A stretch of DNA of 64,000 bases, from positions 667,326 to 731,325 of the forward strand of contig NZ_JACHJQ010000003.1 of NCBI RefSeq assembly GCF_014203735.1. Direction: 5' to 3'. The stretch is from Actinophytocola algeriensis. Its GTDB lineage: Bacteria > Actinomycetota > Actinomycetes > Mycobacteriales > Pseudonocardiaceae. The first letter of the stretch is position 1, and every line of letters begins with the position of its first letter. The position numbers and the translations under genes are program-made. Below are positions 1-64,000 of this stretch, in pieces. The notes under the pieces are model-generated. The model had not been told where the DNA came from and did not search any database. It saw only the letters and a program-made list of their open reading frames with translations.

Positions 1-78
1 CTCGGTTCCCCGGTCGGCTTGTTCCTGGGGCAACGCCTCGGGGTTGCTCAGGTCGCCGCGGCCGCCCGCGGATTCCAC
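1..78 (-). CDS. N-terminal fragment of an unidentified protein, cut by the window edge
   Basis: Only about 26 codons are visible. The minus strand reads through the window edge without a stop, and almost every codon ends in G or C, which is the local coding signature. The chosen GTG (78) is the first recognised start in this frame; no good ribosome-binding site precedes it. The fragment is hydrophilic (begins MESAGGRGDLSN), as expected of a disordered N-terminus. In mycobacteria dprE2 is followed by the arabinosyltransferase gene aftA, but nothing visible here proves that identity. Because the frame stays open upstream, the true start could lie further right. Confidence 0.3.
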   Translation of the reverse strand, partial: MESAGGRGDLSNPEALPQEQADRGTE

Positions 79-255
79 CGCGATGTGCGGGTTGCCCCGC
101 GCGTGAATGTCGTCGCCCGGTGACAGGTAGATCTCGAAGGCCGTCCGGTCGGTGTCCCAGAACGTAGAGCGTGCGGGCCGGTCAATGGAGAGGTTTCGCA
201 GACGCGACTTCGCGAGTACGCTGAGTGGTTGCTTGCGAACAGCAAGTTGCGGAAC

Positions 256-297
256 GGGCCGTCCACCGGAGCGCGGCGAACTGCCGGTGGACGGCCC
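256..297 (-). terminator. Hairpin terminator after dprE2
   Basis: A perfect 14-bp inverted repeat (arms 256-269 and 284-297, GGGCCGTCCACCGG and its complement) with a 14-nt loop lies 9 bp past the dprE2 stop. It has no long T-run, which is common for actinobacterial terminators. It separates the dprE1-dprE2 unit from whatever gene follows at the window edge. Confidence 0.75.
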
Positions 298-305
298 CGT
301 GCGCG

Positions 306-1061
306 TCAGATCGGCAGGCGGCGGAAGATCGGCCGCGGGACGTGCCGCAGGATCGAGAACAGCACGCGCAGCGGCGCGGGTGCCCACACCAGTTCCTTGC
401 GCTTGGCCACGGCACTGACGACCACGTCCGCGACCTGGTCGGCCGTCGCGGACAGCGGCGCGGGCTTCATGCCCTCGGTCATCTTCGTCTTCACGAACCC
501 GGGCCGGACCACGGTGACCGAGATGCCGTCACCCCGCAGCGCCTCGCCGAGACCGAGGTAGAAGCCGTCCATGCCGGCCTTCGTCGACCCGTACACGAAG
601 TTCGAGCGGCGGACCCGCTCCCCGGCGACCGAGGACAGCGCGACCACGCGGCCGTGCCCCTGCCTGCGGAGGCGCTCCGCGAGCAGCACACCGACCGACA
701 CCGGAGCCGTGTAGTTGACCTGCGCCAGCTCGACCGCGCGGCCGTGGTCCTGCCACGCCTGCTCCGCGTCGCCGAGCAGGCCGAACGCGAGCACCGTGAT
801 GTCGATGTCGCCGTCGCCGAACGCCTTGTCCAGCACGGCGGCGTGCGAGTCGAAGTCCAGCGCGTCGAACTCCACGGTGGACACCGTGGCGCCCGCGGCG
901 CGCAGGTCGTCGGCGGCCTTGTCGAGGCGCTCGGAGGGCCGCGCGGCGAGCACGACCCGCAGCGGGCGGCGCTTCGCGTACTTCGCGGCGACCGCCAGGC
1001 CGATCTCCGACGTGCCGCCCAACAGCAGCAGCGACTGGGGGTTCCCGACCGCGTCGATCAC
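306..1061 (-). CDS. dprE2: Decaprenylphosphoryl-2-keto-ribose reductase DprE2
   Basis: A 251-aa short-chain dehydrogenase. With DprE1 it epimerises decaprenylphosphoryl-ribose to decaprenylphosphoryl-arabinose, the only known donor of arabinofuranose for cell-wall arabinan, at the cytoplasmic membrane. The N-terminal Rossmann motif is visible as LLLLGGTSEIGLA (residues 11-23). The catalytic Ser and the Tyr-x-x-x-Lys appear as SSVAGE and YGSTKAG. Length matches the mycobacterial protein (Rv3791, about 254 aa). The GTG start at 1061 overlaps the dprE1 stop (GTGA), so the two are translationally coupled in the order dprE1-dprE2. Identity rests on both the sequence and the neighbour. Confidence 0.93.
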   Translation of the reverse strand: MIDAVGNPQSLLLLGGTSEIGLAVAAKYAKRRPLRVVLAARPSERLDKAADDLRAAGATVSTVEFDALDFDSHAAVLDKAFGDGDIDITVLAFGLLGDAEQAWQDHGRAVELAQVNYTAPVSVGVLLAERLRRQGHGRVVALSSVAGERVRRSNFVYGSTKAGMDGFYLGLGEALRGDGISVTVVRPGFVKTKMTEGMKPAPLSATADQVADVVVSAVAKRKELVWAPAPLRVLFSILRHVPRPIFRRLPI

Positions 1062-2398
1062 GACAACTCCAACCTTCTCGACATGTCCGAAGCGAACTTT
1101 CCTTCTGGGTCAACGGAAGCGCGGACCTTGCGCCACTCGTCGAGGCGCGGGTACCCGCGCGCGATGACCTCGGGCGTCGCGCGGGACTCCTTCGCCAGGT
1201 AGTGCCGTCCGCCCGCGGCGAGCACCAGCTCGTCCAGCTCCTCGCACAGCTCGTGCACGCCCGCGCCGACCGGCAGGTCGACGCACAACGTCCAGCCCTT
1301 CATGGGGAAGGACAGCGGCGCGCGGTTGCCGTCGCCGAAGCGCTTGAGCACGTTCAGCGCGGAGACCTTGCCGGTCTCGGTCATGCGCCGGACCGTGTGC
1401 CGGATGACGTCCTCGGCGCCGAACGGGACCACGTACTGGTACTGCAGGAAGCCGTGCGGCCCGTACCCGCGGTTCCACTCGCCGAACATGTCCAGCGGGT
1501 GCAGGAACTGCGTGATGTTCTGGACCGCGCCCATCTTCGTCGGCGACTTGCGGTACCAGAGCTCGCTGAACACCCGGCCGGTCACCTTGTTGAGCAGCCC
1601 GGGCGGGAACAGGTCGGGGACGACCAGCAGCTGCGGCGCCTCGAACCTGAGCGGGTGCCTGCGGCGTTTCGCCGGGAGGTCGTCGAGCGTGGCGTGGTTG
1701 GCGCGGGTGAGCAGGCCGCGGCCGAGGTGCGGCCCGGTGGTGACGGCGTCGAACCACGAGACGGACTCGACGTACTTCTCGTCGTCCACGCTCTGGCGCG
1801 CCATCAGCTCGTCGAGGCTGCCGAGCTGCTCGGTGTCGACGAGGAAGTACGCGGTCTCGACGTGGTTGAGGTGCAGGGTCGCCCTGAGGACGACACCGGT
1901 CAGCCCCATGCCGCCGACGGTGGCCCAGAAGAGGTCGTCGGCCGGGGTGAGGGTGGCGACCTCCCCGTCGGCGGTGAGCAGGTCGAGTTCGCTGATGTGG
2001 TCGCCGAAGCTGCCCTCGACGTGGTGCGCCTTGCCGTGGATGTCACTCCCGATCGCGCCGCCGACCGTGACCTGCCGGGTGCCAGGCAGCACCGGGAGCC
2101 ACAGCCCGAACGGCAGCAGCGCACGCATCAGGGTGTCGAGCGAGACCCCGGCGTCGACGTCCACCGTGCCGGCTTCGGCATCGACCCGGTGGATGCGGTT
2201 CAACGCGGTCATGTCGATGACCGTGCCGCCCGCGTTCTGCGCCGGGTCGCCGTAGCTGCGGCCCAGCCCGCGGGCGATGACGCCGCGCGGACCGGCGTGT
2301 TTCACGGCCTCGGCGATGGCCCGGACGTCGGCGGTGTGGACCACCTGCGCGGTCGTGGGGGCGGTGCGGCCCCAGCCTGTGAGCTTTTGTGGCTTCAC
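1058..2398 (-). CDS. dprE1: Decaprenylphosphoryl-beta-D-ribose 2-oxidase DprE1
   Basis: A 446-aa FAD-dependent oxidase (mycobacterial DprE1 is 461 aa) that catalyses the first half of the epimerisation giving decaprenylphosphoryl-arabinose. The FAD-binding segment is visible near residues 34-50 (ARGLGRSYGDPAQN), and the C-terminal half carries the conserved ALNVLKRFG and FASDMSRRLEL blocks. The cysteine that benzothiazinone drugs attack in mycobacteria (Cys387, in GWNICVDFP) is conserved here as Cys ~372 in GWTLCVDLP. The open frame extends much further upstream, but homology begins at the GTG 2398 (VKPQKLTGWGR). That start sits 7 nt after a -10-like TACCCT, suggesting a leaderless transcript. 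Confidence 0.94.
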   Translation of the reverse strand: MKPQKLTGWGRTAPTTAQVVHTADVRAIAEAVKHAGPRGVIARGLGRSYGDPAQNAGGTVIDMTALNRIHRVDAEAGTVDVDAGVSLDTLMRALLPFGLWLPVLPGTRQVTVGGAIGSDIHGKAHHVEGSFGDHISELDLLTADGEVATLTPADDLFWATVGGMGLTGVVLRATLHLNHVETAYFLVDTEQLGSLDELMARQSVDDEKYVESVSWFDAVTTGPHLGRGLLTRANHATLDDLPAKRRRHPLRFEAPQLLVVPDLFPPGLLNKVTGRVFSELWYRKSPTKMGAVQNITQFLHPLDMFGEWNRGYGPHGFLQYQYVVPFGAEDVIRHTVRRMTETGKVSALNVLKRFGDGNRAPLSFPMKGWTLCVDLPVGAGVHELCEELDELVLAAGGRHYLAKESRATPEVIARGYPRLDEWRKVRASVDPEGKFASDMSRRLELS

Positions 2399-2443
2399 CG
2401 CACCGAGGGTAACCGGGTGCCCGGGGGCTCCTACACTGGCTCC
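2399..2443. promoter_or_regulatory. Divergent leaderless promoters of dprE1 and the gtrA-type gene
   Basis: The 45-bp gap between two divergent GTG starts holds two -10-like hexamers. One is TACACT at 2432-2437 (plus strand, 6 nt before the GTG at 2444). The other is TACCCT, read on the minus strand at 2411-2406, 7 nt before the GTG at 2398. Neither gene has a ribosome-binding site, and the spacing puts transcription starts on the start codons. No clear -35 box is seen. The two promoters occupy the same DNA, so they probably interfere with each other. Confidence 0.6.
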
Positions 2444-2851
2444 GTGACTGCCGTGGACGCCCCGCCGCGACTGGTGAGCCAGCTCGCGCGGTTCGTGCTG
2501 ATCGGCGGGTTCTGCGCGCTGGTCGACTTCGGGGTCTACCAGGGGTTGCTCGCCCTGGACCTGTGGGTCCACCTCGCCAAGGCGGTCAGCTTCGTTGCCG
2601 GGACCACCACCGCGTTCTTCCTGAACCGGCGGTTCACCTTCGCCGCCGGACGGGGCGGGGTCGGGCAGGTCGGCGGGTTCGCCCTGCTCTACACGGTGAC
2701 GTTCTTCGTGAACGTCGGTGTCAACGCGTTGATGTTGCACCTGTTGCCGTCGTTCTCGTGGCGGATCACGGTCGCCTGGGTGGTGGCCCAGGGGGTTGCC
2801 ACGGTGATCAACTTCGTGATGTTGCGGACCGTGGTGTTCCGGGTCCGCTGA
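2444..2851 (+). CDS. GtrA-family membrane protein (Rv3789-like)
   Basis: A 135-aa polytopic membrane protein with about four hydrophobic segments. It carries the family signatures FVLIGGFCALVDFGVYQ near the N-terminus, AFFLNRRFTF in the middle and ATVINFVMLRTVVFR at the end. GtrA proteins are thought to move or present lipid-linked sugars. The mycobacterial relative Rv3789 lies next to dprE1 and has been linked to arabinan assembly through AftA. Here it is divergent from dprE1 rather than co-directional, but the neighbourhood is the same, so a role in arabinogalactan synthesis is likely. Confidence 0.85.
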   Translation: MTAVDAPPRLVSQLARFVLIGGFCALVDFGVYQGLLALDLWVHLAKAVSFVAGTTTAFFLNRRFTFAAGRGGVGQVGGFALLYTVTFFVNVGVNALMLHLLPSFSWRITVAWVVAQGVATVINFVMLRTVVFRVR

Positions 2852-2876
2852 CGCTTCGGGGTCCTCGGTGCTGGTG

Positions 2877-2964
2877 GTGCCGTGAAAGGCGCCTTCACGG
2901 CACTCAACGCCCCAAACGCGCCTTTCACGGCACTGGTCACGCCGCGAACGCGCCTTTCACGGCA
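2877..2964. repeat. Palindromic intergenic element with two extra half-copies
   Basis: 2877-2903 is a near-perfect hairpin (GTGCCGTGAA ... TTCACGGCAC, 10-bp arms). Two further copies of the right half, GCGCCTTTCACGGCA, follow at 2918 and 2950. The same hairpin occurs at 36883-36909. Both full copies lie between convergent genes, so bidirectional termination is the simplest role. Confidence 0.7.
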
Positions 2965-2994
2965 AAGTGCGCAGCCCGACCCCTGCTGCCGGGC

Positions 2995-3264
2995 TCAGGT
3001 CGCGAAACCGTGCTTCTTCGGGAGGTCGCTGCCGTAGACCCGCGTGAGTGGCGGCAGTTCGTCCAGGTGGGCCGTCACCACGTGGGCGAAGTTCACCACC
3101 ACCGTCGAGCCGTCCGCCAGTTTCGGGCGGCCCACCTGACCGGCGCCCAGCAGGTCGGGCAGCCTCGGGTTCAGTTCGTTGGCGCCCTCCTCGGACAGGG
3201 CGAACACCAGTGGTTCGCCACCGCCCGAGAGGTGCAGTACCAGTGCGCGTTTCGAGTCAGCCAT
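2995..3264 (-). CDS. Small conserved-looking hypothetical protein
   Basis: An 89-aa protein that I do not recognise. It is soluble, with no signal peptide and no membrane segment. The N-terminal half looks like a compact beta-rich domain (RALVLHLSGG, PLVFALSEEGA), followed by a segment VVVNFAHVVTAHLDELPP. Codon usage is typical of real genes here. It lies 61 bp downstream of glfT1 on the same strand, so it may be read with the galactan operon. The hairpin element at 2877-2964 lies just past its stop. Confidence 0.65.
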   Translation of the reverse strand: MADSKRALVLHLSGGGEPLVFALSEEGANELNPRLPDLLGAGQVGRPKLADGSTVVVNFAHVVTAHLDELPPLTRVYGSDLPKKHGFAT

Positions 3265-3325
3265 GCGTCAACATGAGCATCACCGCCGGTCAGCGGGCAA
3301 CCTGGGTTCACCGACAGCAAATCCG

Positions 3326-4231
3326 CTAGAAGCGGAAGAAGCGTTCCTTGCGCCCCTGGCGAACCAGTTTGAGCCACTGGAAGAACGCCTTCGGGTCGCG
3401 CTTGGTGCCGATGAAGTACAGGCCGAACCGCACGAGCTCCAGCATGCCGATCTTGCGCAGGCCCGGCTGTGACAGCAGGTAGCCGCGGTTGCGGTACGTG
3501 TAGTACCGCTTGACCTCGTTCTCCGGGTCCTGTGCGTGCAGCCTGCCGCCGAGCATGGGCTTGAACTCGTCGGAACCGTCCGGGTGCAGGTACGCCACCT
3601 TCAGGCTCGTGCCGAACCGCAGTCCCGACCTCGTCAGGCGGCGGTGGATCTCCACCTCGTCGCCGCGGAAGAACAGGCGGTAGTCCGGGACGCCGATGAC
3701 GTCCAGGGCGGACGCGCGGAACAGGGCGCCGTTGAACAGCGACGCGATGCCGGGCAGGAAGTCCGTGCCCAGCTCCGCGGCGCTCCGCTTCCACGTCAGG
3801 CCGCGGCGCAGGGGGAAGGCGAGGCGGTCCGGGGTCTCGATGTTCGACACCACCGGGCTGATCTCCGCCAGGTTCCGCTTCTCGGCCTCCGCGAGCAGCA
3901 CTTCCAGCACGTTCTCGTCGGCCGGGCGGCCGTCGTCGTCGGCGCACCAGACCCACTCGGCACCCATGGACAGGGCGTGCAGCATGCCCAGCGCGAACCC
4001 GCCCGCGCCGCCGAGGTTCCGGTGCGACGCCAGGTAGGTCGACGGCACCGGGCAGCTCTCGACGATGTCCCGGACCGGGTCGTCCGGGCCGTTGTCGACC
4101 ACCACGAGGTGGTCCGGGGGCCTGGTCTGCGCGCCGATCATCTTCAGGGAGTCGGCGAGCAGCTCCCGGCGGTGGCGGGTGACCACCACGGCCACCACCG
4201 CGTTCGCGGGCAACTGCTCATCGGCACCCAT
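3326..4231 (-). CDS. glfT1: Galactofuranosyltransferase GlfT1
   Basis: A 301-aa family-2 glycosyltransferase that adds the first galactofuranose residues to the rhamnosyl-GlcNAc-PP-decaprenyl linker, starting galactan synthesis on the inner face of the membrane. The GT-A fold motifs are visible: VVVTRHRREL at the start, VVDNG near residue 45, and the metal/nucleotide-binding ADDDG at 97-101. The stretches HRNLGGAGGFALGMLHAL and LPGIASLFNGALFR closely match my memory of mycobacterial Rv3782. Its ATG shares one base with the stop of the upstream ABC gene, so wzm, wzt and glfT1 form one operon. Confidence 0.92.
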   Translation of the reverse strand: MGADEQLPANAVVAVVVTRHRRELLADSLKMIGAQTRPPDHLVVVDNGPDDPVRDIVESCPVPSTYLASHRNLGGAGGFALGMLHALSMGAEWVWCADDDGRPADENVLEVLLAEAEKRNLAEISPVVSNIETPDRLAFPLRRGLTWKRSAAELGTDFLPGIASLFNGALFRASALDVIGVPDYRLFFRGDEVEIHRRLTRSGLRFGTSLKVAYLHPDGSDEFKPMLGGRLHAQDPENEVKRYYTYRNRGYLLSQPGLRKIGMLELVRFGLYFIGTKRDPKAFFQWLKLVRQGRKERFFRF

Positions 4232-5049
4232 CAGGCCTCGCCGCTCTTTGTCGTCAGTGCCGGCTCGATGCCCAGGCGCTGGAGCGTCTCCGAGCTCATG
4301 TTCGCGAACGGGTCCTTGCCCTTGTACGCGGTGATGACCTCGCGCAGGGAGCCGTGCTGTTTCATGTGACCCTCGTCCATCCAGATGGCCGTGTTACACA
4401 GCTCGAACAATAGGTCGTCCTGGTGCGAGGCGAACACCAACATGCCGGAGCGCTTCACGAGATCCACCAGGCGGGTGCGTGCCTTCGCGAGGAACGCCGC
4501 GTCGACCGCGCCGATGCCCTCGTCCAGCAGCAGGATCTCCGGGTCGATCGACGTGACCACGCCCAGCGCGAGGCGGACGCGCATGCCCGTGGAGTACGTC
4601 CGCAGCGGCATCTGCAGGTAGTCGCCGAGCTCGGTGAACTCGGTGATGTCGTCGACCCGCTTCTCCATCTGCTTGCGGGTCATGCCGAGGAACAGGCCGC
4701 GGATCATGATGTTCTCGAGGCCGGAGATCTCCGGATCCATGCCGACGCCGAGGTCGAACACCGGCGCGACCTTGCCGACGATCCGCGACGAGCCCCTGGT
4801 CGGCTCGTAGATGCCCGCCAGCAGCCGCAGCAGCGTCGACTTGCCCGCGCCGTTGTGGCCGACGAGCCCCACGCGGTCGCCTTCCTTCAGCGACAGCGTG
4901 ATGTCGTGCAGTGCCTCGATGATCGGCACCTTCTGCTCGGTGCCGATCTTGCCGCCGACCTTGCCGAGGACGGCCTTCTTCAGGGAGCGGGTCTTCGCGT
5001 CGAAGATCGGGAAGTCGACCGAGGCGTCCCAGACGTTGATGCTGACCAT
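4231..5049 (-). CDS. wzt: ATP-binding subunit of the galactan exporter (Wzt/RfbE type)
   Basis: A 272-aa ABC ATPase. It has a Walker A at residues 64-72 (GHNGAGKST), a signature in YSTGMRVRLALG (in place of LSGGQ, as in Wzt proteins) and a Walker B in EILLLDEGIGAVD. With the Wzm permease it flips the lipid-linked galactan precursor across the membrane, as Rv3781/Rv3783 do in mycobacteria. There is no C-terminal carbohydrate-binding domain, so export should not require a modified chain end. It ends one base into glfT1 and starts 17 bp after wzm. Confidence 0.9.
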   Translation of the reverse strand: MVSINVWDASVDFPIFDAKTRSLKKAVLGKVGGKIGTEQKVPIIEALHDITLSLKEGDRVGLVGHNGAGKSTLLRLLAGIYEPTRGSSRIVGKVAPVFDLGVGMDPEISGLENIMIRGLFLGMTRKQMEKRVDDITEFTELGDYLQMPLRTYSTGMRVRLALGVVTSIDPEILLLDEGIGAVDAAFLAKARTRLVDLVKRSGMLVFASHQDDLLFELCNTAIWMDEGHMKQHGSLREVITAYKGKDPFANMSSETLQRLGIEPALTTKSGEA

Positions 5050-5065
5050 GCCGTTATCGCCTCAC

Positions 5066-5980
5066 TCAGACCCAGTAGGAAACGCGCGAACGGTAGTTGC
5101 GCATGGCCACGAAGGCCAGGCCCCACCCCACAACGGTAAACCCGCCGACGACCGCCCAGTGGTGCCAACTCTGCTCGTTGCCGATCAGCGGCGCGCGCAG
5201 CAGCTGCACGTAGTGGTAGAGCGGGTTCAGCTCGGCGATCAGCACCTTCCAGTCGCTGTCACCCGAGCCGGGCAGGCGCTGCGTGAGGATGTCGGTGGTC
5301 CACACGATCGGCGTCATGAAGAACAGCAACGAGATCAGGCTGTTGATGACCTGGGGGATGTCGCGGTAGCGCGTGGAGATGATGCCGAAGAGGATCGCGA
5401 CCCACCCGCCGTTGACCGCGAGCAGCACGAACGCGGGAATGGCGAGCAGGATGCCGAAACCGATGCCCGGCTGCGGGTTGCCGCCGTCGGTGATCGTGTA
5501 GTCCGACGTGGTCAGCGAGCCCCAGAAGATGACGAGGATGACCACGTACACGAGGAGGTTGTGGGCGAACATCAGCGTGAGCCGCCACACCGTGCGCAGT
5601 GCGTACACGGTCAGCGGCGCGGGAAGGTGCTTGATGAGACCTTCGTTGCGGATGAAGGTGTCCGTGCCCTCGGTGATGCACCCGTTGATGAAGTTCCACA
5701 CGATGAAGCCGACCGTGATGTACGGCAGGAAGGTCGGGATCGTCGCCTGGAACAGCTGGGAGTAGAGCAGACCGAGCCCGATCGCGGTGATGGCCATCGA
5801 CAGCGTGATCCACAGTGGTCCGATGACCGACCTGCGGTAGCGCTGTTTGATGTCCTGCCACCCGAGATGCCCCCACAGCTCACGCTGTTTGAAGCCCTCG
5901 ACGATGTCCTCCCGCGCACGCGACCAGCTACGGGTCGAGGGGGGAGGTGGGGGTGCCTGCTCCTGCTCGGCAGCGCTCAT
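5066..5980 (-). CDS. wzm: Membrane subunit of the galactan exporter (Wzm/RfbD type)
   Basis: A 304-aa ABC-2 type permease with about six hydrophobic helices (for example LWITLSMAITAIGLGLLYS, LLFFMTPIVWTTDIL). A short Pro-rich cytoplasmic N-terminus (EQEQAPPPPPSTRS) precedes the family motif ELWGHLGWQDIKQRYRRSVIGPLW. The start was set at the ATG 5980: the frame is open further upstream, but that extension has no homology and would run into the leader of the divergent gene. It is the first gene of the wzm-wzt-glfT1 operon, divergent from the GT29-like gene 130 bp away. Confidence 0.9.
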   Translation of the reverse strand: MSAAEQEQAPPPPPSTRSWSRAREDIVEGFKQRELWGHLGWQDIKQRYRRSVIGPLWITLSMAITAIGLGLLYSQLFQATIPTFLPYITVGFIVWNFINGCITEGTDTFIRNEGLIKHLPAPLTVYALRTVWRLTLMFAHNLLVYVVILVIFWGSLTTSDYTITDGGNPQPGIGFGILLAIPAFVLLAVNGGWVAILFGIISTRYRDIPQVINSLISLLFFMTPIVWTTDILTQRLPGSGDSDWKVLIAELNPLYHYVQLLRAPLIGNEQSWHHWAVVGGFTVVGWGLAFVAMRNYRSRVSYWV

Positions 5981-6110
5981 TACTGACACGGCTGTCGAGA
6001 CTACCGGCGGGCACTGCGCGTGCCGCAGGGGCCGCGCTTCGCACAGTGTTGTCACACCGAGACCCCGCGCGCGAAAGAAGATCGTTCGCGTCCTGGTAAC
6101 TTCTGCGCTC

Positions 6111-6770
6111 ATGGTCGACGTCGCCCCTGTGCAGAGCGTCATGCGCACGCTCATTGACGTCTATGCCGAACACCCGGAACCACGGACCGTCGCGGTCGTC
6201 GGCAACATGCCGCTGCCCGCGGACGAGGAGCGGGCCAAGGCCATCGACGCATGCGACCTGGTGTTCCGGGTCAACGGGTTCGTCACGGACGACCCTGGTG
6301 CCGCCCCGACTGTGGGCAGTCGCACACACGTGGTGGTGTTCAACCGTGCGCTGCGCGCCACCAAGTACGTGTTCGAGAACTACCGCAGGCGGCTGTACCT
6401 CATGGTCGAGCCGGGCCGTCTGCACTGGGAACCGGACAACCTGCCCGGCTGGTGGCCGGCGGACCTGGGGCTCGTGCCGGTCAACAACGCCGAGGTGACG
6501 CTGCCGCTGTCGGACGCGCTCGGCCTGCCGAGCCGCACCGAGGGCACGTGGTCGACGACCGGCACGATGGCCGCCTGGATCGCACGGACCTGCTATCCGG
6601 AGGCTGAACTCCTGCTGACCGGGTACTCGTTCATCGACGACCCGAACCAGACGCACTGGATGCACGCCGCCGGTGACTCCTGCATCGTCGGGCCCGAGCA
6701 CCAGATCGCCGCCGAGGGGCGGCTGCTCGACTCGTGGACCAAGACCGGCCGCACCAGGCTGCTTCGCTGA
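6111..6770 (+). CDS. Sialyltransferase-like (GT29-type) glycosyltransferase
   Basis: A 219-aa soluble protein with the layout of GT29 enzymes. A motif like sialylmotif L runs from residue 27 (VAVVGN) through ID-x-x-D and FRVNGF (52-57) to VGSRTH (68-73). A motif-S-like block has TTGTM (149-153) and LLLTGYSF (167-174). H197 and E202 lie in HQIAAEGRLL, where the family has its last motif. GT29 enzymes use CMP-sugars, and the neighbours make a CMP-nonulosonic acid, so this is the best candidate for the transferase. The acceptor is unknown. A -10-like TAACTT (6097-6102) lies 8 nt before the ATG, suggesting a leaderless or very short 5' end. The GT29 call is from motif reading alone. Confidence 0.72.
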   Translation: MVDVAPVQSVMRTLIDVYAEHPEPRTVAVVGNMPLPADEERAKAIDACDLVFRVNGFVTDDPGAAPTVGSRTHVVVFNRALRATKYVFENYRRRLYLMVEPGRLHWEPDNLPGWWPADLGLVPVNNAEVTLPLSDALGLPSRTEGTWSTTGTMAAWIARTCYPEAELLLTGYSFIDDPNQTHWMHAAGDSCIVGPEHQIAAEGRLLDSWTKTGRTRLLR

Positions 6771-6780
6771 GGGAAACACA

Positions 6781-7254
6781 TTGCGCAACAACGGTTTTGA
6801 GGGTCTCCGCACGCTGTTCGGGGCCCGTCCGGTCGTGTCGGACCGGATCAAGCGGCTGATCGACTTCCGGATCAACGAGCGCATCCCGGCCGAGCGCCTC
6901 GAGGAGTACTACCGGACCGTAGACCGGCTCGCGCACGACCACACCGAGGTCGTGGAGGACATGCGCAGACGGATCAACGACCTCGAGCGCCGCTTCAACG
7001 AGGTCGACAAGATCCAGCGCTGGACGCACAACGAGCTCGAGCGCATCATCCCGCAGGTCGCGTCGCAGGAGTCCCAGCTCGAGTCGCTGCGCGAGAAGAT
7101 CGCCGCGGTGCCGGTCGGCGACCAGCCGCAGATCGACGAGTCCCGCACGCTGATCGACGAGATCCGCCGGGAGCACAGCCAGATCCGGGTGCGCCTCACC
7201 GCGGTGGCCCAGTACGAGGACCGCCTCCGCAAGCTCGAAGATCGCGCGGAGTAG
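6781..7254 (+). CDS. Coiled-coil protein co-transcribed with the GT29-like gene
   Basis: A 157-aa hydrophilic protein that I cannot assign to a family. From about residue 30 to the end it is charged and heptad-rich (EVVEDMRRRINDLERRFNEV, SQLESLREKIA, YEDRLRKLEDR), predicting a long coiled coil; there is no membrane segment. The TTG start at 6781 is preceded by GAGGGA at a good distance and lies only 10 bp after the GT29-like stop, so the two are one operon. It may be a scaffold or partner for the glycosyltransferase, but that is inference from position only. Confidence 0.7.
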   Translation: MRNNGFEGLRTLFGARPVVSDRIKRLIDFRINERIPAERLEEYYRTVDRLAHDHTEVVEDMRRRINDLERRFNEVDKIQRWTHNELERIIPQVASQESQLESLREKIAAVPVGDQPQIDESRTLIDEIRREHSQIRVRLTAVAQYEDRLRKLEDRAE

Positions 7255-7405
7255 CCGTCAGGGCCCGGACATCACGTTCCGTTGCCATTCACAGTTTAAC
7301 GTTCAAGTGGGAATTGTTGACTGGTTGTCTCCATCGGTCAACTCTGTTGCCTGTTACTCCATTCGTGGACCCTGATGAGTGGGCACAGGCGCGGAGGTCG
7401 GGGTC

Positions 7406-7627
7406 ATGGTGGACGTCCAGTGGTGGTTATCTGCGTACGACAACCGGGTGCACGCGTTCGGCAACGAGGAAGCCGGCCGCGATTTCGGGGAAGCACTGTG
7501 TGAGCACTGCGTACCGAACAACAAGATCTCCTGCACCGACGACGGCGAACGATGTCTCGCGTGCTTGCTGATCTTCGGTGACCTGCTCGCGGACACCTTG
7601 GGAGAGGCCAACTGGCGCGCGTCCTAG
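7406..7627 (+). CDS. Small cysteine-rich hypothetical protein
   Basis: A 73-aa protein with ATG 7406 preceded by GGAGG. Five cysteines, including CEHC and CLAC (CxxC pairs about 20 residues apart) with another Cys between, suggest a metal-binding knuckle. The N-terminus is acidic and aromatic (MVDVQWWLSAYDNRVH). There is no signal peptide. The function is unknown. It sits between the GT29-like/coiled-coil pair and pseI, with its own 150-bp upstream gap. A leaderless-type promoter for pseI begins immediately after its stop, so it is probably not co-transcribed with pseI from the same start. Confidence 0.6.
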   Translation: MVDVQWWLSAYDNRVHAFGNEEAGRDFGEALCEHCVPNNKISCTDDGERCLACLLIFGDLLADTLGEANWRAS

Positions 7628-7633
7628 GCCCGG

Positions 7634-7639
7634 TACGTT
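7634..7639 (+). promoter_or_regulatory. -10-like box of pseI, probably leaderless
   Basis: TACGTT lies 6 nt before the pseI ATG (7646), the same arrangement as at 2432 and 17437. There is no Shine-Dalgarno sequence between. The -35 region is not recognisable. Confidence 0.5.
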
Positions 7640-7645
7640 GGGCCC

Positions 7646-8695
7646 ATGCGTGAAGTCAGGATCGGCAAGCACACGATCGGCGCGGACCACCGGCCGTTCG
7701 TCATCGCCGAGATGTCCGGGAACCACAACGGTGACCTGGACCGTGCGCTGGCGATCGTCGACGAGGTCGCCAGGTCCGGTGCGCAGGCGCTGAAGCTGCA
7801 GACCTACCGCGCCGACACGATCACCATCGACGTCGACGCGCCCGCCTTCCGCATCTCCGACGACCACTCGCTGTGGGGCGGGGAGAACCTCTACTCGCTG
7901 TACGAGAAGGCCCACACGCCGTGGGAGTGGCACGCGCCGATCTTCGAGCGCGCCGCCCAGCAGGGCCTCACCGTCTTCTCCAGCCCGTTCGACCCGACCG
8001 CCATCGACCTGCTCGAGTCGCTCGACGCGCCCGCCTACAAGATCGCCTCCGCCGAGATCGTGGACCTGCCGCTCGTCGAGCTGGCCGCCCGGACCGGGAA
8101 ACCGCTGGTCATCTCCACCGGCATGGCGAACGTCGCCGAGATCCACGCCGCCGTCGAGACCGCCCGCCGCGCGGGCAACGACCAGCTGGTCGTCCTGGGC
8201 TGCACCGCGTCCTACCCGGCCGATCCGGCCGACAGCAACCTGCGGGGCATCCCGCTCATCCGCGACACGTTCGACGTGGTCCCGGGCCTGTCCGACCACA
8301 CCATGGGCATCGGCGTGCCGGTCGCCGCGGTGGCGCTCGGGGCGTGCGTGATCGAGAAGCACGTGACGCTCAAGCGCGCCGACGGCGGCGTGGACAGCGA
8401 GTTCTCGCTGGAGCCCCTGGAGCTGGCCGCGCTGGTCACGGAGACCGAGCGGGCCTGGCAGGCACTCGGCACGACCCGCATCGGCCCGAAGGACAGCGAG
8501 CGCGAGGTCAGCAGGCTGCGGCGGTCGCTGTGGGTGGTCGAGGACGTCGCCGAGGGTGACGAGGTGACGGCCGCGAACGTCCGGTCGATCCGGCCGTCAG
8601 GTGGGCTCGCCCCCGCCGACCTGGGGACCGTGCTGGGCCGCCGGTTCCGCCAGGCCGCGCCGAAGGGGACCCCGCTCACCTGGGACCTGGTCTAG
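7646..8695 (+). CDS. pseI: Pseudaminic acid synthase PseI
   Basis: A 349-aa enzyme of the NeuB superfamily that condenses phosphoenolpyruvate with a 2,4-diacetamido-trideoxy-altrose to give pseudaminic acid. The barrel begins with FVIAEMSGNHNGDLDRAL. The Pse-type signature SLWGGENLYSLYEKAHTPWEWH separates it from NeuB and LegI. FSSPFDPTA, AYKIASAEI, STGMA, GLSDHT, EKHVTLKRADGGVDSEFSLEP and RRSLWVVEDV follow in the expected order. The C-terminal 60 residues are a SAF (antifreeze-like) domain. The length is normal. All other pathway steps are encoded within 7 kb. Confidence 0.9.
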   Translation: MREVRIGKHTIGADHRPFVIAEMSGNHNGDLDRALAIVDEVARSGAQALKLQTYRADTITIDVDAPAFRISDDHSLWGGENLYSLYEKAHTPWEWHAPIFERAAQQGLTVFSSPFDPTAIDLLESLDAPAYKIASAEIVDLPLVELAARTGKPLVISTGMANVAEIHAAVETARRAGNDQLVVLGCTASYPADPADSNLRGIPLIRDTFDVVPGLSDHTMGIGVPVAAVALGACVIEKHVTLKRADGGVDSEFSLEPLELAALVTETERAWQALGTTRIGPKDSEREVSRLRRSLWVVEDVAEGDEVTAANVRSIRPSGGLAPADLGTVLGRRFRQAAPKGTPLTWDLV

Positions 8696-8708
8696 GCGTT
8701 CTCTTCCC

Positions 8709-9239
8709 GTGCTCTGGCCACCTGCCCCGTTGCGGACCGAACGGCTCGTGCTCCGCGAGTCGGAGGCCCGGGACCGTGCGGCGTTCATCGAGCTGTTCGC
8801 CTCGCCGGAGGTGCGCACCTACCTCGGTGGTCCTCGACCGCGTGCCGAGCTCGAACGCGCGGTGCCCGAGGTGCCCGGCCGGCGTCCCGGCGTTTTCGTC
8901 GCCGACCTCGACGGCGCGATGATCGGCATCATCACGCTCGACCGGCGCGCCGCGGAGCGTCCGGGCCACGTCCACCCGGACGCCGGGGAGACCGAGCTCG
9001 GCTACCTGTTCCTGCCGGAGGTGTGGGGACGCGGGTACGCCGCCGAGGCGTGCGCCGCGGCACTCGGGTGGTTCGCCTGCGAGCGTCCGGGCGAACCGGT
9101 GGTGCTCTGCACCCAGACCGCCAACGACCGCGCGGTGCGCCTCGCGGCGAAGCTGGGGTTCACCGAGGTGGAGCGGTTCGAGGAGTTCGGCGCCGAGCAG
9201 TGGTTCGGCGTGTGGTCCCCGGTCACGCCGTCCGATTGA
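8709..9239 (+). CDS. GNAT acetyltransferase, RimJ/RimL-like
   Basis: A 176-aa acetyltransferase starting at GTG 8709, 13 bp after pseI and probably in the same operon. It shows the usual order LRTERLVLRESEARDRAAFIELFASPEV, a beta-strand core GYLFLPEVWGRGYAAEAC (acetyl-CoA pyrophosphate loop R/Q-x-x-G-x-G/A) and NDRAVRLAAKLGF. The substrate is not evident. The PseH step is already covered by the domain fused to PseG, so this may modify the sugar further or act on something unrelated. Confidence 0.75.
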   Translation: MLWPPAPLRTERLVLRESEARDRAAFIELFASPEVRTYLGGPRPRAELERAVPEVPGRRPGVFVADLDGAMIGIITLDRRAAERPGHVHPDAGETELGYLFLPEVWGRGYAAEACAAALGWFACERPGEPVVLCTQTANDRAVRLAAKLGFTEVERFEEFGAEQWFGVWSPVTPSD

Positions 9240-9245
9240 GCCAGG

Positions 9246-9329
9246 TTATCCACAGGTTTGAATCCCGCAAGCGCTTGCTGACACACACGTTGTCCACAGG
9301 CCGGGATGTTGTCCACAGGGTTGTCCACA
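9246..9329 (+). promoter_or_regulatory. Cluster of four DnaA boxes
   Basis: TTATCCACA at 9246-9254 and TTGTCCACA at 9290-9298, 9309-9317 and 9321-9329 are four exact matches to the bacterial/actinobacterial DnaA box, all on the same strand within 84 bp. They lie at the junction of two convergent genes. There is no dnaA, dnaN or AT-rich unwinding region near, so this is not oriC; a DnaA-titrating or regulatory cluster is more likely. Confidence 0.75.
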
Positions 9330-10010
9330 GGCCAGCTGTGCGAGCCGTTCGCGGGCGTAGTGCGGCTCGACCAGCCAGCCGTTGGCGGCTTCCCACGCGT
9401 TGACGGCGGCGTGGGCGGCCGGTGGGAGGTCCAGGCCCGGGATGTCCGCGAGGTCGAGCCACGGGTGGTCGACGCGGGCCTCGTCCCAGTCGAGGAAGCC
9501 GACGCGGTCGCCGTCGACGCGGATGTTCGCGGCGCACGGATCGCCGTGGACGACCGTCGACGGGCCGTCGAGGGCCCGCCACGCGGCTCGGCAGGTCTCG
9601 ACGGCCTCGGGTGGCATCGCGGTCAGGTCGACGTCGCCGCCGCGGTCGGTGGTCAACAGGTCGCGGGTGCCGGGGAAGTCCGGGCGCGGCGGCCAGCCCG
9701 CGGTCAGCTCGTGGAGGCGCCGCAGCTCGGCCACCACCGGCGCCCAGTCGGTCGGCTCACGGCCGGGGAGCCAGCGCTGCACGACCACACCGTCCACCTG
9801 CGCCCGCCCGTCCGCACGCACCACCTCGGGCACGAGGAAACCGTGGCGCGACAGGTGGTCCAGCAGGTCCAGCTCCCAGTCGAGGGACGCGACGGATCGG
9901 CGGGATCGGCGTGCCACGAGGCCGCCTTCGAGACGGAACACCTCGTTGCGGTGCCCACCGAGCCGCTCCAGCACCGTGGGAGAGCCCCACGGGGCGAGGT
10001 CCAGGGTCAT
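9246..10010 (-). CDS. Aminoglycoside-phosphotransferase (APH)-fold kinase
   Basis: A 254-aa small-molecule kinase. The catalytic loop VVHGDPCAANI has H155, D157 and N162. The metal-binding motif is FLDWDEA (D174, D176), and an N-terminal nucleotide-binding lobe contains a Val-Ala-Arg core strand (GLVARRS) where many relatives have Lys. The substrate is unknown: members phosphorylate antibiotics, choline or sugars. The start was set at ATG 10010, since upstream codons fall in the short repeats. The last ~25 residues are Cys/Gly-rich and are encoded by the DnaA boxes, one of which supplies the stop codon, so the tail is probably not functional. Confidence 0.78.
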   Translation of the reverse strand: MTLDLAPWGSPTVLERLGGHRNEVFRLEGGLVARRSRRSVASLDWELDLLDHLSRHGFLVPEVVRADGRAQVDGVVVQRWLPGREPTDWAPVVAELRRLHELTAGWPPRPDFPGTRDLLTTDRGGDVDLTAMPPEAVETCRAAWRALDGPSTVVHGDPCAANIRVDGDRVGFLDWDEARVDHPWLDLADIPGLDLPPAAHAAVNAWEAANGWLVEPHYARERLAQLACGQPCGQHPGLWTTCVSASACGIQTCG

Positions 10011-10030
10011 GTTCGCTCGCAACCCTTGCT

Positions 10031-10092
10031 CGGCATCACTGTTCGCTCCGCAAGCTCCGCTCGGCATCACTGTTCGCTCCGCAAGCTCCGCT
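10031..10092. repeat. 31-bp unit in perfect tandem duplicate
   Basis: 10031-10061 and 10062-10092 are identical copies of a 31-bp unit containing CATCACTGTTCGCTCCGCAA. A shorter degenerate copy precedes them (10008-10030). The second unit supplies the last codons and the stop of pseC. A related sequence recurs at the pseB-pseC junction near 11222. Confidence 0.85.
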
Positions 10093-11218
10093 CAGGAGAG
10101 AAGAACTTCCTCACCAGCTCGATCACCCGGTCCACGTAGTCGTCCGACAGGTCCGGGAACAGCGGCAGCGACAGCTCCTCCGCGTAGAACCGCTCCGCGT
10201 TCGGGCACATCCCGCGCTGGTAGCCGAGGTCGGCGAACACCGGGTGCCAGTACACCGGGATGTAGTTCACCTGCACCCCGATCCCACCCGCACGCAGGTG
10301 GTCGAACAGGTCGCGGCGGCGCCCGTCCAGCACCCGCAACGGGTACAGGTGCCACATCGGGTCCGCGCCCGGCAGCGTCACCGGCGTCCGAACGCCGTCC
10401 ACATCGGACAGCCCGGCGGTGTAGCGGGCGTGGATCTCCGCGCGCCGCTCCTTGAACCACGCGAGCCGCCGCAGCTGGCTGGAACCCAAGGCGCACAACA
10501 CGTCCGGCAGCCGGTAGTTCAGGCCGAACTCGTGCACCTCCTGGTGCCAGCCGCCCTCGTCCGGGTACCGCATCCGCGCCTTGTCGCGCACCAGCCCGTG
10601 GTTGCGGAACTGCGCCGCCCGCCGCGCGAGGTCCGGGTTCGGCGTCGCGACCGCGCCGCCCTCGGCGGTCGTCAGGTTCTTGGTGGGGAAGAAGGAGAAC
10701 GTCGTCAGGTCCGCCAGAGCGCCGACCGGGCGGCGTTGCCACGTGCCGCCGATCGAGTGCGCCGCGTCCTCCAGGAGCAGCGCGCCGCCGTCGTGCGCGA
10801 CCTTGAGCAGCTCGTCGACCTGCACCGGGTGCCCGGCGTAGTCGACCGAGGACACCACGCGTGTCTTCGCGGTCATCGCCGCCGCGGCGGCCTCCGGCAG
10901 GAGGTTCCCGGTCTCCGGCGACACGTCCGCGAACACGACCGTCGCGCCCTGCTGGATCGCGGTCGCGGCGGTCGCGACGAACGTCATCGGCGCGCACACG
11001 ACCTCGTCGCCCTGGCCGATGCCCGCCGCCGCGTACGCGACGTGCAGAGCCGCGGTCCCCGAGGTCACCGACACCGTCGGCACGCCGCCGACCAGCGCGG
11101 ACAGGTCCGCCTCGAACCGGCGCACGGCCGGTCCGGTGGTCAGCCAGTCACCGCGCAGGACCTCCGCGACCGCGGCGATGTCCTCCTCGACGATCGACTG
11201 CCGTCCATACGGGAGCAC
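10067..11218 (-). CDS. pseC: UDP-4-keto-sugar aminotransferase PseC
   Basis: A 383-aa PLP-dependent aminotransferase of the DegT/DnrJ/EryC1 group, second step of pseudaminic acid synthesis. It has the family start LPYGRQSIVEEDIAAVAEVL, SGTAALH, the acidic pair in LLLEDAAHSIGG and the PLP lysine in FFPTKNLTTAEGGAV. GTG 11218 is the start best matching family length. An ATG at 11356, overlapping the pseB stop by 8 nt, would add 46 low-complexity residues encoded by short-repeat DNA. That longer form is possible through coupling with pseB. The C-terminal tail ERSLRSEQ also derives from repeat DNA. Confidence 0.88.
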   Translation of the reverse strand: MLPYGRQSIVEEDIAAVAEVLRGDWLTTGPAVRRFEADLSALVGGVPTVSVTSGTAALHVAYAAAGIGQGDEVVCAPMTFVATAATAIQQGATVVFADVSPETGNLLPEAAAAAMTAKTRVVSSVDYAGHPVQVDELLKVAHDGGALLLEDAAHSIGGTWQRRPVGALADLTTFSFFPTKNLTTAEGGAVATPNPDLARRAAQFRNHGLVRDKARMRYPDEGGWHQEVHEFGLNYRLPDVLCALGSSQLRRLAWFKERRAEIHARYTAGLSDVDGVRTPVTLPGADPMWHLYPLRVLDGRRRDLFDHLRAGGIGVQVNYIPVYWHPVFADLGYQRGMCPNAERFYAEELSLPLFPDLSDDYVDRVIELVRKFFSPERSLRSEQ

Positions 11219-11221
11219 GTC

Positions 11222-11348
11222 CGCATCACTGGTCGCTGCGCTCCTCCGCTCAGACGCCGTCTTCCCTCCTACGCTGCTCGCTCGCCCGTGGCCGGGCTCC
11301 CTGCGCTGCTCGTCAGTCCAGACGACGCCCGCTCCGTCGCTCCGCTCC
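11222..11348. repeat. Short-repeat DNA between pseB and pseC
   Basis: The stretch between the pseB stop and the homology start of pseC is built from CGCTGCGCTCC-like and GCATCACTGGTCGC-like words. The latter resembles the 31-bp units at 10031-10092. It stays open in the pseC frame but encodes only Arg/Ser/Glu-rich low-complexity sequence, consistent with a repeat insertion that pushed the two genes apart. Confidence 0.5.
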
Positions 11349-12332
11349 TCACCCATACTGCGCCACCAACGCCCGCAGGTCATCGTCCGAGAGCCACAGG
11401 TCGTTGGTGTCCGACCGGTACGCGAAGCCCTCCGGCACCGCCTGGCCCTCGGCGGGCGGCTCGTAACCCCAGCCCGCGATGTGCGGCATCACGACGTACC
11501 GGTCGTCGAGCAGGAGCGTCCTGCGCGAGTCGTCCGGGGCGATCATCTCCTCGTGGAGCTTCTCGCCAGGCCGGATGCCGACCTCCTTCATGGGGCTGTT
11601 CGGCGCGATCACGCGGGCCAGGTCCACCAGCCGCATGCTGGGGATCCTCGGCACGTACAGCTCGCCGCCGTGCATCGAGTCGAACGAGTTGACCACGAAC
11701 TCCACGGCCTGCGGCAGCGTGATCCAGAAGCGGGTCATGCGCAGGTCGGTGATCGGCAGCGCCTCACCGCGGTCGGCCAGCGACTTGAAGAACGGGATGA
11801 CCGACCCGCGTGAGCCCATCACGTTGCCGTACCTGACCACCGAGAACCGGGTCGGGTGACCCGCCGCGTAGTGGTTGCCGGAGATGAACAGCCGGTCCGC
11901 GCACAGCTTCGTCGCGCCGTACAGGTTGATGGGGCTGGACGCCTTGTCGGTCGACAGCGCCACGACCTTCTGGATGCCGCAGTCGATGGCCGCCTCGATC
12001 ACGTTCTGCGACCCGGTGATGTTGGTCTGCACGAACTCGAACGGGTTGTACTCGGCCGTGTCGACCTGCTTGAGCGCGGCGGCGTGCACCACGTAGTCCA
12101 CGTCGTGCATGGCGCGCTCGAGGCGCCTGCGGTCGCGGACGTCGCCGATGAACCAGCGCAGCCGGGGGTCGTCGCCGAACATCTGGCGGGCCTCGTACTG
12201 TTTCAGCTCGTCGCGGGACAGGATCACCAGACGCCGTGGGTCCAGGTGCTTCAGGGCGTAGTCGATGAACGCCTTGCCGAAGGACCCCGTCCCGCCCGTG
12301 AGCAGGATGCCAGCCCCTTCGAGCAGCGCCAT
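11349..12332 (-). CDS. pseB: UDP-N-acetylglucosamine 4,6-dehydratase (inverting) PseB
   Basis: A 327-aa short-chain dehydrogenase/epimerase that opens the pathway, converting UDP-GlcNAc to the 4-keto-6-deoxy-L-arabino sugar. Residues 6-20 hold the NAD(P) motif LLTGGTGSFGKAF. VALSTDKASSPINLYGATK contains the catalytic TDK and the Tyr-x-x-x-Lys. GNVMGSRGSVIPFF and RMTRFWITLPQAVEFV are diagnostic of PseB/FlaA1-type short dehydratases. A strong GGAGG lies 8 nt before the ATG. The upstream gap of 41 bp is shared with the divergent pseF. Confidence 0.93.
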   Translation of the reverse strand: MALLEGAGILLTGGTGSFGKAFIDYALKHLDPRRLVILSRDELKQYEARQMFGDDPRLRWFIGDVRDRRRLERAMHDVDYVVHAAALKQVDTAEYNPFEFVQTNITGSQNVIEAAIDCGIQKVVALSTDKASSPINLYGATKLCADRLFISGNHYAAGHPTRFSVVRYGNVMGSRGSVIPFFKSLADRGEALPITDLRMTRFWITLPQAVEFVVNSFDSMHGGELYVPRIPSMRLVDLARVIAPNSPMKEVGIRPGEKLHEEMIAPDDSRRTLLLDDRYVVMPHIAGWGYEPPAEGQAVPEGFAYRSDTNDLWLSDDDLRALVAQYG

Positions 12333-12373
12333 GGTCTTACCTCCGCGGTCTGGGTCGTCACCGGTGCGCCATC

Positions 12374-13111
12374 ATGGCACCCGTGCGAGTCAACGCGGTC
12401 ATCCAGGCACGGTTGTCCTCCACCCGGCTGCCCGGCAAAGTGCTCCGGCCGCTGGGCGGCAGGAGCGTGCTGAGCTGGGTCATCCGCGCCGCCCAGGAGA
12501 CGCACAACCTCGACACCGTGATCCTCGCGACGTCCGACGACCCCACGGACGACCCGGTGGCCGACGAGGCCGCCCGCTGCGGTGCCGTGGTCGTCCGTGG
12601 CCCGCTGGACGACGTGCTGGCCAGATACGTGAAGGCCGTCCGCGAGCACCCGTGCGACGCGGTGGTACGGCTCACGGCCGACTGCCCGCTGCACGACCCG
12701 GCGGTGATCGCGCAGGTCGTGGCCGTGTGGCGGGCCGACCCGACGCTGGACCACGTGTCGAACTTCGTCGTGCGCCGCCACCCGCGCGGCCTGGACACCG
12801 AGCTGGTACGGGTCGCGGTGCTGGAGGAACAGGCACGCATCGCGACCGGCGGCCACCGCGAGCACGTGACGTCGAACATCTACACGCAGCCCGACGTGTA
12901 CCGGTGCGGCGGCGTGGTGCCCGGGGTGGACAACTCCGACCTGCGCGTCACGCTGGACACCGAGGAGGACGCGAAGCTCCTGGAAGGGGTCGTGGCGGAG
13001 CTCGGCGACGAGGTGCCGTCGTGGCAGGCGCTGGTCGCGCTGCTGCGGTCCCGGCCGGACCTGGTGGCGCTGAACGCGGACGTCGAGCAGAACACCACGC
13101 CCACGACATGA
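12374..13111 (+). CDS. pseF: CMP-pseudaminic acid synthetase (PseF/SpsF-type cytidylyltransferase)
   Basis: A 245-aa nucleotidyltransferase with the CTP-binding start VNAVIQARLSSTRLPGKVLRPLGG and the catalytic RLTADCPLHDP. It resembles SpsF-type cytidylyltransferases, which replace the NeuA-like PseF in many Gram-positive pathways. It activates the nonulosonic acid as its CMP form, the donor a GT29-like enzyme would need. It overlaps the next gene by ATGA (13108-13111), so the two are translationally coupled. The symbol is by pathway context; SpsF would be equally fair. Confidence 0.82.
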   Translation: MAPVRVNAVIQARLSSTRLPGKVLRPLGGRSVLSWVIRAAQETHNLDTVILATSDDPTDDPVADEAARCGAVVVRGPLDDVLARYVKAVREHPCDAVVRLTADCPLHDPAVIAQVVAVWRADPTLDHVSNFVVRRHPRGLDTELVRVAVLEEQARIATGGHREHVTSNIYTQPDVYRCGGVVPGVDNSDLRVTLDTEEDAKLLEGVVAELGDEVPSWQALVALLRSRPDLVALNADVEQNTTPTT

Positions 13112-14448
13112 CGAGGCTGCTGCTGCGCGCGGACGCCACCCCGTCGACGGGGGTCGGTCACCTGTCCCGCTGCGTGGCGCTGGCGACGGCGGCCCGGTCC
13201 CGCGGCTGGGACGTGGCGCTGTGCGGATCGTTCACCGCGGGCCGGTGGCTGCTCGGATCGCTCCCGGTCGTGGCTTCTCCCGAGCCCGCTGACGCGGTCG
13301 TGGTCGACCACTACGGCATCGGCGAGTTCAGTGCCGACGGTCTCGTGGTGTCCATGGAGGACGGCGGGTTCGGGCGGCGGCGCGCGGACATCGTGGTGGA
13401 CGCGAACCTGTACGCGGCACCGCGCCCGGACGACGGGTCGCCGGTGGTGCTGAGGGGGCCCGCGTACGCGCCGCTGCGTGCGGAGATCCGGGCGGCACGG
13501 ACAGCACGGACGGCACGGACGGCACAGCGCGCGGGTTCGGTGCCGCCGAAGGTCGTGGTCGTGATGGGTGGCGGCGCGGCCCCGTCGTCGGTGGCGGCGG
13601 CGCTGTCCGCGCTGCGTGACACGGGGGTGCCCGCTGAGGTGGTGGCGATCTCGGCCGCGCCGGTGCCGGGTTTCGAGGTCGTGCCGCCGACCCCCGAGCT
13701 GCCCGCGTTGTGCGCGTCGGCGGACCTGGTGGTGAGCGCGGCCGGCGTGACGTTGCTGGAGCTGTGCTGCATCGGGGTGCCGACCGCGCTGGTGCGGATC
13801 GCGGACAACCAGGCGGCCGGCTATCAGGCGGCGGTGGAGCAGGGCGTGGCGGCGGGCCTCGGCGCCGACCCGCGATCGCACGTGCCGGTGCTGCGGACGC
13901 TGCTGCGGGACGCCGCCGCGCGGAAAGCGCTGGGGGACAAGGCAAGGACGACTGTCGACGGCAGGGGAGCGGACCGCGTCCTCGACGCGATGGGCTTCGA
14001 CCCGACAGTGCGTGCCGCCACCGGGGCGGACGCGGCGCTGCTGCTGTCGTGGCGGAACGACGAGGAGACCCGCCGCTGGTCACGCACCACGGACCCGGTC
14101 TCCCCGGCCGACCACGAGGCGTGGCTGTCCCGCGTGCTGACCGATGACGACCGATGGCTGCTGGTGGCGGAGCACGACGGCCGTCCGGTGGGGACGGTGC
14201 GTTTCGACCGCGCGGGCGGGGCGTGGGAGGTCAGCATCACGGTGGCGCCCGCAGCACGCGGCCGGAGGCTGGCGGTACCGATGCTGCTGGCGGCCGAACG
14301 GGCACTGGGCCCGGCGGTGATCCGCGCGAACGTGCACGGTGAGAACGCCGCGTCGCTGGCCCTGTTCCGCCGCGCGGGCTACCGGCCGGTGCCGTCCGTG
14401 TCGCGCTCGGAGTGGCACTGGCTGGAGAAATCTCCCTCTCAGGAGTGA
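13108..14448 (+). CDS. pseG: PseG-PseH fusion: UDP-sugar hydrolase plus 4-amino N-acetyltransferase
   Basis: A 446-aa two-domain protein. Residues 1-~290 are PseG, a GT-B-fold hydrolase removing UDP from 2,4-diacetamido-altrose; GVGHLSRC with His18 matches the catalytic-base loop, and SADLVVSAAGVTLLELCCIGVP matches the C-terminal nucleotide site. Residues ~295-446 are a GNAT domain of PseH type (LLSWRNDEETRRWS, VAPAARGRRLAVPMLLAAE, NVHGENAASLALFRRAGY) that would acetylate the 4-amino group. In Campylobacter and Helicobacter these are separate proteins. A Thr-Ala-Arg tandem (TARTARTA) lies within the PseG part. The domains act at consecutive steps, so fusion makes sense. Confidence 0.85.
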   Translation: MTRLLLRADATPSTGVGHLSRCVALATAARSRGWDVALCGSFTAGRWLLGSLPVVASPEPADAVVVDHYGIGEFSADGLVVSMEDGGFGRRRADIVVDANLYAAPRPDDGSPVVLRGPAYAPLRAEIRAARTARTARTAQRAGSVPPKVVVVMGGGAAPSSVAAALSALRDTGVPAEVVAISAAPVPGFEVVPPTPELPALCASADLVVSAAGVTLLELCCIGVPTALVRIADNQAAGYQAAVEQGVAAGLGADPRSHVPVLRTLLRDAAARKALGDKARTTVDGRGADRVLDAMGFDPTVRAATGADAALLLSWRNDEETRRWSRTTDPVSPADHEAWLSRVLTDDDRWLLVAEHDGRPVGTVRFDRAGGAWEVSITVAPAARGRRLAVPMLLAAERALGPAVIRANVHGENAASLALFRRAGYRPVPSVSRSEWHWLEKSPSQE

Positions 14449-14506
14449 GCGCGTTCGGCCGCAGGCGGGATCTGCCGCGGTGGTCCCCGGCGGGAAGCTC
14501 GACAGC

Positions 14507-15427
14507 ATGGGGAACACGCTTCTGTCCGATGTCGAAAGCCGGCTGCGCGAGGTCCTGGACGGGCACGCGGGCGCCACCCACCTCATCGACGCGGGTGGCA
14601 AGCGGCTGCGCCCGATGCTCGTCATCCTGGGGGCCGAGTTCGGCCCGCGCCAGGACAAGGTGGTGGACGCCGCGGTGCTCACGGAGCTGGTCCACGTCGG
14701 CACGCTGCACCACGACGACGTGATGGACCAGGCCCCGGTCCGCCACGGGGTCCCGACGGCGAACGCGCTGTGGGGCAACAACCGGGCGATCCTGCTGGGT
14801 GACCTGATGCTGGCCAGGGCCGGGGAGCTGGGTGCGGAGCTTGGCCTGCCCGCGCTGCGCCTGCAGACCACCACACTGGCCAGGCTGGTCCGAGGCCAGC
14901 TGATGGAGACGGTCCGCCCGAAATCGGCCGACCCGATGGCGTTCTGCCTGGAGGTCATGGCCGACAAGTCGGCGTCCCTGATCGCGATGGCCGCGGAGCT
15001 GGGCGCCCTGGTGGCGGAGGCGCCCCCGTCGGTCTGCGGCGCGTTGCACATCTACGGCGAACACCTGGGCATCGCGTTCCAGCTGGTGGACGACGTACTG
15101 GACATCGTCGGTGGCGAGTCGGGGAAGACTCCCGGCACCGACCTGCGAGCGGGGGTGGTGACCGTGCCCGTGCTGCACGCGCTGGCCGCGGGCGATGCCG
15201 CGGCCGACCGGCTGCGCGTGCTGCTGGTCACGGGCACGGTCACCGACCCGGACCTGCACGCCGAAGCGCTCGGGCTGCTGCGGGACGGCCCCGGCCCGTC
15301 GCTGACTCGCGCCGACGCCGGCGACCACGCGGAGCTGGCGCGGGCGGCGCTGGCCGATCTGCCCCGGGGCGAGGCCCGCGAGGTGCTGGACTCCTTGTGC
15401 GACGCCGTGCTGGAGAGAGCGAAGTGA
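14507..15427 (+). CDS. Polyprenyl diphosphate synthase
   Basis: A 306-aa trans-prenyltransferase that extends allylic diphosphates with isopentenyl diphosphate. It has GGKRLRPM near the start, the first Asp-rich motif in LHHDDVMD, the second in FQLVDDVLD, and GTDLRAGVVTVPVLHAL. It resembles the GrcC-type synthases of mycobacteria; chain length cannot be read with confidence. The ATG 14507 gives a short N-terminus; the frame is open upstream, including a GTG about 25 nt earlier. It lies 58 bp after pseGH on the same strand, so it may be read with the Pse genes, perhaps providing a lipid carrier, but it could equally be an independent gene. Confidence 0.85.
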   Translation: MGNTLLSDVESRLREVLDGHAGATHLIDAGGKRLRPMLVILGAEFGPRQDKVVDAAVLTELVHVGTLHHDDVMDQAPVRHGVPTANALWGNNRAILLGDLMLARAGELGAELGLPALRLQTTTLARLVRGQLMETVRPKSADPMAFCLEVMADKSASLIAMAAELGALVAEAPPSVCGALHIYGEHLGIAFQLVDDVLDIVGGESGKTPGTDLRAGVVTVPVLHALAAGDAAADRLRVLLVTGTVTDPDLHAEALGLLRDGPGPSLTRADAGDHAELARAALADLPRGEAREVLDSLCDAVLERAK

Positions 15428-15571
15428 GTACCGGCTGACGCCTGTGGACAACGCACCGTCCACTCTGGTCCGCACCACGTCGGGTGCCGGTTGGCAAGTG
15501 GGGTGTGACGTGGTCCTCGACCAGGGCGTATGGCACGCGCCACGGTCGGCGGCCCGTGCGACCATGCCGCA

Positions 15572-15937
15572 ATGCCAGCACGTTTCAAGGACCTGGTCAT
15601 CGACGCGAACGACCACCACACGCTCGCCGACTGGTGGTGTGGCGCGATGGGGTACGTGCGCAAGGACGAGCACGAGCCGCCTGCCGACGGGTGGATGCGG
15701 CCGCACGACTGGCCGGTGCCGATCGTCGACCCGCACGGTGCCGGCCCGCTGTTCTGGATCGTGCCGGTGCCGGAGAAGAAGACGGGCAAGAACCGGTTGC
15801 ACCTGGACGTGTTCGGGGACACCCAGGAACTCCTCGACGCGGGCGCGACCCTCCTGCGCCGCCGGGACGACGAGATCGAGTGGGACGTGCTCGCCGATCC
15901 CGAGGGCAACGAGTTCTGCGTGTTCACACCGCGTTGA
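15572..15937 (+). CDS. VOC-superfamily (glyoxalase-like) protein
   Basis: A 121-aa single-domain protein of the vicinal-oxygen-chelate fold. It has KDLVIDANDHHTLADWWCGAMGY at the N-terminus, KNRLHLDVF in the middle and the C-terminal signature DVLADPEGNEFCVF. Such proteins bind metals or small hydrophobic molecules; the substrate is not evident. The ATG 15572 gives the normal family start. Its stop overlaps the TTG of the following transporter (TTGA), indicating coupling. A single DnaA-box-like TGTGGACAA lies upstream at 15443-15451. Confidence 0.8.
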   Translation: MPARFKDLVIDANDHHTLADWWCGAMGYVRKDEHEPPADGWMRPHDWPVPIVDPHGAGPLFWIVPVPEKKTGKNRLHLDVFGDTQELLDAGATLLRRRDDEIEWDVLADPEGNEFCVFTPR

Positions 15938-16689
15938 CCGCGCTCGACATCGTCATCGTCGTCGCGGCGGGGTTGTTCGCGGGCGGCATCAACTCCGTGG
16001 TCGGGTCCGGCACGCTCGTCACCTTTCCCGTGCTGCTGGCGCTCGGGTATCCGCCGGTGGTGGCGAACGTCTCCAACAGCCTCGGGCTCGTGCCGGGATC
16101 CATCGGCGGTGCCGTCGGCTACCGGCGGGAGCTGAAGGGGCAGGGCTCGCGGCTGCTGCGGTTCGGCGTCGTGACCGCGGTCGGGGCGGTCGGCGGGGCC
16201 CTGCTGCTGCTCGTCCTGCCGCCCGGCGCGTTCGAAGCCGTCGTGCCCGCGCTGATCGTCGTCGCGCTCGTACTCGTCCTGCTGCAGCCGCTCATCGCGA
16301 AGCGCCTCGCCCAGCGCGAGGGCGACCGGCATCCGCACGGGGGCATCCCGTTGCTGTTCGGGGTGTTCGGCTGCGCCGTGTACGGCGGCTACTTCGGCGC
16401 GGCGCAGGGCGTCATCCTGCTGGCGCTCATGGGCATCCTGGTGGACGATTCGCTGCAACGGCTCAACGGCGTCAAGAACGTGACCACCGCGATCGCGAAC
16501 CTCGTGTCCGGGGTGGTGTTCGTGTTCGTGGCCGATGTGGACTGGGCGGTCGTGGGTCTGCTCGCGGGTGGCTCGACCATCGGTGGGCTGATCGGGGCAC
16601 GGATCGGGCGCCGTCTTAGGCCGATCTGGTTACGGGCCGCCATAGTGGTGGTCGGCACGGTGGCGATCGTGCAGCTGCTCATCCGGTGA
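15934..16689 (+). CDS. TauE/SafE-family sulfite/anion exporter
   Basis: A 251-aa membrane protein with seven to eight hydrophobic segments and the family pattern of two inverted repeats, each opening with a Gly-rich turn (AGGINSVVGSGTLVTFPVLLALG; YGGYFGAAQGVILLALMGIL). Relatives export sulfite, sulfoacetate or other organic anions. The TTG at 15934 overlaps the preceding stop and is the only start that keeps the first helix intact without an extension into the VOC gene. Confidence 0.85.
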   Translation: MTALDIVIVVAAGLFAGGINSVVGSGTLVTFPVLLALGYPPVVANVSNSLGLVPGSIGGAVGYRRELKGQGSRLLRFGVVTAVGAVGGALLLLVLPPGAFEAVVPALIVVALVLVLLQPLIAKRLAQREGDRHPHGGIPLLFGVFGCAVYGGYFGAAQGVILLALMGILVDDSLQRLNGVKNVTTAIANLVSGVVFVFVADVDWAVVGLLAGGSTIGGLIGARIGRRLRPIWLRAAIVVVGTVAIVQLLIR

Positions 16690-16749
16690 TTACTCCATTC
16701 GGATGGGATTCGTTGACTGGTGTTCACCTCGACGTGATTGGGTATCGGA

Positions 16750-17430
16750 ATGTCTCCAGCCACCCGCACAGAGCCTGTACAGCTGACTGACGGTCGTGCG
16801 CTGCGCATGACGTACGCGGAACCACACGGGGTCGTCAGAGGCGGAGTCGTCGTCCTGCACGAGGAACGCGGGATGACCGAGGCGATGCGGGACCTGATCA
16901 CCGGGCTCGCCGCCGAGGGCTGGCTGACCGTCGCACCGCACATCTACGACGGCGACTCGACCGAAGTGGACGACCTCACGGCGCTGGACCGGATCAGCGA
17001 GCTGTCCGGTGAGTCCGTGCTCGCCGACACCGACATCGCGTTCGGCTGGCTCGCGCAGCACGGCATCGACGCGGACCGGATCGGTGTGGTCGGGTTCGAG
17101 CTGGGTGGTGCGGTGGCACTGGTGGTGGCCGCGAGCCGGGCGATCGGCGCGGCCGTGTCCGTCGGCGGTGGCGGGATCCTGAACCCGCTCTCGCCCGGCC
17201 TGCCCGCACTCGTGGACGCGGCGCCCACGCTGCGCTGCCCGTGGCTCGGCCTGTACGGGGACAAGGTCGCCGACGAGGTCGCGCTGCTGCGGGACGCGGC
17301 GAAGCGCTCGGAGACGGCCAACGACGTCGTGCTGTACCCGGCCGCCGACCACCGGTTCGACATCTACCCGGACACGGCCGTCGAAGCCTGGCAGCGGGTC
17401 CTGAACTGGTTCGACGCGCACTTGCGCTGA
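16750..17430 (+). CDS. Dienelactone-hydrolase-like protein with Glu at the nucleophile site
   Basis: A 226-aa alpha/beta-hydrolase-fold protein. The family order is clear: VVVLHEERG, the nucleophile elbow GVVGFELGG, then YGDKVADE (acid position) and ADHRFDIY (histidine position). The elbow, however, has Glu117 where dienelactone hydrolases have Cys (GxCxGG) or Ser. Asp and His are kept, so the protein is either not a hydrolase or uses a different mechanism. A TTG at 16738 would add four residues. It stands alone between genes on the same strand. Confidence 0.8.
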   Translation: MSPATRTEPVQLTDGRALRMTYAEPHGVVRGGVVVLHEERGMTEAMRDLITGLAAEGWLTVAPHIYDGDSTEVDDLTALDRISELSGESVLADTDIAFGWLAQHGIDADRIGVVGFELGGAVALVVAASRAIGAAVSVGGGGILNPLSPGLPALVDAAPTLRCPWLGLYGDKVADEVALLRDAAKRSETANDVVLYPAADHRFDIYPDTAVEAWQRVLNWFDAHLR

Positions 17431-17436
17431 CCGGAC

Positions 17437-17442
17437 CATAAT
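17437..17442 (+). promoter_or_regulatory. -10-like box of the first EspG gene
   Basis: CATAAT lies 7 nt before GTG 17450 with no ribosome-binding site between, again a leaderless layout. Confidence 0.5.
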
Positions 17443-17449
17443 TCTCCGC

Positions 17450-18223
17450 GTGTCCGCGACCTCGTTGTCCCACCAGGAGTTCGACCTCCTGTGGGAGCAC
17501 CTCGGCTTCACCGAACGGCCCTACCCGCTCGACGTGCGTTCCTTCGGGTACACCATGGACGAGCGGGCGGCACTGCGCGAGCAGGTGCGGCAGTCCTTGG
17601 CCCACAAGGGACTCCACGACGGCGCCGAGGTCGCGCCCGCGCTGGAGGAGCAGCTCGCGCTGCTCGGCAGGCACACGCGGAGTGTCGACGGGCGGTTGTC
17701 CGTCGGCGAGACACTGCGGGTGCTCGCGGCGAGCGACGGCCGCCGGGGCGTGCTCGCCGCGCAGTCCGACGACGAGGTCCGGCTCGCGTGGGTGCGGAAC
17801 GCGCGGCTCGTGCCCGCGGTGATCGCGTTGCTGCCGGACCGGCGGCCAGGGCCGGGCGGGTCGGCGCGGCTGCCCAAGGAGGTCTTCGACGCGGCCGTCG
17901 ACGAGTTCGCCGCGAGCGGGTACGTCGGGCTGGAACGCACGCTCACGAACGGCGGCGTGACCGGCCGCGACCTGCGCACGGTCACCACGTTGCTGGAGTC
18001 CGGCAGGCAGGGCGGCGGGCAGCTGGCCGCGAACAGCGTCGACCAGGTCGGCCGCCGCACCAGGACGTCCGTGCTGAACTGGTTCGACACCGAGCCCGGC
18101 CGCTACCTCGTGCACACCGAGGTGACCAGGGACCGGGTCGAATGGCTGACCATCACCCCCGCCGACACCGCGCGCGTCGAGCAGCGCCTGACGGAGATGG
18201 CGGCCTCGCTGAACCAGCCGTGA
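17450..18223 (+). CDS. EspG-family ESX secretion chaperone (first copy)
   Basis: A 257-aa protein of the EspG family, cytosolic chaperones that bind PE-PPE dimers and deliver them to type VII (ESX) secretion machinery. Family features seen are LSHQEFDLLWEHLGFTERPYPL at the N-terminus, a central beta-sheet region around LAASDGRRGVLAAQSDDEVRLAWV, and the C-terminal LNWFDTEPGRYLVHTEV ... LTITPADTARVEQRL. The second EspG at 19806 ends with the same kind of block (TLTPADTARL), so they are paralogues. Two EspG genes flank a probable substrate pair. Confidence 0.8.
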   Translation: MSATSLSHQEFDLLWEHLGFTERPYPLDVRSFGYTMDERAALREQVRQSLAHKGLHDGAEVAPALEEQLALLGRHTRSVDGRLSVGETLRVLAASDGRRGVLAAQSDDEVRLAWVRNARLVPAVIALLPDRRPGPGGSARLPKEVFDAAVDEFAASGYVGLERTLTNGGVTGRDLRTVTTLLESGRQGGGQLAANSVDQVGRRTRTSVLNWFDTEPGRYLVHTEVTRDRVEWLTITPADTARVEQRLTEMAASLNQP

Positions 18224-18281
18224 GCGGCCGCGCGACGCGTTACTGTGACACCTGGTTCTGATCCGTCAAAGGGGGTTCCCC

Positions 18282-18722
18282 ATGTCCGAGCCCAGGGCCT
18301 TCCCCGGCGCGGCCTCGGGCGCGCTCGCGCCGGTCGCCACCAAGGTCGGCAAGGTCAAGGAGCAGGCGCTCGCCGGCTCGCTGACGATCGACCTCGAGGT
18401 CGCGAAGGTCATCCTCGTCCAGCTCGGCACGCTGCGGGCCCGCGCGGCCGAGCTGGTCCGGGACTGCGTGGACCTCGACACGCCGCTCCGGTTCGGCGAC
18501 AACTGGGTCGGCCGGATCATGTCCGAGCGGCTGCGCATGGTCGCCGTGGACAGCGACGGCGGCGTCACGCACGTGCTGACCGCGTTCCACCAGGTCCTCG
18601 ACGACCTGGAGGCGACGGTCCGGTTCGCGGCGGGCATGTACGAGACGAGCGACGAGAGTGCGGCGGACGACCTGCGGCGCGCGGTCGGGCAGTTCGGCGT
18701 GACGGTCGAGGAGGAAAGTTGA
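18282..18722 (+). CDS. Helical ESX-associated protein (possible PE-like partner)
   Basis: A 146-aa protein preceded by AAAGGGGG, a good ribosome-binding site. It is mostly alpha-helical, with no signal peptide and no clear PE motif. I do not recognise a family. Its place between an EspG gene and a PPE-like gene, and the coupling to the latter (stop overlapping the TTG start), suggest it is the partner that pairs with the PPE-like protein as a secretion substrate. Confidence 0.6.
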   Translation: MSEPRAFPGAASGALAPVATKVGKVKEQALAGSLTIDLEVAKVILVQLGTLRARAAELVRDCVDLDTPLRFGDNWVGRIMSERLRMVAVDSDGGVTHVLTAFHQVLDDLEATVRFAAGMYETSDESAADDLRRAVGQFGVTVEEES

Positions 18723-19813
18723 GCGAGGGCATCATGATCGGTGGCTGTTATCCGCCGAGCTGGCCGCGCCCGCCGAAGCCGCCGGTGGACGAGCCGGTGC
18801 CGGAGTCGCTCGACGAGACCGTCGAGTGGATGACCTGGTCGCACCCCGAGCTGTACCGGATGGTCCACGACGGCATCGACCTCACCGGCGCGATGTCGGT
18901 GTCCGCGACGTGGGCGCGGCTGGGTGACGAGCTGGCCGACATGGCCGACGAGCTGTCGAAGCTGCTGTTCACGACCTCGCAGGCGTGGGAGGGTGAGGCG
19001 GCGGAGCTCGCGAAGGAGAGCGTGTCGGCGCTGTCGGAGTGGTCGAGGGAGACCGCGATCCGCGCGACCGAGGTGTGCGCCTGCGTCACCGTCCAGGTCG
19101 ACAACGTCGCCACCGCGCGCAACGACATGCCGCCCCCGCCGTACCCGGTGCTGCCGACGCCGACGCCCCTGCCCTCGCAGGTGACCGCGTTCACCAACGG
19201 TGGCTTCGACACCGCGACGCCGCTCGTGGTGGACCCGCTGGTCTACACGACACAGGAACGCGAGCTGCACGAGCAGGCCGCGCGGACCATGGAGCGGTTC
19301 CAGGCGAACTCGCGGGACGTGTACGCGACCGTGCCCCAGTTCGCGCCGCCGTCGCTGCGGAAGGTGCCGTACGGCCCGCCGACCGAGCCGCCGCAGCCAC
19401 CTCCGCCACCCCAGCCACCGCAGCCACCAGTCCCGCCGCCAGTGCCGAGGGTGCCCGGCGGTGGCCCCGGCCCTGGCGCGGGCGGTGGTCCGGTTTCCGG
19501 TGGTGGTCCTGGCGCCGCTGGACCCGGCACGCCGGGTCGTGCCCCGGCCACCGCCCCGCTCGCCCCGGGCGGCGGTGCGGGAACGGGTGAACCAGCGGCC
19601 CGGCCCGCTGCCGCGTCGGCGGTGCCGGTCCGGCAGGGCGGCCAGGCGCCGGGCATGGCAGGCGGTATGCCGATGGGTGGTGGCGGCGGGAGCGGTCGCG
19701 GCGAGGACATCGAGCGCAGGAACAAGTACGTCGAGGAGGACCCCGACATCTGGGGCGCCAGCGACGAGCGGGTCATGCCGCCGGTGATCGGGGAGGTCAA
19801 CCGCCGTGCGTGA
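18719..19813 (+). CDS. PPE-like ESX substrate with Pro- and Gly-rich tail
   Basis: A 364-aa protein. Residues ~60-135 form a helical region with AWEGEAAELAKES, resembling the W-x-G bend of WXG100/PPE proteins. A long low-complexity tail follows: Pro-rich (PPTEPPQPPPPPQPPQPP near 215-235), then Gly/Pro/Ala-rich, ending in a charged segment RRNKYVEEDPDIWG that is typical of actinobacterial PPE-like proteins. The TTG start has GAGGAGG just upstream; ATG 18734 is an alternative. It is probably exported with its partner through an ESX system encoded elsewhere. Its stop overlaps the next GTG by 8 nt. Confidence 0.7.
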   Translation: MSEGIMIGGCYPPSWPRPPKPPVDEPVPESLDETVEWMTWSHPELYRMVHDGIDLTGAMSVSATWARLGDELADMADELSKLLFTTSQAWEGEAAELAKESVSALSEWSRETAIRATEVCACVTVQVDNVATARNDMPPPPYPVLPTPTPLPSQVTAFTNGGFDTATPLVVDPLVYTTQERELHEQAARTMERFQANSRDVYATVPQFAPPSLRKVPYGPPTEPPQPPPPPQPPQPPVPPPVPRVPGGGPGPGAGGGPVSGGGPGAAGPGTPGRAPATAPLAPGGGAGTGEPAARPAAASAVPVRQGGQAPGMAGGMPMGGGGGSGRGEDIERRNKYVEEDPDIWGASDERVMPPVIGEVNRRA

Positions 19814-20558
19814 CCCTGGCTCCGGGTGGATCCAGCTGAGTGTGGTCGAGCTGTACCTGCTGTGGTCGGCGATGGGCCTCGGCCCGACGCCCGAGGTGCT
19901 GGACGTGCTGCACGTAGGCCGCACGAAGGCGCGGCGGGCGGAGCTGGCCGAGGAGTCGTCCCGCGACCTCGCGGCCCGTGACCTCGGCACGGTGGCGGCA
20001 CCGGCCCGCGACCTGGCCGGGATGCTGCGGTCGCTCGGCAACCCGTCGGCGTCGCTGGACATGCGGGTGTACGGGACGGGTTCGCCGCTGTTCGCCTTCG
20101 CCGCGGTCGGTCCGTCCGGCGCCGCGATCGCGGCCCGCGTCGGCGACGAGGTCCGGTTGGGCGCGGTCCGCCCGACGGCACTCGCGTCGTCGCTGCTCGG
20201 CTCGCTCACCCACCTGCCCGCTGCCGCCGACCGGCCGGCCAACGTGAGCGCCGCCGACTACGACGCGGCGTGCGCGCAGGGTGCCGCGGAAGGCATTTCC
20301 GGGTTCACGAGGGTGCTGCACGCCGCGGGTGTCCGCGCGGAGGAGGTCAGCACGCTCACGCAGGCGCTGACGTCCCGCACGGGCGGTGGCCAGCTCGGCG
20401 CGACGGGCCGGGCCCGCGCGTACAGCCTGGTCAACTGGCTGGACACCCCGGACGGCCGGTACGCCCTGCGCCGCAACGGCTCGTGGATCACCCTCACCCC
20501 GGCCGACACGGCCCGCCTGACCACGATGGCCGAAGAGATGCTCACCGACGTCCGCTGA
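19806..20558 (+). CDS. EspG-family ESX secretion chaperone (second copy)
   Basis: A 250-aa EspG paralogue with VVELYLLWSAMGLGPTPEVLDV at the N-terminus and LVNWLDTPDGRYALRRNGSWITLTPADTARL near the end. The GTG start overlaps the PPE-like stop by 8 nt, so the four ESX genes appear to form one operon. No EccB/C/D/E, mycosin or EsxA/B genes are within this window, making the set an orphan that must use a secretion apparatus encoded elsewhere. Confidence 0.78.
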   Translation: MRDPGSGWIQLSVVELYLLWSAMGLGPTPEVLDVLHVGRTKARRAELAEESSRDLAARDLGTVAAPARDLAGMLRSLGNPSASLDMRVYGTGSPLFAFAAVGPSGAAIAARVGDEVRLGAVRPTALASSLLGSLTHLPAAADRPANVSAADYDAACAQGAAEGISGFTRVLHAAGVRAEEVSTLTQALTSRTGGGQLGATGRARAYSLVNWLDTPDGRYALRRNGSWITLTPADTARLTTMAEEMLTDVR

Positions 20559-20662
20559 CTGTGTCGCGCGTCACAATTTGCTGATGTCGAAGATCCGGGT
20601 GCGGCTCCGTCCCAGCGGCATGAACCGCGCGGGAACGCGCACACCTGACGAGGAGAGTCACC

Positions 20663-21070
20663 ATGGCCAAGTACCTGCTGCTCAAGCACTACCGAGGCGC
20701 ACCGGCCGCCGTCAACGACGTGCCGATGGCCGAGTGGACGCCGGAGGAGATCTCGGCCCACGTGAAGTACATGGACGACTTCGCGGCCCGGCTCGAGGAG
20801 ACCGGCGAGTTCGTCGACTCGCAGGCGCTCTCGCCCGTGGGCACGTTCGTCCGGTACGACGGCGAGGGGCGCCCGCCGGTCACCGACGGCCCGTTCGCCG
20901 AGACCAAGGACCTCATCGCCGGCTGGATGGTGATCGACGTCGACACCTACGACCGCGCCATCGAGCTGGCGGGCGAGCTGTCCGCTGCCCCGGGCGCGGG
21001 CGGGAAGCCGATCCACGAGTGGCTGGAGCTGCGCCCGTTCTACGGCTCGGCGCCGACGATCACGGAGTGA
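20663..21070 (+). CDS. DGPF-domain (YCII-related) protein
   Basis: A 135-aa ferredoxin-like-fold protein with the signature TDGPFAETKDLIAGW that names the group (DGPF), preceded by a strong GAGGAG ribosome-binding site. Members are paired with ECF42-group sigma factors and their chemistry is unknown. The next gene is exactly such a sigma factor and starts at the stop of this one, so the pair is typical. Confidence 0.9.
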   Translation: MAKYLLLKHYRGAPAAVNDVPMAEWTPEEISAHVKYMDDFAARLEETGEFVDSQALSPVGTFVRYDGEGRPPVTDGPFAETKDLIAGWMVIDVDTYDRAIELAGELSAAPGAGGKPIHEWLELRPFYGSAPTITE

Positions 21071-21072
21071 GC

Positions 21073-22215
21073 ATGGACGAGGCGCTGCTCAGGAGCCTCA
21101 CCCCGAACGTCCTCGGCATCCTCGTCCGCCGCGGCGCCGACTTCGCGGCGGCCGAGGACGCCGTGCAGGAGGCGCTGATCGAGGCGCTGCGCGTCTGGCC
21201 TGCCGACCCGCCCCGGGACCCGAAGGGCTGGCTGGTCACCGTGTCCTGGCGGAAGTTCCTCGACGCGACCAGGGCGGACGCGGCCCGTCGCAGGCGGGAG
21301 GACGCGGGAGAACTCGTGGCCGAACCCGCGCCGGAGCCGGTGCCCGCGGTGGACGACACGCTCCAGCTCTACTTCCTGTGCGCACACCCGTCGCTGTCGC
21401 CGTCGGCCGCGGTCGCGCTCACGTTGCGGGCCGTCGGCGGGCTGACCACCCGCCAGATCGCGCAGGCCTACCTGGTGCCCGAGGCGACCATGGGGCAGCG
21501 CATCAGCCGGGCGAAGCGGACCGTCTCCGGCGTGCGGTTCGACCAGCCCGGCGACGTCGCCACCGTGCTGCGCGTCCTGTACCTCGTCTTCAACGAGGGC
21601 TACTCCGGCGACGTCGACCTGGCCGCCGAGGCCATCCGGCTCACCCGAGGGCTCGCGGCCGCGATCGACCACCCGGAGGTGGCCGGGTTGCTCGCGCTCA
21701 TGCTGCTCCACCACGCCCGGCGGGCCGGCCGGACCACGCCGGACGGCGGTCTGGTGCCGCTCGCCGAGCAGGACCGCGGCCGGTGGGACACCGCGATGAT
21801 CGCCGAGGGCGTCGGGATCCTGCAGGCGGCGCTGGCCCGCGACCGGCTGGGCGAGTTCCAGGCGCAGGCCGCCATCGCGGCCCTGCACGCGGACGCGCCC
21901 ACCGCCGAGGAGACCGACTGGGTGCAGATCGTCGAGTGGTACGACGAGCTGGTGCGCCTGACCGACAGCCCGGTCGTCCTGCTCAACCGCGCGGTGGCGG
22001 TCGGCGAGGCCGACGGGCCGCGGGCCGGGCTGGCGGCGCTCGCGGCGCTGGACGACTCGCTGCCGCGCCACGCCGCGGTGGCGGCGTACCTGCACGAGCG
22101 CGACGGCGACCTGGCCGCGGCGGCCCGGCTGTACGTCGAGGCGGCCAGCAAGGCACCCAACCTGGCCGAATGCGAATACCTGACGCGCCAGGCGGCCCGG
22201 CTCAACAACCGCTGA
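21073..22215 (+). CDS. ECF sigma factor of the ECF42 group with C-terminal TPR-like extension
   Basis: A 380-aa sigma factor. Residues ~5-75 are region 2 (VRRGADFAAAEDAVQEALIEALRVWP, GWLVTVSWRKFLDATR). A region-4 helix-turn-helix sits in the middle (GGLTTRQIAQAYLVPEATMGQRISRAK). The remaining ~200 residues form the helical extension characteristic of ECF42, with LNRAVAVGEADGPRAGLAAL and YLHERDGDLAAAARLYVEA. No anti-sigma factor gene is adjacent; in this group the extension itself is thought to control activity. A GTG at 21067 overlapping the previous stop is an alternative start. Confidence 0.88.
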   Translation: MDEALLRSLTPNVLGILVRRGADFAAAEDAVQEALIEALRVWPADPPRDPKGWLVTVSWRKFLDATRADAARRRREDAGELVAEPAPEPVPAVDDTLQLYFLCAHPSLSPSAAVALTLRAVGGLTTRQIAQAYLVPEATMGQRISRAKRTVSGVRFDQPGDVATVLRVLYLVFNEGYSGDVDLAAEAIRLTRGLAAAIDHPEVAGLLALMLLHHARRAGRTTPDGGLVPLAEQDRGRWDTAMIAEGVGILQAALARDRLGEFQAQAAIAALHADAPTAEETDWVQIVEWYDELVRLTDSPVVLLNRAVAVGEADGPRAGLAALAALDDSLPRHAAVAAYLHERDGDLAAAARLYVEAASKAPNLAECEYLTRQAARLNNR

Positions 22216-22219
22216 GCCC

Positions 22220-22501
22220 TCAGCGGTTGGCGAGGCCGTCGATCCGCAGGGTCGCGGACGGATCCCGGTGGGTGCCGGTGCCGCCGACGTGCTTGTCGCT
22301 GATCTCCGTGCCGTTCTTCAGCACGTGGCACAGCGCCATCCCGTGGCCGCGGCCCAGGTCGTAGTCGGTCTTGAGCCATTCGAGGACGACGCCTGCCCTG
22401 GTGGTCGCGTCGTAGCCGCGCGCACCGGCCTCCGCCAGCAGCTCGGCCGGGGTCTTGCCGGTCTTCTTCTCGATGCCGTCTAGGTAGGCCTGGAAGGACA
22501 T
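22220..22501 (-). CDS. DUF4287-type small protein
   Basis: A 93-aa soluble protein whose N-terminus (SFQAYLDGIEKKTGKTPAEL) matches the DUF4287 pattern. The middle contains VVLEWLKTDYDLGRGHGMALCHVLKNG, a form seen in small proteins that bind RNA or act in stress responses. The function is unknown. The start was set at ATG 22501, where family similarity begins. It converges with the sigma gene, with only 4 bp between the stops. Confidence 0.8.
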   Translation of the reverse strand: MSFQAYLDGIEKKTGKTPAELLAEAGARGYDATTRAGVVLEWLKTDYDLGRGHGMALCHVLKNGTEISDKHVGGTGTHRDPSATLRIDGLANR

Positions 22502-22606
22502 GTCGTCTCCGTCTGTCGTGGGGGCGGTGCCCACGCAGTCTATGACAACTTTTCCTGTCCGGACAACTTTTATTTTCGGAAGGTTCGTCGGTTCTGCTCG
22601 CGGGCG

Positions 22607-23266
22607 CTAGTCCGGCAGGAGTCCCGCGTCGTGGACCAGTATCGCGATCTGGACGCGGTTGTTGAGGTCCAGCTTCGTCAGGGCGCTCGACACGTGTGTC
22701 TTCACCGTCGGCACGGACAGGTGCAGCGCCGTCCCGATCTCGGCGTTCGACCGGCCCTTGCCGACCTCCACCGCCACCGCGCGCTCCCGGTCGTTGAGCA
22801 CCGCGAGACGGGTCGCGGCACGGGTCCCCCGGGTCTCCGTCTCCGTCGCGGCGACCCTCGCGACCAGGCGTTTCATCACCACGGGCGACAGCACCGGTGT
22901 GCCTTCCGCGACCTGTCGCACGGCCGCCACGATCTGTGCGGGCGGCGTGTCCTTCAGCAAGAACCCGGCCGCCCCCGCTCGCAGTGCGCGCAGCACGTGC
23001 CGGTCGGCGTCGAACGTGGTCAGCACCAGTACCTCGGGTGCGTCCCGCCGCTTGCGGAGCGCCTCCGTCGCGGTGAGACCGTCGACCGTCGGCATGCGGA
23101 TGTCCATCAGCACCACGTGCGGGCGGTGCCGGTCGACCAGCGCGAGCACCTCGGCGCCGTCCCCGGCCTCGGCGACCACGCGGATGTCCGGTGCGCCGCC
23201 GAGCATCATGGTCAGCCCGGTGCGCACGAGTGGGTCGTCGTCGACGATCAGCACGTCCACGGTCAT
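22607..23266 (-). CDS. NarL/LuxR-family response regulator
   Basis: A 219-aa response regulator. The receiver domain has the acidic pair in LIVDDDP, phospho-acceptor Asp55 in LMDIRMP, the Thr of VLTTFD and the Lys of FLLKD. The C-terminal LuxR helix-turn-helix covers about residues 150-210 (NDRERAVAVEVGKGRSNAEI, VPTVKTHVSSALTKL). ATG 23266 overlaps the kinase stop (ATGA), so kinase and regulator are coupled. The targets are unknown, though such pairs often control a neighbouring transporter or their own genes. Confidence 0.92.
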   Translation of the reverse strand: MTVDVLIVDDDPLVRTGLTMMLGGAPDIRVVAEAGDGAEVLALVDRHRPHVVLMDIRMPTVDGLTATEALRKRRDAPEVLVLTTFDADRHVLRALRAGAAGFLLKDTPPAQIVAAVRQVAEGTPVLSPVVMKRLVARVAATETETRGTRAATRLAVLNDRERAVAVEVGKGRSNAEIGTALHLSVPTVKTHVSSALTKLDLNNRVQIAILVHDAGLLPD

Positions 23267-24378
23267 GCCGGCCACGGTAGCCACGCCGACACGCGCCAGC
23301 CGCCGCCGGGTTCCGGTCCGGCGTCGACCCGGCCACCGGCCAGTGCCACGCGTTCGCGCAACCCCGCGAGTCCTTGTCCGCCACCGGGTTCGCCCGGCTC
23401 GCCCGCCGTGTTGACGATCTCGACGCGGAGCCCGTCCGCGTCCCGCACCGAGATGTCCACTGTGGAGCCCGCGGCGTGCTTGCGTGCGTTGGTCAGGCTT
23501 TCCTGCACGATCCGGTACACCGTGCGGCCGAGCGTGTCCGGCATCTCGGCCGTGATCTCGTTGCGCAGCACCACCGGCATGCCGGCGCGGGCGGACTCGG
23601 CGACCAGCGCGGGCACGTCCGCGAACGTCGGCTGCGGCAGCTCCTGCACGGGCGCGCGCAGCACCCCGATCACCTCACGCAGGTCCTGCAGCGCCTGGTG
23701 CGCGCTCTCGCGGATCACCCCCGCCGCCCGCGCGATGTCCGCCGCCGGTGCGTCCGGCCGGTACTCCAGCGCGCCCGCGTGCACGCTGAGCAGCGACAAC
23801 CGGTGCCCGAGCACGTCGTGCATCTCGCGGGCGATCGCCTCGCGGGCCTGCAGCTGCGCGCGGTCAGCCCGCAGCCGCGCCTCCGTCTCGGCGCGCGCGG
23901 CCCGTTCCCGCAGCGACAGCACCAGCTCGCGCCGGTGCCGCACGACCAGCCCCCACCCGACGACCGCGCACTGCACCGCGAACCCGAACCCGAGCGAGAA
24001 CGCGAGCGGCTCGTCCGGCGCGGGCCGCAGCAGCAGGAACACGCACGTCGAGGCCAGGCCCGCGGCGAACAGGACGGCGGTGACCCGCAGCGACCGGTGC
24101 ACGGCCACCGTGAACAGCGCGACCATGGCCGCGCCCCCCACCAGTTCCGACACGCACGCCACGGCCATCAGCGCGGCCGCCACGCCGACCGGCCACCGCC
24201 GACGCAGCCACAGCAGCCCGGCGCCGGCGACCCCGACCAGCTGGTCGAGCGCGAACAGCCACTCCTGCCGGGGCGCCGAGCCCGTCTCGACGCGCATCGC
24301 GACGACCAGGAGCCCGTACAACACGGCGAACATGAACAGCCCGATGTCCACAGACCAGTCGCGCAGGCTGCGTCTCAT
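23263..24378 (-). CDS. Membrane histidine kinase (HisKA_3 type), partner of the NarL regulator
   Basis: A 371-aa kinase. The first ~150 residues hold about five membrane segments (IGLFMFAVLYGLLVVAM, LVGVAGAGLLWL, VTAVLFAAGLASTCVFLLL). The dimerisation domain has the phospho-accepting His in AREMHDVLGHRLSLL. The ATP-binding domain shows RIVQESLTNARKHA (N-box) and GQGLAGLRERV (G-box). No large extracellular sensor is present, so it probably senses the membrane itself. The start was set at ATG 24378; the longer open frame upstream is the shadow of the opposite strand. Confidence 0.9.
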   Translation of the reverse strand: MRRSLRDWSVDIGLFMFAVLYGLLVVAMRVETGSAPRQEWLFALDQLVGVAGAGLLWLRRRWPVGVAAALMAVACVSELVGGAAMVALFTVAVHRSLRVTAVLFAAGLASTCVFLLLRPAPDEPLAFSLGFGFAVQCAVVGWGLVVRHRRELVLSLRERAARAETEARLRADRAQLQAREAIAREMHDVLGHRLSLLSVHAGALEYRPDAPAADIARAAGVIRESAHQALQDLREVIGVLRAPVQELPQPTFADVPALVAESARAGMPVVLRNEITAEMPDTLGRTVYRIVQESLTNARKHAAGSTVDISVRDADGLRVEIVNTAGEPGEPGGGQGLAGLRERVALAGGRVDAGPEPGGGWRVSAWLPWPA

Positions 24379-24476
24379 CGCCCGAACGTACCGAGCCCGC
24401 GCGTTCCGGACGCCGATCCCAGACCAAGGTCGGGAAAGGTCGGTACTTTGGTCGGCCGGTCCGACCGGCGCGTGAG

Positions 24477-26867
<2,391 letters not shown>

Positions 26868-26912
26868 CGTGTCTCCATGCTGCTGTTCGGGCGGGCTCGG
26901 TTCGGGATGGAC

Positions 26913-27323
26913 TCAGCGGGCTTCCGCGATGCGCAGCAGGTTGCCCGCGGGGTCGCGGAACGCGCAGTCGCGGACGCCCCAGGGCTGGGCGGTGGGCTCC
27001 TGGACGACCTCGGCGTCCCCGGCCGCCAGGCGCTCGAAGGTCGCGTCGAGGTCCTTGGTGGCGAGGTTGAGGCCGGCGAAGGTGCCCTTGGCCATCATCT
27101 CGGAGATGACCTTGCGCTCGTCGTCGGTGATGCCCGGGTCCGCGGCCGGGGGGTGCAGGACGATGGACGTGCCGGGCTGCCCGGGGGGACCGACGGTGAT
27201 CCAGTGCAGCCCGTCGTACTCGACCTCCTGGCGGACCTCGAAGCCGAGCGTGTCGCGGTAGAAGGCGAGCGAGGCCGCCGCGTCGTTGTGGGGGAGGTAG
27301 ACCTGCGCGATCGTGATGTCCAT
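26913..27323 (-). CDS. VOC-superfamily protein
   Basis: A 136-aa glyoxalase/bleomycin-resistance-fold protein. Its halves read IAQVYLPHNDAAASLAFYRDTLGFEVR, with GLNLATKDLDATFERL and VRDCAFRDPAGNLLRI at the end. ATG 27323 was chosen because homology starts at MDITIAQVYLP. It lies 10 bp after the AraC-type gene, an arrangement commonly seen for such regulator-VOC pairs, and just before the UvrA-like gene. Confidence 0.86.
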   Translation of the reverse strand: MDITIAQVYLPHNDAAASLAFYRDTLGFEVRQEVEYDGLHWITVGPPGQPGTSIVLHPPAADPGITDDERKVISEMMAKGTFAGLNLATKDLDATFERLAAGDAEVVQEPTAQPWGVRDCAFRDPAGNLLRIAEAR

Positions 27324-27333
27324 GGCGGTCACA

Positions 27334-27786
27334 CTAGGTACGCGCCGTGGGCCGCGCTTCTCGATTCCTGATCGGTCTGGTGACCTTCTTCTCCACGCAC
27401 GGCGCCATCCCCGGTTCCCCGGTCGCCGCCTGCTGGGTCCGGTAGGCGCTGGGCGGCATGCCCACCAGCTCGGCGAACCGGGTGCTGAAGGTGCCGAGCG
27501 ACGAGCAGCCGACCGCGAAGCACACCTCGGTGACACTCATGTCGCCGCGGCGCAGCAGTGCCATGGCCCGCTCGATGCGGCGCGTCATCAGGTACGAGTA
27601 CGGTGACTCTCCGTAGGCGACCCGGAACTCGCGGCTGAGGTGCCCGGCCGACATGTGCACAGCGCGCGCGAGCGCTTCCACGTTCAGCGGCTTCGCGTAC
27701 TCCCGGTCGATCCGGTCACGCACCCGGCGCAACAGCGCGAGGTCGCGCAGTCGCTGCTGGGCCGCGTCGGGTCTGCTGCCGGTCAC
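27334..27786 (-). CDS. AraC-family transcriptional regulator
   Basis: A 150-aa regulator consisting almost only of the AraC DNA-binding domain. It has two helix-turn-helices, NVEALARAVHMSAGHLSREFRVAYGESPYSYL and SVTEVCFAVGCSSLGTFSTRFAELVGMPPSAYR, followed by a basic tail. No sugar- or effector-binding domain is present. GTG 27786 is the first start that gives the normal length. It probably controls itself and the VOC gene downstream, and perhaps the UvrA-like gene. Confidence 0.88.
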   Translation of the reverse strand: MTGSRPDAAQQRLRDLALLRRVRDRIDREYAKPLNVEALARAVHMSAGHLSREFRVAYGESPYSYLMTRRIERAMALLRRGDMSVTEVCFAVGCSSLGTFSTRFAELVGMPPSAYRTQQAATGEPGMAPCVEKKVTRPIRNREARPTART

Positions 27787-27819
27787 GTGCGTGATGGTGC
27801 CACAAGAACCGGTTTCCGG

Positions 27820-27891
27820 TGACGCGTACGGGGATCGAACCCGTGTCTCCGGCGTGAGAAGCCGGTGTCCATGCCGCTGGACCAACGCGCC
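27820..27891 (-). tRNA. tRNA-Glu (anticodon CTC)
   Basis: 72 nt. A full cloverleaf folds: acceptor GGCGCGT/ACGCGTC (one G-U pair), D stem GTCC/GGAC, anticodon stem CCGGC/GCCGG with loop TTCTCAC, and T stem ACGGG/CCCGT. U8 and U33 are normal. CCA is not encoded. Confidence 0.88.
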
Positions 27892-27907
27892 GTCCACTTC
27901 CCCTGCG

Positions 27908-27979
27908 TCGGGTGCCCGCGAGTCGAACGCGGTGTCTCCTGAGCCCAGATCAGGTGGGTTGCCGTCTCCCTCGCACCCG
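27908..27979 (-). tRNA. Diverged tRNA-Pro (anticodon TGG)
   Basis: 72 nt. The acceptor stem CGGGTGC/GCACCCG with C1-G72 and A73 fits bacterial proline tRNAs, and the loop TCTGGGC gives anticodon TGG with G37. It is atypical in having C at position 33 and G at position 8 (both normally U) and only three D-stem pairs, so it may be poorly functional or decaying. Confidence 0.6.
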
Positions 27980-27989
27980 CTTGCCGTTA

Positions 27990-28177
27990 CTCCGCCACTC
28001 CCGCACCGCCGCCAGGTGCGCCGAACCCAGCCCCTGCCCGGTGCGCCGCGAACTCCTCCCCGCCCGCGTGCTCGTCGTGCTCGTCGTCGAACCACGCCAG
28101 CGGCCGCCCCGCCGTGTCCTTCGCGCCGCGTACGGGTGGAGCGGCCCGTCGACGTCGAGCAGCAGCAGACCGGTCAT
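27990..28177 (-). pseudogene. Decayed HAD-type hydrolase fragment
   Basis: The minus strand starts at ATG 28177 with MTGLLLLDVDGPLHPYAA, the Asp-containing motif I of a HAD hydrolase. About 20 codons later the similarity jumps to another frame (PLAWFDDEHDEHAG), which would be the C-terminal motif of the same family, and a final piece (GSAHLAAVREW) returns to the first frame. An intact member would be well over 150 residues, so a large internal deletion and at least two frame changes have occurred. It lies inside the tRNA array. Confidence 0.65.
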
Positions 28178-28205
28178 CACCTCCCTCCCTTCTCCCTGGC
28201 CAGAG

Positions 28206-28279
28206 CACCCTTGGCAGGACTTGAACCTGCGACCTCGCCGTTCGTAGCGGCGCGCTCTCTCCTGCTGAGCTACAAGGGT
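28206..28279 (-). tRNA. tRNA-Arg (anticodon ACG), array copy
   Basis: 74 nt with a complete cloverleaf: acceptor ACCCTTG/CAAGGGT, D stem GCTC/GAGC, anticodon stem CGCCG/CGGCG with loop CTACGAA, and T stem GCAGG/CCTGC. It decodes the same codons as the tRNA-Arg at 60031 but differs from it in every stem, so it is not a recent duplicate. Confidence 0.87.
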
Positions 28280-28284
28280 CCGCG

Positions 28285-28357
28285 TACCCCCAGCCGGACT
28301 CGAACCGGCGACCCGCGGCGTCGGAGGCCGCTGCTCTGTCCACTGAGCTACAGGGGT
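28285..28357 (-). tRNA. tRNA-Arg (anticodon CCG)
   Basis: 73 nt. Acceptor ACCCCTG pairs with TGGGGGT through two G-U pairs; D stem GCTC/GAGC, anticodon stem GCGGC/GCCGC with loop CTCCGAC, T stem GCCGG/CCGGC. It lies 5 nt from the preceding tRNA-Arg. Confidence 0.88.
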
Positions 28358-28380
28358 GTGTGAATTGGTGTTTTGAAAAG

Positions 28381-28442
28381 CCTCTGCGGGAGGGGTCGAA
28401 CCCTCTTGCGCCACGGGTTTGGAATCCGCGCCGCAGCCGCAG
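28381..28442 (-). pseudogene. tRNA remnant, possibly of tRNA-Trp (CCA)
   Basis: The 3' part looks like a tRNA (GAGGGTTCGACC T-arm with one mismatch, acceptor strand CGCAGAG) and a loop TTCCAAA could give anticodon CCA. However, the anticodon stem is mispaired, only 8 nt remain where the D-arm should be, and the 5' acceptor strand pairs at just five positions. It reads as a truncated tRNA gene. Confidence 0.4.
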
Positions 28443-28477
28443 TTCGCCGATTAGCGAAAATGGCATGGCAAACAAAA

Positions 28478-28511
28478 GAGCCGCCCGTTCCGGAATTCCG
28501 GTGGGCGGCTC
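28478..28511 (-). terminator. Rho-independent terminator with T-rich tail
   Basis: Arms GAGCCGCCC (28478-28486) and GGGCGGCTC (28503-28511), with a second palindrome CCGGAATTCCGG inside the loop. Read on the minus strand the hairpin is followed by TTTTGTTT, a classic tail. It lies 21 bp after the stop of the 34-codon gene and shields the tRNA array from it. Confidence 0.8.
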
Positions 28512-28532
28512 CCTGACGTGCCTACGGGTAGG

Positions 28533-28637
28533 TCACGGTGGGGAGCCAGGAAGCCATTCGCGCAGCTCAAGCGGTCGCTCGCACGGCAGTGCGCGGCGGC
28601 TGGCGATCCGCTGCGGTCGGCGCTCGGTGCGAGTCAT
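28533..28637 (-). CDS. 34-residue basic peptide in its own transcription unit
   Basis: A 34-codon frame from ATG 28637, reading MTRTERRPQRIASRRALPCE and then RPLELREWLPGSPP. It has nine Arg and one Cys. GGAGGAG sits 5 nt before the ATG, a promoter and palindrome lie immediately upstream, and a T-tailed terminator follows the stop. This full set of signals argues for a real gene despite its size. It resembles no family that I can name. It might be a regulatory or leader peptide, though nothing but tRNA remnants follows it. Confidence 0.5.
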   Translation of the reverse strand: MTRTERRPQRIASRRALPCERPLELREWLPGSPP

Positions 28638-28653
28638 GGCTGCTCCTCCATTC

Positions 28654-28694
28654 GGTGTTAACACCATCGTGGCCCATTGCCTCCGAATCGTCAA
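28654..28694 (-). promoter_or_regulatory. Promoter with operator-like palindrome over the transcription start
   Basis: On the minus strand, TTGACG (28694-28689) and CACGAT (28671-28666) are separated by 17 nt. The perfect 12-bp palindrome GGTGTTAACACC (28654-28665) follows directly, centred where transcription should begin. This layout suggests repression by a dimeric regulator. Confidence 0.55.
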
Positions 28695-28793
28695 CGATTT
28701 ATCGGGAAATGCCGGGACCACCTGATGATTGAGATGATTGACCCGTTCGTTACCCTGACTCACCGAGCGCACCGACCAACGGGACGGGTGATC

Positions 28794-29294
28794 ATGCCGC
28801 GGCTGGTTTTCGAGGAGCCGAAGGGCGGTCCGGCGAACACGGAGTCCGCCGAGGACCGCCGGGACGCGAAGCGGGACAACGTCGTCGTGGTGCTCAAGGC
28901 CGCGACGTTCGCGCTCGTCATCGCCCTGGTCGGGGCCGGCATCCTCCTCGCGACCGCGGGCGGTGAGCCGGAGCAGGAGGCCACGGCGCCCTCGGTGCCC
29001 GAGATCGAGGCGAGCAACACGCCGACGACGTCCACGACGACCCCGCTCGCCGAGATCGTGGCCCCCGAGGTCCGCAGTCAGACCGCGGTGATCACCGCCA
29101 CCGCCCCGCCGACGACCACCCAGCCGACGCCGCCGCCCGGCACCACGCGCCCGCCCGGCCGAGGTGACCGGTTCGCTGTCGTCGGCCAGCGCTGTGACAC
29201 GCCAGGGACATACTCGTTCACGGAGCGTTACCAGCCGGTGGTCTGTGTCGAACGTCGCGACGACAAGCCCGTCTGGCGCCTGGTCTTCGAATAG
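28794..29294 (+). CDS. Membrane-anchored protein with Thr/Pro-rich linker
   Basis: A 166-aa protein with a cytoplasmic charged N-terminus (~40 aa), one transmembrane helix (VVVLKAATFALVIALVGAGI), a long Thr/Pro/Ala-rich linker (TTSTTTPLAE, ATAPPTTTQPTPPPGTT) and a small C-terminal domain with two cysteines (RCDTPGTYSF, QPVVCVERR) that could form a disulphide outside the cell. The family is not recognised. A possible promoter is TTGAGA (28729-28734) with TACCCT (28751-28756), 16 nt apart. GTG 28788 is an alternative start. Confidence 0.75.
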   Translation: MPRLVFEEPKGGPANTESAEDRRDAKRDNVVVVLKAATFALVIALVGAGILLATAGGEPEQEATAPSVPEIEASNTPTTSTTTPLAEIVAPEVRSQTAVITATAPPTTTQPTPPPGTTRPPGRGDRFAVVGQRCDTPGTYSFTERYQPVVCVERRDDKPVWRLVFE

Positions 29295-29464
29295 GTTCAG
29301 ACCAATCCGGTGCGTAGCCGACCGGGCGCGAACGGCCACTGTTTTCGTCCGCGTTGGTCCGTTCGGCCTAATTGATCTGTACGAAACGCACAATTGAGAG
29401 CGCTTACGTTGCTGGTTTTCCCGTTACAGGTTCGTCGGCAGTAAAAAGTCACAGAATCCCCTAT

Positions 29465-29493
29465 TTGACTCGTTGACGCTGGGTGTTTACCGT
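29465..29493 (+). promoter_or_regulatory. Promoter of the first conservon
   Basis: TTGACT (29465-29470), a 17-nt spacer, and TACCGT (29488-29493), about 80 bp before the cvnA start. This is the best sigma-70-like promoter in the 277-bp gap (29295-29571), which otherwise shows nothing recognisable. Confidence 0.6.
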
Positions 29494-29571
29494 TCCCCGC
29501 GGGGTCCGGGGGTGCGTGTTGCGGCGCCCGTTCGAGAACTTTGGGGAACGCCGGAAGGAAAGCGGACCGCG

Positions 29572-32304
29572 GTGAAGATGACGTCCATCCGGCGGAGCCG
29601 GGCCCTGTCCATCCGGGCGCGCGTGCTGACGTTGGCGCTGGTGCCGTGCATCGTATTCCTGCTCGCCGGTGTCGCGGGCGCGGGTTATTTGATCTTCGAT
29701 GCGGTACAGACCAGGAATTACTTCCAGCTCGCGAGTGAGGCACAACAGCGGTCTCTCCCATTGATCGCCTCACTCCAGGAAGAACGCCGCCTCACCCTGC
29801 GTCGCCTCGCGAGTTTCGGCACGTTCCAGTCGGATCTGATCAAACAGCGCAACCGCACCGACTCGCTCGCGGGTCAGGCCACCGCGAGCCTCGGCGAGCT
29901 GTCGGAGGTCGCGCCGGACTCGGTGACCCGCGCGGTCCGCGAGTTCGGCGAGCTGATGGGCGAGCTGCCCGCGATGCGTGCGCGCGTCGACGGCGGCCAG
30001 GTGTCGATCTCCGAGTCGTTCTCCCTCTACAACGACATCATCGACAGGTTCGTCGACGGCACGAAGGGCCTCGCGCAGTTCGCGCCCGACGCCGAGATCG
30101 CCTACCTGCAGCTGGTCGTCGCGCCGCTGCTCACCAGCGCCGACCTCATGCAGCGCTCGGACGCCCTCGCCGCGGCGAACCTGGTCGGCGGTGGTCTGAA
30201 CAACACCGACTTCTCCGTCTACCAGGGCCAGGTCAGCTCCTACCACCTGCAGCTCGAGTCGACCATCCCGCTCGCCGAGCCGGAGGTGCAGGCCCAGTAC
30301 CGCAAGCTCACCGGTTCAGCGGAGTGGCTGCGGTTGATGTCGGTCGAGGAGGTGCTGCTCCGCGGCGACATCAACCTCCCGATCAGTGAGGACATGTGGC
30401 GGGCCGCGGCCGGCGACGTCGGCCAGCGGCTGATGACGATGCTGCAGACGCAGAGCCGCCACACCAACGACCTCGCGCTGTCGAAGGTCAACACCACGCT
30501 CGCCCAGTCGATCGTCGCCGGTGTGCTGGTGCTCGCGCTCGTGGCGCTGGTGTTCTTCTTCGCGCTGCGGCTGTCGCGGCGGCTCATCGAGCGGCTCGTC
30601 CGCCTGCGGTCGGAGACCCTGGACCTCGCCGAGAAGGGCCTGCCGGAGCTGGTCGAGAAGGTCCGGGCGGGCAACGACGTGAGCGTCGACGACGAGGTCC
30701 GGCTGCGGGACTACGGCGCGGACGAGATCGGCGAGGTCGCGGACGCGTTCAACAAGGCGCAGCAGACCGCCGTCGCCGCCGCCGTGCAGGAGGCGAAGAC
30801 CCGCGAGGGCACCAACAAGGTGTTCCTCAACATCGCGCACCGCAGCCAGGTCATCGTGCACCGCCAGCTGAAGACGCTGGACGAGGCCGAGCGCAAGCAG
30901 GAGGACCCCGAGCAGCTGGAGCTGCTGTTCCAGCTCGACCACCTGACCACCCGCCAGCGCCGCAACGCCGAGAACCTGATCATCCTCGGCGGCGGGCAGC
31001 CGGGCCGCCGCTGGCGCAACCCGGTCAGCCTCGCCGAGATCGTGCGTGGCGCGGCCGCCGAGACCGAGGACTTCGCGCGGGTCAAGACGGCCAAGCTGCC
31101 GTCGCTCTCGGTGATCGGCCCGGTCGTCGGCGACCTCGTCCACCTGCTCGCGGAGCTGATCGACAACGCCACCACGTTCTCCCCGCCCGCAGCGCGGGTG
31201 GACGTGCGCGGCAACGTCGTCGGCCGCGGTGTGGTCCTCGAGATCGAGGACCAGGGACTCGGTATCGAACCGGCTCGCGCCGACGATCTCAACGACATGC
31301 TCACCAACCCGCCCGACTTCGGGATCATGGCGCTCTCCAGCGAGCCGCGCCTCGGGTTGTTCGTCGTCGCGCGCCTCGCGGCGCGCCACGGCATCTCGGT
31401 CACGCTGCGTGAGTCGGCGTACGGCGGCACCAGGGCCATCGTGCTGGTCCGCAACGAGCTGCTCGGCCCGGACTCGGCCGTCCCGCAGGACAAGGCCGAC
31501 GAGCAGGACCAGAAGGCGGACCGGCCGATCGACCCGAAGACCGAGACGCTGCGCCCGGTCGAGCTGCCGGTCGCGAACGGCGACTCGCCGGCTCCGGGCT
31601 CGACCGTGCGCCTGACCATCCCGGGCGCGGTCAGCCTGCCGGACCTGCCGAACCTGCCGCCGCTGCCGATGGTGGAGCCGCGGCCGGGGGAGGACCTGTT
31701 CCGCCCGCAGAAGCCGGTCGGCGCCGAGCACGAGCCGACCCAGCCACAGCGCCAGCAGCGCGCGCCGCGGCACCTCGAACCCGAGACCAGCGAGCCGCTG
31801 CCCAAGCGGGACGCCGGCGACCGGCCGCCACTGCCGAAGCGCGGGGCCCGCGCCGACCACGAGCCGAGCCAGGCGTTGCAGCGCGAACCGCGCCACGCCG
31901 AACGGAACGGCGAGCCGCGGCCAGAACCGCCGAAGCCCGTCGAGCTGCGCAAGGTCGCGCCGGAGATCAACCAGCCGGCCCCCACGGACGGCGACACCCG
32001 CGCCCAGGCCAACCCGCAACCACAGACCGCGGGCATGGCACCGGGCAGACCGCCGCTGCCGCAGCGCCGCCGCCAGCAGAACCTGGCCCCGCAGCTGCGT
32101 GAAGACACGCCGCCTGCCTGGCCTGCGCAGCAGGAGCCCGAGGCGGAGCACAATCGGGAGGAGACCCCGGACCAGGCACGCAGCAGGTTGTCCGCTTTCC
32201 AGGCGGGGACCCGGCGCGGCCGGGACGAGCCGGTGCCCGGGGAGATGTTGAACGGGAACGACAGTGTGGGGAGCACGCGAAATGGCCAACACCGCAGTGA
32301 ATGA
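29572..32304 (+). CDS. CvnA-type sensor histidine kinase with extracellular NIT-like domain (conservon 1)
   Basis: A 910-aa membrane kinase heading a conservon. A first helix (LTLALVPCIVFLLAGVAGAG) is followed by a ~280-aa extracellular all-helical region of the nitrate/nitrite-sensing (NIT) type, a second helix (SIVAGVLVLALVALVFFFAL) and a HAMP-like linker. The kinase core shows LLFQLDHLTTRQRRNAENL, LIDNATTFSPP (N-box) and EDQGLGIE/GLFVVARLAARHG (G boxes). About 300 C-terminal residues are Pro/Gln/Arg-rich and disordered. GTG 29572 is chosen because GGAAGGAAAG fits its spacing; ATG 29578 is close. It overlaps cvnB by 23 nt. Confidence 0.9.
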   Translation: MKMTSIRRSRALSIRARVLTLALVPCIVFLLAGVAGAGYLIFDAVQTRNYFQLASEAQQRSLPLIASLQEERRLTLRRLASFGTFQSDLIKQRNRTDSLAGQATASLGELSEVAPDSVTRAVREFGELMGELPAMRARVDGGQVSISESFSLYNDIIDRFVDGTKGLAQFAPDAEIAYLQLVVAPLLTSADLMQRSDALAAANLVGGGLNNTDFSVYQGQVSSYHLQLESTIPLAEPEVQAQYRKLTGSAEWLRLMSVEEVLLRGDINLPISEDMWRAAAGDVGQRLMTMLQTQSRHTNDLALSKVNTTLAQSIVAGVLVLALVALVFFFALRLSRRLIERLVRLRSETLDLAEKGLPELVEKVRAGNDVSVDDEVRLRDYGADEIGEVADAFNKAQQTAVAAAVQEAKTREGTNKVFLNIAHRSQVIVHRQLKTLDEAERKQEDPEQLELLFQLDHLTTRQRRNAENLIILGGGQPGRRWRNPVSLAEIVRGAAAETEDFARVKTAKLPSLSVIGPVVGDLVHLLAELIDNATTFSPPAARVDVRGNVVGRGVVLEIEDQGLGIEPARADDLNDMLTNPPDFGIMALSSEPRLGLFVVARLAARHGISVTLRESAYGGTRAIVLVRNELLGPDSAVPQDKADEQDQKADRPIDPKTETLRPVELPVANGDSPAPGSTVRLTIPGAVSLPDLPNLPPLPMVEPRPGEDLFRPQKPVGAEHEPTQPQRQQRAPRHLEPETSEPLPKRDAGDRPPLPKRGARADHEPSQALQREPRHAERNGEPRPEPPKPVELRKVAPEINQPAPTDGDTRAQANPQPQTAGMAPGRPPLPQRRRQQNLAPQLREDTPPAWPAQQEPEAEHNREETPDQARSRLSAFQAGTRRGRDEPVPGEMLNGNDSVGSTRNGQHRSE

Positions 32305-32695
32305 GCTCGACTGGTTGCTCGATGAACTGGTCAAGCGGGTGGCGGGCGTGGATCGTGCCGTCGTGCTCTCGGCGGACGGCCTGCTGATCGGCCGGTCCGC
32401 CAACCTGTCGACCGGTGACGCGGAGCACCTGTCCGCGGTCGCGTCGGCGTTCCAGAGCCTCGCGCGTGGCACCGGCAGGCACTTCGGTGGCGGTCAGGTG
32501 CGGCAGACGCTGGTCGAGATGGACCACGCGTTCCTGTTCGTCACCGCGGCAGGCCACGGCGCCTGCCTCGCGCTGCTCGCGGCCGAGAACGCGGACGTGG
32601 GCATGATCGCCTACGAGATGAACATGATGGTCAAGCGCGTCGGCGCGGTGCTCACCGCGAAGCCGCGGGAGTTCTTGGAGCGACCGGTGCCATGA
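32282..32695 (+). CDS. CvnB, roadblock/LC7-domain protein (conservon 1)
   Basis: A 137-aa roadblock/LC7 protein with LDWLLDELVKRVAGVDRAVVLSADGLL and YEMNMMVKRVGAVL. In conservons these small proteins act at the membrane as regulators of the partner GTPase. It overlaps the kinase gene by 23 nt and cvnC by ATGA, so the four genes are one tightly coupled operon. Confidence 0.92.
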   Translation: MANTAVNELDWLLDELVKRVAGVDRAVVLSADGLLIGRSANLSTGDAEHLSAVASAFQSLARGTGRHFGGGQVRQTLVEMDHAFLFVTAAGHGACLALLAAENADVGMIAYEMNMMVKRVGAVLTAKPREFLERPVP

Positions 32696-33063
32696 CAGCA
32701 ACCGACGAGGAGTGGTTCGACGAGGCCGCCGGGCCGCTGGTCCGGCCGTACGCGATGACCGGCGGGCGCACCCGCTCGGACACGCTCGGTCTCGACCTGA
32801 TCACGCTCGTCGTCGCGATGCAGTCCGTCACCGACGTCGATGTCGAGCCGGAGTACGCGGGCATCCTTTCCGCCTGCCAGCACCCGACCTCGGTGGTCGA
32901 GGTGGCGGCGAAGGTGGACCTGCCACTGCAGGTGGTGAAGGTCCTCCTGTCCGACCTGATCAGCCAGCGCCTCATCATCTTCCGCTCGCCCGCCGCCCCG
33001 GGGGCCGAGCCACCAAGCCAACACGTTCTCCAGGCGGTCCTCGATGGCATACGCAAACTCTGA
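32692..33063 (+). CDS. CvnC, DUF742 protein (conservon 1)
   Basis: A 123-aa DUF742 protein. It shows the start GPLVRPYAMTGGRTRS, the middle ILSACQHPTSVVEVAAKVDLPLQVVKVLLSDLI, which looks like a winged-helix fold, and the end HVLQAVLDGIRKL. DUF742 proteins are the third member of conservons and are thought to link the roadblock protein and the GTPase. It overlaps cvnD by 20 nt. Confidence 0.92.
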   Translation: MTATDEEWFDEAAGPLVRPYAMTGGRTRSDTLGLDLITLVVAMQSVTDVDVEPEYAGILSACQHPTSVVEVAAKVDLPLQVVKVLLSDLISQRLIIFRSPAAPGAEPPSQHVLQAVLDGIRKL

Positions 33064-33631
33064 CGACCGGTCGGCGAGAGCCACCAAGATCGTGATCGCC
33101 GGCGGCTTCGGCGTCGGCAAGACGACGATGGTCGGCTCGGTCAGCGAGATCGCCCCGCTCCGCACCGAGGAACTGATCACCGAGGCGTCCGAGGGTGTCG
33201 ACGACCTGTCCGGGGTGGAACAGAAGCGCACGACGACGGTCGCACTGGACTTCGGCCGCATCACCATCAGCCCCGAGCTGATCCTTTACCTGTTCGGCAC
33301 CCCCGGGCAGGACCGCTTCTGGTTCATGTGGGACGAACTGGCGAGAGGCGCGATCGGCGCGGTCGTGCTGGCCGACACGCGCAGGCTGGACAGCTGCTTC
33401 GCGGCCGTGGACTTCTTCGAACGCCGCAACCTGCCGTTCGTGGTGGGCGTGAACTGCTTCGACAACTCCTACCGCTACGGCACGGAAGAGGTCCGCGGCG
33501 CCCTGGACCTGGACGACCACGTGCCGGTCCTGCTGTGCGACGCCCGCGAACGCGAGTCCACGAAGCAGGTGCTGATCGCGCTGCTGCAGCACGCGATGGC
33601 GGAAGCCCGCCTGGCAGGCACCGCCAGCTGA
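33044..33631 (+). CDS. CvnD, small GTPase (conservon 1)
   Basis: A 195-aa Ras-like GTPase with the P-loop GGFGVGKTT (residues ~19-27), the switch-II motif FGTPGQDRFWFMWD and a degenerate base-recognition loop VGVNCFDN in place of NKxD. MglA-like GTPases of this kind close each conservon and are thought to form a membrane-bound complex with CvnA-C resembling a G-protein-coupled receptor. The second copy (45134) is a clear paralogue. Confidence 0.93.
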   Translation: MAYANSDDRSARATKIVIAGGFGVGKTTMVGSVSEIAPLRTEELITEASEGVDDLSGVEQKRTTTVALDFGRITISPELILYLFGTPGQDRFWFMWDELARGAIGAVVLADTRRLDSCFAAVDFFERRNLPFVVGVNCFDNSYRYGTEEVRGALDLDDHVPVLLCDARERESTKQVLIALLQHAMAEARLAGTAS

Positions 33632-33636
33632 CGGCT

Positions 33637-33743
33637 GATGCCCTGAAAGACGCCTCCGGACGCGCAACGCCCCGAGAGCGTCGTTCAGGGCATCGTCAGC
33701 GACCGCGGGTCTCGCGCACAAGCCGTCAGCTGAGACCCGCGGT
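33637..33743. terminator. Two hairpins between convergent genes
   Basis: The first hairpin has 17-bp arms with one mismatch (33637-33653 and 33676-33692; GATGCCCTGAA and its complement at the ends). The second has perfect 12-bp arms ACCGCGGGTCTC/GAGACCCGCGGT (33700-33711 and 33732-33743). They lie between cvnD and the convergent CsbD-like gene. The first resembles in shape the element at 2877 and 36883. Confidence 0.65.
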
Positions 33744-33753
33744 GCCGCGAGCC

Positions 33754-33957
33754 TCAGTTGCCGAAACGCTCCCTGGCGTTGTCCATGGCGTCGGAAGCCT
33801 TGCCGCGAAGGTCGTCACCCCGGCCGGACAGGCCCTCGTCCTGCTGGTCGCCCTGGTTCTGCTCGCCCTGGTTCTGGTCGTCCTGCTGGCCGAACTTCTC
33901 CTTCGCCTGACCCATGAAGTCCTGAGCCTTGTCCTTGGCCTCGTCGAACCCACTCAT
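33754..33957 (-). CDS. CsbD-like small hydrophilic protein
   Basis: A 67-aa, very hydrophilic protein that is almost entirely charged or Gln/Gly. It has FDEAKDKAQDFMGQAKEKFG at the N-terminus, a Gln/Asn/Asp-rich centre and GKASDAMDNARERFG at the end. Such CsbD/antitoxin-like proteins are abundant in stationary or stressed actinobacterial cells; a molecular activity is not known. The start at ATG 33957 is preceded by a purine-rich GGAAGGAG-like site. Confidence 0.78.
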   Translation of the reverse strand: MSGFDEAKDKAQDFMGQAKEKFGQQDDQNQGEQNQGDQQDEGLSGRGDDLRGKASDAMDNARERFGN

Positions 33958-34010
33958 GCCGAACTCCTTCCGTGCGCGGAACGATCTCAGCGCCAGGGCT
34001 GCCCAGCCTT

Positions 34011-35075
34011 CTACCTGCGCAAACGTCCGCTCACCCGATCGTGTGCGGCCGCCACGACATGACACGCGCCGTACCCCTCCGCGCGCGAAACGACCCGGCC
34101 GCCAGCGATCCGGACGGCCACTTCCGTGGCATCGCTCACCGCGGGTAGACCGGCCGCGGCGGCCAGCGAACCCGTCCCGTCGCACACGACGCGCAGCCGC
34201 GGCCACGCGTACTCCGGGAACGCGTGCCGCAGGCATCCCGTCAGCTCCGCCACCGCCAGTCGCGCCAGCGGGATCAGCTCCCGCGGCGACCCCGACACGA
34301 GTACCGCCGTCACCGTCGCGTCCGGCGCCGCGCGCACCGCGTGTTCCACCGCCGACGCACGGCCGAGCCCCAGCACGGCCACGATGCCGTCGGCTTCCAG
34401 CGACACCGGAGCACCGCGCACCGAGTCCCACGCGTCAGGCGGCTGCCACGGCACGTCCACCGCCTGTGCGTGCGTCGTGAACGGCAGCTCCAGCCACTCG
34501 TCGTCCACGTCCAGGTACGCGAGCTGCGCGCACGCGTTCACCACGTTGAACGGCTCCACGAACCCCGGCGCCGCGGCCGCCAGCTGGCTCGCGCCGTGCA
34601 GCGCCGTCAGCACCGTCTCCGCGACGCGCACCAGCCGCCCGTCCGGCCGCAGCCGCTCCAGCGCCAGCCCCAGCAGCACCGCGTCCAGCGCCAGCAGCTG
34701 CGCGTACGGCCGCCGCGTCGCCTCGTCGGCCATGACCTCCGGCAGTACGTCCATGCCCAGCCGCGCGGACTCGTCGGTCATCGGCAACCGCGACAGCCAT
34801 GCCCGCGCCAGCGCCGCCAGCGCGTCACCCGTCGTCCGGCCTGGCTCGACGTCGGGCGCAGGCGCGCGCTCCGCCAGGTCCGCCAGCACCGCGAAGTACA
34901 GCGCTCGCTTGCCGGGGAAGTTCGAGTAGACGGCCCCGCGCGTCAGTTCGGCCCGCTCGGCGATCACGTCGATCTTGGTGTCCCGGTACCCGCGCTCGGC
35001 GAACTCGTCGCGCGCGGCGGCCAGCACCCGGGTGCGGTTGCGCTCCTGCGCCTCCGCTCTGGTGAGGCGGCTCAT
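34011..35075 (-). CDS. TetR-family regulator with an extra C-terminal domain
   Basis: A 354-aa protein, far longer than the usual ~200 aa. Residues 1-~60 are the TetR helix-turn-helix (AARDEFAERGYRDTKIDVIAERAELTRGAVYSNFPGKRALY) and 60-~190 a helical ligand domain. The last ~150 residues form an alpha/beta region (DGIVAVLGLGRASAVEHAVRA, ATVTAVLVSGSPRELIPLARLAV, DATEVAVRIAGGRVVSRAEG) that might be thioredoxin-like, though without a CxxC. It is divergent from a P450 gene 64 bp away and probably represses it and itself through the palindrome between them. Confidence 0.8.
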   Translation of the reverse strand: MSRLTRAEAQERNRTRVLAAARDEFAERGYRDTKIDVIAERAELTRGAVYSNFPGKRALYFAVLADLAERAPAPDVEPGRTTGDALAALARAWLSRLPMTDESARLGMDVLPEVMADEATRRPYAQLLALDAVLLGLALERLRPDGRLVRVAETVLTALHGASQLAAAAPGFVEPFNVVNACAQLAYLDVDDEWLELPFTTHAQAVDVPWQPPDAWDSVRGAPVSLEADGIVAVLGLGRASAVEHAVRAAPDATVTAVLVSGSPRELIPLARLAVAELTGCLRHAFPEYAWPRLRVVCDGTGSLAAAAGLPAVSDATEVAVRIAGGRVVSRAEGYGACHVVAAAHDRVSGRLRR

Positions 35076-35108
35076 GGTTGACAAGATATCGTCACCATTC
35101 AGATGATG

Positions 35109-35122
35109 AGATCATATGATCT
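35109..35122. promoter_or_regulatory. Operator-like 14-bp perfect palindrome
   Basis: AGATCATATGATCT lies in the 64-bp gap between the divergent TetR and P450 genes, in an AT-rich pocket of a GC-rich region, and is flanked by partial repeats (CAGATGATG / ATCTGAAC). It is the natural candidate for the TetR binding site. Confidence 0.65.
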
Positions 35123-35139
35123 GAACATATGGAGTGAAC

Positions 35140-36273
35140 ATGTACGAGGTGGACCTCACCGATCCCGCTGTCATCGCCGACCCGTTCACCGCCTACAGCC
35201 GCGCCCGTGACGCGGGCCCGGTGGTGCGGCTGAGCATCCCCGGCATGCCGATGTGGGCCCTGACCAGGCACGACGACGCGCGCGCCTTCCTCACCGACCC
35301 GCGGTTCGCGATCCGTGCCGCCAGCTTCGCCGGCATCCCGGGCGTGCCGGACGAGTACCAGCCCTACCTGCGGACCATGTCCGAGATGGACGGCCCGGAC
35401 CACCTGCGGTTGCGCAGGCTCGCCGCGCCCGCGTTCACCGCGCGCCGCGCGCAGGACTTCCGCGCGTCGATCGAACCCGTCGTCGACAAGCTCCTCGCGG
35501 GCCTGCCACCGGAGCCGGACCTGCTCCGCGACGTCGCCAAGCCGCTGCCGATGCTCGTCATCTGCGAGCTGGTCGGCATTCCGGAAGCGGACCGCGGCGA
35601 CTGGGTCGAGTGGGGCGCGATCATCGCCTCCGGCGACGTCCGCAGGCTCGGCGAGGCGATCCCCGGCATCGTCGAGGGCGCGAAGTCGGTGGTCGCCGCG
35701 CGTCCGGACACCGGTCTGCTCGCGGACCTGATCCGCGCGGAGGACCGCATGACCGACACCGAACTGGTGACGCTCGTGTGGCACATCGTGCTCGCGGGCC
35801 AGACCCCGGCGAACCTGATCGCGAACGCCGTGGCCGAGCTGTGGACCCGGCCGGCGGACCTGGCGGAGCTGCGTGCGGACCGGTCGCTGCTGCCGGGCGC
35901 GGTCGACGAGCTGATGCGCTGGTGCGGCCCGCAGCTGCTCACCGTGCCGCGTTTCGCGGCCGAGGACGTCGACCTGCACGGCGTCGTGGTCGAGGCCGGG
36001 GAGCCGGTGACGGTCGCGATCGCCGCCACCAACCGCGACCCGGAGGTCTTCGCCGACCCGGACCGCTTCGACGTCCGCCGCGGCGCCGCGACCCAGCTCG
36101 GCTTCGGCCACGGCCCGCATTTCTGCCTCGGCGCGGCACACGCACGCGTGCAGACCGAGGTCGCGCTCGCCGCGCTGCTCGGCCGCGACCTCGTGCTGGC
36201 GGGCGAACCGGTGCGGGCACCGGACCCGGGCACGTGGCGGCTGACCGAGCTGGCGGTGCGGCTCGGCGTGTGA
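35140..36273 (+). CDS. Cytochrome P450 with an atypical I-helix
   Basis: A 377-aa soluble bacterial P450. The heme loop FGHGPHFCLGA places the thiolate Cys at about residue 329. EXXR is present as ELMR. The I-helix oxygen-activation motif, usually A-G-x-[DE]-[TS], reads AGQTPAN (from ~residue 219), so the acid-alcohol pair is missing. It is slightly shorter than most class I P450s (~400 aa). The substrate is unknown. No ferredoxin gene is adjacent. ATG 35140 is preceded by GGAG; GTG 35134 is close. Confidence 0.85.
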   Translation: MYEVDLTDPAVIADPFTAYSRARDAGPVVRLSIPGMPMWALTRHDDARAFLTDPRFAIRAASFAGIPGVPDEYQPYLRTMSEMDGPDHLRLRRLAAPAFTARRAQDFRASIEPVVDKLLAGLPPEPDLLRDVAKPLPMLVICELVGIPEADRGDWVEWGAIIASGDVRRLGEAIPGIVEGAKSVVAARPDTGLLADLIRAEDRMTDTELVTLVWHIVLAGQTPANLIANAVAELWTRPADLAELRADRSLLPGAVDELMRWCGPQLLTVPRFAAEDVDLHGVVVEAGEPVTVAIAATNRDPEVFADPDRFDVRRGAATQLGFGHGPHFCLGAAHARVQTEVALAALLGRDLVLAGEPVRAPDPGTWRLTELAVRLGV

Positions 36274-36327
36274 GCGGGGGTGTTTGCGGGTAAGTCCGGC
36301 TTCTGACCAACAGGGAGGTTCGAGTCC

Positions 36328-36858
36328 ATGATCCTGCGCCGGATCGCACGCCCGATGCTCGCGGCCGTCTTCGTGTCCGGCGGCATCGAGACGCTGCGCA
36401 ACCCAGCATCCCGCGTCGAGGCCGCCGATCCGCTCGTGAGCAAGGCGGCCGACCAGGTGATCGACAAAGTCCCGGAGCAGGTGCTCGACAAGGTCCCGGA
36501 CAAGGTCGTCGACAAGGTGCCGACCGACACCGAGTCCCTGGTCAAGATCAACGCCGCCGCCCAGATCGGTGCCGGGATCGCGCTCGCCCTCGGCAAGTTC
36601 CCCCGGTTCTCCGCGCTCGTGCTGGCCGGGAGCGTCCTGCCGACGACACTCGCCGGCCACCGCTTCTGGGAGAAGGAAGACCCGAAGGAGCGCGCCCAGC
36701 AGCAGGTCCACTTCTTCAAGAACGTGGGCCTGCTGGGCGGTCTCCTCCTCGCGGCGGCCGACACACACGGCAAGCCGTCGGCCGCGTGGCGGGCCAAGCA
36801 CGCCGCCCGCAGCGCCGCGGACTCGGTCCGCGACACCGCCGGCTCGGTACTGCCTTAG
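36328..36858 (+). CDS. DoxX-family membrane protein
   Basis: A 176-aa protein with three to four hydrophobic segments and the DoxX layout RRIARPMLAAVFVSGGIETLRNP. AQIGAGIALALGKFPRFSALVLAGSVLPTTLAGH and FFKNVGLLGGLLLAAADT follow. An insert after the first helix contains a short tandem of DKVP units (KVPEQVLDKVPDKVVDKVP). The tail is basic and Ala-rich. Relatives are membrane subunits of oxidoreductase or thiol-stress complexes in actinobacteria. A GGGAGG site precedes ATG 36328. Confidence 0.8.
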   Translation: MILRRIARPMLAAVFVSGGIETLRNPASRVEAADPLVSKAADQVIDKVPEQVLDKVPDKVVDKVPTDTESLVKINAAAQIGAGIALALGKFPRFSALVLAGSVLPTTLAGHRFWEKEDPKERAQQQVHFFKNVGLLGGLLLAAADTHGKPSAAWRAKHAARSAADSVRDTAGSVLP

Positions 36859-36882
36859 GTGCGTTGGCCGGGTCGTCTGGTG

Positions 36883-36909
36883 GTGCCGTGAAAGGCGCTT
36901 TCACGGCAC
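36883..36909. repeat. Second copy of the palindromic intergenic element
   Basis: Perfect 12-bp arms GTGCCGTGAAAG / CTTTCACGGCAC around a GCG centre. It is almost identical to 2877-2903 and again lies between convergent stops (36858 and 36920). Confidence 0.75.
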
Positions 36910-36919
36910 ACACCGGGCT

Positions 36920-37522
36920 CTAGGCGCGTGGCGGGGCAGGTAGCTGCCAGCGGCGCGTGATCACCAGCACGCGCAGCACGGTCCCGACCGCGGCCCCGCA
37001 GATCGCGGCCGGGACCGGTGGCAGTCTCAGCTCGGTCGCCACGACGAACACCGTCGCGGACAGCATCGCCACGCTGATGTAGATGTCCCTGCGCACCAGC
37101 ACCGCGAGTTCACCGGCGAGCACGTCCCGCAGGATCCCGCCGCAGGTGGCGGTCAGGATGCCCATCACCACCGCCACCGGCGCGGACACGCCTGCCTCCC
37201 CGGCGATCAGCGCGCCGACGACCGCGAACGAGCTGATCCCCAGGGCGTCGAGGAAGAGCAGCGTCTGCCGCCGCCTCGGCCCGGCGCCGACGAACCACAC
37301 GAGCGTCGCCGCGCCGACGCAGACGTACAGGTAACCGGGGTCGTGCAGCCAGAACACGGTCCGGTCGAGCGCCAGGTCGCGGAGCGTGCCGCCGCCGATC
37401 CCCGCGACCGTGCCGAGCATCGCAGCCGACACGAGGTCGAGCCGCCGATCACGCGCGGCCACCGTGCTGACCATGGCAAACGTCGCGACACCCACGTAGT
37501 CGAGAACGGCGGTCAGCACCAC
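36920..37522 (-). CDS. TRIC-type (UPF0126/YadS) membrane protein
   Basis: A 200-aa protein with about seven hydrophobic segments arranged as an internal duplication. Each half contains the family motif: GTVAGIGGGTLRDLAL in the first and GILTATCGGILRDVLA in the second. Prokaryotic members form trimeric cation channels. Two successive GTG codons open the frame; the first is used. No operon partner is evident. Confidence 0.85.
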   Translation of the reverse strand: MVLTAVLDYVGVATFAMVSTVAARDRRLDLVSAAMLGTVAGIGGGTLRDLALDRTVFWLHDPGYLYVCVGAATLVWFVGAGPRRRQTLLFLDALGISSFAVVGALIAGEAGVSAPVAVVMGILTATCGGILRDVLAGELAVLVRRDIYISVAMLSATVFVVATELRLPPVPAAICGAAVGTVLRVLVITRRWQLPAPPRA

Positions 37523-37705
37523 GGGGTGAGTCTCACATGGACCGTGCCCGCCGGTACAACGGAGCCCTGACGCCGGGCGAACCGCTGCCGCACGCCGCCC
37601 GCGTGGCGGTCACAGGAGTCCGCGCACCGGTTACGTTCTCGGGCGGGTGTGCCGGACCTGTCAGGACGGCGTCATGATCCAGTGTGGATGGAAGGAGGCC
37701 GGGCG

Positions 37706-38686
37706 GTGACGGACAGGACTCTCGCCGGGCTCGTGTCGGAGGAGGCCGCGGCGGCCTACGACCGCCTGCACGACGCCGTGCACCTGCCGGTCGGTGTCGG
37801 TCCGGACAAGTTCGACCTGGCCGAGGAGCCCGCGCGGGAACTGCTGGACGCGGGCGTCATCACGTTCGCGGGCCACGGCGACGGCAGGCTGGTTCGCGCC
37901 GTGCACCCGTCGATCGCGCTGCGCAGGCTGCTCGATCGCCAGCACCGGCACCTCGCGGCGCTGCAGACGGACCTGGCGGGGACGTGGCAGCGGTTCGCGG
38001 CGCTGGTGTCCCCGGTCAGCGGCCTGACCGACGGTGACCTGCAAGCCTCGGACGTCCGGGCGGTCCGGGACCGCGCGGAGATGGCCCGGCTGGCGGCGGG
38101 TCTGTACCGGTCGCCGCGCAGGTTGCTGCGGGCCACGTTCACAGCGCGCTCCGGCGACGAACCGACGACGGAGGGCCTGCTGCTGCCCCCGCCGGACTCG
38201 ATCGCGGCGGGTGTGGAGTTCCGGATGCTGTACGACGCGCCGCACGCGTCGGACACCTGGGGGTCCTACAGCATCGAGCAGTCGGTGCGGGCGGGTGAGC
38301 AGGCGCGGGTTCGGCAGACGGTGCCGCTGAAGATGATGCACGTGGACGACACGGTCGCGCTGGTGACCATCGACCACACCGGTGCGCAGGGGGCGCTGCA
38401 CATCGAGTCGCCCGCGCTGCTGAAGCTGTTGGCGGAGTGGTTCGACGCGATGTGGACCGCGCCGGACACCACGCCGATCGGTGGCAAGGTGCCGGACGAG
38501 CTGACGCCCGCTCGGCACAAGGTGCTGACGCTGCTGGCATCCGGGCTGACGGACGAGTCGATCGCGAACCACACGGGCACCGCGGTGCGGACGGTGCGGC
38601 GGCATGTGAGTGCGCTGCTGGAGATTCTGAACGTGGACAGCCGGTTCGCGGCGGGGGTGGCGGCGGTGCGGAGGGGCTGGCTCTGA
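37706..38686 (+). CDS. LuxR-type helix-turn-helix regulator with unknown N-terminal domain
   Basis: A 326-aa regulator. The last ~65 residues are a LuxR-type helix-turn-helix (DELTPARHKVLTLLASGLTDESIANHTGTAVRTVRRHVSALLEIL). The first ~250 residues have no receiver domain and no Walker motif. They contain a helical stretch rich in Arg/Leu (RRLLDRQHRHLAALQTDL) and a beta-rich middle (VEFRMLYDAPHASDTWGSYS) and belong to the TrmB-like/LuxR proteins common in actinobacteria. GAAGGAGG supports GTG 37706 as the start; ATG 37688 is upstream. Confidence 0.8.
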   Translation: MTDRTLAGLVSEEAAAAYDRLHDAVHLPVGVGPDKFDLAEEPARELLDAGVITFAGHGDGRLVRAVHPSIALRRLLDRQHRHLAALQTDLAGTWQRFAALVSPVSGLTDGDLQASDVRAVRDRAEMARLAAGLYRSPRRLLRATFTARSGDEPTTEGLLLPPPDSIAAGVEFRMLYDAPHASDTWGSYSIEQSVRAGEQARVRQTVPLKMMHVDDTVALVTIDHTGAQGALHIESPALLKLLAEWFDAMWTAPDTTPIGGKVPDELTPARHKVLTLLASGLTDESIANHTGTAVRTVRRHVSALLEILNVDSRFAAGVAAVRRGWL

Positions 38687-38808
38687 CAGCCACCCGCGCC
38701 CACCCAGAACCGAAACCGGCCGGAACGCAACCCCCACCCTGTCCCGGGGGCGTCCCGCCTTGCCAGTCTACCAGTTCGGGCCGGGAAAAGCGAGCGCCTG
38801 TGCCCAGC

Positions 38809-38836
38809 TGTGGATAACCGGGTCGGTTGTGGACAA
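38809..38836 (-). promoter_or_regulatory. Pair of DnaA boxes
   Basis: TGTGGATAA (38809-38817) and TGTGGACAA (38828-38836) are exact reverse-strand DnaA boxes, 10 bp apart, in the 293-bp gap between convergent genes (38687-38979). Apart from these and the hairpin at 38882 the gap shows nothing. Confidence 0.6.
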
Positions 38837-38881
38837 CTTCGGGCCTGGCCGAAAGGGGACATTGACCTGAAGAGCACTCGT

Positions 38882-38955
38882 GGTGACGGCCGCGCAACCC
38901 GATGCTTGCTCCGAGCATGTGGAGGGAGCAAGCCATGGGGTTGCGCGGCGTCACC
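38882..38955. terminator. Long two-part hairpin between convergent genes
   Basis: The outer stem has 18 bp with a single bulge (38882-38900 with 38938-38955; GGTGACG ... CGTCACC). The inner stem has 9 bp (GCTTGCTCC 38904-38912 with GGAGCAAGC 38925-38933). It ends 25 bp past the stop of the surface-protein gene. It is likely a terminator for that gene, but the two-part shape could also belong to a small RNA or mobile palindromic repeat. Confidence 0.6.
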
Positions 38956-38979
38956 GATTCCGGGTGAGTGCGGGGGCTG

Positions 38980-41793
38980 CTACTGGTCGCGCCGCCTGCG
39001 GCGGGTGAACAGGAGCAGCCCCAGACCCAGCGCGAGCACCACCACGCCCGCGATGATCATCTCGGTCACCGCGGTCACGCCTGTCCATGCCAGGCCACCG
39101 CTGGCCTGGGGCACCGGCGCGGGGGTCGGCGCCGGTGACGGCACCGACACCGTCGTGGTCACCGACACCGGGTCTGCCGTCACCGACGAGCCCGACGGGG
39201 TGCGGCCCGTCGCCGTCGCGGTGGCCGTCACCGTGCCCGTCGCCTCGTAGGTCGCCTGGCACGTCATCCGGGCGCCCGGGGCCAGCTCCGCCGGTGCGCA
39301 CGTCAGCCGCGCCGGGGACAGCGCCGGCCGGACGTCGGTCAGCGTCACGTTGCCGCTGTTCGTCGCCGTCACCGTGTACGTCAGCGTCGAACTTGTCACC
39401 GCGACCGTGTTCGTCACCGTCAGGCCTGGCTCCTGCGACAGCTCCGTCATCGCCGAGCCGGCGTCCGACCGCACCTCGTCGCCCCACGGGGTCGTGCCCG
39501 TCGCGGCGGCCACCGTCATCACGAAACCGCGGTCCAGGTCTGCCTGCGTGACTGCCTGCGTGCCGGCGCAGTCCAGGGACTCGCCAGGGGCCAGTACCGC
39601 CGCCGCGCAGTCCACTGTGGTCACATCGTGCAGTGTCACCGTGCCCGTGTTCGTCGCCACGACCGTGTACGTCACGGCCTTGCCGTCGGTCTCCGCGCGC
39701 GTCGTCACCGTCAGCTCCGGCAGGCTGCTCACCGCGGTCGACGCCGTCACCGGGGCGGACGCCACGGCGCCGGACGGTGCCGTGCCCTGTGCCGTCACGG
39801 AAAGCGCCACCGGCGCATTCCCGTCGACCTCTGCCTGCGTCACGACATGAGCGGACGTGCACGACGTCGACCCGCCCGCTGCGAGCGAAGCCGAGACGCA
39901 GGAGAAGCCCGCCACGCCGACGTCCGACAGCGTCACCGTGCCGTCGTTGGTCAGCTCGATCGTGTACCGCAGCTCGTCGCCCGTGTCCGTGAGCCCGTTC
40001 TCGTTGCTGTCCACCACGACCGTGGTCACCGCCGGGGAAAGCGTTGCCACGACGGGAACTTCGGTGGTGGCCGCGACCGGGGCCGCCGTCACCGGGCCGA
40101 CCACCGACGTGCCCGTCGCCGACGCGGTGTGGGTCACCGTGCCGAGGTCGGCGTCCGCCCGGGTCAGCGTGTACGTACCGGAGCAGGTCTGGACCTCGTC
40201 CGGGGCAAGGGTTTCCGGTGCGCACGACAGGAACGGCAGTGCCGTGACCACATCGGACACGTTCACGGTCCCCGTGTTGGTCGCGCCGATCGTGTAGTGC
40301 ACGACGTCGCCGCTGTCCACGCGGCCGTCCCCGTCGGCGTCCTCGACCGAGGTGACGGTGTTGGTCACCGCCAGCGCGGCCACCTGCGTCATCGGCGTGG
40401 CCGCGTGGGCCGTCGGGGCAGCCACCGGCTTGCCGTCCGGAGTGGACGCCGACGCGTCCGCGGCCGCCGCCACCGTGCCGGTTTCCATGTCCTCGGCCGT
40501 GATCACGTGCGTCGACGTGCACGACACCGACTCGCCGATGATCAACGCGGGTGCCGTGCAGCCACCGGTCATGGCCACCGCGTGCAGCACCGCACCACCG
40601 GTGTTCATCGCGGTCGCCGTGTACCGGACCACGTCGCCGCGGTCCGTGCGGCCGTCGGCGTCGGTGTCGGTGACCGCCGCGTCGAGCGTGAGCGTCATGC
40701 CCGGCACCGGGTTGAGCTTCGTCGTGCGGGACGCCGTCGCGGTCAGCGCCGTGCCGCCCGCGGAGGTCGCCATCGCCACCGACGTGATCGTGAACCCGCG
40801 CGCGGTCACATCAGCCGCCGTCAGCGTGTGTGCCGCGGTGCACGTGAGCGCGGAGCCGGGCGCGAGCGTGCGAGACGACTCGCAGGTCAGCGGCAGCGCC
40901 ACCGACCCGAGCTGTGCGGAGACCGCGATCCCGCCGACCGCGACACCGCCGTCGTTGCGGACGGTCACCGCGTAGTCGACCCGGTCGCCGATGTCCTGGC
41001 GCCCGTTGCCGTTGGCGTCGATGACGTCCGAACCGGTGTTGGTCGCGGTCAGCAGCTCGGGGCTGATCACGACCTGCCCGGCACCACCCGTCCCGAACGA
41101 GACGGACGACGCCAGCGGACCGGCACACGAACTGCCGCCGCCACCACCGGCACCCGCCTGGTTCACGCCACCCTGACCGCTGCCGCCGCCGCGGCAGCCA
41201 CCGCCACCGCCGCCACCACCCGCGCCGGTGCGGCCGCGGCCCGGCCGTCCGTTGTCGCCGAGCCCGGTCGCCCGGACCCCGCCACGCCCGGCGTTCGCCG
41301 GCCGCGGACCCGGGCCCGCGGCACCGTCAGTTCCCGCCTGGCTACCGGAACCGCCTGTGCCGCCGGTGTTTCCCGCGCAGTCGCCGCCCGCGCCGCCGCC
41401 ACCACCCGCCTCGGCGATCACCTGGTCGAAGTCACCGGTCAGTACCGCGCTGCTGCCGCCACCAGGCGAGCCGTCCGCGCAGGTGCCGTCCTTGGACACA
41501 CCGCCGCCACCACCCCAGTGGTAGCCGGCGCCGCCCGCGCAACCGGTGATGACGCCGAGCACCTGGCCCGGTTCCACCTCGACGGTCGCCTCGACGACGC
41601 CGCCCGAGCCGCCGCCTTCCGCGCGGACCCGCACGCTCGTCACCCCGGCCGGGACCACGTAGTCGAGTGCCGCGCCGTCCGCGCAGCCGAAGATCTGCGG
41701 CGATGCCGCTGCTGTCGCCGGGGTCGCGGCGCCGACGGTGACCACACCGGTGGCGAGCAGCGCCACCAGGGCAGCAGAAATCCTGCGAATCAT
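38980..41793 (-). CDS. Large sortase-anchored surface protein with repeats (LAWTG signal)
   Basis: A 937-aa secreted protein. A signal peptide (MIRRISAALVALLATGVVTVGAATPATA) is followed by a Gly-rich domain (~residues 35-240, long GGGG runs and paired Cys). About five ~110-aa beta-sandwich repeats of the DUF11/DUF7507 kind follow, with conserved VTNTGT and SCT/TC(S/T)xxH blocks. Four Asp-rich loops such as DANGNGRQDIGD and DTDADGRTDRGD look like calcium sites. The end has LAWTG, a hydrophobic helix and RRRRR, the class E sortase signal (LAxTG) of actinobacteria. It should be linked to peptidoglycan and may act in adhesion or as a stalk. GTG 41799 is an alternative start. Confidence 0.85.
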   Translation of the reverse strand: MIRRISAALVALLATGVVTVGAATPATAAASPQIFGCADGAALDYVVPAGVTSVRVRAEGGGSGGVVEATVEVEPGQVLGVITGCAGGAGYHWGGGGGVSKDGTCADGSPGGGSSAVLTGDFDQVIAEAGGGGGAGGDCAGNTGGTGGSGSQAGTDGAAGPGPRPANAGRGGVRATGLGDNGRPGRGRTGAGGGGGGGGCRGGGSGQGGVNQAGAGGGGGSSCAGPLASSVSFGTGGAGQVVISPELLTATNTGSDVIDANGNGRQDIGDRVDYAVTVRNDGGVAVGGIAVSAQLGSVALPLTCESSRTLAPGSALTCTAAHTLTAADVTARGFTITSVAMATSAGGTALTATASRTTKLNPVPGMTLTLDAAVTDTDADGRTDRGDVVRYTATAMNTGGAVLHAVAMTGGCTAPALIIGESVSCTSTHVITAEDMETGTVAAAADASASTPDGKPVAAPTAHAATPMTQVAALAVTNTVTSVEDADGDGRVDSGDVVHYTIGATNTGTVNVSDVVTALPFLSCAPETLAPDEVQTCSGTYTLTRADADLGTVTHTASATGTSVVGPVTAAPVAATTEVPVVATLSPAVTTVVVDSNENGLTDTGDELRYTIELTNDGTVTLSDVGVAGFSCVSASLAAGGSTSCTSAHVVTQAEVDGNAPVALSVTAQGTAPSGAVASAPVTASTAVSSLPELTVTTRAETDGKAVTYTVVATNTGTVTLHDVTTVDCAAAVLAPGESLDCAGTQAVTQADLDRGFVMTVAAATGTTPWGDEVRSDAGSAMTELSQEPGLTVTNTVAVTSSTLTYTVTATNSGNVTLTDVRPALSPARLTCAPAELAPGARMTCQATYEATGTVTATATATGRTPSGSSVTADPVSVTTTVSVPSPAPTPAPVPQASGGLAWTGVTAVTEMIIAGVVVLALGLGLLLFTRRRRRDQ

Positions 41794-41927
41794 CAACACA
41801 CCCAATACGGAACTCGAGACCGCTGGTTCCGAGTGTTCGACCCCCGACAGTCAGTGACGACGGTGGCCAGCGGTGTGCTGTGCAACGTGGAAGATCTTGT
41901 CATGTCCGTCAATTTCCGAACCGTGTC

Positions 41928-41956
41928 TTGACACGGACCTCCGCTTCCGATTGTGT
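41928..41956 (+). promoter_or_regulatory. Possible promoter of the second conservon
   Basis: TTGACA (41928-41933) is a perfect -35 hexamer, followed after 17 nt by TTGTGT (41951-41956), a weak -10. It lies 60 bp before cvnA of conservon 2. The -10 identity is uncertain. Confidence 0.4.
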
Positions 41957-42015
41957 GCTCAGGCCAGGTAGGGACGTAACGCAAATCACCCACGCCGAAA
42001 GTCAGGCGGATCACG

Positions 42016-44325
42016 ATGGGCAGCGGGGCCCTGGAGTCGCGTACGCGCGCCTCCACGAATTGGCGCATCGACAACTGGAGTCTGCGAACGAAAGTGGCGG
42101 CGGTGCTGCTGCTGCCCGCGATCATCGCGCTCGTACTCGGTGCGGTCCGCGTCCAGTCGAAACTGGACGAAGCCAACCGGCTGAGCACGATCCGCGACCA
42201 GATGGCCGTGCTGGGCCAGTCACTGACGCTCGCCGATCTCGTCGTCGACGAGATGGTCACCGCGGTGGTCAACGACCGGGCCGACCGGCCGCGGCTGAGA
42301 TCGGAGCGGGCCGCCGTCGACCGGCAGGTCGTCACCGTGCGGGACGCCGTGGACTTCGCGCACCTGCCTGCCGAGGTCGACCGGACGCTGTCCGACGCGC
42401 TCGGCAGGCTCGCCGCGGTGCGCGTGCAGACCAGCAACGACGTCGGCGACCCGGTCACGGACCTCGCCGCGTACCAGGAGGTCGTCAACGGCCTCACCGA
42501 GCTGGTGCCCGGCGTGGTCGAGGTCGCGCAGAGCGGTGACCTCGACGACCTGTCCACTTCGGTCAGATCGCTGCTCCTGCTCCGTTCTTCGCTCTCCGCC
42601 GAGGAAGCGCTGATCCGGCACGCGACCGCGCCCGGCAACCGAGCCATCGCGTCGGCCGCGCAGCAGTCGGCCGCCGAGGAGCGGGTGCTCGGCGAACAGC
42701 TGCAGCTCGACCTCCCGGAGCAGGCCGCGATCGATTTCGCCGCGGCCACCGACTCGTCCTCCGCGCGGCGTGCCGCGCTGCAGCAGGCCGTGGTCGACCC
42801 GCGGTCCGTCGACCTGCGGGCGCTGCTGCCGAACCTGCAGGCCGCGACCGAACGGGTCCGCGAGCTGTCGCAGGACCTCGTCACCTCGCTCGCCGACACG
42901 GTCGCCGCCCGCACCAACGACGCCAGGTCGGCCGCGTTGCGCGACGCGGCCATCGTGATCGCCGCGCTGCTGACCGCGCTCGCCGTGGCACTGGTCGTCG
43001 CGCGGTCGCTGCTGTCGCCGGTGCGCAAGCTGCGGGAGGCCGCTCTGCACGCCGCCCGCGAACAGCTGCCGAGGACCGTCGAGCGGGTGCGTGCCGGTGA
43101 ACAGGTCGACTGGACGTCCGTGCAGGCCGTGCCCGTCCGCGGCACGGAGGAGATCGGCCAGCTCGCGCGTGCGTTCGACGACATGCACGAACAGGCCGTC
43201 CGCCTCGCCGGTGAACAGGCCGAGCTGCGCAGGCAGGTCAGCGAGATGTTCATGACGCTGTCGCGCCGCAGCCAGACGCTCGTCGAGTCGCAGCTCGAGG
43301 TGATCGAGGGTCTCGAAGCCGAGGAACAGGACCCGCGCAGGCTCGCCGGGCTGTTCCGGCTCGACCACCTCGCGACCCGCCTGCGCCGCAACGGCGAGAA
43401 CCTCCAGGTCCTCGCGGGCGGCGTACCCGCGCGGCGCGACACGTCACCGGTGACCGTCGTGGAACTGTTGCGGGCGGCCACCTCCGAGATCGACGACTAC
43501 AGCCGCATCACGCTCGCGCACGCGCCGACCGGTTCGGTCCGCGCGAGCGCCGCCGCCGACGTCGTGCACATCCTCTCGGAGCTGCTGGAGAACGCGACCC
43601 GCTACTCGCCGCCGGACCGCAAGGTCGTGCTGTCCGCCGACCGCGGCGCCGACGGCGGGCTGCTGTTCGAGGTCGTCGACGCCGGACTCGGCATGGCGCC
43701 GGACGACATGGCGGCCGCGAACTCCCGGCTCGCGTCGAGCGACGCGGTCGACCCCGAGACCACCCGCCGCATGGGCCTGTACGTGGTGAGCCGCCTCGCG
43801 TCCCGGCACGGCGTGACCGTCCGGTTGCGACCGACGTTCGAACGCGCGTCCCGGGCGGGCATCACTGCGAGCATCCACGTGCCCGGCACGCTGGTGATCG
43901 CGGGCACCACCCCGGAGAGCATGGTCGCCACCACGCTGACCGCCGCCGTGCCCGCCCGCAAGGAGCTCGCCGCCGCGTCGTCCTGGTCCCCGGCACCCGC
44001 ACTCGCACTCGCCGGGCCCGCGCAGGCCTCCGCCGAGTCCAGCTGGTTCACGGAGGAGAAGGTGCCCGAGGAGGCCGACCGGAGTCAGTGGCTCACCCCG
44101 ACCGTGCCGGTCGACCAGCCCCAGCAGCCCGCGCTGCCCGCCACGACGGCCAACGGCCTCCCGGTCCGCACGCCCGGTGCGCGCGCCCTGCCCACCGAAC
44201 GGCAGCAGACGGAGTCGCACACCGGCTTCCGGGACCCGGAGTCGATCCGGAACAACCTTTCCCGGCACTACGACGGTGTGCTGGCCGCGCGCCGCGCCCG
44301 CGAGGAACCGGGATCAGCGGGATGA
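42016..44325 (+). CDS. CvnA-type sensor histidine kinase (conservon 2)
   Basis: A 769-aa membrane kinase, paralogue of the one at 29572 but with a different sensor. A first helix ([18 protein letters not shown]), a ~270-aa extracellular NIT-like helical domain, a second helix ([19 protein letters not shown]), a HAMP-like linker, and a kinase core with [32 protein letters not shown] and VDAGLGMA / [14 protein letters not shown]. The tail is shorter than in conservon 1 and ends in a basic helix. ATG 42016; the stop overlaps an upstream ATG of the next gene (ATGA). Confidence 0.9.
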
Positions 44326-44348
44326 ACAACGAGGGGAAAGCACACGAG

Positions 44349-44765
44349 ATGACGGATGCGACGACGGCCACCGAGCCGTCGCTGGGCTGGCTGGTTTCCG
44401 CGTTCACACAAGAGGTTCCTGGTGTCGCGCACGCGGTGCTGGTGTCCGCGGACGGTCTGCTGGTCGCGGCGAGCGACGGGCTGCCCCGCGACATGGCGGA
44501 CCAGATGTCGGCGCTGTCCGCGGGGCTCACGAGCCTGACGGTCGGCGCGGCGCAGCTGTTCACGGCGGGCCGGGTCGTGCAGTCGGTGATCGAGATGGAG
44601 GGCGGGTTCCTGCTGCTGATGAGCGTCGGCGACGGCTCGCACCTCGCGGTGATCGCCGCGGCGGGCTGCGACATCGGGCTCGTCGGGTACGAGATGACGC
44701 TGCTGGTCGACCGGGTCGGCCGCATGGTCGACACCCCTGTCCGCGGAGCTTCGGAGCAGGGCTGA
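44349..44765 (+). CDS. CvnB, roadblock/LC7-domain protein (conservon 2)
   Basis: A 138-aa roadblock protein ([44 protein letters not shown]). ATG 44349 has GAGGGGAAAG at ideal distance and gives the same length as the copy in conservon 1. ATG 44322, overlapping the kinase stop, would add nine residues. Confidence 0.88.
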
Positions 44766-44772
44766 GGCGGAC

Positions 44773-45153
44773 GTGGTTGACGTCAACGACCAGGCCGACC
44801 GAGCCGGGCCGCCACCGGCGCTGGCCCGCCCGTACTCGTGGACCGAGGGGCGCACGCAACCCTCGGTCGACATCGCGGTCGAGGCGCGGGTGGTGACCAC
44901 ACCGGCCGGTCGCGACCTGCCGCCGAGGCTGACGAGCGCGGCGTGGACGATCACGCAGCTGTGCCTGCAGCCGCGGTCGGTCGCCGAGCTCGGTGCGTAC
45001 CTCGCGGTGCCGCTCGGGGTGGTGCGGGTACTGGTCGCCGACCTCGTCGCCGAGGGTCTGGTGCACGTCGAGGCCACTCTTGCCCACGACGCGGACGACG
45101 CGGAGCGGCGCGAGCTGATCGAGAGGGTCCTGAGTGGACTACGGGCGAAGTAA
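44773..45153 (+). CDS. CvnC, DUF742 protein (conservon 2)
   Basis: A 126-aa DUF742 protein: ALARPYSWTEGRTQPS near the start, then a winged-helix-like TQLCLQPRSVAELGAYLAVPLGVVRVLVADLVAEGLV. GTG start, 7 bp after cvnB; it overlaps cvnD by 20 nt, exactly as in conservon 1. Confidence 0.9.
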   Translation: MVDVNDQADRAGPPPALARPYSWTEGRTQPSVDIAVEARVVTTPAGRDLPPRLTSAAWTITQLCLQPRSVAELGAYLAVPLGVVRVLVADLVAEGLVHVEATLAHDADDAERRELIERVLSGLRAK

Positions 45154-45721
45154 GCGCATCACGTCGGCCAAGATCGTGGTGGCAGGCGGGTTCGGGGTCG
45201 GGAAGACCACGTTCGTCGGCGCCATGTCGGAGATCACCCCGCTGCGCACCGAGGCGCTGATGACCAGCGCGAGCGTCGGCGTCGACGAGCTGTCGGCCGT
45301 GCCGGACAAGCTCGCGACCACGGTCGCCATGGACTTCGGCAGGCTCACGCTCACGGGCGACCTCGTGCTGTACGTGTTCGGCACGCCCGGCCAGCGGCGG
45401 TTCTGGTTCATGTGGGACGACATCGCGCGCGGCGCGATCGCCGCGGTGGTGCTGATCGACACGCGCCGGCTCGCGGACGGCTTCTCGTCGATCGACTACT
45501 TCGAGTCCCGCCGCGTGCCGTTCCTGGTGGCGGTCAACGAGTTCGAAGGAGCCCGCCGCTTCACCGCCGACGAGGTCCGCGAGGCGCTCCAGATCGCCCC
45601 GGATGTCCGGATCATCACCTGCGACGCCCGCTCGGCCGAGTCGACGAAGGGTGTCCTCATCGCCGCGAGCGAGCACGCCCTGTCCACTGTGGATGCACGG
45701 CTCCCCGCCCGCCGGTACTGA
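45134..45721 (+). CDS. CvnD, small GTPase (conservon 2)
   Basis: A 195-aa GTPase with the P-loop GGFGVGKTT, switch motif FGTPGQRRFWFMWD and a degenerate base loop VAVNEFEG. It matches the conservon-1 GTPase in length and motif spacing, so the two operons arose by duplication of a whole module and then diverged mainly in the sensor. Confidence 0.92.
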   Translation: MDYGRSKRITSAKIVVAGGFGVGKTTFVGAMSEITPLRTEALMTSASVGVDELSAVPDKLATTVAMDFGRLTLTGDLVLYVFGTPGQRRFWFMWDDIARGAIAAVVLIDTRRLADGFSSIDYFESRRVPFLVAVNEFEGARRFTADEVREALQIAPDVRIITCDARSAESTKGVLIAASEHALSTVDARLPARRY

Positions 45722-45732
45722 GAGGTCTGTCG

Positions 45733-46509
45733 ATGGTCAACCACTTCGAGATGGGTGTCTGGCTGCTGTTCCTGGCCTACGTCACGTCCTTCGCCGGCGC
45801 GGCCATCGGCCTGACGTGCACGCTGCAGTCCCGGCACGCGGCGACGAACACCGTGCGGATGGCGTGGCTCGTGCTGGCGTCGCTGTCCATCGGTGGCGTC
45901 GGCATCTGGCTGATGCACTTCATCGCGATGCTCGGCTTCGGCACCCCCGGCTCGCCGATCCGCTTCGACGTGGCCAAGACGCTGCTGTCGGCGGTGCTCG
46001 CGGTCGGTGCGGTGTTCTGCGGGCTGGTGGTGCTGGGCCAGCGGTTCGTGCCGTGGCGGCTCGCGGTCGCCGGGCTGGTCACCGGTCTCGCGGTGATCCT
46101 CATGCACTACACCGGCATGTGGGCGATCAGCGTGAAGGGGACGACGAGCTACCACGCCGGGCTGGTCGTGCTGTCCGTGGTGATCGCGGTGCTGGCCGCG
46201 ACGGCCGCGCTGTGGTGCGCGGTGACCGTCGACCGGCTGCCGATGCGCCTGCTCGCCGGTGGGGTGCTGGGCCTCGCGTCGACCGGCATGCACTACGTCG
46301 GGATGGCGGCGGTCTCGGTGCGGCTCGACCCGGCGGCTCCGGACCCAGAAGGTGTCGAGGTGTTCAGCTTCCTGTTCCCGGTGTTCGTGCTCGCGGCCGC
46401 GGCTCTGGCGCTCCCGATTGTGGCGATTCTCACCACGAACCACGACGATGACGACAATTCCCCGGAAGTCGCGCGATCGGGTGTAACCCTTGCGCCCCAA
46501 CAGCGATAG
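45733..46509 (+). CDS. MHYT-domain integral membrane protein
   Basis: A 258-aa protein with seven predicted membrane helices and the three MHYT-type motifs MHFIAMLGF, MHYTGMWAI and MHYVGMAAV in consecutive helix pairs. MHYT domains are proposed to bind copper and sense O2, CO or NO, usually fused to signalling domains; here the domain stands alone with a short acidic cytoplasmic tail (NHDDDDN). It lies 11 bp after cvnD, so it is probably part of conservon 2 and may provide a sensory input. Confidence 0.88.
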   Translation: MVNHFEMGVWLLFLAYVTSFAGAAIGLTCTLQSRHAATNTVRMAWLVLASLSIGGVGIWLMHFIAMLGFGTPGSPIRFDVAKTLLSAVLAVGAVFCGLVVLGQRFVPWRLAVAGLVTGLAVILMHYTGMWAISVKGTTSYHAGLVVLSVVIAVLAATAALWCAVTVDRLPMRLLAGGVLGLASTGMHYVGMAAVSVRLDPAAPDPEGVEVFSFLFPVFVLAAAALALPIVAILTTNHDDDDNSPEVARSGVTLAPQQR

Positions 46510-46544
46510 AGAGGCGAAGAGGTAGGCCACTCGAGGGGGAGCAC

Positions 46545-48494
46545 GTGTCGATGGGGCGATGGCTGGGCGCGGTGTTGTCGGTGACGGTGGCGTCGGCGGC
46601 GTCGGCGGGGTTACTGGCCGTCGCACCGGCCGCGAGTGCCGACGAGGCCGACTATCCGGTGGTCGGCGGCGTGGTCCGCGACAATGTGGACAACACGCAC
46701 GGCCGGTCGGCGGCTGAGGAGTTCGACGGGCGGCCGCAGGCGCGGATCGCGGCGGACTACGTGCGCGGCATCGACGTGTCGAGGTGGCAGCACGACACCC
46801 CGATCGACTGGTCGCAGGTCGCGGGCAGCGGGGTCCGGTTCGTCGGCGTCAAGGCGACCGAGGGCAACTACGACCAGCAGGAGTTCTACGCGTCCGACAT
46901 GAGCGGTGCGCAGGGGGCGGGCATGTACTCGTTCCCGTACCACTTCGCGACGCCCAACGACTCCGGCGCCACCGAGCAGGCGAACTACTTCCTCGACTAC
47001 GCGAACTTCACGCCGAACGGCAAGACGCTCCGCCCCGCGATCGACATCGAGACCAACCCGTACGACACCGCGAACCGCTGCTACGACAAGACCCCCGCGC
47101 AGCTCGTGAGCTGGGTCCGCGAGTTCGTCGACGTGGTGAAGCGCCGCACGGGTGTCGACCCGATCGTCTACACGGCCCCGGCGTTCTGGCAGGAGTGCAT
47201 GGGCAACAGTTCGGCGTTCGCGTCGTACCCCCTGTGGGTGGCGTCGTGGTCGTCGAACCCGACGACCCCGACCCTGCCAGCCGGCTGGTCGAACTGGGAG
47301 CTGTGGCAGTACAGCGCCACCACCACGGTCCCCGGCATCACCGGTCCCGTCGACGGCAACTACGTCCGCGGCGGCGAGGAAGCCCTGGCCGCGCTGGCGA
47401 CGAAGGCGTCCGACCCCTCCGGGTACACCGCGATCGCCCCGACCCGAGTCCTCGACACCCGCGGCTCGGGTCCGCTGGGCGCACGCGGCTCGGTCACGGT
47501 CGACCTGTCGTCCCGCCTCCCCGCGACCGCGACCGCGGCGGTCCTGAACGTCACCGGCATCGCGACGGCCAACACGTTCGTGACGGTGTGGCCGACCGGC
47601 GCCACGCGCCCGAACGCGTCGAACCTGAACCTGGTCGCGGGTGACATCCGCCCGAACCTGGTGACCGTGCAGCTCAACGCCGACCGCAAGGTCCAGGTGT
47701 ACAACAACTCCGGCAGCACGCACGTGCTCGCCGACCTGGCGGGCTGGTACGCGACCGACGCGCCCGGCCTGAACACGGCGCTGGCACCGCAACGCGTGCT
47801 GGACACGAGGTCCACGGCCGCGGTCGGCCCGGGCGGCAAGGTCACGCTGAACCTGTCGTCGCGGGTGCCCGCATCGGCGACCGCGGTGACCCTGAACCTG
47901 ACGGGTGTCGGCGCGACGCTGTCGACGTTCGTGACCGCGTGGCCCACCGGTGTCGCCCGCCCCAACGCGTCGAACCTCAACCTGGCTTCGGCGAGCCCGA
48001 CGTCGAACCTGGTCACGGTCCAGCTGGGCACGAACCGTTCGGTGGACCTGTACAACAACTCCGGCCAGGTGCACCTGCTGGCCGACCTGGCGGGTTACTA
48101 CGGCCCGGACAGCGGAGCCAAGTTCATCGCCCTGTCCCCGATGCGAGTCCTGGACACCCGCACCGCGACGACGAACTGGACCCCGGTGAGCGGCGGCGGC
48201 ACAGCGGTGCCCCTGACCATGTCGGGCCCGATCCCAGCCGGGGCGACGGCCGCGGTGATGAACCTGACGGGCGTGTCGCCTTCGGTGGCCACGTTTGTGA
48301 GCGCCTACCCGAAGACCAGCGCCACCCCGGCCCGCCCGACCACGTCCAACCTGAACCTGACCGCGGGCCAGATCCTGCCCAACCTGTCGTCGGTCGCCCT
48401 CGGCCCGAACCGGGACGTGTGGCTGTTCAACAACGCGGGCACCATCAACCTGATCGCCGACCTGGCGGGCTACTTCGCACCTGACGCAGAATGA
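46545..48494 (+). CDS. Secreted GH25 muramidase with three C-terminal repeats
   Basis: A 649-aa secreted enzyme. A signal peptide ends at ASA. Residues ~72-275 are a GH25 lysozyme domain with GIDVSRWQ, VKATEG, AIDIETN and the C-terminal WELWQYS, which hold the catalytic Asp/Glu residues. Three tandem ~120-aa modules follow, each opening with RVLDTR and containing VLNVTG / TLNLTG and a YNNSG-x-x-H-x-LADLAGYY end. These look like a beta-structured wall- or sugar-binding unit. It should cleave peptidoglycan glycan strands. GTG 46545; an ATG lies two codons later. A small zinc-ribbon gene follows at once. Confidence 0.9.
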   Translation: MSMGRWLGAVLSVTVASAASAGLLAVAPAASADEADYPVVGGVVRDNVDNTHGRSAAEEFDGRPQARIAADYVRGIDVSRWQHDTPIDWSQVAGSGVRFVGVKATEGNYDQQEFYASDMSGAQGAGMYSFPYHFATPNDSGATEQANYFLDYANFTPNGKTLRPAIDIETNPYDTANRCYDKTPAQLVSWVREFVDVVKRRTGVDPIVYTAPAFWQECMGNSSAFASYPLWVASWSSNPTTPTLPAGWSNWELWQYSATTTVPGITGPVDGNYVRGGEEALAALATKASDPSGYTAIAPTRVLDTRGSGPLGARGSVTVDLSSRLPATATAAVLNVTGIATANTFVTVWPTGATRPNASNLNLVAGDIRPNLVTVQLNADRKVQVYNNSGSTHVLADLAGWYATDAPGLNTALAPQRVLDTRSTAAVGPGGKVTLNLSSRVPASATAVTLNLTGVGATLSTFVTAWPTGVARPNASNLNLASASPTSNLVTVQLGTNRSVDLYNNSGQVHLLADLAGYYGPDSGAKFIALSPMRVLDTRTATTNWTPVSGGGTAVPLTMSGPIPAGATAAVMNLTGVSPSVATFVSAYPKTSATPARPTTSNLNLTAGQILPNLSSVALGPNRDVWLFNNAGTINLIADLAGYFAPDAE

Positions 48495-48498
48495 CGGA

Positions 48499-48630
48499 GT
48501 GACGGACGAGGGCGGCGAGTCGGTGTGCTGGCTCGCCCGCGTGTGCCCGGAATGCGGCGCCCTCGCTGACGAGGACCCGCCCACGACGTGCCCGCGCTGC
48601 GGCGAGCCCATGCCGGTGCCGGAGGACTGA
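48499..48630 (+). CDS. 43-residue zinc-ribbon microprotein
   Basis: A 43-aa frame starting at GTG 48499, 4 bp after the muramidase stop. It contains VCPECGAL and TCPRCGEP, two CxxC knuckles 15 residues apart, the layout of a zinc ribbon, plus an acidic N-terminus and the aromatic WLARV. Codon bias is typical. Small rubredoxin-like or zinc-ribbon proteins of this size are widespread in actinobacteria; the function is unknown. Confidence 0.7.
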   Translation: MTDEGGESVCWLARVCPECGALADEDPPTTCPRCGEPMPVPED

Positions 48631-48679
48631 CGCCCGGCCGCGATGATGGCGGCGAGTATCGCTGCTGACCTACACAGCA

Positions 48680-49510
48680 CTAGTCCCAGCGGGCGCCGTA
48701 CGTCAGGCCGCGTGTCAGGTCGGCGAACGTCAGGCGGATCTCGCCCGCCCGGTCGACCTGGACGGCCGTCGCGCCGCCGGGCAGGCGGGACACCCGGCGG
48801 GGCAGGCGGTCGCGGTCGAAGCGGACGCGCAGCTCCAGGAAGTCGCACTGCCTGCCGGGCACGTGCACCAGCTGCCGGGGCAGCACCGCCAACCGGGTCC
48901 GCAGCGCGAACTCGTGTGTGTCACCGGGCCCGAGTGGCGCGGGCAGCGTCAGCACCCCCGACCGCAGCGTGCCGCCGTACGCCACCTCGCTGCCCGGCGG
49001 CACCGGCAGCTCCAGCTCCGTCACGTCCTGTCCCGCCACCACGCGGTGGTGTTCGAGCACCTCCGGCGCGGCGCGGTCGAGCATGGCGAGCACGCGGGTC
49101 TCCTCGGTGTGCCAGCCGGCACCCGGTGGCGTGCCGGCGCGCTGCGGTGTGCAGGCGAGCTGCGCCAGCTGGTGGATGCCCTCGTCGATGCGGCGGCGCG
49201 CGGTGCGTGGTTCGCGGTGGATGCGGTCCGCCACCCACGCGACGCGGTCCTGGTACAGCGGGTGCCGGGCGGCGGGGAGCACGCCGAACGCGGCCAGCAC
49301 GGCCACGCGCAGGTCGTCCGGCAGGCCGGTGGCCAGGCGGGTGACGCGGCGCGCGACCCGGTAGCGGATCTCGCCGGGCCCGTCCTCGTCGGTCACGCCG
49401 CACAGGTCGCGCAGTGTGCCGCCGACGCGGTCGGCGACGTTGCCCGCGAACAGGCCGCGACCCTTGCGCAGCGCCTTGAGGTCACCGACCAGCTCGGCTT
49501 GCGTGGCCAT
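48680..49510 (-). CDS. Hypothetical protein, two-domain, unknown function
   Basis: A 276-aa soluble protein. The first ~130 residues are helical and Arg-rich (LVGDLKALRKGRGLFAGNVADRVGGTLRDL, DRIHREPRTARRRIDEGIHQLAQL), and the rest is beta-rich (TELELPVPPGSEVAYGGTL, LELRVRFDRDRLPRRV). I do not recognise it. ATG 49510 has a good AGGAAGAG site. It lies at the end of a minus-strand set with a small membrane protein upstream and the vWA/PP2C/kinase genes beyond. Confidence 0.65.
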   Translation of the reverse strand: MATQAELVGDLKALRKGRGLFAGNVADRVGGTLRDLCGVTDEDGPGEIRYRVARRVTRLATGLPDDLRVAVLAAFGVLPAARHPLYQDRVAWVADRIHREPRTARRRIDEGIHQLAQLACTPQRAGTPPGAGWHTEETRVLAMLDRAAPEVLEHHRVVAGQDVTELELPVPPGSEVAYGGTLRSGVLTLPAPLGPGDTHEFALRTRLAVLPRQLVHVPGRQCDFLELRVRFDRDRLPRRVSRLPGGATAVQVDRAGEIRLTFADLTRGLTYGARWD

Positions 49511-49534
49511 CGTCTCTTCCTCCCGCATCGGTGC

Positions 49535-49702
49535 TCAGTTCGGCGCGGCCAGCCGTTCCACGTGCGATGTCGTGTCCGCCGGGGCGGGTGGGGTGACGTC
49601 CGGGGCGTCGCCGAGCCCGACGTACACACCGAGCGCGATGCCCAGCACGAAGCACAGTGCGACCAGCCGCACCATGCCAGAGAGCGAGACGAGGATGCTC
49701 AT
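49535..49702 (-). CDS. 55-residue membrane protein
   Basis: A 55-aa protein consisting of one strong hydrophobic helix (MVRLVALCFVLGIALGVYVG) and a short polar tail ending in HVERLAAPN. GGAGGAAACG precedes ATG 49702. The upstream region (49763-49800) holds a palindromic motif that is shared with the small exported peptide gene at 56413. The function is unknown; it may be a membrane-anchored peptide controlled together with that gene. Confidence 0.65.
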   Translation of the reverse strand: MSILVSLSGMVRLVALCFVLGIALGVYVGLGDAPDVTPPAPADTTSHVERLAAPN

Positions 49703-49762
49703 CGTTTCCTCCGCGAATTCGTTGGCACACCAAGGATGCGTCGCGGGGGACACCACCGGATA

Positions 49763-49800
49763 CCCGTTTCCCGGTGCCACGTCGAGAGGAAACGGGAAAC
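49763..49800 (-). promoter_or_regulatory. Palindromic motif upstream of the 55-residue membrane protein
   Basis: CCCGTTTCC (49763-49771) and GGAAACGGGAAAC (49788-49800) form an inverted repeat with 9-bp perfect arms. The 13-bp GGAAACGGGAAAC also occurs at 56691-56703 in the same orientation relative to its gene. It lies 61-98 bp before the start codon, a place for an activator or repressor site. Confidence 0.6.
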
Positions 49801-49844
49801 AGCGCGGTGCGGCCACCCCGAGCACGCCGCATCGCACTGCCCAC

Positions 49845-50645
49845 TCACGACAGAGCAGCCAGCCAGCACTCCGCCGCGGGTCTCCTGCCCGGTTCCGCCG
49901 CGCGGGCCGCCAGGAGCGACAGCGCGGGCCCGAGCCGCCCGCGCAGCAACGGTTTCCCGCGCACCTCCTCCGGCGTCACCCGGTGGTTGCCGAGCAGGAT
50001 CCGCAACGTCAGCAGCGCGAGCTTGTACCGGTCGGTGTCGAGCGTGAGCTCCCTGGGGCCCGCCGGATCCGCCCACCCGGCCGTGTCCGCCGGCCGCACC
50101 GCGGGTGGCCGCCCGGCGACCCGGAACCCGTCGCAGTCGATGGCGAACACCCCGGGACCGCCGGACAGCGTCCACAGCAGGTTCCGCATGGACACGTCCC
50201 CGAGCACGACGTCGTGGTGGTGCAGCTCCCGGAACAGCTCCAGGTACCCGGCCGCCAGCCCACGCCGCTCGTCCTCGGTCGGCAGCGCCAGCTCCGCCCA
50301 CATCGCCCGCCGGGGATACAGCAGGAACTGCAGCTCAAGGAGCCGTGGCCGCCCCGCGATCGTCGTCGTGAACCGGTCGGGGGCCGCCGGCATCAGCAGC
50401 CCGACACACCGGCCCCGGTGGAACACGCGGCCCGACGGCCACGCCGTCCGCGTCGCGACCGTCTCGCGCGCGGGCAGGTCGATCAGCCGCGCCAGCTCGC
50501 CCGCCAGCACGGCCACCTCGCGGTGGTAGAGCTTCAGCAGGGTCCCCGCCGGCCGCGCCAGCCGGAACACCGTGCCCTGGCCGCCTTCCGCGACCGTTGC
50601 CGCCGCTGCCAGATCGGTGAGCTGTGCGTCCCCTAACGGGCCCAC
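49845..50645 (-). CDS. Protein-kinase-fold protein of a TerY-P triad
   Basis: A 266-aa kinase-like protein. It has a Gly-rich loop AEGGQGTVFRL, a Lys in TLLKLYH, a catalytic segment HHHDVVLGDVSMRNLLW (Asp and Asn kept, HRD replaced) and a metal-binding CDGF in AIDCDGFRV. It is probably an active Ser/Thr kinase of the diverged type found beside TerY-like vWA and PP2C proteins. The GTG start at 50645 overlaps the PP2C stop by 13 nt. The set forms a TerY-P triad, thought to transmit stress signals. Confidence 0.78.
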   Translation of the reverse strand: MGPLGDAQLTDLAAAATVAEGGQGTVFRLARPAGTLLKLYHREVAVLAGELARLIDLPARETVATRTAWPSGRVFHRGRCVGLLMPAAPDRFTTTIAGRPRLLELQFLLYPRRAMWAELALPTEDERRGLAAGYLELFRELHHHDVVLGDVSMRNLLWTLSGGPGVFAIDCDGFRVAGRPPAVRPADTAGWADPAGPRELTLDTDRYKLALLTLRILLGNHRVTPEEVRGKPLLRGRLGPALSLLAARAAEPGRRPAAECWLAALS

Positions 50646-51454
50646 ACCGCCACCGCCGTCCGGTCGTCGTCGAACGCCCGGAGGTCGAACTGCAGCTGGT
50701 GGACGAACGCGACCGGGCCGGGGACCTCCGCCCACGCGCTCGCCAGGTACGTGCCGACGGCCGAATCCCGCACGGCTGTGCCGAGTCCGGCCGACGCCAC
50801 CACCAGCACCTCACCCGGTCGCAGCACTCCGCGCACCCCGTCGGCAGAGCCGCGCGGCGACGGCAGGAGGTCGGACTCCGCACCGCGTTTCCCGAACAGC
50901 GGCAGGAACGCCCCGTCGTTCAGCACCATCGCGGGACTGTCGCCGATCCGCATCGCCCGGTACCGGTGGCCCTGCCCGGTCCAGCCCAGCTCCACGGCCG
51001 CGACCGTCAGCGTCGTCCTCCTGCACTCGGGGTTCGGCCCGGCCTCCCGCACCGCGCGGTCCGCCTTCCGCAGCGCGGTGATCATGTCGACCACGTCGAG
51101 GTCCGCGCCCGGGAGTGCGTACGCCAGGTAGCCGATCGCGTGGCGGACCGCGAGCTGCGCGCCCCGGTGCGCGTGGGAGGAAGCCCCGAAACCGTCCGCG
51201 ACGGCCGTGAGCACGTACCGGCCGCCGAGGTCGGTCACGCCCATCGCGTCCTGCCGCACCTCGCCGCGGCTGCGGTGCCCGGCACCACGCGTCGAGGCCG
51301 CCCTGACCTCGAGCGTGCCGACGCGCGCCGCCTCGATCACCGTGTCCGGCACGTCGGTGACCGTGTCCAGCCGCCACGGCTGCCCGGCCGCGCGGGACGG
51401 CACACCCAGCTCCCTCGGCCGGAACACGCCCCTGTCACCCCAGACGTCGGTCAT
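50633..51454 (-). CDS. PP2C-type phosphatase of a TerY-P triad
   Basis: A 273-aa protein phosphatase domain. Metal-binding and structural blocks seen are GEVRQDAMGVTDLGGRYVLTAVADGFG (the VADG Asp), RIGDSP, and VLRPGEVLVVASAGLGTAV, where the usual TDG is replaced by SAG. The first Asp/Gly pair is kept, so activity is plausible though the last metal site is altered. The start ATG shares one base with the vWA stop (TGATG). Confidence 0.78.
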   Translation of the reverse strand: MTDVWGDRGVFRPRELGVPSRAAGQPWRLDTVTDVPDTVIEAARVGTLEVRAASTRGAGHRSRGEVRQDAMGVTDLGGRYVLTAVADGFGASSHAHRGAQLAVRHAIGYLAYALPGADLDVVDMITALRKADRAVREAGPNPECRRTTLTVAAVELGWTGQGHRYRAMRIGDSPAMVLNDGAFLPLFGKRGAESDLLPSPRGSADGVRGVLRPGEVLVVASAGLGTAVRDSAVGTYLASAWAEVPGPVAFVHQLQFDLRAFDDDRTAVAVWAR

Positions 51455-52110
51455 CACAGCTGATCGACCCTCAGTGCGGTGAATCCGGCGACCTGCGTCG
51501 GCACGCGCAGCAGCAGGTCGCCGTCGCTGCCGGAGCGGACCACCGACGTGGTGAGCGCGCGGGCGAACCCGTGCAGCGCGGCGGCCGGGCTGACCCCGCC
51601 GCGGCTCATGAACGCCTGGAACGTGCCGATCCGGCCGATGGTCGCGGCGTCCGCGTCGCCGATCCCGAACGCGATGATGTTGGGCCGCGCGGCCCAGTCC
51701 GGGTCGACGAGCCGCTCGTAGGCGCCTGGCCAGGCGGCCGGGTCGGTGGGGTGCCCGTCGGACAGGAAGAACACGGCGGGCCGGTACACCTGGTGCGCGT
51801 CGGCCTTCAGCGCGGCCACGTCGTCCTCGATGGTCTCGCGCAGCAGCGCGAACGCCGCACCGAAGTTCGTGCCGGCCTGCGTGGCAAGGCCGACCAGGTT
51901 CACGACGTCGCTCGGACTGCACAGCGGTTGTAACACTTCGGCGTTTCCAGCGAACCCGATGAGGCAGAACCTTGTCTTGTCGGCCACCACGGGATCGGTG
52001 CCGACGGCGGCGTGCAGCTGCGCCAACCCGTCGTTCAACGCGTCGAGGTGGTCGGTCATCGAGTACGACTGGTCGCACACCACGTAAAACGGCAGTATTT
52101 GTTCTGGCAT
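51454..52110 (-). CDS. TerY-like von Willebrand A domain protein
   Basis: A 218-aa single vWA domain with an intact metal-ion-dependent adhesion site: DQSYSM (DxSxS) near residue 13, the Thr in TQAGTNFG and the Asp of FFLSDGHPTD. TerY-type vWA proteins associate with PP2C and kinase partners in a phosphorylation switch. It is the first gene of the triad and is divergent from the SARP regulator 58 bp away. Confidence 0.85.
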   Translation of the reverse strand: MPEQILPFYVVCDQSYSMTDHLDALNDGLAQLHAAVGTDPVVADKTRFCLIGFAGNAEVLQPLCSPSDVVNLVGLATQAGTNFGAAFALLRETIEDDVAALKADAHQVYRPAVFFLSDGHPTDPAAWPGAYERLVDPDWAARPNIIAFGIGDADAATIGRIGTFQAFMSRGGVSPAAALHGFARALTTSVVRSGSDGDLLLRVPTQVAGFTALRVDQL

Positions 52111-52168
52111 TCTTGACCCTCCCGCCGGGGAGGATGACGAACGCACCCGCACCAGATCTGGATCAGAT

Positions 52169-55075
52169 ATGGACTTTCGGTTGTTCGGCCCGTTCGAGGT
52201 CTGGCACGACGGGGCCACGGTGGACCCAGGTGACCTCCAACAGCGCTACGTGCTGGTCATCCTGCTGCTCAACGCCAACCGGGCGGTGACCCGGGAATAC
52301 CTGCAGGAATACGTGTGGCGCGGACAGGAACAACCCCGTTCCGACCTGATCACGAGCTACATCGCCCGGCTGCGGAAAGTCTTCAAGGACAGCCCCGAGG
52401 TAGTGATAGACAAAACCCCGACGGGCTATCTGTTGCGCCTCGACGAGAACTTGATCGACGTCGTCCGCTTCCGCACGTTGTGCGCGCGGGCACGCACGGC
52501 GAACGACGCGGCGACCTTCCACGAGGCGCTGGACCTGTGGCGCGGCCGGTTCCTGTCCGACATGGACGTCGACCGGGTCGGCGGCCCCACGGTCATGCCG
52601 TCCGAGGAGGAACGCGTCGACGCGCTGGTCGACCTGGCCGAGCTGGAGCTGTCGGCCGGTCAGCACCGCCGGATCCGCGACCGCCTGCGCCCGGTGTGGG
52701 AGGAGGACCGCAGCCAGCAACGCATCGCGGCGGCCCTGATGCGGGCGCTGATCCAGTCGGGCGACCACGTGCGGGCGGTCGAGGTGTACCACCAGACCCG
52801 CGACGCGCTCGACGAGTACGGCATGGACGTGTCCCGTGAGCTGCGCGACACCATGCGCCGCGCCCAGTACGGCGACCGGCTCAGCTCACTGCCGATGCGG
52901 CAGAACAGGTTCACCGGCCGCGCCGACGAGCTGGCCTTCGTGGACTCGGTCGCCCGGTCCGCGGTGGAGGACGGCCCGTCGGTCCTGTGGATCTCCGGCA
53001 TGCCCGGCGTCGGCAAGACCGCGCTGGCGGTCAGCGCCGCGCACCGCCTCGGCGACGTGTTCCCGGACGGCCGCCTGTTCGTCGACCTGACCGGCTTCAC
53101 CCCGAACGTCGCCCCCGCGACCCCCGCCGCCGCGCTGGCGAGACTCCTCACCGACCTGGGCGTCCCGCCGGAAGCCATCCCGGAGAACACGGCGGCCCGC
53201 GCCGACCTCTACCGCTCGACGGTCGACGGCACCCGCACCCTCGTGGTCCTCGACAACGCGGCGTCCGAGGAGCAGGTCGAACCCCTGCTCGGCGGCACCC
53301 TCACGCTGATCACCAGCCGCGAACAGGGCGCGCTGATGGCCACCGAGCACATCCGCCTGGAACCCCTGCCCCCGCACGAGGCCGTCGAGCTGTTCCGCAA
53401 ACTGGTCACCGCGGAACGCGTGCACGGCCACGTGGACCAGATCCGCGAGGTGGTCGCCCTGTGTGGCCAGGTCCCGCTGCTGATCCACCTCGTCGCCGCC
53501 CAGTTCCAGCGCCACACCCGCTGGCCGCTGACCCACCTGCTGGACCTGCTGCGCGAGGTCCCGGCGGTCAGCCCGGACACGACGTTCCCGCACGCCGCGA
53601 CCATGGCCTGCACGGTGTCCTACGACCAGCTCACCGAGGAACAACAGACCCTGTTCCGGGTTTTCGCCCTGGCCCCCGGCGCTGACCTGTCGGCACCGGG
53701 GGCGGCCGCACTGATGGGGATCCGCAAGGCCCGTGGGCTGCTGGAGGACCTGCACCGCGTGAGCCTCCTGGAGGAGTCCGCCCCCGAACGCTTCCAGATG
53801 CTCGACCCCCTCCGCGACTACGTCCTCGCCGCCCACCCACCGGAAGACCCGGTCACCCCGGTGGACCGCCTGCTCGACTTCTACCTGGCCACCACCGCCG
53901 TCGCGGTGGCCACCGTGTTCCCGTTCGACCGCGACCGCCAGCCCGAGCCGACCGTGACCAGCCCGGTCGCGCTGTCGTTCCGCGACGGTGACTCGGCCAT
54001 GGACTGGCTCGACGACGAGCGGTACAACCTCGTGGCCGCGGTCAGCCACGCCGCCGCCCACGACCGGCCCGAGCACGCCTGGCGGCTCGCGGTCCTGCTG
54101 TGGCGGTACCTCTACGTCCGCGGTCACCTGCGCGAATGGACCGACACACTGCAGCGCGCCGCCGACGTCCTCGACGGCAACACCATGGGCCTCGCCAACG
54201 TGCGGCTGCGGCTGTCGGAGGCCAGGCGGAACTCCGGCGCGCTGACCGAGGCGCGTGCGCTCGCCGAGCAGGCGCTGCCCCTGTGGGTCGAGCTGCGCGA
54301 CGTGCGCGGTGAGGCCACCACGCTCGTCGCGATCGCGACCAACGCGTACATGATCGGCGACTTCCCGGCCGCCGCGGAACACCTGACCACCGCACTCGAC
54401 CGGTGGGAGAAGACCGGCGACGCCAGCGGTCACGCCCACGCACTCGACCTGTTCGGGCTCGTCAGCGAGCGCCGAGGCGACCTGATCGACGCCGAGCGCA
54501 AGCACCTGGCGGCGATCGAGCTGCTGCGCCGGATCGACCACCGGCCCGGTCTCGCGCACTCGCTCGACAACCTCGGTTACGTGCGCCAGCGCCTCGGCAG
54601 GCTCGACGACGCGCTGGCCCACCACACCGAGGCCCGCGAGCTGGCCGTCGAGCTGGGGGACCCGGGCGCCGAGGCGTACGCGCTCAACAACCTCGGCAAC
54701 ACCCACCGCCTGGCAGGCCGCTACGAGGAGGCGATGGCCTGCCAGCAGCAGGCGCGGAACCTCGCCGACCTCGTCGTCGACCCCAACCTGCGTACCCAGC
54801 TGTACCTCGACCGGGGCGAGACCGCCCGCGCGGTCGGTGACCACCAGGCCGCGCTGCACGCCTACCGCGCCGCGCTCGACCTGTCCGCGGGCATGGGGGA
54901 GCGGGTGCAACGCGCGCGGGCGACCCATCGCATCGCGGAGGTCCTGCACGACACCGGCCGCCACGACCCGGCCCACTGGCACGACGCGCTGAGCGAGTTC
55001 GCCGAACTGGGCCTGCCGGAAGCGGACGAGGTCCGGGCCGAGCTGGACAAACTGACCTGCGCCTGCGCCGGCTAA
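52169..55075 (+). CDS. AfsR/SARP-type regulator with NB-ARC and TPR domains
   Basis: A 968-aa signal-integrating regulator. Residues 1-~95 are an OmpR-like winged helix (LFGPFEVWHDG, SYIARLRKVF), and ~95-240 a bacterial transcriptional activation domain. An NB-ARC ATPase with Walker A GMPGVGKTA near 277 and LVVLDNA / LITSRE follows to ~550, then TPR repeats from ~690 to the end (LDNLGYVRQRLGRLDDALAHH, LNNLGNTHRLAGRYEEAMACQ). Such proteins activate secondary-metabolite or development genes. No biosynthetic cluster is visible here. Its stop overlaps that of the convergent XRE gene. Confidence 0.92.
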   Translation: MDFRLFGPFEVWHDGATVDPGDLQQRYVLVILLLNANRAVTREYLQEYVWRGQEQPRSDLITSYIARLRKVFKDSPEVVIDKTPTGYLLRLDENLIDVVRFRTLCARARTANDAATFHEALDLWRGRFLSDMDVDRVGGPTVMPSEEERVDALVDLAELELSAGQHRRIRDRLRPVWEEDRSQQRIAAALMRALIQSGDHVRAVEVYHQTRDALDEYGMDVSRELRDTMRRAQYGDRLSSLPMRQNRFTGRADELAFVDSVARSAVEDGPSVLWISGMPGVGKTALAVSAAHRLGDVFPDGRLFVDLTGFTPNVAPATPAAALARLLTDLGVPPEAIPENTAARADLYRSTVDGTRTLVVLDNAASEEQVEPLLGGTLTLITSREQGALMATEHIRLEPLPPHEAVELFRKLVTAERVHGHVDQIREVVALCGQVPLLIHLVAAQFQRHTRWPLTHLLDLLREVPAVSPDTTFPHAATMACTVSYDQLTEEQQTLFRVFALAPGADLSAPGAAALMGIRKARGLLEDLHRVSLLEESAPERFQMLDPLRDYVLAAHPPEDPVTPVDRLLDFYLATTAVAVATVFPFDRDRQPEPTVTSPVALSFRDGDSAMDWLDDERYNLVAAVSHAAAHDRPEHAWRLAVLLWRYLYVRGHLREWTDTLQRAADVLDGNTMGLANVRLRLSEARRNSGALTEARALAEQALPLWVELRDVRGEATTLVAIATNAYMIGDFPAAAEHLTTALDRWEKTGDASGHAHALDLFGLVSERRGDLIDAERKHLAAIELLRRIDHRPGLAHSLDNLGYVRQRLGRLDDALAHHTEARELAVELGDPGAEAYALNNLGNTHRLAGRYEEAMACQQQARNLADLVVDPNLRTQLYLDRGETARAVGDHQAALHAYRAALDLSAGMGERVQRARATHRIAEVLHDTGRHDPAHWHDALSEFAELGLPEADEVRAELDKLTCACAG

Positions 55076-56313
55076 CGCAGCAACGGGACCAGCTCGCCCT
55101 GCAGTTCGCTGACCGCGCGGTGCGTGTGCCAGCGGTTCAGGGTCCGGTTCAGCTCACGGAGATCGACCCGGATGGTCGCCGAGTCGACGAGCGCCACGTC
55201 CGCCAGCACCTCCCTGGCCGCCAGGCACGCCTGGTCGATCTCGCTGGTCAGGGCGTGGGCGAGGGCTCGCCGGACCCCGAACCGCGCCCTTGCGCGCCGC
55301 GCGGTCACCGGGATCACCGGCAGCTGCCGGTCGAGCAGTTCCGCCGCCTCCCTTGGTCTGCCGAGGTCGTGCAGGGCCCAGCCGCGGACCAGCGCGATGT
55401 CGTCGGGCACGGACGCCGGACCCAGCACCGGTGCCTCGGTCTGCTGGTGGGTGGACAGCAGTTCCGCTGCGCGGTCCAGCGCTACCTCGTAGCCGCGGAC
55501 GTCGCCCGCCAGCGCGTGGCCCTGCGCCTCGCACCGCGCGGCGAGCCCGAGGATGCGCGGCCCCGCCGCCGGGTTCTGCTGCGCCCGCCGGGCCAGCTCG
55601 ATCGTCCGCGCCGGGTCGTGCCGGTACAGCGCGACCTCCGCGTGCCGGAACCACGCGAAGCTCGCCAGGTGCGGGTCGTGGTCGGCGGCGTAGCCGACCG
55701 CGCGGTCGGTCCACCGCAACGCCTCGGCTTCGCGGCCTGCCTCCTGGCTCATCCAGCCCGCGTACTCGGCCACCCGCGCGGCGAGCAGCACCAGCTCGGA
55801 CCGCATGGGCTCCGGGTTGTCGAGCGCGAGGGTGCGCAAGGTGTGCAGGTGCGCGATCACCCCCGCGAGCACCAGCGACGGGCTCGCCATCGTGCCGAGC
55901 GCGCGGTGCTGGTCGAACGACGCACGGAGCACGGCGAACGTCCCGTCGTCGATGGCGGGCTTGGCCGAGCGGGTCATCGCGTAGCCGAGCAGCGCCCCCG
56001 CGCCAGCGAGGACCTGTCTGCGCGGCAGTTCCGCGTACCGCAGCGTGCCGTCCTCGTCCAGCTCGAGCACCCAGACGTCCTCGGGCGGCGGCGCCTCGAC
56101 GCGGCGTGGCTCGGCCCGCACCGCGGCGACGAGCGCGCCGCCCGTCCCCAGCTTGTCGTCACACTGCCTGGCGAAACCGAGGGCGGGCTTCGCGCGCCCG
56201 TTCTCGATCTTGCTGACCTGACCCTTGCTGTAGTTGGTCTGCCTTGCCAGCTCCGCGAGTGACATACCGGCCGCCAGCCGAAAAGTCCGCAACAATGTGC
56301 CGAACTCGGTCAC
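55072..56313 (-). CDS. XRE-type regulator with TPR-like C-terminal region
   Basis: A 413-aa protein. Residues 1-~60 are a Cro/C1 helix-turn-helix (LLRTFRLAAGMSLAELARQTNYSKGQVSKIENG). The remaining ~330 residues are helical repeats like those of quorum-type regulators (ALRWTDRAVGYAADHDPHLASFAWFRHAEVALYR, RTIELARRAQQNP). GTG 56313 has GGGAGG just upstream. Proteins of this layout often respond to small signalling peptides. A tiny secreted peptide gene lies 99 bp beyond its start, which makes peptide sensing worth testing. Confidence 0.85.
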   Translation of the reverse strand: MTEFGTLLRTFRLAAGMSLAELARQTNYSKGQVSKIENGRAKPALGFARQCDDKLGTGGALVAAVRAEPRRVEAPPPEDVWVLELDEDGTLRYAELPRRQVLAGAGALLGYAMTRSAKPAIDDGTFAVLRASFDQHRALGTMASPSLVLAGVIAHLHTLRTLALDNPEPMRSELVLLAARVAEYAGWMSQEAGREAEALRWTDRAVGYAADHDPHLASFAWFRHAEVALYRHDPARTIELARRAQQNPAAGPRILGLAARCEAQGHALAGDVRGYEVALDRAAELLSTHQQTEAPVLGPASVPDDIALVRGWALHDLGRPREAAELLDRQLPVIPVTARRARARFGVRRALAHALTSEIDQACLAAREVLADVALVDSATIRVDLRELNRTLNRWHTHRAVSELQGELVPLLR

Positions 56314-56412
56314 CGGTGCCTCCCCAGCTCTCCCGCCGAGTACACCACCGCGACGAAGTGGACGCAATGCCGTGCCGGCGCCGGTATTCCCTCCCGGCGC
56401 CGGCATTCCGGC

Positions 56413-56589
56413 TCAGTTGCTCCACGGGTGGCCGTTGGTGGTCACGGTCGTCGTCGGCGGCGGGGGCGGCGTCTCCTCGCCCGCGGACGCCGAGGTGGCG
56501 CCGAGGAAGGGGAGTGCGACCGCGATCGCCGCGGTGCCTGCCAGCAGTGCGATTCGCGTCGTGAAAACGGCAGCACGGGACTTCGACAT
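56413..56589 (-). CDS. 58-residue secreted peptide precursor
   Basis: A 58-aa precursor with a clear signal peptide (basic MSKSRAAVFTTR, hydrophobic IALLAGTAAIAVALPFLG, cleavage at SASA). This leaves a 22-residue mature peptide, GEETPPPPPTTTVTTNGHPW and two more residues, Pro/Thr-rich with no Cys. AAGGAGGAATC precedes ATG 56589. A perfect 13-bp inverted repeat lies ~80-115 bp upstream. The function is unknown; it could be a signalling or wall-associated peptide. The neighbouring XRE-TPR regulator is on the same strand downstream. Confidence 0.7.
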   Translation of the reverse strand: MSKSRAAVFTTRIALLAGTAAIAVALPFLGATSASAGEETPPPPPTTTVTTNGHPWSN

Positions 56590-56667
56590 GATTCCTCCTT
56601 GGATTTCTTCCGGCGCCGGATCGGCGCCTACCAAGAGAATTCATGACGCGATTCTGGACAACAATGA

Positions 56668-56703
56668 GTTTCCCGTTTCCGGATAAAGGAGGAAACGGGA
56701 AAC
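56668..56703. promoter_or_regulatory. Perfect 13-bp inverted repeat upstream of the secreted peptide gene
   Basis: GTTTCCCGTTTCC (56668-56680) and GGAAACGGGAAAC (56691-56703) are exact reverse complements with a 10-nt spacer. Each arm is itself a direct repeat of GTTTCC/GGAAAC. The motif is shared with 49763-49800. It lies between the peptide gene and the stop of the Nudix gene. Confidence 0.7.
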
Positions 56704-56708
56704 GCTTT

Positions 56709-57263
56709 CTAGAGGAGGCCGCGCACCTTTGCGGAAAGGACCGCGAACGTGCTGCCCGCGTGCGGGAGCTGCCCTTCGAGGGTCATCCCGACGAGCTGTC
56801 CCGCCGGGAACCAGTGCACCTCGAGGTCGGCCTCACCTGGCTCGAGGTCGTTCTCGCCGAGCGTCAGCCCGGTGGCGAGGAACGCGTGGTCGCGGTGGTT
56901 GCTGAGCGAGTCGGCGCAGTTGATGGCGCCGAGCCCCGTCCACCGCCGCGCGACCACCCCGGTCTCCTCGGCCAGCTCGCGGCGGGCCGCCGCCTCCGGG
57001 GTGTGGTCGCGCTGGTCGATCCGGCCGGCGGGCAGCCGCCACTGCGGCTCCTCGTGGGTGTAGATCCACTGCCGGGTGACCGCGACCTCGCGGCCGTCGT
57101 TGACGGCGAGGACGGTCACCGCGGGCGGCGCGAGCACGTGGTCGTAGTGCCCGACCGACCCGTCCGGCCTGCGGGTCTCGTCCCGGCGCACCTCGAACCA
57201 CCCCGACGCGAACTTCACGTCGGAGTTCAGCCGGGTCCAGCCGCCACCCCACTCGTCCACCAC
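56709..57263 (-). CDS. Nudix hydrolase
   Basis: A ~184-aa pyrophosphohydrolase. The Nudix box reads G-x5-D-x7-RELAEETGV (GRIDQRD ... RELAEETGV), with Asp in place of the first Glu. Flanking strands VTVLAVNDGREVAVTRQWIY and QWRLPAG suit an ADP-ribose- or NADH-type enzyme. GTG 57263 gives a typical start (VVDEWGGGWTRL); an ATG at 57305 would extend it by 14 residues. The leader lies in the 76-bp gap shared with the divergent pseudokinase gene. Confidence 0.82.
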   Translation of the reverse strand: MVDEWGGGWTRLNSDVKFASGWFEVRRDETRRPDGSVGHYDHVLAPPAVTVLAVNDGREVAVTRQWIYTHEEPQWRLPAGRIDQRDHTPEAAARRELAEETGVVARRWTGLGAINCADSLSNHRDHAFLATGLTLGENDLEPGEADLEVHWFPAGQLVGMTLEGQLPHAGSTFAVLSAKVRGLL

Positions 57264-57339
57264 GTGGGCAGTCAACCCTGACCTGGTAATCCACGTCCAA
57301 TACATGTCCCGTACGTGTCCACTGCCGACACTTCGGGGC

Positions 57340-57921
57340 ATGGCAACCCGACTTGCCGACAGCTACCGGTTGCTCCACCCGGCATGGGGCGACCGGTACG
57401 GCATGACACACATCGCCGCCGGGCCGCGTGGTGTGCCGGTCGCGGTCCGCGTCCTGACGTCGCGGCCGAGGGTGCGCCGCGCCGACGTCGACCTGCTCAC
57501 CGCTGTCCGGCACCCCAACCTGGCCACCGTGCGGGACGTACTCGTGGACGACCGCGTCGCGATCGCCGCCGACGCCGTGCTCGGCAGGACGCTGCGCCGC
57601 GCGCGGCTGACGGCCGACGAGCTGGTGCGGGTGGCGGACGGCGTCGCCGCCGGGCTGACCGCGCTCCACGAGCAGGGTGTGCGCCACCGCACGCTCAGCC
57701 CATCGACGGTCGTGCTGGACCACCGCGGCGAGGTCGTGCTCACCGACGTGGCCGTCGGCCACCTGCTCGACCTGCCGGGTTCGGCCGCCGAGGACTGGCA
57801 GGCGCTGGCCGACCTGCTGTCGACCGTCTGGCGGAACGCGCACGGCCGGTGGCGCCGCCCACCGCCCGAGCTGCGCGATGTGTGGGCGGACACCATGGCA
57901 AGGGCCCGCGATATGGGATAG
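57340..57921 (+). CDS. Small pseudokinase
   Basis: A 193-aa protein with protein-kinase architecture but without catalytic residues. VAVRVL stands where VAxKxL should be (Lys to Arg), HRTLSPSTVVLD replaces HRDLKPxNxLxD (catalytic Asp and Asn lost), and TDVAVG replaces DFG. ATG 57340 follows TTCGGGGC, a weak site. It ends 9 bp before the acetoacetyl-CoA synthetase gene, so the two may be co-transcribed. A role as an allosteric or scaffold protein is likely. Confidence 0.75.
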   Translation: MATRLADSYRLLHPAWGDRYGMTHIAAGPRGVPVAVRVLTSRPRVRRADVDLLTAVRHPNLATVRDVLVDDRVAIAADAVLGRTLRRARLTADELVRVADGVAAGLTALHEQGVRHRTLSPSTVVLDHRGEVVLTDVAVGHLLDLPGSAAEDWQALADLLSTVWRNAHGRWRRPPPELRDVWADTMARARDMG

Positions 57922-57930
57922 GAACGGGCC

Positions 57931-59871
57931 ATGACCGACAACCAGGCCACGTTGTTGTGGCGCCCGGACCCAGCCCGCGTCGAGGAGAGCAGGATGGCCG
58001 GGTTCCGCCGGTGGCTGGCGGCGGAGCGGGGCGTCGAGGTGGCCGGCTACCAGGAGCTGTGGGAGTGGTCCACGGATGACCTGGAGGCGTTCTGGGGAGC
58101 GGTGACCGAGTTCCTGGGGGTGCGGTTCCACACGCAGGCGGACCGGGTACTGGCGAAAGCCGACATGCCGGGCGCGCGGTGGTTCCCGGGCGCCACGCTC
58201 AACTACGCCGAGCAGGCCCTCGCCGCGGGCGCCGACGACGACGTGGCGATCGTCTTCGAACGCGAGGACGGCCTGTCCTCCCAGCTCACGTACGGCGAGC
58301 TGCGCGCCGAGGTCGCCGCGGCCCGCGCCGGCCTCGTGGCGGTCGGCGTCCAACGCGGCGACCGGGTGGTGGCACTGGCCCCGAACACCCCGCGCACGCT
58401 GGTGGCGTTCCTGGCGGCCGCCTCTCTCGGTGCCACGTGGTCGTCCTGCTCCCCGGACTTCGGTGTGCGCGCGGTGGCCGACCGCTTCACCCAGATCGAA
58501 CCGGCGGTCCTGTTCGCGGTGGACGGCTACAAGTACAACGGCCGAGCCTTCGACGTCCGCCCGACGATCGCCAAGCTCCAGGCCGAGATCCCGTCACTGC
58601 GCGCCACCGTGCTCATCGACTACCTCTCGGACGAGGCGACGGCCCCGGACACGATCCCGTGGCGCACGTTCGTCCACCCGGGCGCCGCTCCCGACTTCGA
58701 CCCCGTCCCGTTCGACCACCCGCTGTGGGTCCTGTACTCCAGCGGCACCACAGGTCTGCCGAAGGGCATCGTCCAAGGTCACGGCGGCATCGTGGTGGAA
58801 CACCTGAAGCAGCTGGCCCTGCACGCCGACTTCGGCCCCGGTGACCGCTTCTTCTGGTTCACCACCACCGGCTGGATGATGTGGAACTACCTGGTCTCAG
58901 GCTTGTTGGTGGGCGCCACGGTGGTGATGTACGACGGCAGCCCCGCCCACCCGGACCTGGACACCCTGTGGCGCCTCGCGGCCAAGCACCGCGTGACGTA
59001 CTTCGGCACCTCGGCCCCGTACATCCAGACCTGCCTGAAACAACACCTGAAGCCGGCGGCCGCACACGACCTCTCCGCGCTGCGGGCCCTGGGCTCGACA
59101 GGCGCCCCGCTGAGCCAGGAAGGCTTCCAGTGGATAGCCGACGAGCTGGGCAAGGACGTCCAGATCTGCTCGGTCTCGGGCGGCACGGACCTGTGCACGG
59201 CGTTCGTGGGCTCGGCCCCGGACGTCCCGGTCTGGCTGGGCGAGCTGTCCTGCCGCGCCCTGGGCGCGGCAGTGGAGTCCTGGTCACCGGACGGAAACCC
59301 GCTGGTAGACGAGGTAGGCGAGCTGGTCATCACCAAGCCGATGCCGTCCATGCCCCTGTACCTGTGGGGCGACACCGACGGCGCGAAGATGCACGACTCG
59401 TACTTCGAGCTGTACCCGGGCACCTGGCGCCACGGCGACTGGATCCGCATCACCCCACGCGGGTCGGCGGTCATCTACGGCCGCTCCGACTCGACCCTCA
59501 ACCGCGGCGGCGTACGCATGGGCACGAGCGAGTTCTACAGCGTCGTGGAGGGCTTCGAAGAGGTGGCGGACTCCCTGGTCATCGACACGTCGTCGGACGT
59601 CGAGGGCGAGCTGCTGTGCTTCGTGGTGCTGGCTCCCGGCGCGTCTCTGGACGTCGTGGAGCCACAGCTCAGGAAGGCCCTCCGCTCCGCACTGTCCCCC
59701 CGCCACGTCCCGGACCGGTTCGTGGTGGTCACCGAGGTCCCGAGGACCCTGAACGGCAAGAAGTGCGAGGTCCCGGTCAAGAAGATCCTGGCGGGGGTGG
59801 CGCCGGAGCGCGCGGTGAGCCGGGACGCGCTCGCCAACCCGGACTCACTGACCGCGTTCATCCCCAGGTAG
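57931..59871 (+). CDS. Acetoacetyl-CoA synthetase
   Basis: A 646-aa acyl-CoA synthetase (ANL superfamily) that activates acetoacetate with ATP and CoA. The AMP-binding motif YSSGTTGLPKG lies near residue 268, SGGTDLCTAF and YELYPGTW-like FELYPGTWRHGDW follow, and the C-terminal lysine is in RTLNGKKCEVPVKK. The N-terminal block LWRPDPARVEESRMAGFRRWL is diagnostic of acetoacetate-CoA ligases rather than acetyl-CoA synthetases. The length is normal (~650). Confidence 0.93.
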   Translation: MTDNQATLLWRPDPARVEESRMAGFRRWLAAERGVEVAGYQELWEWSTDDLEAFWGAVTEFLGVRFHTQADRVLAKADMPGARWFPGATLNYAEQALAAGADDDVAIVFEREDGLSSQLTYGELRAEVAAARAGLVAVGVQRGDRVVALAPNTPRTLVAFLAAASLGATWSSCSPDFGVRAVADRFTQIEPAVLFAVDGYKYNGRAFDVRPTIAKLQAEIPSLRATVLIDYLSDEATAPDTIPWRTFVHPGAAPDFDPVPFDHPLWVLYSSGTTGLPKGIVQGHGGIVVEHLKQLALHADFGPGDRFFWFTTTGWMMWNYLVSGLLVGATVVMYDGSPAHPDLDTLWRLAAKHRVTYFGTSAPYIQTCLKQHLKPAAAHDLSALRALGSTGAPLSQEGFQWIADELGKDVQICSVSGGTDLCTAFVGSAPDVPVWLGELSCRALGAAVESWSPDGNPLVDEVGELVITKPMPSMPLYLWGDTDGAKMHDSYFELYPGTWRHGDWIRITPRGSAVIYGRSDSTLNRGGVRMGTSEFYSVVEGFEEVADSLVIDTSSDVEGELLCFVVLAPGASLDVVEPQLRKALRSALSPRHVPDRFVVVTEVPRTLNGKKCEVPVKKILAGVAPERAVSRDALANPDSLTAFIPR

Positions 59872-59929
59872 CGACCCGGTTTGGAGCCCGCCGGGGGGTC
59901 TGTGTAAGGTATCGCCGAGCGGTACTCCG

Positions 59930-60016
59930 GGAGGCTTCGCCTAGTCTGGTCTATGGCGCCGCACTGCTAATGCGGTTGGGGGCAACCCCTCCCGGGTTCA
60001 AATCCCGGAGCCTCCG
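59930..60016 (+). tRNA. tRNA-Ser (anticodon GCT)
   Basis: 87 nt with acceptor GGAGGCT/AGCCTCC, G73, anticodon stem CCGCA/TGCGG with loop CTGCTAA, the long variable arm of serine tRNAs and T stem CCGGG/CCCGG. CCA is encoded (60017-60019). Confidence 0.93.
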
Positions 60017-60030
60017 CCACAACTGAACAT

Positions 60031-60103
60031 GCGCCCGTAGCTCAACGGATAGAGCATCTGACTACGGATCAGAAGGTTAGGGGTTCGAATCCCTTCGGGC
60101 GCG
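60031..60103 (+). tRNA. tRNA-Arg (anticodon ACG)
   Basis: 73 nt: acceptor GCGCCCG/CGGGCGC, D stem GCTC/GAGC, anticodon stem TCTGA/TCAGA with loop CTACGGA, T stem AGGGG/CCCTT (one G-U pair). It lies 14 bp after tRNA-Ser and looks like the housekeeping copy. Its 3' end is a common kind of integration site. Confidence 0.93.
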
Positions 60104-60127
60104 CTTATTGCCATGGTTGAGGCAATC

Positions 60128-60157
60128 GTGGGGCCGGTCTTCCAAGACCGGCCCCAC
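60128..60157 (+). terminator. Strong terminator after the tRNA pair
   Basis: Perfect 14-bp arms GTGGGGCCGGTCTT (60128-60141) and AAGACCGGCCCCAC (60144-60157), followed by ACTTTTG. The gap from here to 60380 shows nothing else that I can support. Confidence 0.9.
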
Positions 60158-60380
60158 ACTTTTGCCCGCATGGATCGGTGCGTTTCACCAACCAGAGCTT
60201 CCAGCCCGAGGAAGCTGCCTCGAACGGGTAATTCCGGCCGTCGTCATCCTGGCAGGGTCGGTATGGCTGTACGCGGGCTGCCTGAGCTCTGTTGCCGATG
60301 GGCCGAGCGTCATTGTCGGGCAGCCACGCCTCATGCGATTAGCCTGTCTGTAGCCGATCAACTCCCTGGGGGCTGCTGGC

Positions 60381-63300
60381 ATGGATGTGTTCGACGTACA
60401 CGGACGACTGATCGAGGACTACCGTGAGTTCACCTCCGGGTTCGCGGAGATCCACGACCGAGAGATTCGTGAACACGTCGACCGGCGCCTTCGTGATGGT
60501 GACCAGTGGCCGGACCCCTATCTGTCGTTGAACCCGAACTTCGCCTCCGGCGGCACAGTGTCCGACCTCGTCGGTGAGGGGCTCCTGCATCCCGACTGCG
60601 AAAAGATCTTCAGGGTCGGCAAGGACCAGCCGGGCATGACCGGCCATCCGCTCAGCCTGCATCAACACCAACGGGAAGCGATCGCGATCGCGCGGGGCGG
60701 CGCCAGCTATGTGCTCACCACGGGCACCGGTTCCGGCAAGAGCCTGAGCTACATCGTGCCCATCGTGGACAGCGTGCTCCGGCAGCGCGAGGCGGGAACC
60801 TACCGTCCCGGTGTCAAGGCGATCATCGTCTATCCGATGAACGCTCTCGCCAACAGTCAACGCAACGAACTGGAGAAGTTCCTCAGAAACGGAATGGATC
60901 CGGAGGACGAACAGGTCACCTTTCGCCGCTACACGGGACAGGACAGGGAATCCGAACGCGCGGAGATCCTCGAAAATCCGCCGGACATCGTTCTCACCAA
61001 CTACGTGATGCTCGAACTCGTCCTGACACGTCCGGACGAGCGCGAGCGGTTGATCACGGCTGCTGGTGATCTGCGATTCCTGGTGCTGGACGAGTTGCAC
61101 ACCTATCGAGGGCGTTCCGGTGCGGATGTCGGCATGCTGGTTCGACGGCTTCGAGACGCTTGTTCGGCGACTGATCTCCAGTGCGTGGGTACGTCCGCGA
61201 CCATGACCACCGAAGGCTCCGAACAGGATCGGAAGGCCGCCGTGGCCTCGGTCGCCAGTGATCTGTTCGGTACCGCGGTAGCAGCCCCGAATGTCATCGG
61301 GGAGACGTTGGAACGTGCGACCGACGGTGACCCGGACGACGTCCAGGGCCTCCGGAGAAGCATCGAGGACGACACGGGCAACGACGACCACGGGCGTTTC
61401 GTGAGTGATCCGCTGTCCGCATGGGTCGAGCGGCGGTTCGGCATCGTCGAGTCCGAAGGCAGGTTGGTACGGCCGCCGACGCCGTCGACTGTTCGCGATG
61501 CCGCTGACGTGCTTGCGAAGAGCTTGGGGGTGTCCGTCGACGCGTGTGCGGCCGGTGTCGCGAGGACGTTGCAGCGCGGTGCGCGCATCATCGACCCGCG
61601 TACCCGCCGTCCGGTGTTCGCGTTCCGCCTGCACCAGTTCCTGTCCAAAGGGGACAACGTCTACCTCAGCCTGGAACCCCCTTCGGCCAGATATGTGACC
61701 AGCCGGTACCAGACGGTGGTGCCGGAGCAGGGGCGTGCCGACGCCATCCTTCTGCCCGCGGCGTTCTGTCGCGAGTGCGGGCAGGAGTACCTCGTGGTGC
61801 AGCGAGTCGACGACGACGGCTACGAGCGCTTCGTGTCCCGGGCGGACGGCGAGGGTCGTGGCGGCGCACCTGGTTACCTGTTCACCAGCGAAGAGGTGCC
61901 GTGGCCCGCCGACGTCCACGTCGCGATCAGTGAACAGCGGTTGCCGGAGTCGTGGCTCGTCACGGATGACCACGGCAACGTGTCCATCGCGCCGCGCCGC
62001 CGCGACCGCCTGCCCGAGCGGGTATACCTCGACGTGACGGGCCGGTTGACCGAACGCGGCTCGGGAACCGAGTTCGCGTTCATCGAAGGCGCGTTCGCCT
62101 TCTGTCTCCGCTGCCGGGTCTCCTACGAGCAACTGCGCAGCAGCGACTTCGGCAAGCTCGCCTCGCTCTCCGCGGAGGGGCGTAGCTCTGCTGCGTCTGT
62201 GATCAGCGCGAGCGTCGTGCGCAGCCTGCGATCGCAGTCCGACCTGCCGCACTCCGCGCGGAAACTGCTCGCGTTCGCCGACAACCGGCAGGACGCGAGT
62301 TTGCAGGCCGGGCACTTCAATGACTTCATCCAGGTCAGTCAGCTGCGCGGTGCGCTGTACCGGGCGGTGTCCGTTGCGCCGGACGGGCTGACCCACGAGG
62401 TGATCGAACAGAAGGTCACTGACGCGCTGGGACTGTCCATTGCGGACTTCGCGCAGAACAAGGTCGCCCGGTTCAGCCTTGAGCGCCGCGCGTGGGAGGC
62501 GCTGCGCCGGGTGGTCGGCTACCGGATCTACCAGGATCTGGAGCGGGGCTGGCGGATCACCATGCCAAACCTCGAACAGACCGGCCTGCTGCGGATCGAC
62601 TACACCGACCTGCCGGAGATCGCGGCCGAACAGTCCCTGTGGGAGGACCGTCACCCAGTGCTCCGCGACGACATCGCCGAGCATCGCCGCGAGCTGATGC
62701 GCATTCTGCTCGACGAGTTGCGCCGGGTGCTGGCCGTCGAGGTCGACTGTTTCGATCCCATCGGGTTCGAACAGCTCCGCAAACTCAGCGGCCAGCACCT
62801 CGACGAACCGTGGGCACTGCCGGAACGGGAGAGCGAACCGAGCACCGGCAAGGCGTTCGCTCGTGCGGGCGGCAAGGGCAGCCGTCGTGACCACCTCTAC
62901 CTCAGCGGCTACGGCGCGTACGGTCGCTACCTGTTGCGGTCCACCACGTTTCCCGGAGTCCCGGGCAGGCTTGCCCGGGATGACGCCCAGAAGATGATCG
63001 CGGACATGCTGGGCGTCCTCGCCGAATGTGGCCTGCTCGCGGTCAGCCGGACCAACGAGGCGGACGGTGCACCGGGCTATCAGCTCAAGGCTTCCGCGAT
63101 CATCTGGCGTGCCGGCGACGGGAAGTCCGGTGCCACGGACCCGGTGCGCAAGGAGGTCGCCTCCGAGCACGGGCCGAGGGTCAACCCGTTCTTCCGGCGC
63201 CTGTACTCGGATGTGGCCGAGACGCTCGCCGGCATGCATGCCCGCGAGCACACCGCCCAGGTGTCCAACGAGAACCGGATCAAACGGGAGAACCAGTTCC

Positions 63301-64000
63301 GTAGTGGTGAGCTGCCTGTGCTGTTCTGCTCGCCCACCATGGAACTCGGCATCGACATCGCGAGTCTGAACGCCGTCGGGTTGCGTAACGTGCCGCCGAC
63401 ACCGGCCAACTACGCGCAGCGCGCGGGCCGTGCCGGGCGTTCTGGTCAGCCCGCGCTCGTGGTCACGTACTGCGCCACCGGGAATGCCCACGACCAGTAC
63501 TACTTCCGCAACCGGGACCAGATGGTCGGTGGCTCCGTCGCACCGCCCCGGCTGGACCTCACCAACGAAGACCTGCTGCGCTCCCACGTCCACGCCATCT
63601 GGCTCGCCGAGACCGGAGTCCGGCTGGACCGGTCTCTGGCGAAGGTGGTGGGCACGGGTTCCCCCGGTCTGCCGATCGCGACACGGATTCGCCAGGCGAT
63701 CGGCTCCGTGGCCGCACGAGACCGCGCGATACGGCACGCTCGGATAGTCCTGTCCGGCCTCGCCGATCGGTTGGACAGCACCTCGTGGTGGCACCCCGAC
63801 TGGATCGAACGGGTCGTCACGGACGCCGAGCTGGAGTTCGACCGTGCGCTGGAACGCTGGCGTGAACTGTTCCGGGCCGCGGTGCGTGAGCAGGAGCGGC
63901 AGAACAAGATCATTCTCGATCACTCGAGCAGTCCGAAGTCCCGGGACGACGCGACTCGCAAGCGTCGAGAGGCCGAGAACCAGCTGCGTCTGCTCCGGCT
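60381..64000 (+). CDS. Very large DEAD/DEAH-type helicase, cut by the window edge (phage-defence-type)
   Basis: At least 1,206 residues with no stop before the window end. Helicase motifs seen are Q-like LSLHQHQREA, Walker A TTGTGSGKS (113-121), YPMNALANSQ, Walker B DELHTYRGRSGADVG (from ~237), GTSATM, then far downstream SPTMELGIDIA (~983) and QRAGRAGRSG (~1013). A ~700-residue insert holds two CxxC pairs (FCRECG ~463, FCLRC ~574), probably one zinc site. This layout fits the giant helicases of defence systems (DISARM DrmA, Druantia DruE, DpdJ and relatives) rather than housekeeping ones. ATG 60381 follows CTGGGGG. GC at third positions is visibly lower than in neighbours, and it abuts a tRNA, suggesting acquisition. 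Confidence 0.8.
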   Translation, partial: MDVFDVHGRLIEDYREFTSGFAEIHDREIREHVDRRLRDGDQWPDPYLSLNPNFASGGTVSDLVGEGLLHPDCEKIFRVGKDQPGMTGHPLSLHQHQREAIAIARGGASYVLTTGTGSGKSLSYIVPIVDSVLRQREAGTYRPGVKAIIVYPMNALANSQRNELEKFLRNGMDPEDEQVTFRRYTGQDRESERAEILENPPDIVLTNYVMLELVLTRPDERERLITAAGDLRFLVLDELHTYRGRSGADVGMLVRRLRDACSATDLQCVGTSATMTTEGSEQDRKAAVASVASDLFGTAVAAPNVIGETLERATDGDPDDVQGLRRSIEDDTGNDDHGRFVSDPLSAWVERRFGIVESEGRLVRPPTPSTVRDAADVLAKSLGVSVDACAAGVARTLQRGARIIDPRTRRPVFAFRLHQFLSKGDNVYLSLEPPSARYVTSRYQTVVPEQGRADAILLPAAFCRECGQEYLVVQRVDDDGYERFVSRADGEGRGGAPGYLFTSEEVPWPADVHVAISEQRLPESWLVTDDHGNVSIAPRRRDRLPERVYLDVTGRLTERGSGTEFAFIEGAFAFCLRCRVSYEQLRSSDFGKLASLSAEGRSSAASVISASVVRSLRSQSDLPHSARKLLAFADNRQDASLQAGHFNDFIQVSQLRGALYRAVSVAPDGLTHEVIEQKVTDALGLSIADFAQNKVARFSLERRAWEALRRVVGYRIYQDLERGWRITMPNLEQTGLLRIDYTDLPEIAAEQSLWEDRHPVLRDDIAEHRRELMRILLDELRRVLAVEVDCFDPIGFEQLRKLSGQHLDEPWALPERESEPSTGKAFARAGGKGSRRDHLYLSGYGAYGRYLLRSTTFPGVPGRLARDDAQKMIADMLGVLAECGLLAVSRTNEADGAPGYQLKASAIIWRAGDGKSGATDPVRKEVASEHGPRVNPFFRRLYSDVAETLAGMHAREHTAQVSNENRIKRENQFRSGELPVLFCSPTMELGIDIASLNAVGLRNVPPTPANYAQRAGRAGRSGQPALVVTYCATGNAHDQYYFRNRDQMVGGSVAPPRLDLTNEDLLRSHVHAIWLAETGVRLDRSLAKVVGTGSPGLPIATRIRQAIGSVAARDRAIRHARIVLSGLADRLDSTSWWHPDWIERVVTDAELEFDRALERWRELFRAAVREQERQNKIILDHSSSPKSRDDATRKRREAENQLRLLR

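Follow-up and report, generated by a model that had tools for sequence, protein, structure and literature searches.

A GT29-type protein and a coiled-coil partner lie between a proposed galactan exporter and pseudaminic acid genes in Actinophytocola algeriensis

The locus described here comes from the genome of Actinophytocola algeriensis (GCF_014203735.1, contig NZ_JACHJQ010000003.1, positions 667,326-731,325 of the forward strand). The window, by which we mean the whole stretch of DNA that was analysed, is 64,000 nt long, and the genes that concern us lie near its start:

306-1061, minus strand: short-chain dehydrogenase (PF00106, 98.6 bits), probably DprE2 given the adjoining DprE1
1058-2494, minus strand: DprE1 of the arabinan precursor pathway (match to DprE1 in the PDB, E 8.7e-175)
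3326-4231, minus strand: GT2 enzyme (PF00535), read as GlfT1 from its position and neighbours
4231-5049, minus strand: Wzt-type ABC ATPase of 272 aa (PF00005), adjoining Wzm in 17/17 named loci
5066-5980, minus strand: Wzm-type ABC-2 membrane protein (PF01061), divergent from the GT29 gene; proposed galactan exporter subunit
6111-6770, plus strand: GT29-type protein of 219 aa (PF00777, 23.6 bits against a cut-off of 23); proposed CMP-nonulosonate transferase
6781-7254, plus strand: coiled-coil partner of 157 aa (TTG start assumed) with a heptad signal, 3' of the GT29 gene on the same strand
7646-8695, plus strand: PseI, pseudaminic acid synthase (TIGR03586, 463 bits, NCBIfam cut-off 340.25)
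8709-9239: GNAT gene
9246-10010: APH gene
10067-11383, minus strand: PseC-type aminotransferase (TIGR03588, 402.8 bits, cut-off 423.5; DegT Pfam 365.7 bits)
11349-12332, minus strand: PseB, inverting UDP-GlcNAc 4,6-dehydratase (TIGR03589, 489.2 bits, cut-off 407.75)
12374-13111, plus strand: CMP-sugar synthetase (cytidylyltransferase; PF02348, CTP_transf_3, 86.6 bits; PseF TIGR03584, 28.4 bits, cut-off 205.7)
13108-14448, plus strand: PseG-PseH fusion with a GNAT domain (TIGR03590, 72.6 bits, cut-off 153.55; TIGR03585, 41.1 bits, cut-off 93.1; both under the cut-off)

The names GlfT1, Wzt and Wzm were assigned from family, gene order and neighbours. For the Wzm gene it is the only match in the A. 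algeriensis genome. Upstream of the window, at a distance of 15-18 kb from its start, there are two genes of the GlfT2 family. The 17 named loci overlap with the set of 200 genomes of the family used below.

A complete set of pseudaminic acid genes, with PseB, PseC, a fused PseG and PseH, PseI and a CMP-sugar synthetase within 7 kb, had been proposed from the sequence. These genes were recovered by NCBIfam and Pfam matches at 7646-14448, with 6.8 kb from PseI to the end of the PseG-PseH fusion. The enzyme steps to the CMP-sugar are those of the Pse and Leg pathways of the Helicobacter pylori and Bacillus type (PMC7439481), from which the present locus differs in its PseG-PseH fusion and in a cytidylyltransferase that is far from PseF. 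Only PseB and PseI exceeded their NCBIfam cut-offs; PseC, PseG and PseH were the best-named matches but fell below theirs, and the cytidylyltransferase, at 28.4 against 205.7 bits, is not close to PseF.

Maf proteins are among the known pseudaminic acid transferases; in such a place the locus here carries the GT29-type gene. The original prediction had called this gene GT29-like, and a PF00777 profile match was indeed found, though a marginal one that spans residues 24-86 of the protein, which is the motif L part only. A six-frame search gave 23 bits, over the cut-off, which was exceeded in none of 14 control genomes, and 15/26 aligned relatives matched PF00777 at E≤0.1, with no other Pfam family listed for them. 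We conclude that the 219-aa reading frame is not there by chance, because relatives of this type are encoded in 47 of the 200 genomes. Sialylmotif L was identified by profile, and blocks resembling motifs S (TTG...TGYSF), III (H185) and VS (H197...E202) by eye only, against the GT29 domain of G515; alignment of the VS block with ST8SiaIII gave a score of -2.3 bits. The AlphaFold2 model, built from 14 sequences (the window and related named loci), was poor (pLDDT 49.3, pTM 0.57). When it was submitted to Foldseek, human ST6GALNAC2 occupied ranks 1-6 and ST8SiaIII ranks 8, 10 and 11, with a best E of 8.4e-3 and no match at or under E 0.001.

The shortness and marginal score of the Pfam match, together with the poor model, speak for an alternative in which the protein is non-catalytic or otherwise different and has motif L alone in common with GT29. 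Against this, N32, R53, G151, H185, H197 and E202 were kept in 68/68 aligned rows (some genomes are represented more than once, and two decayed rows stand apart), and N32, G151, H185, H197 and E202 were also kept in 6/6 GT29 proteins from a second family of the order. Moreover, apart from E202, which is not among the residues lost, motif losses were confined to genomes in which no synthase was found; GT29 enzymes took the first six Foldseek ranks, albeit none at E 0.001, and no further transferase is shared by all the cassettes. We regard the alternative as improbable; the protein is very probably a CMP-nonulosonate transferase.

In common with the GT29 sialyltransferases of CAZy, the protein has the PF00777 match, motif L by profile followed in order by the S-, III- and VS-like blocks seen by eye, and ST6GALNAC2 and ST8SiaIII as its top fold matches. 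It differs from them in being soluble-looking, 219 aa long, actinobacterial, paired with a coiled coil and encoded beside galactan genes, with donor cassettes that are pseudaminic, NeuC/NeuB or Kdn-like. That GT29 is best known from eukaryotes, as had been stated at the outset, needs qualification, since bacterial GT29 proteins have already been reported in proteobacteria (PMC5811610); that paper names alpha-, gamma- and epsilon-proteobacteria and does not contain the word Actinobacteria.

The gene at 6781-7254 was absent from the original prediction. Its heptad signal was reached by 0/2000 shuffles for residues 20-110 and by 10/2000 for residues 115-157. It can be seen that a coil gene lies 14-389 bp (measured between match ends) downstream of the GT29 gene on the same strand in 47/47 GT29 genomes, and that the two are separate genes in all of these and in 6/6 second-family loci. 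One genome, G103, retains the coil without GT29.

Co-occurrence with PseI in related genomes had been suggested as a check on the assignment. Across the 200 genomes, with PseI scored at E≤1e-60, both genes were present in 32, GT29 only in 15, PseI only in 4 (G050, G082, G139 and G154, which lack GT29 of this type) and neither in 149, giving a Fisher p of 2.6e-21 with relatedness ignored. Pseudaminic acid as the sole donor was rejected, because 15/47 GT29 genomes have no close PseI and 13 of those 15 have another NeuB-family gene. A NeuB-family synthase was present in 45/45 genomes with an intact GT29; these comprise the 32 with close PseI, a further 11 (G009, G026, G032, G078, G119, G130, G136, G151, G174, G178 and G197), and G017 and G166. 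In the remaining two GT29 genomes, G172 and G195, no NeuB-family synthase was found, and their GT29 has decayed, with N32, H185 and H197 lost (E202 excepted). These two are close relatives and the decay is probably one event, which we count against the galactan reading set out below; the missing synthase may be a gap in incomplete genomes (91% and 83% complete). The donor cassette differs by species, being pseudaminic, NeuC/NeuB or Kdn-like, and the GT29-coil pair is constant; 5 duplicate loci were left out of the tree behind this comparison. Because the cassette changes across species and the pair stays, we conclude that GT29 is tied more tightly to the galactan exporter and the coiled coil than to pseudaminic acid.

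The arabinogalactan genes that had been predicted to adjoin the cassette are borne out by DprE1 and the GlfT1-, Wzt- and Wzm-type genes, and by the recurrence of Wzm within about 4.2 kb of GT29 in 17/17 named loci and 44/47 genomes. The latter count is made up of 30, 12 and 2 genomes; in G166 the gene lies at a contig edge, and in G032 and G017 the GT29-coil pair is away from Wzm. Among the 153 genomes lacking GT29, Wzm neighbourhoods were viewed in 20, plus the coil-bearing G103. The pair recurs in the second family, where the coil was found in 6/6 loci and galactan or arabinan genes near 5/6 (GlfT2-Wzm-Wzt in 3, an arabinosyltransferase in 2 more); no GlfT2, Wzm or Emb gene was found within 20 kb of GT29 in the sixth, L106. 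In mycobacteria, Wzm-Wzt is the exporter of lipid-linked galactan (PMC10951656). The mycobacterium-like wall of the original prediction holds only in part, since related orders such as Pseudonocardiales have arabinogalactan and lack mycolic acids (PMC6194230).

The adjoining positions of the pseudaminic acid genes, GT29, the coil and the galactan exporter suggest that an acidic nine-carbon sugar decorates the wall galactan or sits at its tip. CMP-pseudaminic acid would be made in the cytoplasm by PseB, PseC, PseH, PseG, PseI and the CMP synthetase; the GT29-type transferase, together with the coiled-coil protein, would then transfer the sugar to a lipid-linked glycan at the inner membrane face. 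The acceptor would most likely be the galactan built by GlfT1 and GlfT2, and we consider lipid-linked galactan a probable acceptor. On the best reading transfer would precede export, Wzm-Wzt carrying the modified galactan outwards for incorporation into arabinogalactan. We give this reading as a whole, in which a CMP-nonulosonate transferase modifies lipid-linked galactan in the cytoplasm ahead of its export by Wzm-Wzt, a probability of about 0.6.

Counted against the galactan reading were the marginal GT29 profile match in motif L only and the poor model with no Foldseek match at E 0.001; the exceptions in location (G032, G017 and L106), the four genomes with PseI and no GT29, and G103; and the fact that neighbourhood is no proof of acceptor.

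The enzyme might instead build or decorate another wall glycopolymer, similar to teichulosonic acid, or a lipid-linked glycan that shares Wzm-Wzt or merely neighbours it. The Kdn-containing teichulosonic acid that is the major glycopolymer of Streptomyces coelicolor is likewise an actinomycete wall glycan with a nonulosonic acid, but it is a separate Gal-Kdn polymer that is not known to be linked to galactan export genes (PMC7831098). The separation of the pair from Wzm in G032 and G017 fits this alternative, as do the GT29 domains of G515 and G445, which lie near NeuB with no galactan exporter seen within the stretches viewed. Given the proximity of Wzm in 44/47 genomes and of galactan or arabinan genes at 5/6 second-family loci, and no second glycosyltransferase constant in the cassette, we consider it rather unlikely.

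A surface glycan or a glycoprotein carrying pseudaminic acid had been envisaged originally, and of these the flagellar glycoprotein is weakened. Pseudaminic acid and related sugars are found on flagellins of many bacteria (PMC13317340, PMC11339370), and the cassette might instead serve transfer in the cytoplasm to flagellin, pilin or another surface protein. However, flagellin (PF00669) was absent from 19/20 GT29-bearing genomes tested, A. algeriensis included, and no conserved candidate target protein was seen among the cassette rows, so that transfer to protein appears highly improbable. Flagellin itself was rejected as a target, G094 being the one genome of the 20 with PF00669.

The galactan reading has a counterpart in the CMP-Kdo terminators with coiled-coil rulers that act on ABC-exported O-polysaccharides (Klebsiella O4 ORF7/GT137 and O12 WbbB; PMC11231755), where a CMP-ulosonate transferase and a coil also accompany Wzm-Wzt. 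Here the transferase is of another family, the coil is on a separate protein rather than the same polypeptide, and Wzt was matched by its ATPase domain alone. By analogy, we tentatively speculate that a nonulosonic acid ends galactan chains in many Pseudonocardiaceae and in the second family, with GT29 as terminator, the coil as a ruler setting or sensing length, and the exchangeable sugars (pseudaminic, Neu5Ac-type or Kdn-like) as species-specific caps.

Among the matches listed from titles and abstract starts of the open-access literature, nothing was found on GT29 in actinobacteria or on nonulosonate on arabinogalactan; it is the setting of the GT29-coil pair at a galactan exporter that was not found there, bacterial GT29 itself being already known. 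If the galactan reading is true, arabinogalactan is not a single fixed polymer, and in many actinomycetes a relative of the animal sialyltransferases would add acidic sugars resembling sialic acid to it. Control of the size or tip of Wzm-Wzt-exported galactan, the regulation of galactan size being still under exploration according to PMC10951656, would become testable in harmless organisms. An actinobacterial branch would also join the history of GT29, and small GT29-type proteins that apparently use three kinds of donor in nature would be on offer for comparison.

Two genes within the cassette, GNAT and APH, were set aside as components of the locus, with 0 and 2 matches, respectively, among the 17 named loci. 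The true start of the PseC-type aminotransferase is probably further in than listed, at about 11218-11233; the gene call is 10067-11218.

The original prediction placed a complete pseudaminic acid (Pse) pathway and a GT29-like transferase beside arabinogalactan genes in this 9.73 Mb genome (window at C3:667326-731325). The genes concerned are listed below; Wzm, Wzt and the GlfT1-like protein are named from family, order and neighbours.

3326-4231 (-), GlfT1-like GT2 glycosyltransferase
4231-5049 (-), Wzt
5066-5980 (-), Wzm
6111-6770 (+), 219-aa GT29-type protein
6781-7254 (+), 157-aa coiled-coil protein, which the original prediction had not named
7406-7627 (+), 73-aa protein containing Cys pairs, unmatched in Pfam at E<=0.01
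7646-8695, PseI, an equivalog match over the NCBIfam cut-off
10067-11383, PseC-type aminotransferase (PseC the best-named NCBIfam match, under cut-off)
11349-12332, PseB, inverting dehydratase, over the NCBIfam cut-off
12374-13111, cytidylyltransferase of the CTP_transf_3 family, not close to PseF
13108-14448, PseG-PseH fusion (PseG and PseH the best-named NCBIfam matches, both under cut-off)

The predicted Pse genes were thus recovered, two of them over cut-off and three as best-named matches. Given the inverting dehydratase PseB and the equivalog match of PseI, Pse is, on sequence grounds, the likeliest product of these genes. Relatives of the 73-aa protein were seen in three loci (L032, L033 and L050), near GT29 each time.

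The predicted GT29 likeness held at the level of the family profile, with a PF00777 match of 23.6 bits (cut-off 23) that covers motif L; the AlphaFold2 model was poor (pLDDT 49.3, pTM 0.57) and gave no Foldseek match at E 0.001, human ST6GALNAC2 occupying ranks 1-6 and ST8SiaIII ranks 8, 10 and 11. When the PDB was searched with the single sequence, ST8Sia III was found at E 0.39; a profile of 26 relatives found ST6Gal1 at E 0.013 and ST8Sia III at E 0.081, neither of them significant. The same profile also detected, at E 7.4e-6, a 775-aa protein of G515, a genome from another family of the class, whose own PF00777 match reaches 44.7 bits and whose motif S, HYYD motif and VS-like block, judged by eye, follow one another as in the window protein. 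We regard the 219-aa protein as a likely member of GT29. Its nearest named relative is in Actinophytocola oryzae (91%). The G515 protein (L096, 7161-9488) carries a GT group 1 domain after its GT29 domain, and its gene adjoins NeuB and pyruvyltransferase genes.

GT29 was found in 47 of 200 sampled genomes of the family, and in all 47 the coiled-coil gene lies 14-389 bp downstream on the same strand; it occurs in one further genome, G103 (48/200). The heptad signal of its product was reached by 0/2000 shuffles for residues 20-110 and by 10/2000 for residues 115-157. Of the 47, 44 have Wzm close to GT29, the greatest distance being about 4.2 kb and three genes (L065); in G032 and G017 it is not close, and in G166 the locus lies at the edge of a contig. 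Wzm, Wzt, the GlfT1-like gene, GT29, the coiled-coil gene and the Pse genes are similarly ordered in 17/17 named loci. DprE1 inside the window and two GlfT2-family genes 15-18 kb upstream of its start fit the predicted arabinogalactan setting; Wzm has a single match in this genome. The two GlfT2-family genes are close together (G000:C3:649252-652203).

All 20 GT29-lacking genomes searched have Wzm, and 18 of these loci have a called c3-cluster gene (PF10759, BPA, in one member), the exceptions being L082 and L084. It directly adjoins Wzm in 10, is separated by 1-4 genes in 7 and is 9 genes off in L095, and it comes after the cassette in most GT29 loci; the cassette of GT29, coiled-coil and donor-sugar genes is therefore an optional insert near Wzm. 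In G103, where no GT29 or NeuB was found, the coiled-coil gene, a PseG-like gene and a pyruvyltransferase-cluster gene adjoin Wzm. Apparent cassette remnants near Wzm are the coiled-coil and PseG-like genes there (L092) and a PseG-like gene alone in G003 (L081).

Across the order, a profile search found GT29 in 23/298 genomes, 17 from the window's family and six from a second family. In all six the coiled-coil gene follows GT29 and 17/17 checked residues are kept. GlfT2-Wzm-Wzt are close to GT29 in L108-L110 (L110 also has Glf) and an arabinosyltransferase lies about 5-6 kb away in L105 and L107; neither was present within the 20 kb of L106. Samples of the phylum gave GT29 in 2/396 genomes by profile and 3/392 by Pfam, namely the window's own, G515, with NeuB about 3 kb away, and G445, with a NeuB fragment about 9 kb away at the edge of the stretch.

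Three cassette types stand beside the one GT29-coil pair: Pse; NeuC with NeuB; and a short NeuB with a cytidylyltransferase-HAD fusion. The second type is seen in L049 and L054 (NeuC 360.8 and 356.6 bits, cut-off 235.9; NeuB 354.2 and 357 bits, under its cut-off of 399.65). The third is seen in L057 and L061, where the fusion resembles PseF, KdsC and Kdn-9-phosphatase models, each under cut-off; this type is putatively Kdn-like, and L058-L060 and L062-L065 were placed with it by BLAST and cluster only. Pse genes with a different synthase, which scores 342-348 bits against the PseI model (cut-off 340.25), occur in L050 and L052. GT29 and the Pse cassette of G040 are on separate contigs, the cassette still adjoining the c3 gene (L051, L052). 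The second family has Pse in L105, NeuC/NeuB in L106 and L107, and the short NeuB with fusion in L108, while L109 and L110 show nothing but a cytidylyltransferase at the edge. A GT29 tree (62 rows, quick method) has two main clades, each with support 100, and the NeuC state is found in both; six cassette labels required 7 changes vs 17.4 in shuffles, with 0/200 as low. PseI at 68-70% was also seen in four genomes of one genus where no GT29 was found (G050, G082, G139 and G154); since a GT2 enzyme lies nearby in locus L068, another Pse transferase may act there.

A close PseI accompanies GT29 in 32/47 genomes and another NeuB-family gene in 13/47. In the other two genomes (G172 and G195) NeuB was not detected and no Pse marker matched within 20 kb around GT29, which has lost N32, the H185-containing stretch and H197 (branch 0.97); these residues are kept in 68/68 other aligned rows, repeats of the same genomes included. 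As the two are close relatives, the decay is probably one event, and at 91% and 83% completeness an assembly gap is possible. The decayed genes (L066, 9616-10281; L067, 9719-10411) keep their reading frame and a neighbouring coiled-coil match, so the coiled-coil protein may serve an independent function.

GT29 would be expected to act in the cytoplasm, as by eye it has no membrane segment. In mycobacteria, the lipid-linked galactan that GlfT1 and GlfT2 build is described as being translocated by Wzm-Wzt (PMC10951656). Because Wzm-Wzt is the recurrent exporter here and galactan its mycobacterial cargo, gene content and analogy together suggest, with a probability of roughly 60%, that GT29 transfers the nonulosonate to lipid-linked galactan before export. 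In Klebsiella, ABC-exported chains are reported to be terminated by CMP-Kdo transferases acting with coiled-coil rulers (PMC11231755). The fixed GT29-coil pair is reminiscent of that system as described, but here the coil and the transferase are encoded as two proteins, and Wzt has 272 aa, matched by the ATPase domain alone. Capping of the chain by the nonulosonate, with the coil as ruler, is therefore judged unlikely. Bacterial GT29 has been reported from proteobacteria (PMC5811610), teichulosonic acids are described as nonulosonic acids of actinomycete walls (PMC7831098), and Pseudonocardiales are described as having arabinogalactan and lacking mycolates (PMC6194230). Neither an actinobacterial GT29 nor a nonulosonate on arabinogalactan appeared among the open-access literature matches listed; as most subscription journals lay outside that scope, both are only likely to be new.

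Two other genes were seen near Wzm. A gene of cluster c36 lies beside it in four loci, three without GT29 and one with (L043, L077, L084 and L089); the L043 member is Pfam Methyltransf_24. The N-terminal part of the cluster's products looks coiled-coil by eye, and the gene could encode an alternative chain-modifying enzyme. A polysaccharide pyruvyltransferase gene occupies the same position near Wzm in L073, L080, L081, L082 and L092, and also in L046 and L048, the L073 member matching PF04230.
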